The notes beneath the pieces were generated by a model. It was not told the origin of the DNA. It did not search any database and was given only the letters and a program-made list of their open reading frames with translations. This document shows positions 1 through 36,102 of a stretch of DNA of 36,102 nt, one piece after another (the first letter of the stretch is position 1; each line of letters begins with the position of its first letter). This DNA comes from Calothrix sp. HK-06 (GTDB lineage Bacteria > Cyanobacteriota > Cyanobacteriia > Cyanobacteriales > Nostocaceae), in contig NZ_MRCD01000089.1 of assembly GCF_001904745.1 (NCBI RefSeq), positions 1 through 36,102 on the forward strand. Direction: 5' to 3'. The position numbers were made by a program, and so were the translations under genes.

Positions 1-391
1 GCACTTTTATACGTTTAATTGATTAATTAATATTACTAAAGCATTTTTTGTATACAATATCTAATACTATATTTGATAAATGTCTTGTAAAGATTCAATA
101 AATTTATCAATTAAAATTTTATATGTTTTAGTACAGGCATCAACTTTCCTTGTTTCATAAAAGTTTTTAATAAAGATACGGTTATAGGTTTGTGTTGGGT
201 TACGCGAAGCGCGTAACCCAACCAACGTTATCCCAAAAGACGTTCAGTAAGTAGCGGTTTAATTATCATATGGGTACTTCAAGTATTTGAGGCTGCTCTT
301 TGCAATATTTTTACAGAGATTTCAAACTTGGACTACCAAATGTAAAAATTTGCCATTACTGCATAAAATCAACGCGAATTACATGAAACTA
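1..391. other. A+T-rich intergenic start of window
   Basis: No convincing coding frame on either strand. The only structure I can support is the hairpin at 194-222 listed separately. The stretch lies downstream of the minus-strand oxidoreductase ending at 392, so it is the 3' flank of the sugar cluster. Confidence 0.6.
194..222. repeat. Hairpin repeat, GTTGGGTTACGC type
   Basis: Perfect 12-bp arms GTTGGGTTACGC (194-205) and GCGTAACCCAAC (211-222) around a 5-nt loop. Repeats of this kind are common between genes in filamentous cyanobacteria. It sits about 170 bp past the stop of the minus-strand oxidoreductase and could help end transcription, but no T-run follows on that strand, so the terminator role is only a guess. 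Confidence 0.7.
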
Positions 392-1705
392 TTATCCAAC
401 TGCTGCCATTGCTTTCATTGGAGCAAAATATGCATCTTGTTCTGCACGCAGTTTGTCACAAAGTCTACCACTGGGCAATTCTACGTCATCGTAAGTCAAT
501 ACTTGATCTTTCGCAATATCACGCTTGAGACGACATCCTTCTGCTAAACCCATTGGTAATAGTTTTTGCTGTTGGGCAATCTCCGAATTTTCGCACTGAC
601 CGTATGTCATGTAATAACCGATACCATCTAGTGTTTCACCAGCTTTCAGGTCAATTTTCGCGGTGGTAACAACATCAACAAGTGGTTTTCCTTGCGGCGC
701 CAATATATAGTCACCGAAAAGAACAACACGCGCAACAGAGAGCGGAACTTCAAAGTGACAAAGGTGATAAGGTGTGTAAAAACTGTAAAGTGGTCCTTCA
801 CCCAATTTATAAAGGTTTAAGTAATGTTGTTGTTTTGGGTCATCATGTGAACCAAACACAAATACACCTGGTCCAGGTTTGGCGCCAACAACATAGTCAA
901 CGATGCCTCCCAATTCTTTGAGTTGGTCAACATCATACATATTCGTCATTTCATCGACGTGACCACTGAAGTCATACCCAAACATTCCTCGCTTGGCAAC
1001 TTTCATTCCTGTGGCATTAGCAACAATAGCTTGCTCGAATGAAATTTTGGTTCCATCAGCAAAGCTTGTCACCATGCTAGGTTTTTGACCCCAGCGTTTC
1101 GCAAAAGCTTCTTGAGTCGTTGGGTTACGATATGGGTCTTGCAAACCTTTTATGTTGCCGCACAGTAAAGGAGTTAAACCAATACTTTTTACAAAACGGT
1201 ATAAATTTAGTTGTACTCCCGGTTGATCCCCGTCGCAAGCTGTTAGAATAACACCAGCTTTATCAGCGTAAACTTTTAAAATGGCGCCAATAGTTCCATC
1301 GAGTTCTGCATTCATCATCACCACATGCTTATGATTTGCTATTGCTTCCATAACTATATGGGCGCCAAATTCAACGGCGCCAGTTACTTCAATAAGCGCA
1401 TCGATTCCTTCAGCACGACACAATAGCATCGCGTCTTCGGTAACTGCATATCCACCACGTGCAATAGTGTCTTCTAATTCGGTCACAGTTGTTACTGTTT
1501 GAAAATTTTCAATTCCCGCTTCTGAATACGCGCGCTTGGCTGCATCAAGATTACGGTTAGAAATTGCCACTAATTCCATACCCGGAACTGAGTTAGCAAT
1601 TTGATTAGCTATTCCTCGTCCCATAAATCCGGCGCCAATCATTGCGACTTTGACCGGATTACCAGCTTCTTGACGTGCTTTCAATGCGGTATCAATAATT
1701 ATCAT
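392..1705 (-). CDS. NAD(P)-dependent oxidoreductase with C-terminal SAF domain
   Basis: A 437-residue protein with an N-terminal Rossmann fold (MIGAGFMGRGIANQI near residues 22-36), a central homoserine-dehydrogenase / Gfo-Idh-like catalytic part, and a C-terminal SAF region (about residues 350-420) resembling that of sialic acid synthases and FlgA. Relatives in cyanobacteria are annotated as SAF-domain NAD(P)H-dependent oxidoreductases and tend to occur beside nucleotide-sugar genes. It probably reduces or oxidises a sugar intermediate of this cluster; the substrate is unknown. An upstream TTG at 1711 is possible, but the ATG at 1705 has GGAG nine bases before it and is preferred. It is the last gene of the minus-strand cluster, 38 bp after the GT4 gene. 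Confidence 0.8.
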   Translation of the reverse strand: MIIIDTALKARQEAGNPVKVAMIGAGFMGRGIANQIANSVPGMELVAISNRNLDAAKRAYSEAGIENFQTVTTVTELEDTIARGGYAVTEDAMLLCRAEGIDALIEVTGAVEFGAHIVMEAIANHKHVVMMNAELDGTIGAILKVYADKAGVILTACDGDQPGVQLNLYRFVKSIGLTPLLCGNIKGLQDPYRNPTTQEAFAKRWGQKPSMVTSFADGTKISFEQAIVANATGMKVAKRGMFGYDFSGHVDEMTNMYDVDQLKELGGIVDYVVGAKPGPGVFVFGSHDDPKQQHYLNLYKLGEGPLYSFYTPYHLCHFEVPLSVARVVLFGDYILAPQGKPLVDVVTTAKIDLKAGETLDGIGYYMTYGQCENSEIAQQQKLLPMGLAEGCRLKRDIAKDQVLTYDDVELPSGRLCDKLRAEQDAYFAPMKAMAAVG

Positions 1706-1743
1706 GTTCAATTACTCCGTTTATTGTGAAATTAATATTGCGT

Positions 1744-2985
1744 TTACCCAGCTATAGCACTTGCTAGTTGTTTATCAACGTTTGTAGTTTTTTCTGTTGT
1801 ACTCCGATTTTTGATAATGTCCAACACTGCATTACGGTAAGCTACTGCAAAACATTCTTTAGTATGATTATTTCTGGCGTATTCCCATGCTTTGCGTGAC
1901 ATGGTTTTGAGTTCTTCTGTTGGTTGATTGGATACGAACTCAATGGCTGCTTTAATATTTTCAATTGAGCAATCTTTAAGAATTACTCCAAAATCATACA
2001 CGTTGGCGCCTGTTTCGTAGCTAAGAACCGGAATTAAGCCAGCTTGCATAGCGGTAATTGCTGCTCCCGCTTGTCCCTCGCAAGCTGAAGGATAAATTAA
2101 TGCCAAAGTATTTTTCGTCAAATCCAAAAATTCTTGACTACCAACATCAATCCATCCGTGAACGTGAATGTTAGGAGTTTCGTAAAGCTCTTTGTGATAA
2201 GCACGCTCGAATACTTTATCACTATTAACAGGTCCACAAACTGTTAAATGGTAATCAGGCATTTGAGCAAACGCTTCAAGCGCCAAATCCAATCCTTTCA
2301 GTACTAACGCATTACTTCCAAACCATAGAAACCGTTTTTTGACGGCTTCAAAATTTTTATCTTCTGCCCAAGGACAAACTACAGACGAAGAAATAGGAAT
2401 ACGGTACATTGGTTTATGAGAATACGCAAAAGTCCCACAAGTAAAATCGTTACCTAGTACTGTTGCATAATCAGCGTATTCAATCCCCAAGTTGATATCT
2501 TCGTAACGTTGTGGATGCAGCGTGATACCCCGGCGCTGCTGCAAGTCATGAAGCCTTTTATACTCCGCTAAGTTACGAAATACCATATTGGCGATATCAA
2601 CATGAAGTATTTTGATGCAGTCAGGATTCAAATAAGGCGCCAAAGATTCAATACGATGGCGAATGTCGATAAAAAAGTCGTATTTTTTAGTAGGACGGAA
2701 TTCTTCGTTGTGGAACTGAATCACATCAACGCTGTATCCCATATCCAAAAAAGTTTGAGCAATTATCAAACATTCCCAGTTCCAACTTTGGTCATTAGGA
2801 ATGGGTTTACCTGCTGCTTGTAGAAGAAAAGGTTCTATCCGATAAGAAAGTAGTACATTCCCAACAGAAGAAGTTTGTGGTTTGAGCGATACAACTTTAA
2901 GCTTGCTAATATACTCAAGTCGAGCGCTAATTTTCTGAGACACTAAAGAGAACAATTGACTGACTTTATTTGTTATTTTTAACAT
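1744..2985 (-). CDS. Glycosyltransferase, GT4/GT1-like (GT-B fold)
   Basis: A 413-residue protein with the two-Rossmann GT-B layout. The C-terminal half holds the recognisable family signature: a nucleotide-sugar binding region with SNALVLKGLDLALEAF, then the EGQAGAAITAMQAGLIPVLS stretch, which carries the retaining-GT acidic position. It should transfer a sugar from a nucleotide donor onto a growing polysaccharide or lipid carrier on the cytoplasmic side of the membrane. No membrane segment is evident. It lies between rfbC and the SAF oxidoreductase on the same strand. The start at 2985 has AGGAA immediately before the ATG, which is unusually close; no better start is seen. Confidence 0.82.
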   Translation of the reverse strand: MLKITNKVSQLFSLVSQKISARLEYISKLKVVSLKPQTSSVGNVLLSYRIEPFLLQAAGKPIPNDQSWNWECLIIAQTFLDMGYSVDVIQFHNEEFRPTKKYDFFIDIRHRIESLAPYLNPDCIKILHVDIANMVFRNLAEYKRLHDLQQRRGITLHPQRYEDINLGIEYADYATVLGNDFTCGTFAYSHKPMYRIPISSSVVCPWAEDKNFEAVKKRFLWFGSNALVLKGLDLALEAFAQMPDYHLTVCGPVNSDKVFERAYHKELYETPNIHVHGWIDVGSQEFLDLTKNTLALIYPSACEGQAGAAITAMQAGLIPVLSYETGANVYDFGVILKDCSIENIKAAIEFVSNQPTEELKTMSRKAWEYARNNHTKECFAVAYRNAVLDIIKNRSTTEKTTNVDKQLASAIAG

Positions 2986-3032
2986 TTCCTACCGCTGATT
3001 CACTTATTGCATGAACTCTAGTAATTAACTAT

Positions 3033-3056
3033 CTTGTGGGATGCCAAACCCACAAG
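3033..3056. repeat. Short intergenic hairpin CTTGTGGG
   Basis: Arms CTTGTGGG (3033-3040) and CCCACAAG (3049-3056) with an 8-nt loop, in the 92-bp gap between the rfbC-like gene and the GT4 gene. CTTGTGGG-type sequences recur at 20993 and near 21325 in this window, so it belongs to a dispersed repeat type rather than being specific to this operon. Confidence 0.55.
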
Positions 3057-3077
3057 AAATTGTTTATTGGGACATAA

Positions 3078-3629
3078 CTAAACTGTGCCACCTACAACTG
3101 TGGCGCGTAAAAGAGGCCAATTCATATCCTTCTCGGAAATTTCAGTAACTTCGAGGGGCCATTGAATATTGAAGAAGGGGTCATTGTAACGCAAACCACG
3201 CTCGTACCCTGGAGTATAAAATTCTCCAACTTGGTAGACAACTTCTGCATCATCGGTAAGTGCTTGATAACCATGAGCAAACATTTCTGGAACATACAAC
3301 GCACGTCGGTTATCTGCGCTTAGTTCCACGCCAAAATGCTGTAAAAACGTTGGTGACTCTGGACGCATGTCAATAATCACATCGTAGATAGCACCCTTTG
3401 TACACCGTATTAACTTGGTTTCTGCTGCTGGTGCGATTTGATAATGCATTCCCCGTAACGTTCCTTTTTTATAGTTGTAGGATAAGTTACACTGAGCGAC
3501 AACAGGCTTTAAACCGTGCTGTTCAAATTCTTTTCCACAGAACGTGCGAGCAAAAAAGCCACGATGGTCGTGCTTTTCTTCTAGGTCAACAACGAAGGCA
3601 CCTTGTAGCTCGGTTTCTTTCAAAATCAT
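3078..3629 (-). CDS. rfbC: dTDP-4-dehydrorhamnose 3,5-epimerase family protein
   Basis: A 183-residue cupin epimerase of normal family length. It shows the family hallmarks: HRGFFARTF near residue 22, the catalytic His62 within LRGMHYQ, KLIRCTKGAIYDVIIDMR, and the GLRYNDP segment with the active-site tyrosine region just before it. RfbC enzymes epimerise C3 and/or C5 of 4-keto-6-deoxy nucleotide sugars. In this cluster the partner nucleotidyltransferase is a cytidylyltransferase, so the true substrate may be a CDP-linked keto sugar rather than dTDP-4-keto-6-deoxyglucose. A clear GAGGT Shine-Dalgarno lies upstream of the ATG at 3629. Confidence 0.9.
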   Translation of the reverse strand: MILKETELQGAFVVDLEEKHDHRGFFARTFCGKEFEQHGLKPVVAQCNLSYNYKKGTLRGMHYQIAPAAETKLIRCTKGAIYDVIIDMRPESPTFLQHFGVELSADNRRALYVPEMFAHGYQALTDDAEVVYQVGEFYTPGYERGLRYNDPFFNIQWPLEVTEISEKDMNWPLLRATVVGGTV

Positions 3630-3681
3630 AAAAAATATTACCTCAAAGTGAGATGTTCTTCAGTACTATTACTTCTTTATT

Positions 3682-3716
3682 AGAAACCAGGTTTCTATGC
3701 AAGAAAACTAGTTTCT
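3682..3716. repeat. Degenerate AGAAACCxGGTTTCT repeats overlapping a stop codon
   Basis: Two imperfect palindromes, AGAAACCAGGTTTCT (3682-3696) and AGAAAACTAGTTTCT (3702-3716), followed by two further GGTTTCT half-copies. They are variants of the 15-bp element at 4553, 16119, 20029, 23358 and 30934. The dioxygenase gene ends inside them at 3695, so its last residues are repeat-encoded. Confidence 0.75.
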
Positions 3717-4534
3717 AGGTTTCTAGGTTTCGCAAAAGTATCGTCCCAATATTGGGTACAATCTTGAGGATTTTTGGGGGGATTGGCGGTATAAACGTAG
3801 AAGAGCGCCGAGCGTTCTATAGAGCGCGCTGTACCGTGATGAAGAATCGCTTTTGTATCTGCTAGTAAAACTGTACCTGCTTTGCCAGGGCAAGATTTCC
3901 ATGCTGACTTAGGAATAATTGATAAGAGTGTTTTATCATCAATACCCAAGTAGCCTGACTGCCACAATTTGTAGTAAATCTTGTAGTAGTTTAAGCTATA
4001 CAGGCTAGTCAAATTTAAAGGGACATATTCAAATGGCCCATGTTCTGGTTCTACGTCCTGTAAATATACAAAAGCTTTAATAATACGACGGTCTTCAGAG
4101 TCTTTATGCCACAACGCGGTTCCAAACTGGTTTTCGTTAGGGAAATCTTTGCGTAAGTGTACACCCTGAAATGCGACTGGTAGACCAATATAGTTTTCTA
4201 TAATATCAACTAACAGGCGTTCGTTACCCCAGCGTGAAAACTCTGGAATATCTGTTACAGTGTAAATTTGTGGTAATTTCTGACCCTTGCTGGTTAATTT
4301 CGGCTGAGTCATCGTAGCTAAGTATTGCTCTGATGCGCGAAGCAAGTCATCGGATGATGCTAGTCCTAATTCAGACAGTGAAGTTAAACATGCTCCTTCA
4401 GTTTTTAATGTCTTGACGATCCGAGCATATTTTTCTTCTAAAATAGGTAAATTAGGTGCATGATTTGAGAGGGCAACTCTATAAGCTAATTCTGATTTTA
4501 ATTCTGTAAGTTTGTGTGTAATCGCCTTTAGCAT
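3695..4534 (-). CDS. Phytanoyl-CoA dioxygenase (PhyH)-like Fe(II)/2-oxoglutarate oxygenase
   Basis: A 279-residue protein resembling PhyH-family oxygenases. The iron-binding triad is visible as WHKDSED (the HxD pair) and the distal ILHHGTARS histidine with a following arginine for 2-oxoglutarate. Such enzymes hydroxylate small molecules or sugars; the substrate here is unknown, but the position between glycosyltransferase and epimerase genes suggests modification of the surface glycan. An in-frame ATG at 4573 would add 13 residues encoded by a repeat (RRNPVS). The ATG at 4534, with ACAGGA upstream, is preferred. The C-terminus KPRNLETSFLA is encoded by the degenerate repeat at 3682-3716, so the original end of the protein may have been replaced. 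Confidence 0.75.
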   Translation of the reverse strand: MLKAITHKLTELKSELAYRVALSNHAPNLPILEEKYARIVKTLKTEGACLTSLSELGLASSDDLLRASEQYLATMTQPKLTSKGQKLPQIYTVTDIPEFSRWGNERLLVDIIENYIGLPVAFQGVHLRKDFPNENQFGTALWHKDSEDRRIIKAFVYLQDVEPEHGPFEYVPLNLTSLYSLNYYKIYYKLWQSGYLGIDDKTLLSIIPKSAWKSCPGKAGTVLLADTKAILHHGTARSIERSALFYVYTANPPKNPQDCTQYWDDTFAKPRNLETSFLA

Positions 4535-4552
4535 AATATTCCTGTAACTTAA

Positions 4553-4684
4553 AGAAACCGGGTTTCTACGCATTTATTGTCGCAGACAAATCATCGTTTT
4601 TATTACAATATCAACCAAGAAACCCGGTTTCTAGTTGATATTTCTACGCAAATTCATCGTTTTTATTACAGAAACCCGGTTTCT
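4553..4684. repeat. Three copies of the AGAAACCSGGTTTCT element
   Basis: Palindromic 15-mers at 4553-4567 (AGAAACCGGGTTTCT), 4618-4632 and 4670-4684 (AGAAACCCGGTTTCT). The interval 4568-4617 contains TACGCATTTATTGTCGCAGA and ATCGTTTTTATTACA; closely similar cores occur between the arms at 16119-16196 and 30934-30999. It looks like a MITE-like or REP-like unit of about 65-80 bp bounded by inverted 15-mers, here present as two head-to-tail units sharing a middle arm. Confidence 0.85.
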
Positions 4685-5661
4685 ATTGGATGTAAAGTTT
4701 TATCAACTTGTTTGTTAAGCTTCATTAAATATAGTGCTGATACTGCTACTAAACGCCAAAAAGGAATCACTATTTGAAGTGTGTAGAGAGGCCATCTACG
4801 TAAGGCGCCTAACAGTACTTTTAAATTTGCTTCTCTAAAGGAGTGCAAAATCATTCGTCGGCAGAACTGTTTGGAATATCCGGTTTCCTCTAACTTGATA
4901 ATTACTTCTGGTGTATGTTTGTACTGCATTAATAATGCAGATTTTGGCTCTTTTTGCCAATAGCTTACACCAACAACGCATTCCATAAAGTTGTCTGTAG
5001 TAACGATAATTCTGCCACGTGCAGCACAGTAACCAGCGAAATAAGCTAAAAATATCCAGTTATTTTCTGTTTCTGGCCAATAATTAAGCGCTTCTTTGAC
5101 AAGCTCCGTTTTATAAATTGTTGCTGTTAGAAAAATTACGGCGCCGATGCTTTTCTCGAAGCAATGCTCATAAATCGCTTTACTATCACCGTTACCATCA
5201 TCCGCGTTAGCATCAAACCAGCGATTTCCAACAATCGTGGGTGGATGAACATCTTCACCAGTAATTTGATTGCGTCCAGAGAAATTTAAAAATATAAGCG
5301 AAATATCTTCTTTCTCTTTGACTTTATTTAAAACGTAGCTGACAGCACGAGTTTGAATTGGGTCATCATCACCAATTGTCCAAACGTACTTAGTCGTAGC
5401 CGTTTTTAAACAATAGTTAATGTTTTTTAGGACTCCTAAATTCTCTATATTTCTATTATATCGAAAGGTGATATTACTAACTTGACTTTGCCATTTCTTT
5501 ACAATCTGTGGAGTATTATCTGTAGAGCAGTTGTCAGAAACTAAAATTTCGCAATCTGTCTCAAATCCTTTGATAGCATCAATAAGCCAAGCAATCTGTC
5601 TATCTAGCGATTGCGCGCGGTTGTAAGTTGGAATAGCGATAGTCAGTAATTTATGATTCAT
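4666..5661 (-). CDS. Glycosyltransferase family 2 (GT-A)
   Basis: A 331-residue protein with a typical GT2 opening (LLTIAIPTYNRAQSLDRQI), the ILVSDNCSTDNT nucleotide-binding strand, and the metal-binding acidic motif TIGDDDPI near residue 98. It should add a sugar during surface polysaccharide or glycolipid assembly in the cytoplasm. The C-terminal third has a hydrophobic stretch (LYTLQIVIPFWRLVAVSALY) that may associate with the membrane. The last residues (ETGFL) and the TAA stop come from the repeat at 4670-4684, so the natural C-terminus has probably been altered by repeat insertion. The gene is preceded by a methyltransferase pseudogene. Confidence 0.85.
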   Translation of the reverse strand: MNHKLLTIAIPTYNRAQSLDRQIAWLIDAIKGFETDCEILVSDNCSTDNTPQIVKKWQSQVSNITFRYNRNIENLGVLKNINYCLKTATTKYVWTIGDDDPIQTRAVSYVLNKVKEKEDISLIFLNFSGRNQITGEDVHPPTIVGNRWFDANADDGNGDSKAIYEHCFEKSIGAVIFLTATIYKTELVKEALNYWPETENNWIFLAYFAGYCAARGRIIVTTDNFMECVVGVSYWQKEPKSALLMQYKHTPEVIIKLEETGYSKQFCRRMILHSFREANLKVLLGALRRWPLYTLQIVIPFWRLVAVSALYLMKLNKQVDKTLHPIETGFL

Positions 5662-5744
5662 AGGGTTTAGATAATATATATATTTATTACATATTTAATC
5701 AGGTGGGCTAGCCCCGCCTACTGTTGCTATGCTGATAATACTAG

Positions 5745-5958
5745 TTATTTAGCAGTTTGAACGCCGAAGAATTTGACAATACTAAGAATACCTTTCGCTT
5801 CAGCAACTTTAGCAGACGTAAGCATGAAGTGGATAAAACTTTTCAGCTTGATTAAGTTGATGTTAGTTAAAATAAGCATTCGCTAGAGGGGACATTCCTA
5901 AGTCAACAAAAGTATGTTGTAAAGGTTGAGCTTTGAAGCGACATTGTGCTTTTGCCAT
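5745..5958 (-). pseudogene. Remnant of a SAM-dependent sugar C-methyltransferase
   Basis: The ATG at 5958 (with GGGAGA upstream) opens a frame matching the N-terminal zinc-binding part of class I sugar C-methyltransferases: CRFKAQPLQHTFVDLGMSPL, then an in-frame TAA, then HQLNQAEKFYPLHAYVC. It breaks off there and, in another frame, resumes with AKGILSIVKFFGVQTAK and a stop. That piece resembles a segment normally found more than 80 residues further into such enzymes. So there is one nonsense codon, an internal deletion with a frame change, and loss of the C-terminal half. Family identity is from my knowledge of the motifs. The intact gene would fit this nucleotide-sugar cluster, making a branched sugar. 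Confidence 0.72.
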
Positions 5959-5982
5959 ATCTTTCTCCCGTGATTGTGCTGT

Positions 5983-6028
5983 GTTTGTAGTAAGTTATTT
6001 GAGTGCTTATAATTAACTTACTACAAAC
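5983..6028. repeat. 15-bp perfect inverted repeat
   Basis: Arms GTTTGTAGTAAGTTA (5983-5997) and TAACTTACTACAAAC (6014-6028) with a 16-nt loop, between the epimerase gene (ends 6082) and the methyltransferase remnant. A strong transcript hairpin is expected on either strand. There is no adjacent T-run, so it is more likely an intergenic repeat or RNA stability element than a classic terminator. Confidence 0.75.
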
Positions 6029-6081
6029 ATATTGCGACTTTATAGCAAACTTATTGCAAGCGTGTTACAAAATGAATGCAA

Positions 6082-7113
6082 TTAGCTGTTTTTTGCCCAG
6101 AAAAAGTCTTGATCAATCTGAGCCGTCCGAATCAAATACTCTAGTTGTTTTAATCTAGTAAAACCTCTCGATGTAAAAGTTTCTTCGGTCATGTCAATAC
6201 GTTGAAACAAATTGTATAATTGCTCGGCACCGCGTTGAGCATTCCAATCGCATTTGAAGCCTGGTAAAACAGTATTAATTTTCTCAAACGACACACGGTA
6301 ACTACGATTATCGGCGCCATTATCACCAAAGCTCAACTTACAACCTTTGAACACATCGGCGATGATTTCAGCAATTTCTTTAACGCGGTAATTGTTAGAG
6401 GTATCACCAACATTAAATATTTGGTTGTGAACAATATCGCGAGGTGCTTCAAGCGCACAAACAATCGCTTTACATATATCAAGACCATGAACAAGTGGGC
6501 GCCAAGGAGTACCATCACTGGTCATCTTAATTTCTTTAGTTGTCCATGCCAGTCCTGACAAGTTGTTCAATACAATGTCAAACCGCATCCGAGGTGAGGC
6601 GCCGAAAGCTGTTGCATTCCGCATGAATGTTGGCGAAAAGTCATCTGAAGCCATAGGCGCCAAATCACGCTCAACTAAAGTTTTGCACTCAGCATAAGCA
6701 GTTTGAGGATTAACTGGAGACTCTTCGGTTACATCTCCTGCTGTCGCTACTCCGTAAACACTACATGAAGACATGTAAACAAAACGGCGTATACCAGCAT
6801 CTTTTGCCAACTTGGCGAGACGTACCGAGCCTTTATGGTTAATATCGTAAGTTATGTTAGGTGCAAGTTGACCTGCTGGGTCATTTGATAGTTCCGCCAT
6901 GTGAACAATTGCTTCAACCCCTTCTAAATCTTCGGCATTAATATGACGAATATCTTTGTTAAGGGTTTTAGCGGTAATCTCTGTACCGTTATATAACCAG
7001 CCAACTTTGTAATAGCCAGTATCTACTCCAAGAACTTCATGTCCACGTTCATGAAGCAGAGCAGGAAGTAGCGAGCCTAAGTAACCTTCGGTGCCTGTTA
7101 CAAGTACTTTCAT
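6082..7113 (-). CDS. NAD-dependent epimerase/dehydratase (extended SDR)
   Basis: A 343-residue extended short-chain dehydrogenase. The cofactor motif GTEGYLG is at residues 7-13, the serine stretch MSSCSVYG at 114-121, and the catalytic pair Tyr140/Lys144 sits in YAECK. The C-terminal half carries the sugar-binding SDR features (RPLVHGLDI and the NVGDTSNNYRVKEIAEII region). It should epimerise, dehydrate or reduce a nucleotide sugar in the cytoplasm. I cannot tell from sequence whether it replaces the missing CDP-glucose 4,6-dehydratase. It is 45 bp downstream of the FAD oxidase gene and probably co-transcribed with it. Confidence 0.87.
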   Translation of the reverse strand: MKVLVTGTEGYLGSLLPALLHERGHEVLGVDTGYYKVGWLYNGTEITAKTLNKDIRHINAEDLEGVEAIVHMAELSNDPAGQLAPNITYDINHKGSVRLAKLAKDAGIRRFVYMSSCSVYGVATAGDVTEESPVNPQTAYAECKTLVERDLAPMASDDFSPTFMRNATAFGASPRMRFDIVLNNLSGLAWTTKEIKMTSDGTPWRPLVHGLDICKAIVCALEAPRDIVHNQIFNVGDTSNNYRVKEIAEIIADVFKGCKLSFGDNGADNRSYRVSFEKINTVLPGFKCDWNAQRGAEQLYNLFQRIDMTEETFTSRGFTRLKQLEYLIRTAQIDQDFFWAKNS

Positions 7114-7158
7114 GTTCTTAATTATCCTTATTATCCTTATAGGTAGTGAAGTTAAGTT

Positions 7159-8373
7159 TTATGCAGTGACTGAATAAGTTAGATGAGACTGTTCGGGAAT
7201 TTGAGCAACAATTGCTTTTCCAATTTCGAGCGAAGATGTAGCAGCAGGTGAAGGAGCATTACATACGTTGATACTGTTTTGACCGTGAATAATCAAAAAG
7301 TCATCCACTAATTTGCCGTCATCCATTAATGCTTGTGCGCGTACACCTGCATGAGTTGGAATTACATCAGCAGCCTGAACTTCTGGGATAAGTTGCTGTA
7401 AGCTTTTTACAAACGCTGCTTTGCTAAAAGAACGAATGATTTCTTTAATACCCTCATCGGCATGTTTTGCTGCAAGTTTCCAGAAACCTGGATAAGTCAT
7501 AACCTCAGCAAAATCTCTCAAATCAAAGTCAGTTTTAGTGTAGCCTTCGCGCTTGAGACTCAGAACTGCGTTCGGTCCTGCGTGAACACTGTTGTCAATC
7601 ATACGTGTAAAGTGTACACCCAAAAACGGAAAATCTGGATTTGGAACGGGATAGATTAAAGTCTTAACTAAATACCGTTTTTCTGGAACAAGTTCATAAT
7701 ATTCACCACGGAAAGGTACTATTTTCGCTTTCGGGTCAACATTATTGAGTTTGGCAATACGGTCACTATGTAATCCCGCACAGTTAATTACAAACTTTGT
7801 CTCAAAGTTTCCGTTGTTAGTTTCAAGTACCTGATTTTGACCACTAGGTACAATTCGTAACACCTTAGTATTAAGCCGCAAATCTCCACCTTGCTTTTGG
7901 ATGATTTCAGCGTACTTTAAACAAACTTGCTTGTAGTTTACAATACCAGTAGAATAAACACGAATTCCGCCGACACTCTTAACGTGAGGCTCAACTTCTT
8001 TAACTTCTTCTGGGGTAATTCGCTTTACCTTTATACCATTTTCTAAACCACGGTTGTAGAGGTTTTCGAGACGAGGCAGTTCTTGTTCATTTGTAGCAAC
8101 TATGACTTTACCACAAACCTCGTGGTCGATATTATGTTCTTGGCAGAATTGAACCATCGAAGTGGCGCCATCGCGACAAAACTTAGCTTTGAAGCTTCCT
8201 GGTTTGTAGTAAACACCAGAGTGAATAACACCGCTATTGTTTCCTGTTTGGTGGAATGCCCAGGTGCTTTCCTTCTCAAGAACCAAAATTTGAGCATCGG
8301 GATAACGTTTCCCTAAAGTCATTGCGGTAGAAAGACCAACAATGCCCCCACCGATAATAGCAAAATCGTACAT
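7159..8373 (-). CDS. lhgO: L-2-hydroxyglutarate oxidase-like FAD-dependent oxidoreductase
   Basis: A 404-residue flavoprotein of the DAO/GlpO superfamily. It has the N-terminal dinucleotide-binding motif GGGIVGLS (residues 8-15), the NNSGVIHSGVYYKPGS segment typical of LhgO proteins, the NCAGLHSDRIA strand, and PTHAGVRAQAL near the C-terminus. Full length for the family (about 400). LhgO oxidises L-2-hydroxyglutarate to 2-oxoglutarate. Here it sits inside a sugar cluster, between the cytidylyltransferase and the SDR, so it may instead act on a hydroxy acid or sugar acid intermediate, or recycle a by-product of the nearby 2-oxoglutarate-dependent enzyme. AGGG precedes the ATG. Confidence 0.82.
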   Translation of the reverse strand: MYDFAIIGGGIVGLSTAMTLGKRYPDAQILVLEKESTWAFHQTGNNSGVIHSGVYYKPGSFKAKFCRDGATSMVQFCQEHNIDHEVCGKVIVATNEQELPRLENLYNRGLENGIKVKRITPEEVKEVEPHVKSVGGIRVYSTGIVNYKQVCLKYAEIIQKQGGDLRLNTKVLRIVPSGQNQVLETNNGNFETKFVINCAGLHSDRIAKLNNVDPKAKIVPFRGEYYELVPEKRYLVKTLIYPVPNPDFPFLGVHFTRMIDNSVHAGPNAVLSLKREGYTKTDFDLRDFAEVMTYPGFWKLAAKHADEGIKEIIRSFSKAAFVKSLQQLIPEVQAADVIPTHAGVRAQALMDDGKLVDDFLIIHGQNSINVCNAPSPAATSSLEIGKAIVAQIPEQSHLTYSVTA

Positions 8374-8413
8374 TGATATAACCCTGTAACTAAAATAAAG
8401 TGAAAAGAGGCGT

Positions 8414-8541
8414 GGAGTTAGGAGTTAAGAGTTTTTATTGTGTTTTGTATTAAGAACAAGGTTTAAACAATAAACTTATGTAGCTACAAATGTTTTATTG
8501 CAGATTCTGCATCTTATAACTCATAATTCTTAACTCTTAAC
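8414..8541. repeat. Short GAGTTA/TAACTC-type repeats in the rfbF-lhgO gap
   Basis: The 184-bp gap holds GGAGTTAGGAGTTAAGAGTT at one end (8414-8433) and a roughly complementary TAACTCATAATTCTTAACTC run at the other (from about 8517), forming a long inverted pair. Such heptamer-like tracts are usual cyanobacterial intergenic repeats (STRR type). No promoter can be assigned. Confidence 0.5.
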
Positions 8542-8557
8542 CCATTACTAAATATGA

Positions 8558-9331
8558 TTACCAGGCTTTCCAAGGCGCCTTGTTTTTATTCCATAAATCT
8601 TCAAGGTAGTTGCGGTCGCGTAAAGTATCCATAGGTTGCCAGAAACCATTATGTTTGAAAGCAGAAAGTTGCTCTTTCTCGGCTAACTTTTCTAAAGGTT
8701 CTTGCTCCCAAACTGTTGTGTCGTCTGCAATTAGGTCAATAACCTCTGGTTCTAATACAAAATATCCACCATTAATCCAAGCTCCATCACCTTCGGGTTT
8801 CTCACGGAAGCTCGAAATTTTTGTTTGTTCTTGTCCAAGTACAATTGCACCAAAACGTCCTGGTGGTTGAACCGCAGTTAGTGTCCCTAAAGTTTTTTGC
8901 TCTTTATGGAATTTAACCAATTCTGTAATATTAACGTCGCTAACACCGTCACCGTAGGTAAAACAAAAAGTTTCGTTACCAACATGTTCGCGAACTCGTT
9001 TTAATCTTCCACCTGTCATAGTATTGTCGCCAGTATTAACCAAGGTGACACGCCAAGGTTCTGCATTCCCTGCATGTACATTCATTTGGTTAAAACGCAT
9101 ATCAAATGTTACATCTGACATGTGCAAGAAATAATTAGCAAAATACTCTTTGATAACATACCCTTTATAACCACAGCAAATTATGAAATCATTAATGCCG
9201 TGGGCAGAATAGATTTTCATAATGTGCCATAAAACTGGCTTGCCCCCGATTTCTACCATTGGCTTCGGTTTTATACTTGTTTCTTCACTTAAACGTGTCC
9301 CAAGTCCCCCCGCCAAAATCACTGCTTTCAT
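8558..9331 (-). CDS. rfbF: Glucose-1-phosphate cytidylyltransferase
   Basis: A 257-residue nucleotidyltransferase of full family length. It has the signature loop AVILAGGLGTRLSEE at residues 3-17, KPMVEIGGKPVLWHIMKIY, the metal-binding YGDGVSDVNI region and the FREKPEGDGAWINGGYFVLE product-binding segment characteristic of RfbF/DdhA. It makes CDP-glucose from CTP and glucose-1-phosphate, the entry step to CDP-deoxy sugars. As the first gene of the minus-strand cluster (AGAGGT before the ATG), its promoter should lie in the 9332-9847 interval. The usual partner, CDP-glucose 4,6-dehydratase, is not present in this window. Confidence 0.93.
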   Translation of the reverse strand: MKAVILAGGLGTRLSEETSIKPKPMVEIGGKPVLWHIMKIYSAHGINDFIICCGYKGYVIKEYFANYFLHMSDVTFDMRFNQMNVHAGNAEPWRVTLVNTGDNTMTGGRLKRVREHVGNETFCFTYGDGVSDVNITELVKFHKEQKTLGTLTAVQPPGRFGAIVLGQEQTKISSFREKPEGDGAWINGGYFVLEPEVIDLIADDTTVWEQEPLEKLAEKEQLSAFKHNGFWQPMDTLRDRNYLEDLWNKNKAPWKAW

Positions 9332-9847
9332 GAAATACCTCTAAGATTTCAGGTAAATTGATAGATACTGTAAAATGAACTGCACTTTTATGAAGCGCTT
9401 ACCAAATCGATAACAAACAATTTTTTTGAATTTCTAAGTATATAATCTAACCGTATTTCTACGCTTGCATGTAAAGCCAAGATAAATTAACCAGTTTTAT
9501 CTATGAAAAAATGGAAAAGTTTTTTATGGCGAAATATTCATTGTTATTACTTCATCGTTAATAAACAATTTATCTAAACTATATGAATCTTTATCCATAC
9601 TGGTGCCGCTAATAATCTTAGATAAATACGATTATTTTATTACTAAGATATTCAGTATTTATCTGGTGATAATATTAGAAAACCCTATGTTTGTAAATAA
9701 TATTTGTTTGTTACTTTATATTGTAAGGTAACATAAATTACTTACAACTCAAAAGTTTACCTTGACGTAGTTGGTTGGTTTATAAAGATATTGTTAAGAC
9801 TTGAACTATATATTTGAAATATATAAAATAAATGTAAAGACGCGAAA
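9332..9847. other. Long A+T-rich intergenic region, likely promoter of the sugar cluster
   Basis: About 515 bp between the rfbF start and the palindrome after the kinase gene. It is rich in A/T runs with no convincing gene. A 22-codon frame beginning near 9503 has no ribosome site or family resemblance. The promoter of the polysaccharide cluster must lie here, but no -10/-35 pair stands out enough to call. Confidence 0.5.
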
Positions 9848-9873
9848 TAGAGACGTGATTCATCACGTCTCTA
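9848..9873. repeat. TAGAGACGTGAT palindrome downstream of the kinase gene
   Basis: Arms TAGAGACGTGAT (9848-9859) and ATCACGTCTCTA (9862-9873). Same family as the palindrome at 26510-26537 and related to that at 29400-29427. It lies 35 bp past the minus-strand kinase stop and may act as its terminator. Confidence 0.75.
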
Positions 9874-9907
9874 CGTCTAATGTTTGTGAAAATATAAAAT
9901 TGATTTG

Positions 9908-12091
9908 CTAATTTGTTTTATCTATGATGTTTGAGTGTTGGAAGAATGCATCGCATTTATTTTCGATGACTACACAAATACTGCTCAAAGCTTGCTGGTA
10001 GTTATCCATGTCTTCTTGCTTTAGAGAGATTTTGGCGGCACGCTGTAAATCTTCTACTGCCTGCATTCGGTATCGACTAGATTCTTTACCTCCATATTGC
10101 GAAAGTTCGTAGCGTACAATTCCACGCTTGAGGTAAACTTTCGCCATTTGCGGATTAATACTTAGAGCTTGATTAAAATCAGAAATGGCGCCTCGATATT
10201 CTTTCTCAAATTCGCTACTATACTGTGCTATTTGATACCTAACTAAGCCGCGTTGATAGTAAGCTTCTGCTCGCGATGGGTTAAGATTGAGCGCTTGGTC
10301 GAAGTCTTGGATTGCTTTTCTGTAGTCGTCTTGCGATTCACCGCTGTACTTAGCAACTTGTGCGCGGACAATTCCACGTCGAATCAAAGCTTCAATTTCA
10401 CTTGGATTCAGGCGGATGGCATCGTTAAAGTCAGAAATGGCGCCTCTATAATCTTTATCGGGGTCGCTGCTGTATTCTGCAAGAATTAAACGAGTGTTAC
10501 CGCGACTTACATAAGCTTTGGTTTCTGAAGGATTAATTTTAATGGCTTGATTGTAGTCAGACAAAGCTGCTTCATACTGTTTCAGGTTGAAGTGAGCATT
10601 GCCTCGGTTGACGTAAGCTTTCGCGTGGTCAGGTAATTTTTGAATAGCTTTGGTAAATTTCCGAATTGCTTCCTCGTAGTTTTTGACGGTGTAAGAGGCA
10701 TGACCTTGTTTATAGTAATCATCAAAACTGAGGTTGTCTTTGGCTACTTGCTGTGAAGTAACAAGTGTTTGGGTGTAAGAGTTTTCGGCATTAAAAGGAC
10801 GACTTGTAAATTTGATCATCACATCCAGATACCCTAGCAAGCCAAACGCTAGCAAACAAAACACTACTGGATAATGCCTTTGTTTTTTTGAAGACTTATA
10901 ATAAGGATAATTATAAGCAGTATTTGGTTGGCGATAGTTAACACCGTTAAGGGTTACAGGCGTTTTTGCGACACGAGGTACGGCAGTCGGACGAGGTTTC
11001 TTACGAGGAATATGAGCAGCTAAATGTTCTTTCGCTGCTATCGCTCGCTGCGATGGAAATGGGTCTCGACCTCCTAGACGTAAAGTGCGCTCGCACCAAG
11101 GACAACTATGTAGGTGATTGCTGTAGCGGTGCTGAGGATTAACGGTACAGGTAATTAAAGATTCTTCTACTTCTGTAAGAGTTAAAAGCCAAGTTGCAGC
11201 GCTTGGACGCATTAAAGGATTGTGATGTCCTTCCTCAAAGCAGCGACGGAATAGTTCTTGTAACGCTGGATGTAACATCTCCCACGCTGGAGCAATGGGA
11301 GTATGGATGTATGGGACGCGAGTTCTTTGACTATAGGTAAAATGCCCACTTGCAATTCGTGATTCATACGTTGGTGGTTCGCCAATACCTTGAAAGATAC
11401 CTGAAAATGGGTGTGTACCTTCCATTAACAGTTGGAAAATCAAAACTCCTAACCCGAATAAGTCATGAGCAGCGATGCGGTCGCACTCAGCAAATGTTTT
11501 ATTTTGTAACTCTGGGGGAGTAAATTCTGGTTTACCAACAGGGCAGCGATAGACTGTCTTACTGTCTGGGTCACGAACTTGGAACGAGTCAGTGTCAACG
11601 AGTGTTACCAGTGCTGTATCGCTAACCAAAATATTTGATTCATTGACATCTCCAACACAATAACCACGTGCATGGAGTGCTGCGAAAGCTGCTGCTAAAT
11701 TGCGTGCAGTTCGGATTAAATATTGATAGCTAAATAAAGGGCAATGCTGACGACGGGTTCTAGGATTATAAAAATCTATAATGGGTCGCATTCCTCGAAT
11801 GCGCGGCATTAAAAACCCAGTGATGCGGTTACTACCGTCTGTTGAGTGCAACAGTTCAGTTGGCCAAGCGATAGATATATGACCTAAACAAGCTGTGGGG
11901 TTTTCTGGAGGATGAGCAAGCATTACAGATAGCTTGTTATCCTGAGCGTCTTTAGGCTTGTGATAAATCTTAGCCACTAGGTTCGCATCGGTTGGTACCG
12001 TGTAGATACATGCTTCACCGCCACGCCCCAAACTTACGGTGAGGTTAATAGTAAGATTTTGTTGGTTGGGAAGACAACGTATTACCTGCAT
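9908..12091 (-). CDS. TerY-P-triad protein kinase with transmembrane segment and TPR tail
   Basis: A 727-residue protein. The kinase-like domain covers about residues 18-310: glycine loop LGRGGEACIY (21-30), ATP-lysine Lys41 in VAKIYHK, catalytic loop GDVNESN (Asp148, Asn153), metal-binding DTDSF (166-170, in place of DFG) and the GKPEFTPPEL P+1 region. A Cys/His cluster (Cys315, Cys330, Cys333 with nearby histidines) could bind zinc. A single membrane helix spans about 407-425, followed by roughly six TPR units (455-700). The kinase is probably cytoplasmic with the TPR part across the membrane, or the reverse. It follows the phosphatase gene by 64 bp, matching the known TerY-P triad (vWA, PP2C, kinase), and probably phosphorylates or regulates the vWA partner. 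Confidence 0.85.
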   Translation of the reverse strand: MQVIRCLPNQQNLTINLTVSLGRGGEACIYTVPTDANLVAKIYHKPKDAQDNKLSVMLAHPPENPTACLGHISIAWPTELLHSTDGSNRITGFLMPRIRGMRPIIDFYNPRTRRQHCPLFSYQYLIRTARNLAAAFAALHARGYCVGDVNESNILVSDTALVTLVDTDSFQVRDPDSKTVYRCPVGKPEFTPPELQNKTFAECDRIAAHDLFGLGVLIFQLLMEGTHPFSGIFQGIGEPPTYESRIASGHFTYSQRTRVPYIHTPIAPAWEMLHPALQELFRRCFEEGHHNPLMRPSAATWLLTLTEVEESLITCTVNPQHRYSNHLHSCPWCERTLRLGGRDPFPSQRAIAAKEHLAAHIPRKKPRPTAVPRVAKTPVTLNGVNYRQPNTAYNYPYYKSSKKQRHYPVVFCLLAFGLLGYLDVMIKFTSRPFNAENSYTQTLVTSQQVAKDNLSFDDYYKQGHASYTVKNYEEAIRKFTKAIQKLPDHAKAYVNRGNAHFNLKQYEAALSDYNQAIKINPSETKAYVSRGNTRLILAEYSSDPDKDYRGAISDFNDAIRLNPSEIEALIRRGIVRAQVAKYSGESQDDYRKAIQDFDQALNLNPSRAEAYYQRGLVRYQIAQYSSEFEKEYRGAISDFNQALSINPQMAKVYLKRGIVRYELSQYGGKESSRYRMQAVEDLQRAAKISLKQEDMDNYQQALSSICVVIENKCDAFFQHSNIIDKTN

Positions 12092-12155
12092 TTCGAGGAT
12101 TACAATAGGGGAATAATTTTAATATAGTGCTGGAAACGTGTTGCTCATAGCAGTA

Positions 12156-12959
12156 TTATTGCTCATGCAACGCCGCTAAAACCAGCGTCAAATCGTCGTC
12201 AGTACGTTGCGTAATTCGCTCCGAACGCAAAAACTTGACTAACTGTTCTTTCGCGACTGATTTGTCGTCGATATTCGCGACAAATTCAAATAGCGGAAAA
12301 AAGAATGGTTTATGCGGGGCGCCTACTGCCATGTTAATAGCTAACATTTGTAGTCCATCAGTTAGTACACCAACATTCACAATTGGCTGGCGCCATAAAC
12401 GAAGTTGTGCGTTATCGATAGAATCAAACGACGTTAAAAAAGTGGTTTCATTGATATATTCACCACTATCGGGCATGGTAAGTGCGAGTAAGTTTCCCTG
12501 GTAATCACGAGCGACAGCAACACCATCACCTATTTGAGCTACAGCGACTCCTTCGGGTGTTGCGACCATTACTATCAAAGTTGTCGCGAGGTCATCATAT
12601 GGTGATGAGGTTGCTTCTGCTTCTTCCTCGACTGCTTTTTTAGCTGCCACCATCGCATTCGTTAGAAGCGAACGAACAAAATCATCACTACTAAGAGCGC
12701 GTCGGCTAATTTCATGCTCTCGAACACTTTCAACCGCAGCGGTAGTAGCAATCATCGATCCAACTTTGCCTAATCTGGCAGAGCCGGCGCCGTCTGCAAC
12801 AGCGGCGACTAAAATATTATCAGGTAAAACTTGCCAATTATGTGCATCTTGACACAGCTGCTCATTCTTTACATGACTTGTGCCACATACAGAAGCGGCA
12901 ACAACCCGCCAGTGAACCATTTGCTTTAAAGTACTACTCATATTGTTATTCACGCGCAT
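12156..12959 (-). CDS. PP2C-family protein phosphatase (TerY-P triad)
   Basis: A 267-residue PPM/PP2C-like phosphatase. Visible are the N-terminal substrate and metal motifs NEQLCQDAHNW and AAVADGAGSARLGKVGS, the central AQIGDGVAVARD, LTDGLQML, and the C-terminal RTDDDLTLVLAAL acidic pair. It probably removes phosphate placed by the adjacent kinase. Of three possible in-frame ATGs (12959, 12941, 12920) none has a strong ribosome site; the longest is given, though MVHWRVVAAS at 12920 also fits the family start. It lies between the vWA gene and the kinase gene on the same strand, consistent with one transcript. Confidence 0.85.
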   Translation of the reverse strand: MRVNNNMSSTLKQMVHWRVVAASVCGTSHVKNEQLCQDAHNWQVLPDNILVAAVADGAGSARLGKVGSMIATTAAVESVREHEISRRALSSDDFVRSLLTNAMVAAKKAVEEEAEATSSPYDDLATTLIVMVATPEGVAVAQIGDGVAVARDYQGNLLALTMPDSGEYINETTFLTSFDSIDNAQLRLWRQPIVNVGVLTDGLQMLAINMAVGAPHKPFFFPLFEFVANIDDKSVAKEQLVKFLRSERITQRTDDDLTLVLAALHEQ

Positions 12960-12990
12960 ACAGCTGTGTAAGTTTAGCTAACAAATATAA

Positions 12991-13665
12991 CTAAACAGTA
13001 CCCCAGCCAATAGGTGGTAGCGCAACCTGATCATCCACTTTCGACTGTGATACCGCTGACATACTCGCTGACAGCCACACAAACATTTCCACAAAATTCA
13101 AGCCTTGGAGCTTTAAAGGACTTCTGACCCCGATTTGACCCAACCGCATCATATTAGCATTTTCCACGCCGACGGTAAAAAATGCAACACGCTTTGAGGC
13201 TTCATCTGCTTGTAAACGTAACGATGCTTGTTCTACAACGTCTTCAAATTCTCCTTGGGGTTCGCCATCCGTAATCATGAATATCCAAGGGCGGTAGTAT
13301 GCAACTCCATTGGCGCGGTATAAATTTTTACGCTCTGTTATCAAGTCTAAGGCTTTGTGAATTCCGGCGCCCATAGTTGTAAGACCATGTGCAGACAGCG
13401 TTGGTGGACTGAATAAATCAGCCGTGACAAAATCTTGTACAACATTTACGCTGCTATCAAATGTTACTATTGCAACTTCGACTCTTCGGGCAGCTAGGCT
13501 ATTCTTTACTAACTCTTCTTTAAAAGTTTGTAATCCTTCGTTGAGAGCATTAATCGCTGTGCCTTGCATAGAGCCAGAAGTATCGAGTAACAGTACACAC
13601 GGACACCTCGGTTCTGGGTTCTCAGCGAATTCCACAACTTCATCAAGCCTTAATGTATCAGACAT
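12991..13665 (-). CDS. vWA-domain protein, TerY type
   Basis: A 224-residue protein that is essentially one von Willebrand A domain. It has an intact MIDAS metal site: DTSGS at residues 28-32, a threonine in the HGLTTMGAGIHKAL segment, and the aspartate of MITDGEPQ. It resembles TerY of tellurite-resistance-linked systems. Known TerY-P triads join such a vWA protein with a PP2C phosphatase and a kinase, exactly the next two genes here. A TTG at 13692 could add nine residues, but the ATG at 13665, preceded by GAGAAG, is preferred. First gene of the three-gene unit. Confidence 0.85.
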   Translation of the reverse strand: MSDTLRLDEVVEFAENPEPRCPCVLLLDTSGSMQGTAINALNEGLQTFKEELVKNSLAARRVEVAIVTFDSSVNVVQDFVTADLFSPPTLSAHGLTTMGAGIHKALDLITERKNLYRANGVAYYRPWIFMITDGEPQGEFEDVVEQASLRLQADEASKRVAFFTVGVENANMMRLGQIGVRSPLKLQGLNFVEMFVWLSASMSAVSQSKVDDQVALPPIGWGTV

Positions 13666-14273
13666 AACTTCTCGTGTTATAATAGAGTCCAAAATTGTGT
13701 TCTACCAAGTGTAATAGTCAGATTTAAGCAAGCTTTCCTAAACTGCGAATTTACCGTTTTGTTATGGGTTGTTGCAAATGCCTTATACTAAGCAACTAGC
13801 CAGACGCATCTTTTATAGCACAAACATACTAAGTGGATTCGGAATTAGCATAAATAGTTTGAGTAAAAAGAATTTAACTCTTGTCAAGGTTGTCTGTTGT
13901 AACCTATTTGGCAATTAGACCAGATAAACATCTACAATACAGTAATTTTCTAGTTTCTCGCTTTGGACTTTTTAAATTTTTCATATAGAAGGTTTGTGTG
14001 TTTGGTGAAATCACAAATGTAGGTTGGCAAGATACCATTATTATATCTATATTGCAGTAGGTAAAATTGCAATTTAACAAACTGCGAAAAAAAAGGTAGT
14101 TATGTAAAATGTAACAAAACAATAGTCACGATAATTTTTGTCGCTTGTAACATATATGCATATCAACCTCTGATATTTCATTCTAGGAAGATATAAAAAT
14201 TACAAGAACTGTATCGAGCAACATATCAAAATTGCTGATATAGTGGCTAATCTACTGGAAAAACTCCAAGCAG
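13666..14273. other. Divergent intergenic region (TerY triad / PatA-like gene)
   Basis: About 600 bp separate the starts of the minus-strand vWA gene and the plus-strand PatA-like gene, so two promoters must be here. It is A+T-rich. No coding remnant, hairpin or clear operator was recognised. The minus-strand frame around 13904-14122 has no family features and biased A/T codons. Confidence 0.5.
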
Positions 14274-15680
14274 ATGAACATTTTAGGCACATTCACCAGA
14301 TTACGTTCCCTTAGTCTATTACGTCACTTATCGAACTGTCATGACACTACTTACTTACATGTATTAAGTAATTCAGTTACCTGGCTAATATACTTAGAAC
14401 AGGGGAAAATTATTTATGCGACCCACTCAATCGAACCTTTTGACCGTCTAGAAAGGCATTTACGCCGTTTAGACCATCAATTGAGTGCTTTAAGCACAGA
14501 GATTCGTGTTCAAGTGCGTTTGATGTTTGAAGCTGACTCACCAAACCTAAGCGGGGACTCTAATTCAGACAAATTACCCGAACAACCACCCGAATACCAA
14601 GCTATTTGCTGGTTGGTTAGCCAACGTCACATCAATCCAACTCAAGCTGCTATTTTGATTCAGGAAATGGTCAAAGAAGTTCTTGAATCTTTTTCACTAA
14701 TTAATACAGGAAATTACAAATTAATAAGTATTGTAAATAAATTACCAGTTATTTGCAGAATTGATACAGAAAAAATACTTGAAATGTGTGACCAACAATT
14801 ACGCGGTTGGCAGACGCTAACTCCTCACATTTCATCACCATATCAACGTCCTTACCTACGGGTACCAACAGAGGTACTCAAACATCAGCTCTCAGCCATA
14901 CATCAAAATTTGGCAACTTGGATGAAGGGTTTCAGCCTACGGCATTTAGCTGTAATTGTCAATCAAGACGAAGTAGAAATGGCACGGCAACTGTATCAAT
15001 ATATAAGTAGTGGAGAAATTGTTCTTCATGAACCAGACCCACCATTTGATAAATTACCCCTAATTACTCCAGACGAAAATCAAACTACAAATTATGTTAC
15101 TGAGGTAGTTAATAATCAGTTAGGAAGTTCGGCGCCTTCCTTAAATACCACTACCAACGGGACAGTTACACAAAGACACACTTACAGTAGCAACGTCATA
15201 ATTCCAGATAAAACACAGTTATATCGAGATCAGCAAACAGTTAGCGAACCCGTTTCATCTGAAAGCGCTATCGCCAAACCGCCTAGCACTACATCTGAAA
15301 AAGCGACTAATCGTAAAGTCTATAAAATTGTTTCAGTTGATGACAGTCCAACAGTTCTGAGAGAGATTAGCCGTTTTCTAGAACATGAGAACTTCTCAGT
15401 CGTGACAATTAACGACCCAGTGAAGGCAGTGATGTCGATAATTCGTAACAAGCCAGACTTGATTTTACTCGACTTGAACATGGATGGTATAGACGGGTAC
15501 GAACTGTGCAAGATTATTCGCAATAACTCGATGTTTAAGAAAACGCCAATTGTTATGGTGACAGGTAACAAAGGATTAGTAGATAAAGTCAAAGCGCGCT
15601 TAGTTGGTGCATCAGGGTATTTGACAAAACCATTTACTCAGGCTGATTTACTCAAAATGGTATTCATGCACTTGACTTGA
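14274..15680 (+). CDS. PatA-like response regulator (PATAN domain plus receiver)
   Basis: A 468-residue protein with an N-terminal PATAN/DUF4388-type region (LEQGKIIYATHSIEPFDRL), a middle segment with LPVICRIDTEKIL, LSAIHQNLATWMKGFSLRHL and a low-complexity Ser/Thr linker. A C-terminal receiver spans about residues 350-468, with the acidic pair Asp356/Asp357, phospho-acceptor Asp400 in LLDLNMDG and Lys452 in LTKPF. All phosphorylation residues are present. PatA-type regulators control heterocyst patterning (PatA), phototaxis (PixG) or hormogonium motility (HmpA). The ATG at 14274 is the first after an upstream in-frame stop. A CheY gene follows 61 bp later. Confidence 0.85.
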   Translation: MNILGTFTRLRSLSLLRHLSNCHDTTYLHVLSNSVTWLIYLEQGKIIYATHSIEPFDRLERHLRRLDHQLSALSTEIRVQVRLMFEADSPNLSGDSNSDKLPEQPPEYQAICWLVSQRHINPTQAAILIQEMVKEVLESFSLINTGNYKLISIVNKLPVICRIDTEKILEMCDQQLRGWQTLTPHISSPYQRPYLRVPTEVLKHQLSAIHQNLATWMKGFSLRHLAVIVNQDEVEMARQLYQYISSGEIVLHEPDPPFDKLPLITPDENQTTNYVTEVVNNQLGSSAPSLNTTTNGTVTQRHTYSSNVIIPDKTQLYRDQQTVSEPVSSESAIAKPPSTTSEKATNRKVYKIVSVDDSPTVLREISRFLEHENFSVVTINDPVKAVMSIIRNKPDLILLDLNMDGIDGYELCKIIRNNSMFKKTPIVMVTGNKGLVDKVKARLVGASGYLTKPFTQADLLKMVFMHLT

Positions 15681-15741
15681 TTTATAATTTGATTCCCCAA
15701 CTGTCGTCATCAATATTGTAAAATCAAAGGAATAAGTAAAT

Positions 15742-16101
15742 ATGACAACACTTCTAGTTGTTGACGATACGCCTTCTCAGCTAGAGTTAATCAACTGTTA
15801 TTTAGAAGACGGTGGTTACAACGTTATTAAAGCTTACGATGCCAAAGAAGGTTTTAAGAAAGCTTTAAACGATTTACCTGATATCGTAATTACCGATATT
15901 GTGATGCCTGGTATGAGTGGTTTTGAGTTATGTCGCCTTCTTAAGCGAAATACTGCTACTCAAAACATTAGAATTATCATTTGTAGCTCCAAAAACGGTC
16001 ACATCGATAAAATTTGGGGTATGCGTCAAGGTGCCGATTTTTACTTAACAAAACCTTTTGGTAAGCAAGAATTATTACGTGCAATTCAGTCTTTAATTTG
16101 A
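15742..16101 (+). CDS. CheY/PilH-like single-domain response regulator
   Basis: A 119-residue stand-alone receiver with a complete active site: Asp8/Asp9 (VVDDTP), phospho-acceptor Asp52 (VITDIVMPG), Ser82/Ser83 in the switch position and Lys104 in YLTKPFG. No output domain. It follows the PatA-like gene as in pixG-pixH and hmpA-hmpB operons, where the pair relays signals to type IV pili. Here the downstream CheW, MCP and CheA genes are absent, so its kinase must be encoded elsewhere. GGAATAAG lies upstream of the start. Confidence 0.9.
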   Translation: MTTLLVVDDTPSQLELINCYLEDGGYNVIKAYDAKEGFKKALNDLPDIVITDIVMPGMSGFELCRLLKRNTATQNIRIIICSSKNGHIDKIWGMRQGADFYLTKPFGKQELLRAIQSLI

Positions 16102-16118
16102 TAAAAACTTACGTTAAT

Positions 16119-16196
16119 AAACCGGGTTTCTACGCATTCATTGTCGCAGACAAATCGTTATTTGTATTGTAAGATTTCAATGAAGAAACCCGGTTT
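16119..16196. repeat. AGAAACC-type palindromic element between convergent genes
   Basis: Arms AAACCGGGTTTCT (16119-16131) and AGAAACCCGGTTT (16184-16196), the latter followed by TTTT. Between them lies TACGCATTCATTGTCGCAGA, nearly the same as the core at 4568. It separates the convergent receiver gene (ends 16101) and the repeat protein (ends 16208), and may terminate both. Confidence 0.8.
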
Positions 16197-16207
16197 TTTA
16201 ATTGTTA

Positions 16208-17047
16208 TTAGTCTATGTAATCAGATGTAATACGTTGGTCATTAATTTGACTTGCTCCTACAGGACGTTCGCCATCTATATTAAGAGAGCCTGCCAGTTC
16301 TAAATTGCTTGGGTCAACTGGGCGCCGACCATCTATATCTATAGTTTCATCATATACGAGATTACTAGAAACAATTGGACGCTCACCATCTATATCAAAA
16401 GTATCTAGTACTTTAGAATTATTCGAGGTAATTGGACGTTCACCATCTACATCAAAAGTATCTAGTACCTCAAAAGAACTTGGGTCAACTGGGCGCCGAC
16501 CATCAATATCTATAGTATGGTTGTATTGTAAATCACTGTCAGCAGTTTTTTTACTTTTTTTAGTTTTATTCGCTTTAGTAGTTTTACTATTTTTGGCATT
16601 CGATGTTGTAATCGCTGAACGTTCTTCGACATTAAAAGTACCTACAACCTCAAAAGAACTAGCAGCAACTGGACGCTTACCATCTATATCAAGCGTTTTT
16701 GTAATTTCAAAGTCACTCGATTCTACAGGACGTTGATTGTCTATATCAGTAGTTTTATTATCTTGAGTCGCTAATGATGCTTTATAGTCAACAGTAGGAC
16801 GTTCTTCAACGTTAAAAGTATCTACAACCTCGAAAGAACTGGCAGCTACCGGACGTTTACCGTCTATATCAAGTGTTTTTGTAATTTCAAGGTCACTCGA
16901 TTCAACATCAGCAATTTTCTGAATTTCATCTTGTTTCTTTGTGGAACCAGTTTTAGAAGCTGTATTGCTTCGCTTTGGTCTAGCTTTTGATTCAGCTTTA
17001 GGCGTATCAGTCTTAGTACTTGCTTTAGTTGTTTTTTTATTGGCCAT
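16208..17047 (-). CDS. Low-complexity protein of about ten DIDGxRPV repeats, unknown function
   Basis: A 279-residue hydrophilic protein. The first 50 residues are rich in Lys, Thr, Ala and Ser (MANKKTTKASTKTD). The rest is built from about ten copies of a unit whose core is (D/N)(I/V)(D/E)GxRP(V/I), such as DIDGKRPV, DVDGERPI and DIDGRRPV, usually with a following SSxFEV or SNLE segment and a preceding xTL/xTF/ETI. A second Lys-rich block (KTTKANKTKKSKKTA) splits the array. No signal peptide, membrane segment, Cys or known domain is visible. The ATG at 17047 has GGGAG seven bases upstream and is chosen over an ATG at 17074. It looks disordered. I do not recognise a function. Confidence 0.75.
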   Translation of the reverse strand: MANKKTTKASTKTDTPKAESKARPKRSNTASKTGSTKKQDEIQKIADVESSDLEITKTLDIDGKRPVAASSFEVVDTFNVEERPTVDYKASLATQDNKTTDIDNQRPVESSDFEITKTLDIDGKRPVAASSFEVVGTFNVEERSAITTSNAKNSKTTKANKTKKSKKTADSDLQYNHTIDIDGRRPVDPSSFEVLDTFDVDGERPITSNNSKVLDTFDIDGERPIVSSNLVYDETIDIDGRRPVDPSNLELAGSLNIDGERPVGASQINDQRITSDYID

Positions 17048-17301
17048 TTTTATCTCCCTGTAGCTCTTTGGCATTCAGGCGCTGTATTTGATATATATTT
17101 AATTTTGTGATAAAGGACACCCAAAGTGAAATACGTCTCATGTGGTAAATAAGGGTGAAATTTTTTACCTTAACGGGTAGCGCCAAATAATCCTTTTGAA
17201 GCGTGCGAAAAATGCAAACATATGAAGCTCGTTCGCCCAATCGTTTTAGAATAGACAGTGCCTTACTATTAAAGCTACCCCAATCGCACAAGCAAAATCA
17301 A

Positions 17302-19743
17302 ATGCGTATTTCGTTGAATTGGCTACGGGAACTAGTCGAGATAAAACAAACTCCTGAAGAATTAGCTCAAACCCTCACTATGGCAGGGTTTGAAGTTGAA
17401 GATATTGAAGATCGTCGCACGTGGGCATCGGGTGTGGTAGTTGGACGTGTTAAAGCACGTGAACAACACCCTGATGCCGATAGATTAAGCGTTTGCCAAG
17501 TTGATATTGGTACGGGTGAAACCTTAAATATTGTTTGCGGCGCCTCAAATGTCCGTGCCGATATACTTGTACCAGTAGCTGTAGTTGGTACGTTTCTCCC
17601 AAATATAAATTTAAAAATAAAGCCTGCAAAGTTACGGGGAGTGCCTTCTAACGGCATGATTTGTTCGTTAAAGGAATTGGGATTACCTACAGATGTAGAT
17701 GGAATCCACATTTTTCAAAACGAAAATTTGCAGTTAGGCAGTGATGTACGTCCCTTATTGGGACTTGATGATGTCGTGTTAGACGTAACGGCAACAGCTA
17801 ACCGTGCAGATGCACTTTGTATGGTTGGAATTGCACGCGAAGTTGCTGCCCTTACAAATGCCAAACTATCAATACCCGAACCACCTGAGATAACAGCTTC
17901 AGCATCGCCAGGTTTAAATTTAAAGGTAGAAGAATCTAAAGCTTGCCCTAGTTATATTGGAACGGTAATAGAAAACATTACAATTGCACCGTCACCTGAT
18001 TGGTTACAGCAAAAGCTGCGTGCGGCAGGTACACGCCCAATTAATAATGTTGTAGATATTACTAACTACGTATTACTAGAATGGGGACAACCGCTACACG
18101 CATTTGACCGCGAACGCTTAAAGACAATTGGGGGTAGTGACAACATAACGATTGGAGTTAGATTTGCGAATGCGGGTGAAACTCTCAAGACTCTCGACGG
18201 ACAAACCCGCACTCTCAGTACGCAAAATTTATTAATTACTGCTGGTGATAAACCTGTTGCCCTTGCTGGTGTAATGGGTGGTGAGGAAAGCGAAGTTTAT
18301 GAAGGTACGCAAAACCTCGTTTTAGAAGCAGCATTGTTTGATAACGTAGCAATTCGTCGGTCTTCGCGAAGTGTGGGGTTAAGAAGCGAAGCATCATCAC
18401 GTTATGAACGCGGTATAAATTTTGCAGGTTTAGAAACAGCTACCCGTCGTGCATTGACGATGATTACTGAGTTGGCTGGCGGTACAATTGTTGCTCAAAA
18501 AACAGTAGATACTCGCCCAGACCCTTTAACATGGAGTCACATAATTAGTTTACGTTTAGATCGTGTAAATGAGTTACTTGGACCAACACGCGCGGGTGAC
18601 GATGCTGATATAGGTGGCGAACTACAAGCGAGTGATGTAGAAAGAATTTTAACAGCGTTAGGATGTCAGTTGACTGTTTCAGGAGATAAAACTTGGAATG
18701 TCGTTGTTCCACCATATCGTTACCGCGACTTAGAACGAGAAATCGATTTAATTGAAGAAATTGCTCGCCTTTACGGTTACGATAATTTTTGTGATACTCT
18801 GCCAGAAACAGCCGAAGGTGGTTATTTGCCGTTCGAGCAGGAAATGCTACGCAAATTACGTTATGCAATGCGTGGCGCCGGTTTAACCGAGTTAATTCAT
18901 TATTCGCTCGTCAAACCAGGAGAAGAACGTCAAATAGTAATAAGCAATCCTTTACTTGTTGAGTACTCAGCACTGCGAACCGATTTAATAAATGGTTTAA
19001 TTAATGCGTTTCAATTTAACCTTGAACAAGGAAACGGTGCCCTTAATGGGTTTGAAATTGGAGAAATTTTCTGGCAAGAAGAAAACGGGTTGCAAGAAGC
19101 CGAAGCAATAGGTGGAATTCTGGGCGGTGATACTAGCGTTGGTAGATGGGCACGTGGTGGTTCTGAGGCGCCGATGACTTGGTACGAAGCCAAAGGAGTA
19201 CTAGAAAATATCTTCCAACAAATGAGCTTGCACGTCGAATACCAACCAGATAATCGCGACGCTCGCTTACATCCTGGGCGTACAGCCTCACTATGGGTTG
19301 GTAGCAATCGACTCGGTACATTTGGACAACTACATCCTCAATTACGCAAAGAAAAGAATTTACCAGATGCAGTTTACGTATTTCAACTCGATTTAAATGT
19401 ATTACTAGATGCATTAGATAGTGAAGAAATATTAGTTCCAGGCTTCAAACCATACTCAACCTACCCAGCATCCGACCGTGATATAGCTTTCTTTGCTCCT
19501 ATTGAACTTACCGTTGCAAAAATAGAACGTGCAATTAGAGCATCAGCTAAAGACTTATTAGAGTCAGTAGAATTATTCGACGAATACCGAGGAGAAAACG
19601 TCCCCGCAGGACAACGAAGTTTAGCATTTCGTCTCGTATATCGGTCAAACGAACGGACACTCACCGACAAAGATATCGAACCTGTACACCAAAAAGTTCG
19701 TGACACCTTGGTTGAAAAATTTGGCGTTAATTTAAGGAGTTAG
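17302..19743 (+). CDS. pheT: Phenylalanine-tRNA ligase beta subunit
   Basis: An 813-residue protein of normal cyanobacterial length. In order it shows an N-terminal PheT core ([14 protein letters not shown]), an EMAP/tRNA-binding OB fold (about 40-150: [20 protein letters not shown] and [13 protein letters not shown]), the B3/4 editing region ([20 protein letters not shown]), B5, the catalytic-like core, and a C-terminal FDX-ACB anticodon-binding domain ([13 protein letters not shown]). It forms the alpha2-beta2 enzyme with PheS, encoded elsewhere. The frame extends upstream to 17203, but the conserved start MRISLNWL is at 17302. The YciI-like gene follows after 5 bp, so the two share a transcript. 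Confidence 0.96.
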
Positions 19744-19748
19744 GAGTT

Positions 19749-20018
19749 ATGACTAAATACATTATGTGGGGAAGCTACTGCGAAGACGTTTTAGAAAAAC
19801 GGGCGCCACATCGTCAAGCGCATCTTGATGGACTAGCACAACAAAAAGAATCGGGTGTACTAATTACAATTGGGCCTACAAAAGATGTCACAAAAGTTTT
19901 TGGTATTTACGAAGCTGAAAGCGAAGACATCGTGCGTCAATTAGTCGAAAATGACCCGTACTGGAAAAACGGCATTTGGACAGAGTACACTATTAAAGAG
20001 TGGATTCAAGCTTTTTAA
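19749..20018 (+). CDS. YciI-like protein
   Basis: An 89-residue ferredoxin-like-fold protein of the YciI/YCII family. It contains the conserved His (RQAHLDGL), a central GVLITIGPTKD strand, and the NDPYWKNGIWTEYTIKEW end typical of the family (normally xDPxxxxGl). YciI proteins are proposed small-molecule enzymes or binding proteins; function is unproven. It starts 5 bp after pheT with AGGAG before the ATG, so translation is probably coupled. A terminator-like hairpin follows at 20029. A second YciI-like gene lies at 24553. Confidence 0.88.
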   Translation: MTKYIMWGSYCEDVLEKRAPHRQAHLDGLAQQKESGVLITIGPTKDVTKVFGIYEAESEDIVRQLVENDPYWKNGIWTEYTIKEWIQAF

Positions 20019-20028
20019 TATCGGTTAT

Positions 20029-20065
20029 AGAAACCGGGTTTCTTTTAAGCAGAAACCCGGTTTCT
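20029..20065 (+). terminator. Hairpin terminator after pheT-yciI (AGAAACC element)
   Basis: Arms AGAAACCGGGTTTCT (20029-20043) and AGAAACCCGGTTTCT (20051-20065), a 7-nt loop, then TTATTTCT. It is placed 10 bp after the YciI stop. This is a compact version of the dispersed repeat, here well positioned to end the transcript. Confidence 0.7.
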
Positions 20066-20147
20066 TTATTTCTCAGTAAAAGTATACGTATCAGTTTCAC
20101 AGAGATTAACTTTGTACCCTTCAGCCACTTCACCAAATTAGCCAAAA

Positions 20148-20975
20148 GTGAAAACAGACAGTATCTTTTACGAGATTTTTCAAACATTTCCTGAATTTTT
20201 CTTTGAATTGATAGGTAATACATAACCGAGAGCCTCAACCTATAGTTTCTTATCTCAGGAAGTAAAACAAACGCGCTTTCAAATAGACGGTATCTTCATA
20301 CCTCCAATTTATGCCTCTAACTTACCCATTTATTTTGCTGAGTTTTAAGGATACAAAGACCATAAAAAGAATATTTATCAAGGCTTTTTTGCGGAAATCT
20401 TCCTTTATTTAGATGATTACACCCCAGTAAACGACTGGCGAGGAATTCTAATTTTTACCCAAAAGCGACTCGACCCAGGTTTACCCATACAATACGAAGA
20501 CTTTAAAAATAGTCCTCGCTTCACAAAGATTTATCTTGATCAACTTGACCCGCAAGTTACCGACAAGTCTTTAAGCCTCTCAGTGCTTCGACTGGTTAGA
20601 GTTAAAGAAAACATTGCAGGGCAACAAGCTAGAATTTCAATCGATAGAGCCAAGCGAGAAGCGCCTAACCTTGACTTTCAAAGAGCGATAATAGAATTAA
20701 TTGAAACCGTAATTGTTTACAAATTCCCTAATATAGGCAGAAAGGAGATAGAAAACATGCTAGGACTGAATGACCTCAAAAACACTAAGGTGTATCAAGA
20801 AGCGCTTAAAGAAGGAGAAGACATTGGCGAACAACGAGGTGAAAAACGAGGCGAACATAAGAATAAACTAGCAACGGCAGCTAAGTTGCTCAATCGTGGA
20901 ATGACTGTTGAGGAGGTTGCTGAAATCACTGAGTTAGAAATTGAGCAAGTCCGTCAAATTGCTAACCAGAAGTAA
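20148..20975 (+). pseudogene. DUF2887 / Rpn-like nuclease pseudogene with two in-frame TAA stops
   Basis: From a GTG at 20148 one uninterrupted register of 276 codons reads as a DUF2887/Rpn-family protein (PD-(D/E)XK-like, common in cyanobacteria). Recognisable parts are KTDSIFYEIFQTFP, the QTRFQIDGIFIPP strand, FAEIFLYLDDY, DWRGILIFTQKR, RKEIENMLGL and the C-terminal MTVEEVAEITELEIEQVRQI helix motif. Codons at 20223-20225 and 20346-20348 are TAA, each explained by one substitution from a sense codon such as CAA. There is no frameshift. The downstream 130 codons could still be translated alone from an internal start, but lack the nuclease core. Such genes are mobile and often decayed. Confidence 0.85.
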
Positions 20976-21025
20976 TAATTGTAAATCTGACATCTTGTGG
21001 GGTGGGTATCCTTGCCCTAAACTTG

Positions 21026-21256
21026 GGCAGAAAGGAGATTGAAAATATGTCTAGGCTAAGTTACCTAAAACACACTAAGGTTTATCAAGAAGCACTAAGG
21101 GAAGGAGAAGAGCTTGGTGAGCAGAAAGGCGAACAGAAAGCCAAACTAGCAATGGCACCCAAGTTACTCGATTATGGGATGACAGTTGAAGATGTTGCAG
21201 AAATTGCAGAGTTAGAGATTGAGCAAGTTCGTCAAATTGCTAGCCAGAAGCAATAA
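21026..21256 (+). pseudogene. Second copy of a DUF2887 C-terminal tail
   Basis: This stretch is a diverged copy of 20736-20975: RKEIENM, LKHTKVYQEALREGE, MTVEDVAEIAELEIEQVRQI and the shared AGAAGxAATAATTGTxAA end. Many differences fall at third positions, so it is not a fresh tandem duplication and may come from a different family member whose 5' part was lost. The frame is open from a GTG at 21002, but its first 8 codons are not homologous to anything seen. Probably a non-functional tail. Confidence 0.75.
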
Positions 21257-21551
21257 TTGTGAATACTATATTCTTTCGGGTGAGCTTCCTTATGCTGATT
21301 ATGGAACGGGCAAGGATGCCCATTCCACAAGACTACAATATTCCACAAGACTATATATTATACAAGGCACAATATTGCATAAGGCATATATATTGATTTG
21401 AGAGTTTCTAACCAAGAGTAGTTGTTAGAAATTTCAAGTTGGGTAGGTGCGCTGGAGACACATAACTTAACTCGGCGCCAAAAAATAAAGTGAGCGGTAG
21501 CTGCCGATACAACTTAACATTATTTTAAGACTGCTATTTCTTGGTTAGGTC
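21257..21551. other. Intergenic region upstream of the Rubisco activase gene
   Basis: Holds an imperfect palindrome GGAACGGGCA/TGCCCATTCC near 21302-21325 and a direct repeat ATTCCACAAGACTA occurring twice (about 21320-21350), both of the cyanobacterial CTTGTGG repeat type. A GTAN8TAC motif lies at 21497-21510, resembling an NtcA site but with no matching -10 at the usual distance. The rca promoter must lie here. Confidence 0.5.
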
Positions 21552-23333
21552 ATGGGTTATTACATCGCTCCGAAATTTCTAGATAAACTTGCCGTACACA
21601 TTACTAAAAATTTCTTAAATCTACCTGCTGTGCGCGTTCCGTTGATTTTGGGTATTCACGGACGTAAGGGTGAAGGAAAATCGTTCCAATGCGAATTAGT
21701 TTTTGAAAAAATGGGTATTGAATTCACCCTGATATCTGGGGGTGAGTTAGAAAGTCCTGATGCAGGCGACCCTGCACGCTTGATTCGGTTACGTTATCGA
21801 GAAACTGCTGAGTTAACTAAAGTACGCGGTAAGATGTGCGTACTAATGATTAATGATTTGGATGCAGGCGCCGGACGTTTTGATGAAGGGACACAGTACA
21901 CGGTTAATACGCAGTTGGTCAATGCGACATTAATGAATATTGCGGATAATCCGACAGATGTACAACTTCCAGGTAGTTATGACTCAACGCCATTACCTAG
22001 AATACCAATTATTGTTACGGGTAATGATTTCTCTACGCTGTATGCGCCTTTAGTACGCGATGGACGCATGGAGAAGTTCTATTGGGAACCTGACCGTGAT
22101 GACAAAGTTGGCATTGTCGGGGGAATTTATGAGCCTGATGGATTATCGCGTCGTGAAATTGAACAGTTTGTTGATACCTTTATTAATCAGTCTGTTGACT
22201 TTTTCAGCGCGTTACGTTCTCGCATTTACGACGAACAAATCCGCCACTTTATTCATGAAATTGGTATAGAGAAGGTATCGCAGCGCGTAGTTAACAGTGT
22301 TGAAGGTCCGCCACAATTTAAAAAACCAAACTTTAAATTACCGTACCTGATTGAAATGGGTAATCTGATGGTTGGAGAACAACAGCGCGTACAAAATTCT
22401 AAATTAGTAGAAGAATATAATCGTGGATTGTTTTCGCGTAAAGCTGTATCTAGGGTAGAAGCATTACCAGCGCCAATTTACAGTAATGATGTGGGTGTTG
22501 CAGAAGTTGTAACAACAACAGTTAAAACACCATCTGTAGCACCAGATAGGTCGGCGCCGATTATGGCACCAGTTGTAGCTGGTGTTGGAATGCAAGCTAA
22601 TTCGTCGCCGAGTTTGCCAGCTGGTACACCATACAAACAACCTGCTGCAACGGCACTTGGCACACCATACAAACAACATGTTGTAGAGGTAGTTGAGGAA
22701 CCAACTAATCACGCGCCGATTATGGCGCCAGTTGTAGCTGGTGTTGGAATGCTAAGTAAGTCGGCGCCTAAACTGCCAGCAGGCACACCATACAAACAAC
22801 CTGCTGCAACGGCACTTGGCACACCATACAAACAACATGTTGTAGAGGTAGTTGAGGAACCAACTAATCACGCGCCGATTATGGCGCCAGTTGTAGCTGG
22901 TGTTGGAATGCTAGCTAAGTCGGCGCCTAAACTGCCAGTTGGCACACCATATCATTCACCTTCTTCTGCACCATCTTTAAACCCAGTTACAACATCCGTT
23001 ATGAATAACGGAGAATACTACAAGCAATACGCAGAAAATACACAGCTAGCACCCAGCACTCATCTCACCTTAGAGACTCAAGAACTAGTTCGCGAAATCT
23101 TGTCTAAGGGTTACAAAATAGGTATTGAACACGTTGACGAACGCCGTTTTAAAATGGGTTCATGGCAAAGCTGTACAGTAGGAGAAATTAGCGCTGCCTC
23201 CGATTTAGTTTCTGCTATCGAGTCATCTTTGGGTGACTTCAGCAATGAATATATTCGATTAGTTGCTATCGACCCAAAAAATAGGCGCCGAGTTATGGAG
23301 ACAATTATTCAACGTCCAAACGGGGCTAAGTAG
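21552..23333 (+). CDS. rca: Rubisco activase with RbcS-like (SSUL) domain and expanded repeat linker
   Basis: A 593-residue protein. The AAA+ core (about 1-300) has Walker A GRKGEGKS (37-44), Walker B-like VLMINDLDAGAGRF (97-110), and the IVTGNDFSTLYAPLVRDGRM sensor/arginine-finger region. The C-terminal 90 residues (from about 504) form an RbcS-like domain (ILSKGYKIGIEHVDERRF, GSWQSC) like those of CcmM and cyanobacterial activases. Cyanobacterial Rca removes inhibitory sugar phosphates from Rubisco and is recruited to carboxysomes through this domain. The protein is much longer than usual relatives (roughly 415-440) because the linker holds a 53-residue tandem repeat (GTPYKQ and APIMAPVVAGVGM motifs). 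No rbc genes are adjacent. Confidence 0.92.
   Translation: MGYYIAPKFLDKLAVHITKNFLNLPAVRVPLILGIHGRKGEGKSFQCELVFEKMGIEFTLISGGELESPDAGDPARLIRLRYRETAELTKVRGKMCVLMINDLDAGAGRFDEGTQYTVNTQLVNATLMNIADNPTDVQLPGSYDSTPLPRIPIIVTGNDFSTLYAPLVRDGRMEKFYWEPDRDDKVGIVGGIYEPDGLSRREIEQFVDTFINQSVDFFSALRSRIYDEQIRHFIHEIGIEKVSQRVVNSVEGPPQFKKPNFKLPYLIEMGNLMVGEQQRVQNSKLVEEYNRGLFSRKAVSRVEALPAPIYSNDVGVAEVVTTTVKTPSVAPDRSAPIMAPVVAGVGMQANSSPSLPAGTPYKQPAATALGTPYKQHVVEVVEEPTNHAPIMAPVVAGVGMLSKSAPKLPAGTPYKQPAATALGTPYKQHVVEVVEEPTNHAPIMAPVVAGVGMLAKSAPKLPVGTPYHSPSSAPSLNPVTTSVMNNGEYYKQYAENTQLAPSTHLTLETQELVREILSKGYKIGIEHVDERRFKMGSWQSCTVGEISAASDLVSAIESSLGDFSNEYIRLVAIDPKNRRRVMETIIQRPNGAK
22554..22950 (+). repeat. 159-bp in-frame tandem repeat inside rca
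   Basis: Units start at 22554, 22713 and 22872 with GCGCCGATTATGGC; the period is exactly 159 bp, 53 codons. Two full units and a partial third are present. The second halves of units 1 and 2 (from ACACCATACAAACAACCTGC to CAACTAATCAC) appear identical, while the first halves differ at several sites. This points to recent amplification or gene conversion. Confidence 0.92.
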
Positions 23334-23357
23334 TAATTAGCACTAAAGTGATACAAA

Positions 23358-23389
23358 GAAACCGGGTTTTTAACAATAAACCCGGTTTC
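23358..23389 (+). terminator. Hairpin terminator after rca (AGAAACC element)
   Basis: Arms GAAACCGGGTTT (23358-23369) and AAACCCGGTTTC (23378-23389) with an 8-nt loop, 24 bp past the rca stop. It also lies 57 bp from the stop of the convergent minus-strand gene at 23447, so it may serve both. Confidence 0.65.
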
Positions 23390-23446
23390 TAAAATTAATA
23401 AATACAATGCATCAAAATTCTTTCTAGATATAACTTTTACGTTTAA

Positions 23447-23704
23447 TTACTCTTTATCTTTACCAGTAACATTAAAATCTTTGGCACTTATACCTAGAAC
23501 TGCTAATCCTCCCGAAGTAATATATTTACATACTTGAACTAAAGGCGCCTGTTCTCCACCGAAAGTGCTTGGTGAAAATGCTACAAACCCACTACAACAT
23601 AATACACAACCGATAGCAGTAGTTTTCCAATTTTTAATAGCAACCTTTTTTGTATAAGAATTGGTCGCAGATTCTTGCATTGATGGTCTGACTGAATCTA
23701 ACAT
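23447..23704 (-). CDS. Small membrane protein, holin-like appearance
   Basis: An 85-residue protein with a polar N-terminus, the KNWKTTAIGCVLCCSGFVAF segment (a likely membrane helix at about 24-43), a second weakly hydrophobic stretch (ITSGGLAVLGIS), and the ending AKDFNVTG. The NWKTT...AKDxNVTG pattern is one I associate with short holin-like or phage-derived proteins in cyanobacteria; this is from memory. No phage genes are nearby, so it is probably a stand-alone copy. Convergent with rca. Confidence 0.6.
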   Translation of the reverse strand: MLDSVRPSMQESATNSYTKKVAIKNWKTTAIGCVLCCSGFVAFSPSTFGGEQAPLVQVCKYITSGGLAVLGISAKDFNVTGKDKE

Positions 23705-23840
23705 GATGTTTTTACAATAATTATAATAGTGTGAACAAATAAATTCTTACTTCAGATAGAAGTTTTTATTAATCAACTTCCTTTTGTATGAATTTTGATA
23801 TCAATCACTACAACCTATATGTATATATTTACGGATAAAT

Positions 23841-24377
23841 TTAACTAAATTGGAATTTTGATAAAACGTTCCAACGCTTACCATCGTGCAGTAGTAAACG
23901 AATATTATCAGCGCAAAATTCAAAATTTACCTGACGATGCTCAAATTCTTGCCAAGCTACCTTAAAGTTTTGTTTCGTCAAGTCTCGAAATGCTACCGTC
24001 ATATGTGGTGTGAAAGTTCGAGTTTTGGTGTTTGGGTCATAAATACCTATTGACTCCATATAAGTGATTAAATCTGATTGCAGCGCTATCAACTCTGGAG
24101 TGTTAATTACATCTATATATATAACGCGCGGTGCAAAGGCGCCGTATTGGTTTAATGTGACAGGTACACCCGTTCGATTAAATACAAAATTATTCAAATA
24201 CTCTTCTAGTTGTGTAACATTGCCTTCATCCCATTCAAACGGAGGCTGTAAAGTAATATGAGGTGGAGATTTTAATGCACTGCGACTGTTGTAATTGTCA
24301 GCAAAATACTGCTTGACTTGGTTTACATAGTCCAGAATATGCTGCGGTGGTATCAGGGCAATAAAAAAACGACTCAT
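23841..24377 (-). CDS. 2'-5' RNA ligase family protein (2H phosphoesterase)
   Basis: A 178-residue protein with the two HxT/S motifs that define the 2H superfamily: PHITL (His40, Thr42) and PHMTVAF (His125, Thr127), spaced as in ThpR-type proteins. The N-terminus MSRFFIALIPP is also typical. Members act as RNA 2',3'-cyclic phosphodiesterases or ligases; which activity applies here cannot be read from sequence. It is a single gene, with 14-bp imperfect repeats just upstream of its start. Confidence 0.88.
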   Translation of the reverse strand: MSRFFIALIPPQHILDYVNQVKQYFADNYNSRSALKSPPHITLQPPFEWDEGNVTQLEEYLNNFVFNRTGVPVTLNQYGAFAPRVIYIDVINTPELIALQSDLITYMESIGIYDPNTKTRTFTPHMTVAFRDLTKQNFKVAWQEFEHRQVNFEFCADNIRLLLHDGKRWNVLSKFQFS

Positions 24378-24389
24378 TCAATTGTAGAC

Positions 24390-24431
24390 ATCATATTGTG
24401 GATATCATATCGTGGACATTGTATCGCCGAT
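24390..24431. repeat. Three imperfect 14-bp tandem units upstream of the 2H gene
   Basis: ATCATATTGTGGAT (24390-24403), ATCATATCGTGGAC (24404-24417) and ATTGTATCGCCGAT (24418-24431) run in tandem beginning 13 bp before the minus-strand start codon. They could be regulator half-sites or a simple repeat. Confidence 0.6.
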
Positions 24432-24552
24432 ACTGTAGGGGGTGGGTAACCCACATCCGTGCAACGGAGCTAAATATCTACTAAACCCGCCCCTAACTCA
24501 GCCCCACCAATCATATTGTTTATCGCAAAACCAGACCATCAAGAAAGAGTAT

Positions 24553-24819
24553 ATGCCAATTTTCGTCAAGATAGAACAAGGTAAAGTCGATAAACCAACT
24601 TTTGATCAACACGTAGGCGCACACCATGCCTACGTTCGTGAACTAATCGCACGTGGACATAAAGCAAAAAGTGGATACTGGGCAGTTCGAGGAGGAGGAA
24701 TGATGATTTTTGAAGCAGACTCGATGGAACAAGCTCAAGCTATAGTTGCCGAAGACCCCCTAATTAAAAACGGCTGCGTTGACTACCAACTATATGAATG
24801 GCGCCTCGTCGTAGAATAA
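24553..24819 (+). CDS. YciI-like protein, second copy
   Basis: An 88-residue protein of the YciI/ferredoxin-fold type. It has the conserved histidine region (VGAHHAYVRELIARG), a glycine-rich GYWAVRGGGMMIFEA strand and AEDPLIKNGCVDYQLYEW, closely parallel in layout to the copy after pheT but diverged in sequence. The frame is open from 24442, but that extension is low-quality and Cys/Pro-rich; the ATG at 24553 gives the family start MPIFVKIEQGK. Function not established. Confidence 0.82.
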   Translation: MPIFVKIEQGKVDKPTFDQHVGAHHAYVRELIARGHKAKSGYWAVRGGGMMIFEADSMEQAQAIVAEDPLIKNGCVDYQLYEWRLVVE

Positions 24820-24839
24820 ATAATTTTTGTACAAATTAT

Positions 24840-24869
24840 TTGAAATTATTTGAAATTTAATGCTATAGT
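24840..24869 (+). promoter_or_regulatory. Putative promoter of the SRP RNA gene
   Basis: TTGAAA at 24840-24845 and TATAGT at 24864-24869 are separated by 18 bp, and the RNA begins 4-7 bp after the -10 box. This fits a sigma-70-type promoter for a constitutive small RNA. Confidence 0.65.
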
Positions 24870-24872
24870 TAT

Positions 24873-24973
24873 GGGAAGACTGGGACTATGCAACCGCAAC
24901 GCCTAAATTTTGTCAGGATCGGAAGATAGCAGCAATACGGGATGCTTGTAGTAGGCGTAGACCCCGGTCCCCG
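24873..24973 (+). ncRNA. ffs: Signal recognition particle RNA, small bacterial type
   Basis: The SRP Alu-less hairpin is clear. The apical Ffh-binding loop is GTCAGGATCGGAAG...AGCAGC (about 24912-24932), and the outer stem pairs the 5' GGGAAGACTGGGACTATGC with the 3' GCGTAGACCCCGGTCCCC. It is about 100 nt, as in other cyanobacteria. It joins Ffh to target membrane and secreted proteins to the translocon. Confidence 0.95.
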
Positions 24974-25013
24974 AAAAAAAATTTTATATTAAATACAAAG
25001 ATAAAAGTCAGTA

Positions 25014-25409
25014 ATGGCTGGTTTTGGAGACTTAGTACAAAAAGCTTTTTATCTGGGTGTAGGACTAGCTTCTTACGCAGGTGAAAAAGCAGGTGGAAAA
25101 CTTTCAGAATTGCGATTGCAAGTTCAAAAGCTGGCAGATGAAATGGTAGCACGCGGCGAAATGACTACCGAAGAAGGTCGTCGCTTTGTGGAAGATATGA
25201 TGAAGCAAGCCCAGCAAGAACAGGCTTCTACAAAAGATTCGGGTACCTCGACAAATGAACCCCGGCGAATCGAAATTTTAGAAGAAGATGAAGAAGTGGC
25301 TCAAACTGCATCTTCTGCAAAAGAGTCGCCTGTGGAAGAAGTCGATAATCTACGTGACCAAGTTAAGCAAATGCAAGAGGAATTACGGCGTTTACAGCGT
25401 GAACAGTAA
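25014..25409 (+). CDS. Phasin-like coiled-coil protein
   Basis: A 131-residue protein. The first 70 residues (GFGDLVQKAFYLGVGLASYA and RGEMTTEEGRRFVEDMM) resemble the phasin / PhaF-like family of polyhydroxyalkanoate granule-associated proteins common in cyanobacteria. The middle is acidic and disordered (ILEEDEEVAQTA), and the C-terminus is a short coiled coil (NLRDQVKQMQEELRRLQREQ). A granule role is inferred from the family only; no PHA synthase is in the window. It starts 40 bp after the SRP RNA. Confidence 0.72.
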   Translation: MAGFGDLVQKAFYLGVGLASYAGEKAGGKLSELRLQVQKLADEMVARGEMTTEEGRRFVEDMMKQAQQEQASTKDSGTSTNEPRRIEILEEDEEVAQTASSAKESPVEEVDNLRDQVKQMQEELRRLQREQ

Positions 25410-25487
25410 ATTGTTCAAGATATTAAGTGTATTTTGATACAAATATTGGGTTGTAATCCTCATGCTCGAATTGAAAAGCAGTGTTGT

Positions 25488-25553
25488 AATAGTGTTGTAT
25501 TGGTGTTGAAATAGTCTGTAGAATTACTATTTAGACAAACAACACTATTTTTT
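25488..25553 (+). terminator. Possible terminator after the phasin-like gene
   Basis: AATAGTGTTGT (25488-25498) and ACAACACTATT (25539-25549) can pair, and a T-run (TTTTTT from 25548) follows. The 40-nt loop is long for an intrinsic terminator, so this is tentative. Confidence 0.35.
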
Positions 25554-25585
25554 CCGCTATTGAGTCGATGAGGACTTGAAATTCT

Positions 25586-25996
25586 ATGGAAAATTGGCAG
25601 AAAGACTTGTGGCAACTAATGGAAACACTGACTGACGAAGTAGAGCGTTTCTTTATAGGAATGACAGAAGTGGTAGATACATTTTTTGAATTTACTGAAG
25701 AGTTGAGTGAACAGGTACACAACAGTATCGCTACAGAGGTTGACCAGTATTTGCAAGATATTGTTGAACCGCTTTCAGAAATTTATTGGGAATTGGATGA
25801 TATACCGGGTGATAATTTTGACCCAGCGTTTCCATATTCAGTAGATGCAACAATAGAGAAAAATACAGCGTGTATAGGTTGTAAGCATTATCATGGGTAT
25901 GCGTATGGTGGTACTTTATTGGTTTGTGGGATGCATCCTAGTGGTGTAGAAGATTCAACTTGTCCTGATTGGGAACAAGAAGATGTTTATGAGTGA
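25586..25996 (+). CDS. Conserved cyanobacterial protein with C-terminal Cys cluster, unknown function
   Basis: A 136-residue acidic protein. The N-terminal 75 residues are helical and rich in Glu, Phe and Trp (ENWQKDLWQLMETLTDEVER). The C-terminal part has four cysteines in a pattern that could hold a metal: TACIGCKHYHGYAYGG, LLVCGMHP and STCPDWE. I recall similar short proteins in many cyanobacteria without an assigned role. No membrane segment or signal peptide. A GAGGAC ribosome site lies upstream. Confidence 0.75.
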   Translation: MENWQKDLWQLMETLTDEVERFFIGMTEVVDTFFEFTEELSEQVHNSIATEVDQYLQDIVEPLSEIYWELDDIPGDNFDPAFPYSVDATIEKNTACIGCKHYHGYAYGGTLLVCGMHPSGVEDSTCPDWEQEDVYE

Positions 25997-26040
25997 TGAG
26001 TGCTGAGTGCTGAGTGAGGAGTTGTGGGTTATGAGTTGTG
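25992..26040. repeat. Heptamer-like short tandem repeats (STRR type)
   Basis: A run of TGAGTGC, TGAGTGA and related 7-mers directly after the TGA stop of the Cys-cluster gene and before queF. Short tandemly repeated heptamers are a known mark of heterocystous cyanobacterial intergenic DNA. Confidence 0.65.
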
Positions 26041-26080
26041 TTTCGGTTATGATATTAAGTTAGGTTAAGCACTATTTAAT

Positions 26081-26506
26081 ATGAGCAACTCATTATCTGA
26101 AATGACAACACAGCCATCTCTTGAGGCGCCAACTCAAGAAGTAAAATATGGTGAGCGTGAAATTGCTGAGGGTCAGTTAATTACGTTCCCAAATCCGCGT
26201 GTAGGTAGACGGTATAATATTAATATTACTTTGCCGGAATTTACGTGTAAGTGTCCGTTTTCTGGCTATCCTGATTTTGCCACTATTTATATTAGCTATA
26301 TCCCTGATGCTAAGGTGGTGGAGTTGAAAGCGCTGAAACTCTATATAAATAGTTATCGTGATAGGTATATTTCTCACGAGGAGTCGGCAAATTTAATTCT
26401 TGATGATTTTGTTGCTGCTTGTGACCCTTTGGAGGTAACTGTTAAAGCTGATTTTACTCCACGTGGTAATGTTCATACGGTTGTTGAAGTTAAGCACGTT
26501 AAATAA
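26081..26506 (+). CDS. queF: NADPH-dependent 7-cyano-7-deazaguanine (preQ0) reductase
   Basis: A 141-residue protein of the small (unimodular) QueF type. The catalytic cysteine Cys58 lies in KCPFSGYPDFA with Asp65 after it, and the NADPH/substrate-binding signature ELKALKLYINSYRDRYISHE is intact. It reduces preQ0 to preQ1 in the synthesis of queuosine for tRNA. No preQ1 riboswitch was recognised upstream; that gap is filled by heptamer repeats. The gene is convergent with the LRV gene across a 28-bp palindrome. An internal ATG at 26102 is an alternative start. Confidence 0.95.
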   Translation: MSNSLSEMTTQPSLEAPTQEVKYGEREIAEGQLITFPNPRVGRRYNINITLPEFTCKCPFSGYPDFATIYISYIPDAKVVELKALKLYINSYRDRYISHEESANLILDDFVAACDPLEVTVKADFTPRGNVHTVVEVKHVK

Positions 26507-26509
26507 TTT

Positions 26510-26537
26510 GTAGAGACGTGATTAATCACGTCTCTAC
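26510..26537. repeat. Perfect 28-bp palindrome between convergent genes
   Basis: Arms GTAGAGACGTGATT (26510-26523) and AATCACGTCTCTAC (26524-26537). It begins 4 bp after the queF stop and contains the TAG stop of the minus-strand LRV gene. It is a likely bidirectional terminator and a member of a dispersed repeat family (9848, 29400). Confidence 0.85.
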
Positions 26538-29206
26538 GCATTCGCTTTTGCTGCTGCACGCACGATACGATTTGCGTCTTCTGTTAGGAGTTTGCGGATG
26601 TGTTGCGGTGTGTTGGGGTTTGTTGCTACTGCGTATCTTTCTAACCAGGATGATGAGCGATGGTGTTTTACTAGTAGGTCGCTTGGCGCCTGATGGTGTA
26701 GTAATATAAAAAAGTTTGAGAGCGATGGGTAAGAGGTCGTACTAATAAATTTTTCTATATATGGTTGGCATTGCTCTGGGTAATGTTGAATTAGAGATTT
26801 TACTGCTGCAAGGTGTGTTAGGTTATTTGATTTGGGGTTATTGGCAAGCATTTCTAGTACGTTTGCTGGAGTGTTGGAGTTTTTGGCAACTGCTAATTTT
26901 ACAGAGATATGTTCGTCTGTTGCTAACTTTTCTAACAAAGTGACGGGAGCGTTGCTTTTACTGCGATTTAATTTGTCTTGCTTTTCAGAAGTGTCAAAGA
27001 CAATCATTGCTGAATTTGCGTTAAGTGCTACAGCTTCTTTAATTGTTACCCATTGACTTTGTGCTTGTTCTATGAGTAGTTGACTTGATGCATTCAGATT
27101 TTGCACTGCTTGCCATTGCTGTAAAAACTCGGTGTGTGGATGATTTTTTGTTTCGAGTAACCCAACGAGTGCTGAAGATCGCACATCTTGGTTTTTATCC
27201 TGCAAGAGTTTTTCTTGCACGGATGGTGGTAGATTAGGATTTCGCGCTACTAACCGACGCAAGCGTACTGATTGACTTGATGCAAATTTTGATGCGATAG
27301 ATTCGGGTATATTTGGATGTCGTGCTAAGGCAATTTGTATTTCAAGTGTGTTGATTGTGGCACATTTTTCTAGAAGATAGGTAGGGATATCTGAGTGTGT
27401 CGTCATTTGCCGACATATATTTTGAATCGATAGTAAATATACTTGGTAGCTATCGCTTGGCGCCAGTTCAAGTAAAATTTCGATAGGGGTGTTAGGATTT
27501 GCGGCAATTGAAATATTGTCTTGGCAAGTTGAAGAATTGGAGTATAGGGTAAGTGACTTTGTTTGACGGAATATTATTGCCCTAGCTTTTACCCAATCGA
27601 CTTGATCTTTTTCTAACTGCGTTAACACATCATCAGGGGTGTTAGGATTTTCGGCAACTGCACACCGAACGTTATTATCTTCATCGGTTGCCAATTTTCT
27701 CAAAATCTCAATTGGGGTTTTAAGATTGTACGCTACATGTTGACGCACCATATATTCGCCATCGTTAGCTAACTGTGCTAGTAAGGTTTCTGATGCTAAG
27801 GAGCTTGCTGCAACATTATTACGAACGTAAAAATCTTTATCGTTTGCCAAATACGTTAGTAGTTCAATTGAAGTGTTGGGATTTTTAATTACTTCTACAC
27901 GTACATAACAATCTGCATCCCGTGCAAGTAGTTCTAAAATTGCTGGTGTCGCATTAGGGTGTTTGGCAATATCTTGACGTTGGTAGCATTTGTAATTGTT
28001 CAACATTCTTACTAAAAGCCATGCTGGAGTTATGGGGTTACGAACGACTGCATTACAAACTCCTAAGCGTTTATCTTCTATAAGTATTTCCAGCACTTCT
28101 GTAGGAACGCTTTTGTTACCAGCAACTGCCGCACGAACTTTCCACGATTTGTTATAGGCAAGTTTTACTAATATTTCGCGAGGAGTGTTTGGGTGAGATG
28201 CTACACCCGTTCGCGTATACTCCCAGTCACGTTTTACAATTTCGCTTAAAGTGGCGCCAGTAGTATCAGGATTTTGAATTGCGGCTTCGTAGTCGTAAAA
28301 TAATTTATAGATAGCATTTGGAGTACTGGGATTTTGAAAAACAGTTTGACGTACCCACGCATCATCATCACCCGCAAGCTGTTCTAGAAGATGAACGGGA
28401 GTATTTAAATTATTGGCAATTGCTACACGCATTTTTTTAGTCGCTGTTTTTGGTTTTAACAGCGCTTCGAGAATTTCTGCGGGAGTATCAGGGTTACGGG
28501 CTATTTGTACTAACGTATTACGATGTAATCCCATCAAGAAAGCTTGGGGAATAATGCCGAGTTGCCACAATCTATATTCAGAAACTTCATCGTGAAGGAT
28601 ATTATCTTTGACTAACTGGTGTTTTTGAACTACCGCAAAAGCTGCTTCTTGCCATCCAGCTTTCATTTCCCCTATCCAGTTGACATGTAACTTGGCGACA
28701 TTTGGCACTTGTGAAGTTAACCAGTTACTACCTGCTTCGTATATCAACTTACATAATTCATCTCTAGTTAGTTTAGGATTCATTGCCGCAGCAAACATTG
28801 TTTTCGGGCGCCTATAACTTAATGCCCACTGTAAATATGTATCTGGGATAACTTTTAATTTAAGTAAACTAGCTTGAGTATCTTCGGGTAATTCTTGAAA
28901 TAAATTCGGGTTTTCTAATAACAACAGTGAGAATACTGGATTTTCGAGCAACTCGTATGGAAATTCTATCCCTAATTGAAACAATATCTCTGTGGGAGTG
29001 TTGGGGTTATTAGCTACAGCTTTGCGCGTGTCATAATCTTTACTGGTGCTGAGTGAAAATAAAATTTCTGGAGTAGTGCATATGTTTGCAGCTATAACGC
29101 GCGTGAGTTCAGGGGCCATAGACGCTAACTCTTCCAAGCTTATATGTGATGTAGTTTCGCTAGCTGCTTCATGTACGAGTGCAAGCAAATTGGAAGAGTT
29201 TAGCAT
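26534..29206 (-). CDS. Large leucine-rich repeat variant (LRV) solenoid protein
   Basis: An 890-residue protein made mainly of LRV units of about 24 residues with the pattern NPNTPxxxLxxLAxDxxxxVRxAVA, more than 20 in number. The N-terminal 110 residues contain a block shared with the other LRV genes here (GIEFPYELLENPVFSLLLLE). LRV arrays form curved alpha/3-10 solenoids that bind proteins. Unlike the Azotobacter LRV protein, no N-terminal cysteine cluster for an iron-sulfur centre is seen. No signal peptide. A TTG at 29212 could start it, but the ATG at 29206 is preferred. Its stop lies within the palindrome shared with queF. Probable role: scaffold or recognition partner of the nearby MoxR/vWA pair, by inference from location. 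Confidence 0.82.
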   Translation of the reverse strand: MLNSSNLLALVHEAASETTSHISLEELASMAPELTRVIAANICTTPEILFSLSTSKDYDTRKAVANNPNTPTEILFQLGIEFPYELLENPVFSLLLLENPNLFQELPEDTQASLLKLKVIPDTYLQWALSYRRPKTMFAAAMNPKLTRDELCKLIYEAGSNWLTSQVPNVAKLHVNWIGEMKAGWQEAAFAVVQKHQLVKDNILHDEVSEYRLWQLGIIPQAFLMGLHRNTLVQIARNPDTPAEILEALLKPKTATKKMRVAIANNLNTPVHLLEQLAGDDDAWVRQTVFQNPSTPNAIYKLFYDYEAAIQNPDTTGATLSEIVKRDWEYTRTGVASHPNTPREILVKLAYNKSWKVRAAVAGNKSVPTEVLEILIEDKRLGVCNAVVRNPITPAWLLVRMLNNYKCYQRQDIAKHPNATPAILELLARDADCYVRVEVIKNPNTSIELLTYLANDKDFYVRNNVAASSLASETLLAQLANDGEYMVRQHVAYNLKTPIEILRKLATDEDNNVRCAVAENPNTPDDVLTQLEKDQVDWVKARAIIFRQTKSLTLYSNSSTCQDNISIAANPNTPIEILLELAPSDSYQVYLLSIQNICRQMTTHSDIPTYLLEKCATINTLEIQIALARHPNIPESIASKFASSQSVRLRRLVARNPNLPPSVQEKLLQDKNQDVRSSALVGLLETKNHPHTEFLQQWQAVQNLNASSQLLIEQAQSQWVTIKEAVALNANSAMIVFDTSEKQDKLNRSKSNAPVTLLEKLATDEHISVKLAVAKNSNTPANVLEMLANNPKSNNLTHLAAVKSLIQHYPEQCQPYIEKFISTTSYPSLSNFFILLHHQAPSDLLVKHHRSSSWLERYAVATNPNTPQHIRKLLTEDANRIVRAAAKANA

Positions 29207-29399
29207 AAACAAAAATCAAAAATAATATATAACAAAACCTGTGACTTTAAGTTGTCACATATTCATTCAAATCACCTTTGTATTTTTACGGAAATATAAT
29301 ATGTTGATAAATATCAAGAATATTAATCTCCGCAATATTACGACAAGTTATAAATAAATTAAGTTCCCAACGTCATTAGTTGGTTATATAATTATCAAT

Positions 29400-29427
29400 G
29401 TAGAGACTAAACATGTTTAGTCTCTAC
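29400..29427. repeat. Perfect 28-bp palindrome, GTAGAGACTAAACA arms
   Basis: GTAGAGACTAAACA (29400-29413) pairs with TGTTTAGTCTCTAC (29414-29427). The outer eight bases match the 26510 palindrome while the centre differs, so only the ends and the self-complementarity are conserved. Confidence 0.85.
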
Positions 29428-29440
29428 AGGGTGTTGGCTA

Positions 29441-29719
29441 TTATTTAAAATGAGAGTTAAAATGTTTCAGAATATTCTCTGATAATTGTATATAGTACAT
29501 GTCATCTTTATTTGGCGATATATTAATTAATGACAGTAGTCTCTGTGCCCATTTAAAACAAATAAAGCTGTCTTTACCTTTAATTAATAATTTTAAAATC
29601 TCTATAGTCACATTTGGATGAGTAACAACATAACGACATACATAAAACTTGCCATCAGTAGCTATATTTTTGAGTATATAGCTAGGTGTCGAAGGATGAT
29701 TGGAACTATCTAGAGTCAT
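29441..29719 (-). CDS. Short LRV-repeat protein or LRV gene fragment
   Basis: A 92-residue frame with two or three degenerate LRV units (SNHPSTPSYILKNIATDGKF, VVTHPNVTIEILKLLIKGKD) and a diverged tail. It is far shorter than the neighbouring LRV genes, lacks the shared N-terminal block, and has no clear ribosome site before the ATG at 29719. It may be a remnant of a larger gene or a small independent protein. It lies 88 bp after the 331-residue LRV gene. Confidence 0.5.
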   Translation of the reverse strand: MTLDSSNHPSTPSYILKNIATDGKFYVCRYVVTHPNVTIEILKLLIKGKDSFICFKWAQRLLSLINISPNKDDMYYIQLSENILKHFNSHFK

Positions 29720-29806
29720 ATAACACACCAATTCGACTTGATTATTTTAAATTTTTCTCATGAAAACCAAAAGATATTCTAATAAATTTTAATTGCTAAA
29801 TAAATA

Positions 29807-30802
29807 TTAAAATTGATTTTCGTCATAATCAAAGTAGTAATAGTCAGAACGTTCTTTAAGTGTCCAAGCGGCTATAAAACAAATCGTTTCGTTTTCATCT
29901 TGAGCAAGTTTTGTCAAAGTTTTACGACTAGATTTAGAATTTTTAGCTACGGCAGTACGCACGCAAATTTCTTTATCTTGTGCTAGCTGCATTAATAAGC
30001 TTTGGGGTGTGTTGGAATTGCACGCTACAGCAATACGTATATTTGTGTCTTGATGATTAACTGCCCATTCTAAAAATGATTCGGGTAGTTTATATTCTTG
30101 AATTATACTAGTCTCATGTTTAATTAACTTTTCAAGTAATTTGTTAACTAAATGTTGCGGAGTATTAGGATTTTTTGCGGCGCCAAACCGTACTATACCG
30201 TTACTATCTTGAATTAATTTTTCTAGTACATTGCTAGGTGTTTTAGTGTGTGTTGCTACTTTACTACGAATTTCGTAGCATTTGTCGGTTGCTAACTTTA
30301 ATAGCGCACATTTGGGAGTATTTGGATTTTCTGCAACGGCAAGACGAACTTTTTTACTTTTGTCTTCTGCTAGCTTTTGTAAAGTATTAGTGTTGGTGCG
30401 ATGATTTTCGGCAACGTTACCGCGTACATCTATACTTGTATCTTTTGCAAGCTGCTCTAAAAATGATGGATGCGTGTTTTCATTGCTTGCGATAGTTTTA
30501 CGAATTCCTTCATCTGAACAATTTACTGCCCATTCAATAAATAAGGGTGGTAATGCATCTTCGTTGAATATATATGGGTTATTTTGATATAAGTATCTGA
30601 AAAAATCAGGGTTTTCGAGCAAAATTAACTCAATTACAGGATTATTTAGAACTTGATGCGGAAATTCGATAAATAATTCTATAAGTAAATCTGGTGGTGT
30701 ATTCGGGTTGCTAGCAACGAGTTTACGAATTGCTCCGTTATAAGTGTCCGCTAGTTTTCTAAGTTCCTCAGAAGAGGTAGTAGCATTAATAGCTTGTTTC
30801 AT
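29807..30802 (-). CDS. LRV solenoid protein
   Basis: A 331-residue protein with about nine LRV units (NPNTPKCALLKLATDK, KNPNTPQHLVNKLLEK and others) after an N-terminal block. That block contains FIEFPHQVLNNPVIELILLE, shared with the 890-residue LRV protein and with the pseudogene at 33205-34906. The unit beginning PESFLEWAVNHQD repeats an earlier PPLFIEWAVNCSD unit, suggesting internal duplication of a larger module. The C-terminus ends in a Tyr/Asp-rich tail (YYYFDYDENQF). No catalytic domain. It lies about 200 bp downstream of the vWA/peptidase gene on the same strand, separated by an AGAAACC-type hairpin. Confidence 0.82.
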   Translation of the reverse strand: MKQAINATTSSEELRKLADTYNGAIRKLVASNPNTPPDLLIELFIEFPHQVLNNPVIELILLENPDFFRYLYQNNPYIFNEDALPPLFIEWAVNCSDEGIRKTIASNENTHPSFLEQLAKDTSIDVRGNVAENHRTNTNTLQKLAEDKSKKVRLAVAENPNTPKCALLKLATDKCYEIRSKVATHTKTPSNVLEKLIQDSNGIVRFGAAKNPNTPQHLVNKLLEKLIKHETSIIQEYKLPESFLEWAVNHQDTNIRIAVACNSNTPQSLLMQLAQDKEICVRTAVAKNSKSSRKTLTKLAQDENETICFIAAWTLKERSDYYYFDYDENQF

Positions 30803-30933
30803 TTTGATGAGTAATAATTAAGGGTTTGCTTGGTCTTACCCTTTATTATTCCCAAGAATTTTAATAATAATTAAACTCCCGACAAGTTTTACAAAGTCGA
30901 GAATATAATTTCATCAAATTTTCATCAACCCAA

Positions 30934-30999
30934 AGAAACTGGGTTTCTAGGCAAAATCGTCGTTTTTATTACAGATATGTATAAAGAAACCCGGTTTCT
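30934..30999. repeat. AGAAACC-type element after the vWA/peptidase gene
   Basis: Arms AGAAACTGGGTTTCT (30934-30948) and AGAAACCCGGTTTCT (30985-30999). The core holds AAATCGTCGTTTTTATTACA, similar to the core at 4640-4670. It ends 2 bp from the stop of the minus-strand gene at 31002, so it probably acts as its terminator. Confidence 0.8.
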
Positions 31000-31001
31000 A
31001 A

Positions 31002-32168
31002 CTAAGCTGACAATAAACGAACGCTTTCGCCAAAGGGAAATTGTTCTAAATTCATTCCACCTGGTGTGACTACCCATAATACTGGTAGTTGAGGCGCCTC
31101 AGTAGGGAAACAACCATATCCATCAGTTAGATAGACGCATACCGCTTGTGCCTGTCCGTCCCAACGTTCGGATACTTTGTCAAAAAATGGTATAAATGAC
31201 GTACCTCCTCCTCCCTGCGGTTTTGGAAAAGCACTGTCAGGATTAAGTTCGTAGGGGCCATAAGCATCAGCATCGACGTAATATAATTCGCACTTGAGGT
31301 GAGGGTAAGAGCGCAAGATACCACTAACTTCGCTTAAAAATAACTTCAGTTCTTGACCACCAATTGAACCACTAGTATCAATTGCAACGTAAACTATAAC
31401 AGACTCACCTTGTAGTGCTTCTAAATATAGTCCACGTCCAACAAACCTACGGTCAAAACCAGTAAAATCATTTGGTGTCTGAACTAAATAACGCCATAAA
31501 TACGAGCGCCAGTCTATTTGTGGTGTTGTAGCGTTCATTAATTCGCGCTCAATACCTGCGGGTATTGTGCCTTGTTTTGATGACCGAGCAATTACTGCTG
31601 CTTGTTGTAGCGCATTACGCCAATGTGCTTCTAGTGCTGCTTTACGCGCGCTAGACATACTATCGTTTTCGTCACCTTCTTCTGAACCTTCTCCTAAACC
31701 TTCAAGTAAATCACTTAGCCCATCACCACCAGCAGCTTCCCACATCTTCTTATACTTTTCTGCGTCTTTGGAAAGAATTTCGTATATTTCCTCAACGCTA
31801 AGGTGTTCTAACTTCTGGTCACGTAAACCACCTGCTGGTAGTTCAAAATAACCTTGCTGCATAATAATACCGTTAATAACAATGTCAGCAGCAAAGTTCC
31901 ATAATATAGCATCGCGCACACCTCGACGCGGTACATGGAGTAATGCAGCGTGCAATACCTCGTGTAGCAAGACTCCATCAAGTTGCGCTGGTGGTAAAGC
32001 CAGAAAAAATTCAGGATTGTAAAATATATCTTTACCGTCAGTTGCAGCAGTTTGATAATGGGGAGCATTAATAAAGCGCGCGAACAATGCTAAAGTGGCA
32101 AAAAACGGTGACTTAGTTCGCAACCGAATAAGTGAGGCGCTAATAAGTTTTTGAATGTCTTGTGTCAT
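31002..32168 (-). CDS. vWA-like protein with N-terminal HExxH metallopeptidase domain (DUF2201 type)
   Basis: A 388-residue cytoplasmic protein of the COG3864-like family. The N-terminal half has a zincin signature LLHEVLHAALLH with His69, Glu70, His73 and a further His78 (HExxHxxxxH). The middle is acidic and flexible (GLGEGSEEGDEND). The C-terminal half is a vWA-like domain with an apparent MIDAS start IDTSGSIGGQ and VYLTDGYG. Families like this are usually encoded beside MoxR AAA+ ATPases, as here: the MoxR gene is 12 bp upstream. Whether the zinc site is proteolytically active is not known. The two probably form an ATPase-driven remodelling or maturation complex. Confidence 0.88.
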   Translation of the reverse strand: MTQDIQKLISASLIRLRTKSPFFATLALFARFINAPHYQTAATDGKDIFYNPEFFLALPPAQLDGVLLHEVLHAALLHVPRRGVRDAILWNFAADIVINGIIMQQGYFELPAGGLRDQKLEHLSVEEIYEILSKDAEKYKKMWEAAGGDGLSDLLEGLGEGSEEGDENDSMSSARKAALEAHWRNALQQAAVIARSSKQGTIPAGIERELMNATTPQIDWRSYLWRYLVQTPNDFTGFDRRFVGRGLYLEALQGESVIVYVAIDTSGSIGGQELKLFLSEVSGILRSYPHLKCELYYVDADAYGPYELNPDSAFPKPQGGGGTSFIPFFDKVSERWDGQAQAVCVYLTDGYGCFPTEAPQLPVLWVVTPGGMNLEQFPFGESVRLLSA

Positions 32169-32180
32169 AAAATATAAGAT

Positions 32181-33191
32181 TTAGGACTTGCTCATGCCAA
32201 TTAACTGGTAATATTCCTGAATAAATTTCTGTAAATCGTTGTCTTCTTTAGCTAAAGTCGCAAAAACACCCATATGTCCTTTACTACGCATCATTGGTAG
32301 CAAGTCAGCTATGAAAAACTGTACCCACTCGGTTGTCGCTTTATTACTCAGCCATTTATAAGCGTTATACCCTTGTTTTGCATCTGCTGCGCGTACTGTT
32401 AAACCAATAGCTGTTGCATACCGTGCGCTTGGTTCTTTAGGAAAAGCTATTTTACTACCTTTACCTTCAAGAATAGGCGCCAAGCTTGGTAAAGTTTGGT
32501 AAACTTCCAAATAAGCCATAAATTCAGCAGTTGCACCCTTGCCAACAGCAGGTGAAGTATCAAGTTCGGCATAATGTAAATGACTTGCCATTTCCCAGGA
32601 ACGTGGAGTTGGGAAAGCTGGTTGCTGAGGGTCAATTTTGTGTAGCAGTGTAGAGCGGAACGACAGAAACGCAATAATCTGCTCGTGTATACCTTTTTCT
32701 AATGCGTAGGCTTTAAAGCTATCAAAATCTACTTCCACTTCCAAATGTAAAAATCTATTTGCTAACGGCGCCGGCATATCAAATACTGCTGCACGGTCTT
32801 CTTTACGGTTTCCAGCAGCCCAAATAAACCATCCTTCTGGTACCGTATAACTACCAACTCGACGGTCTAAAATTAATTGCTGTGCCACACCTTGCATAGC
32901 TGGAGGCGCCATATTTAGTTCATCCAGAAAAAAGATACCTTTACCATCACGAGGTAAAAATTCCGGTGGAAACCACTTAGAAATTCCATCTTCTGCAACA
33001 GGTAGTCCACGTAAATCAGTAGGCGCCAGTTGTGACAAACGCACATCAACAAAATCAATTTCGTGTTCTCGTGTAAGTTGCCCGACAATGCTAGATTTAC
33101 CAATACCTGGAGGGCCCCAAATCATGGTGCTGATTTGTAGATTTTTGGCAACCAAGCTATTTAAATATGTTTTGAGTTGGCTAGGGGTCAT
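32181..33191 (-). CDS. MoxR-type AAA+ ATPase
   Basis: A 336-residue AAA+ protein with Walker A GPPGIGKS (residues 26-33), Walker B GIFFLDE (85-91) and NMAPPAMQGVAQQLILDRRV (the following helix), a sensor-1-like WAAGNR, and the PAPLANRF arginine-finger region. MoxR ATPases act as chaperones that insert metals or remodel partner complexes together with vWA proteins. The next gene, 12 bp downstream, encodes such a partner. It begins 13 bp after the end of a decayed LRV gene, so an intact LRV protein was probably once the first product of this operon. Confidence 0.92.
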   Translation of the reverse strand: MTPSQLKTYLNSLVAKNLQISTMIWGPPGIGKSSIVGQLTREHEIDFVDVRLSQLAPTDLRGLPVAEDGISKWFPPEFLPRDGKGIFFLDELNMAPPAMQGVAQQLILDRRVGSYTVPEGWFIWAAGNRKEDRAAVFDMPAPLANRFLHLEVEVDFDSFKAYALEKGIHEQIIAFLSFRSTLLHKIDPQQPAFPTPRSWEMASHLHYAELDTSPAVGKGATAEFMAYLEVYQTLPSLAPILEGKGSKIAFPKEPSARYATAIGLTVRAADAKQGYNAYKWLSNKATTEWVQFFIADLLPMMRSKGHMGVFATLAKEDNDLQKFIQEYYQLIGMSKS

Positions 33192-33204
33192 ATGTTAATT
33201 TCAG

Positions 33205-34906
33205 TTAGATATTGGGTTTTTTAAGAGCCTGAAGTGCTGCAATGCGAATTTCTAAGTTTTTATCCTTAGCCAACTCGGTTAAAATTTCAACGGGTGTATC
33301 AGGGTGTTGGGCAGCATAAAGACGGTCGGGCTCAATGTAACTTTTAGCGAATGTTGTCATTAATGTCTGCCGCATTTCTACTGAAGTATTTGGATGTGCA
33401 AGCAACTGCCAATTAAATCCTGTCAAACCTGCTAAATACTCCAACACCGTCTTCTGGTGCATTCTTCTTTTGAGCCACAAATGTACAACATTGCTAATCT
33501 TTTACTAATATTTCTAAAACATTACTAAGAGTTTTAATATTGCTCGCTACTGCCCGTCTAACTTCAACTTCCGCGTCAAAAGATAATTTCTCCAGTACAG
33601 AGTGTGGTGTACCAGGATTGCAAGCTACAGAAGAGCGAACGTTTGGTAATACATCGTGTGCTAAAACTTCGAGCATATCCACAAGGAGACTCGGATTTTG
33701 AGCTATCCACACACGCAGTTGCGGTTCTTTTTGCACCCACATTCTTAAAATATCTATAGGTGTATGGGGATGCTTGGCAACGTACTTGCGAACAGACAAC
33801 CGCTCATCCATTGCTAGGCGCCATAATACTTGCTGTAATATTTCACGATTCGCATTTGGATGCTGTGCAACTAATAAATCGTGCGCGCGAGTCTCAGCTA
33901 TATATTTTAGAACAGATGCGGGGGTACTGGGGTTTGCTGCAATAGCTTCTAAAACCTCATGCTGATTATTTTGAGCTAATTGGTAAAGTAAATTTTCCCG
34001 CACGCTCGGATTTGCAGCAACAAAACAACACAGTTCTGGTTCGGAAACTGCACTAACTAACAAAGCTTGCGGCGTATTTGGGTGCCTTGCTACCATTTGA
34101 CGCACTCGTAGTGTACCATGACTTGCTAATTTACATAGTACTTTAGCACTAAATTAGGTATTTTGTGCCAGTGAGTTCATCATATGTAACCTATAATCGA
34201 GTGCCAACTCAATAATTAAGTCGATAGGTAAATCAGCACGCGCAGCTATTGCGAGTTTTACTTTTTTATCACCTTCTTTAAGTAAATTTTTTATAACTTC
34301 TAAAGGAGTGGTTGAGTTTTTAGCAAGTTTATAATGAATTTGTTGCCGAAAAGTCTAATTTAGTTCAGGCGCAAGAGCAAGTGTTTTTAAAATACTGGTA
34401 GAATATTTATGATACTTTGCGAGATATAAACGCACAGCAATAGTGCCATGTTCAGCAAGTATAAGTAAAATTTATTCTGTAACATCTTGACGCTGGGCAA
34501 TAATCATTCCCAAATTAGAGTCTTTACAACGTGCCATCATCTCCAAAGCAGATAATGGAGTTTGATAGTGCTTTGCCACCACACGCAACACTTCGGGGTT
34601 GGAATGCATTGCGGCGCCAGACAAGAAAAAATCAGCCACATTTGGTTGTCGTAAAAGATTAATTAAAGTCCAATAAGGTATTTATACAACAAAATTCGGA
34701 TTTTCTAGTATTAATAGCGACAACACAGGATTACTAAAAAAACATTCGGAAATTCATCCGCCAAACTTATTAATACATCAATAGGTGTATTTGGGTTAAC
34801 TATTACAGCCTTACGAACAGCAACATCATCATCAACAGCCAACTGCCGTAGAACGACTGTGGCACCGTCACATCAATCGCTCGTTCCTCTGGAGTTTGAT
34901 GCATCG
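33205..34906 (-). pseudogene. LRV-repeat pseudogene with four in-frame stops and frameshifts
   Basis: The minus strand from an ATG near 34906 encodes the same N-terminal LRV block as the paralogues (VNPNTPIDVLISLADEFPNV, then NPVLSLLILENPNF). Lesions: a frame change near 34850; a lost base in the A-run at about 34736-34742; stop codons at 34682-34684 (TAA), 34472-34474 (TAA), 34355-34357 (TAG) and 34154-34156 (TAA), all in one register; then a 203-codon open stretch (33494-34105) ending in TAG; and a +1 shift into a final 91-codon segment ending at 33205. The LRV pattern continues throughout, so these are pieces of one former gene of roughly 560 codons. The 203-codon piece might still be expressed. 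Confidence 0.85.
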
Positions 34907-35037
34907 TAATTTTCCTTGTCCTCTACAGTGGTGAGTCAAGTCGCTGTCATTTATATACTTATGCTTATATAGTGTATTATTTTACAGTGCTTCGATATGA
35001 GATTACTAGATATATACGCTACAAAGGCGCCTGTCTT

Positions 35038-35160
35038 TTAAAACATAGAACTCATCATTATTTTACGCTCTGTATTAGCTCGTAACAAAAGTTGATCAGC
35101 GCTTATCTCCCGTCCTGTTGCAATACCAAGGATGAAATTAGTTTCAATGTAGATAAGCAA
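35038..35160 (-). pseudogene. Truncated PIN-domain protein N-terminus
   Basis: A 40-codon frame starting at a TTG (35160) with GGAGGA just upstream, four bases after the preceding gene's TGA. It begins LLIYIETNFILGIATGR, which matches the first strand and catalytic aspartate/glutamate region of PIN-like nucleases found in cyanobacteria. It stops at a TAA at 35038 and nothing PIN-like follows in any frame I checked. It is therefore a remnant of what was probably a two-gene unit with the 95-residue protein upstream. Confidence 0.6.
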
Positions 35161-35163
35161 GAA

Positions 35164-35451
35164 TCAATCCTCCAAATCTAAGTCACGAATTCTTGCATCT
35201 AAAATATGCGCCATTAATCCTACTGATTCTAGTTCTCGTACTCCTGGAACAGTTTTTCCATAGTTTGGATGAGCTAAGTAGTCTAGCCAAAATGAGATGT
35301 ATTTGATGAGTGACCAACCAAAAATGTTTTTTTCTTTGATTAATGTCGCTTGTTCTGGAAGCATTTCAAGCGTCGAAAGCTTTAAAATTAGTTCTTGCCA
35401 GTTTGATTGTCTTAAATCAAACACGAAAATATTTTCAAAATCTACTACCAT
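35164..35451 (-). CDS. Hypothetical protein, 95 residues
   Basis: A short soluble protein with no membrane segment, Cys or recognised motif. It has several aromatic stretches (SLIKYISFWLDYLAHPNYGK) and a charged end (DARIRDLDLED). It lies immediately upstream of the PIN-domain remnant, with the PIN ribosome site overlapping its 3' end, so the two were translationally coupled. An antitoxin or partner role is conceivable from this arrangement, but there is no sequence support such as a DNA-binding fold. Confidence 0.6.
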   Translation of the reverse strand: MVVDFENIFVFDLRQSNWQELILKLSTLEMLPEQATLIKEKNIFGWSLIKYISFWLDYLAHPNYGKTVPGVRELESVGLMAHILDARIRDLDLED

Positions 35452-35523
35452 CGCGTAAAATAATATGGCAGCAATTATAGATAATTGCTGCCATATTAAC
35501 TTGCTATTTATTTAAGCGTTTGC

Positions 35524-35925
35524 TTAAGCAGGAATTAAAACTGTATCAATGATGTGAATAACGCCGTTGTCAGCAGCGACATCTGGAGTAGTAACGGTAG
35601 CGTCATTTATTTTCACACCACTGGATGCGTCAACTTTTACTTCGCTTCCTTCAACAGTTTTAGCTGATTTTAGTTTTACTACGTCTGTTGAAAGTACTTT
35701 TCCTGGAACAACATGATATGTAAGAATTTTTGTCAGCTTTGGAATGTCTTTAAGTAGTGAGTCTACTGTACCTGCTGGCAATTTTGCGAAAGCTTCATCT
35801 GTAGGTGCAAACACTGTAAATGGACCAGCACCTTTTAAGGTATCCACTAAATTTGCTGCTTTGACTGCTGCAACTAATGTGTTAAACGAACCTGCGCTTA
35901 CTGCGGTATCAACGATATCTGGCAT
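35524..35925 (-). CDS. Fasciclin-domain protein
   Basis: A 133-residue protein that is a single FAS1 domain with both signature boxes: H1-like [17 protein letters not shown], the central [13 protein letters not shown], and the final [14 protein letters not shown] (H2). FAS1 domains mediate cell or matrix adhesion. There is no signal peptide or lipobox; the protein starts directly with [18 protein letters not shown], as do many short cyanobacterial FAS1 proteins. Its location is therefore uncertain. It is a single gene with an A+T-rich upstream region. Confidence 0.93.
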
Positions 35926-36102
35926 GGGTTTAAGGTGTTTGTGTATTTCGCTACTAACTTAACATTTGCTTCATATAATTACTATCTATCTTTAGACGGG
36001 TAAAATAATTAAAAATATTTGTTATACGCGATTAAACTATATAAATTAATTTTGGTTTAACTCACTAAAATTAATGGCAAAATTAGTAGTATAATTGTAA
36101 AT

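Follow-up and report, generated by a model that had tools for sequence, protein, structure and literature searches.

LRV genes stand around a MoxR/DUF2201 gene pair

Genes for LRV solenoid proteins surround a MoxR-type AAA+ ATPase gene and a gene of the DUF2201 family in Calothrix sp. HK-06, which raises the question whether the three kinds of protein form one system and what the solenoids would do in it. LRV proteins have no established role that we know of. Among the literature matches listed, none joined LRV with MoxR or vWA, and no paper on DUF2201 function was found as judged by titles and abstract openings. In the window, which is the whole analyzed stretch of 36,102 nucleotides, two intact LRV genes, a weak LRV fragment, the DUF2201 gene, the MoxR gene and a broken LRV gene occupy positions 26534-34904, all on the minus strand (Table 1). 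The original prediction had placed four LRV loci on one strand around the pair. LRV-A, LRV-B and the broken LRV-C stand, the predicted lengths for LRV-A (890), the fragment (92) and LRV-C (about 560) are only trivially off from ours, and the coordinates bear out the predicted 13 bp between the LRV-C end and the MoxR start. The fourth locus is a tentative assignment, since the fragment gave no Pfam match and is tied to the LRV proteins by its phmmer match to LRV-A alone; none of the six LRV proteins tried from related genomes reached 55% identity with it.

Table 1. Features of the LRV/MoxR/DUF2201 locus in window coordinates.
Feature	Position	Strand	Description
LRV-A	26534-29212	-	892-aa LRV solenoid protein; PF01816 E 6.6e-59
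LRV-A N-block	28886-29011	-	profile A3, E 2.0e-18
Putative LRV gene fragment	29441-29731	-	96 aa, TTG start; phmmer to LRV-A E 8e-7
LRV-B	29807-30802	-	331-aa LRV solenoid; PF01816 E 1.9e-30
LRV-B N-block	30590-30712	-	profile A3, E 9.0e-18
DUF2201 protein (HExxH + vWA)	31002-32168	-	388 aa; DUF2201_N and DUF2201 above Pfam cut-off
MoxR-type AAA+ ATPase	32181-33191	-	336 aa; AAA_5 above cut-off; Walker A GPPGIGKSS
LRV-C, broken gene	33205-34904 (approx.)	-	several stops and frame changes
LRV-C N-block, two pieces	34676-34797	-	E 6.8e-7 and 3.5e-6

PF01816 matched LRV-A, LRV-B and both LRV-C pieces above its cut-off. LRV-A aligns colinearly with an LRV protein encoded at a Meiothermus locus (26% identity, 958 alignment columns) and matches PDB 1lrv in sequence (E 8e-5), while the LRV-B model is all-helical with a mean pLDDT of 91 and matches the same structure in fold (E 3.5e-6). 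The LRV-C coding sequence is split over three frames, and its longest piece carries five in-frame stops and is 91% identical to an intact 566-aa relative at locus L048. A single open frame of 566-567 aa is found for LRV-C in three genomes (G005, G004, G001), and the gene is broken in the window and in two of the six same-genus relatives, the latter judged by split reading frames. NCBIfam gave nothing above cut-off for LRV-A, LRV-B, the vWA protein, MoxR and the longer LRV-C piece.

The DUF2201 protein was matched in Pfam by PF13203 and PF09967 alone (142.1 and 67.7 bits), with neither an effector domain nor a beta-propeller. Its N-terminal domain holds an HExxH motif (H69, E70, H73) within a predicted helix and its C-terminal domain has the vWA fold with MIDAS residues D264, S266, S268, T323 and D349; none of these residues varies among 37 aligned sequences, that of the window included, and H78 and E126/E127 are likewise invariant. 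For the protein as a putative zinc metallopeptidase, sequence matches to M48 and MJ1213 were not significant (E 0.27 and 0.68), nor was any other solved sequence relative. MIDAS domains of Rea1/MDN1 are among the structures that matched the vWA model, in a fold search with good coverage of residues 247-388 and very little of the N-terminal half. The MoxR protein was matched by AAA_5 and AAA above the Pfam cut-off, its Walker A residues G26, P28, G29, I30, G31, K32 and S33 and Walker B residues L89, D90 and E91 are invariant in 14 sequences, and midasin (Rea1/Mdn1) provided the only solved sequence relatives of its profile at E <= 0.001 (best 1e-10).

LRV proteins with an N-block co-occur with MoxR

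As the original prediction had stated, the three LRV loci share an N-terminal block (N-block). It is 42 residues long, and its profile A3 matches LRV-A, LRV-B and, in two pieces, LRV-C. The glutamate of its LENP motif was considered as a MIDAS ligand and dropped, because the two Meiothermus and the two Ktedonobacteria sequences in A3 lack this residue. We searched for the N-block at E 1e-3 in 60 relatives, 1e-7 in 244 Cyanobacteria and 1e-5 in Deinococcota and Chloroflexota, and called MoxR at E <= 1e-60. Among the relatives 13 genomes had both, one MoxR only, one the N-block only and 45 neither (Fisher 4e-11; p 3.5e-7 when collapsed to 54 genera). The 656 genomes of the three phylum samples comprised 37 with both, 10 with MoxR alone, two with the block alone (five at a looser cut-off) and 607 with neither (pooled p 9e-49). 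For the phyla taken singly, the numbers with both, MoxR only, block only and neither were 7, 2, 1 and 234 in Cyanobacteria, 15, 4 (G325, G334, G387, G397), 0 and 92 in 111 Deinococcota, and 15, 4, 1 and 281 in 301 Chloroflexota, the cyanobacterial and Chloroflexota counts including genomes in which only part of the candidates was scored. The single block-only cyanobacterium (G174) refers to a line at E < 1e-10 drawn once the matches were known; counting the weaker matches in G056, G170 and G201 raises it to four (Fisher 1.2e-9).

All these p-values are overstated because genomes within one phylum are kin. Such kinship inflates the counts and would favor a mere hitch-hiking of the LRV genes with the pair inside a few lineages, which we regard as scarcely credible, since the link recurs in the whole-genome samples of three phyla and at individual loci in Armatimonadota and Verrucomicrobiota. 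Coincidence is ruled out by the genome-wide co-occurrence. A generic LRV content is ruled out as an explanation by four of the 60 relatives (G009, G015, G024, G047), which have PF01816 matches and lack both the N-block and MoxR of this subfamily.

Many N-block genes also lie close to MoxR. Among the relatives, 45 of 93 N-block matches (E < 1e-9) are located within 10 kb of MoxR, where 0.21 would be expected under even placement, a comparison with chance of the kind that the original prediction had called for; the other 48 lie farther away or on other contigs. All 93 fall in genomes with this MoxR; the sole match found where it is missing (G056, E 2.3e-9) narrowly misses the cut-off. In Deinococcota every N-block match (16/16) is located at most 2.6 kb from MoxR and five of eight loci show the contiguous order MoxR-LRV-vWA, and in Chloroflexota 14 of 23 matches lie within 10 kb. 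It also speaks for the link that the LRV gene of G026 adjoins MoxR although the only matched vWA gene is elsewhere. There are counter-examples: in G059 neither an LRV nor a pentapeptide gene adjoins the pair, the three N-block genes being located elsewhere, and one Polyangiaceae genome has nine N-block matches (cut-off 1e-5), none of them found at its pair. N-block genes mostly away from the pairs, together with pairs lacking LRV neighbors, had been named beforehand as the pattern of a chance association, and this is not what the three phyla display. N-block LRV genes are linked to the MoxR/vWA pair in fact and not by coincidence.

At some loci pentapeptide-repeat genes stand in the place of LRV genes

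Within 1 kb of 80 related vWA genes (the best 80 of 107), LRV genes were found in 45 loci, a pentapeptide-repeat gene in 16 and both in three; 22 loci, some of them on short contigs, had neither solenoid. The LRV unit model was built from 62 repeat units picked by pattern, whereas a single protein (L078) served for the pentapeptide model. Eleven of the 80 loci, some again on short contigs, yielded no MoxR match. All 45 LRV-bearing loci carry an N-block, a count that is partly circular because the source of A3 was only LRV genes adjoining the pair, which the profile may favor. Of four pentapeptide-type genomes searched at 1e-5, three had no N-block (L078, L122, L126) and the fourth (L087) had two, at its second pair (L115). 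Since either solenoid occurs and only three of 80 loci have both, the solenoid partner looks exchangeable. Next to some Anaerolineae vWA genes a short neighbor was seen that had no Pfam match in the two cases scanned (138 and 140 aa).

The solenoids might instead be clients, which the MoxR-vWA pair folds, assembles or disassembles as scaffolds functioning elsewhere. Known MoxR-vWA pairs target specific clients according to the main text of PMC7159879 (Kaur et al. 2020), many LRV genes lie scattered and for the most part alone, as those of clients can, and LRV genes adjoin pentapeptide proteins in Nostoc/Acaryochloris loci (L059, L064, L067, L074) and in a dispersed G004 locus (L141), WD40 repeats being present on these proteins in the two loci scanned (L064, L141). 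The data that suit an adaptor fit clients as well; two unrelated solenoid folds in one operon place and the conserved LRV head suggest a docking part, which is a weak argument, and we consider the client reading unlikely.

A role in metal-enzyme maturation, as with NorQ-NorD or CoxD-CoxE and with the LRV protein holding the target, would agree with the several MoxR-vWA pairs that act in metal insertion in the main text of PMC7159879 and with a distant DUF2201-MoxR pair of G005 that lies between the hydrogenase-maturation genes HypE and HypA. That neighborhood was read in one genome, the distant pair of G028 has other neighbors and no metal enzyme was apparent by eye among the families recurring beside LRV loci, so that we judge this role very improbable.

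LRV copy number, head conservation and selection

Genomes with any N-block carry between one and 20 of them: G039 has seven LRV genes in tandem, and 14 of 15 block-bearing Deinococcota genomes have exactly one. LRV-A and LRV-B accompany the pair in all seven same-genus genomes, counting the window. Their median omega values are 0.17 and 0.13 (pairwise averages), and these averages gave no sign of positive selection. Both genes are under purifying selection, which is more in keeping with a constant subunit than with a recognition set that changes. The LRV genes had been predicted to have multiplied and partly decayed as a diversifying system does. Multiplication and the decay of LRV-C are seen; an arms-race signature is not supported, given the retention and low omega of LRV-A and LRV-B and the single block of most block-bearing Deinococcota.

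In cyanobacterial LRV families the head is conserved and the tail varies in length. For 154 of 155 paralogue pairs, identity was higher in the head than in the tail, and this still held for 252 of 308 ordered pairs in an ungapped control favoring the tail. This comparison used block matches of more than 30 residues and tails of more than 100, within the fetched stretches (10 genes in G002, 8 in G004, 10 in G003, 6 in G028, 7 in G039 and 2 in the window).

Conserved heads, variable tails, expansion and decay would also suit a system for conflict (defence), akin to the MoxR-vWA ternary systems in PMC7159879, with the solenoids as invader sensors. The patchy spread of this MoxR subfamily (9 of 244 Cyanobacteria), the many hosts that are filamentous going by their names, and the HEAT, pentapeptide and propeller repeats standing in effector position in the systems that the paper's main text describes point the same way. 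Against it, the vWA protein has no effector domain in Pfam, the neighbor families common to at least 5 of 81 loci include no defence-like one by eye, and the stable, constrained LRV-A and LRV-B and the single copy in Deinococcota are at odds with such a role; PADLOC matched none of the five main proteins, which does not decide the matter. We regard a defence role as quite unlikely.

A possible three-part machine

Four observations underlie our proposal: the genes are associated, the association is conserved in several phyla, the proteins have the domains described, and a second type of solenoid occupies the corresponding position. On this basis we propose an ATP-driven protein-remodelling machine of MoxR, the DUF2201 protein and an LRV adaptor, to which we give an even chance. 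MoxR would be the motor ring and the DUF2201 protein its co-chaperone, gripping a client peptide via the MIDAS site of its vWA domain and perhaps cutting the client with its HExxH domain. The LRV solenoid would act as the adaptor, its N-block docking on motor or co-chaperone and its variable tail holding clients. In single-LRV genomes such as those Deinococcota the LRV protein would be a dedicated third subunit; in Calothrix-like cyanobacteria with many LRV genes the proteins may be interchangeable adaptors for one machine, some encoded far off and acting in trans, and in other lineages pentapeptide-repeat proteins would replace them.

For Calothrix-like cyanobacteria a bolder version, which we find doubtful, is an LRV receptor repertoire of conserved docking heads and of tails varying in sequence and number of repeats, which feeds one MoxR-vWA-HExxH machine remodelling or cutting the catch. 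If true, bacteria would here have a counterpart to recognition repertoires built from repeats, one that arose from a chaperone with a single adaptor, as Meiothermus still has it. With the proposed machine, the DUF2201 MoxR-vWA family would gain a defined third partner with a recognizable N-terminal signature, and the Meiothermus operon, with its single LRV copy, would be a simple starting point for structural studies.

Comparison with known systems

The repeat family of LRV-A and LRV-B is that of 1lrv, whose source protein has an iron-sulphur N-terminal part, whereas Pfam gave no iron-sulphur domain in the locus proteins. NorQ-NorD, RavA-ViaA and CbbQ-CbbO likewise combine a MoxR-type motor with a vWA partner, but the partner in this locus belongs to the DUF2201 family, and to our knowledge none of them has a solenoid third gene. 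Midasin, related to the MoxR profile in sequence and through its MIDAS domains to the vWA model, is in contrast a single giant eukaryotic chain for ribosome assembly.

The closest comparison is offered by the ternary systems of PMC7159879, whose main text does not mention LRV, "leucine rich repeat" or DUF2201. As described there, a MoxR ATPase and a vWA co-chaperone are joined by a further component, and repeat domains (HEAT, pentapeptide, propeller) are among the added parts. The vWA protein here carries an HExxH domain instead of a VMAP-type effector domain and, unlike in the beta-propeller-type systems, no propeller; WD40 repeats were seen on neighboring pentapeptide proteins at the two loci scanned. 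Without the two features tested, the LRV-bearing system resembles these published MoxR-vWA ternary systems.

Arrangement of the locus and decay of LRV-C

The MoxR gene and the gene for the DUF2201 protein, which joins an N-terminal HExxH domain to a C-terminal vWA domain, lie among LRV solenoid genes on contig C232, which is the window, of a 9.99-Mb host genome. A search with the window vWA protein gave a single match in this genome, and the protein shares 98% identity with its counterpart in Calothrix sp. PCC 7103. As the original prediction had it, an LRV pseudogene ends 13 bp ahead of MoxR: the match of LRV-C to the intact 566-aa protein of locus L048 is split into pieces over three frames, the longest of which is 91% identical and holds five stops. 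LRV-C may not be the only gene decaying on the upstream side of MoxR, since a 95-aa frame resembles a shortened form of a 152-aa gene in locus L049 and is followed downstream by an apparent remnant (judged by eye) of the next L049 gene.

Coordinates of features in the window and at other loci
Location	Position	Strand	Feature
Window	26534-34904	-	LRV-C (broken), MoxR, DUF2201 (HExxH + vWA), LRV-B, weak LRV fragment, LRV-A, in transcription order
Window	35164-35451	-	95-aa frame
Window	21552-23333	+	RuBisCO activase bearing a C-terminal RuBisCO-small-subunit-like domain
Window	22554-22951		Tandem repeat with a 159-bp unit (2.5 copies, 93% matches) between activase and small-subunit-like domain
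L049	6292-6687		Next L049 gene; PIN_12 match below cut-off
L065	826-2799		LRV protein with N-terminal WGR domain, near vWA gene
L141	2067-6297		LRV gene, then pentapeptide + WD40 gene, same strand
L144 (G004)	5297-11877		Dispersed N-block LRV gene and, near it, a DUF5682 gene (family known from other MoxR-vWA operons)

LRV-B and LRV-A lie downstream of the pair in all six same-genus genomes, with extra LRV genes interposed in some of them. LRV-C is one intact open frame of 566-567 aa in G005, G004 and G001, has a shorter counterpart (325 aa) in G003, and is split in G002 and G006 of the same genus.

LRV genes with the N-block commonly accompany the MoxR/vWA pair

The same genomes were searched with a profile of the 42-residue N-terminal part of the LRV proteins (N-block, from 26 LRV genes) and a MoxR profile (14 sequences). 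The two co-occur in the relatives, Cyanobacteria, Deinococcota and Chloroflexota, which bears out the predicted link between N-block LRV genes and the pair. Fisher tests on this co-occurrence are inflated by the relatedness of the genomes; with the 60 relatives collapsed to 54 genera, p was still 3.5e-7.

Genomes with matches to the N-block and MoxR profiles
Sample	n	Both	MoxR only	Block only	Neither
Relatives	60	13	1	1	45
Cyanobacteria	244	7	2	1	234
Deinococcota	111	15	4	0	92
Chloroflexota	301	15	4	1	281

The block-only relative (G056) has a weak match, and the MoxR match is interrupted or partial in both MoxR-only Cyanobacteria. Among the relatives, 45 of 93 N-block matches (E < 1e-9) lie within 10 kb of MoxR, against 0.21 expected under even placement. 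At least one block is within 4 kb of MoxR in 7/7 sampled Cyanobacteria with both, all 16 matches in Deinococcota fall within 2.6 kb, and 14 of 23 in Chloroflexota within 10 kb.

We further inspected vWA loci from a search of genome contigs (best 80 of 107). At least one LRV gene lies inside the fetched stretch at 45 of these 80, the nearest on the same strand in 40, and an N-block LRV is present at all 45, the model itself being made from such genes. The order MoxR-LRV-vWA is contiguous at 5/8 Deinococcota loci (L105, L107, L111, L112 and L118), and an LRV gene is likewise present at one locus each in Armatimonadota (L092) and Verrucomicrobiota (L119). A short gene near vWA is common to the Anaerolineae loci L100, L104, L117, L123 and L125; it lies on the strand opposite to vWA in the three read (L100, L123, L125), and the two scanned (L100, L125) gave no Pfam match.

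The remaining 48 of the 93 N-block matches in relatives lie elsewhere in the genome. The stretches that we fetched cover 19 dispersed N-block positions and, in G026, the surroundings of MoxR; among those listed, dispersed LRV genes are mostly solo, and the genes next to them are unrelated. The N-block profile matched nine times in a Polyangiaceae genome (L124), and no LRV gene was found in the 8.3 kb fetched at its vWA locus, while the fetched stretch at the G059 pair contains neither an LRV nor a pentapeptide gene and three N-block genes lie elsewhere in that genome. Hence, the LRV neighbourhood of the pair is common, not obligatory. A different kind of LRV-rich genome, G047, has 46 PF01816 matches; neither the N-block nor MoxR of the window subfamily was found there.

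A pentapeptide-repeat protein as a possible further partner

Neighbour clustering revealed a pentapeptide-repeat protein as one further frequent family near the pair, at 17/81 loci and a median 34.5 bp from vWA. Under a stricter rule (<1 kb) it is present at 16 of the best 80 of 107 loci, on the same strand at 11 of these and together with LRV at only three. The MoxR-only relative (G011) has such a gene 44 bp from vWA instead, and two of the four MoxR-only Chloroflexota are the pentapeptide-type genomes of L122 and L126. Searches of four pentapeptide-type genomes found no N-block in three and, in that of L087 (Phormidium), two, both beside the second pair of this genome (L115). Mapped on a tree of 81 vWA rows, the four partner states require 20 changes and LRV presence alone to 13, counts inflated by short contigs and with many branches weak. 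The pentapeptide proteins of L064 and of L141, a dispersed locus, carry WD40 repeats as well and adjoin LRV; no MoxR was found within the 12-kb stretch of L141.

Conserved heads, variable tails and predicted structures

Seven tandem LRV genes of 6-12 repeats each (unit model) are present in G039, two of them 99.6% identical; without this near-identical pair, mean identity falls from 84.6% in alignment columns 1-72 to 58.8% in the rest. Paralogues from the fetched stretches of five genomes resemble each other more in the N-block than in the repeat tail in 153/154 pairs, as does the single pair of the window, a contrast that is partly built in because the N-block was chosen for its conservation. 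In an ungapped control favouring the tail, this still held for 252 of 308 ordered pairs. Within the genus, median omega (21 pairs each) was 0.03 for MoxR, 0.08 for vWA, 0.13 for LRV-B and 0.17 for LRV-A, and 0.21 for LRV-C (3 pairs, intact genes only). The LRV genes change faster than the MoxR/vWA core, yet are constrained.

HExxH and MIDAS residues are kept in the DUF2201 protein (37 aligned sequences that span several phyla), the model of which (mean pLDDT 80) has a vWA fold at residues ~255-388. The Walker motifs of MoxR are intact, and among solved structures its profile matches midasins alone at E <= 0.001. LRV-B is predicted to be a helical solenoid (mean pLDDT 91), with PP2A scaffold subunits and 1lrv as best fold matches.

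Possible function and relation to known MoxR-vWA systems

The best fit, to which we give an even chance, is that the solenoid would serve as an adaptor of the MoxR-vWA machine, because of where its gene sits in the operon, because its head is conserved and because a solenoid of another kind can take the same position. In known pairs, according to PMC7159879, a client peptide is bound by the vWA domain and a conformational change is powered by the MoxR ring; that the solenoid proteins are themselves the clients appears unlikely, and a defence role for the system rather improbable. Maturation of metal enzymes, which we consider less probable still, stays alive for the wider family since in G005, of the same genus, HypE and HypA flank a distant DUF2201-MoxR pair. 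This second, distant kind of pair was seen at L046 and L047 (G005 and G028), with vWA proteins of 594 and 603 aa; no LRV genes were found in these fetched stretches.

Among the literature matches listed, no paper joins LRV with MoxR or vWA, and a text search of the main text of PMC7159879, on the nearest published class, gave neither LRV nor DUF2201. We regard the LRV-bearing locus as a further version of the MoxR-vWA machine and not as a category of its own.
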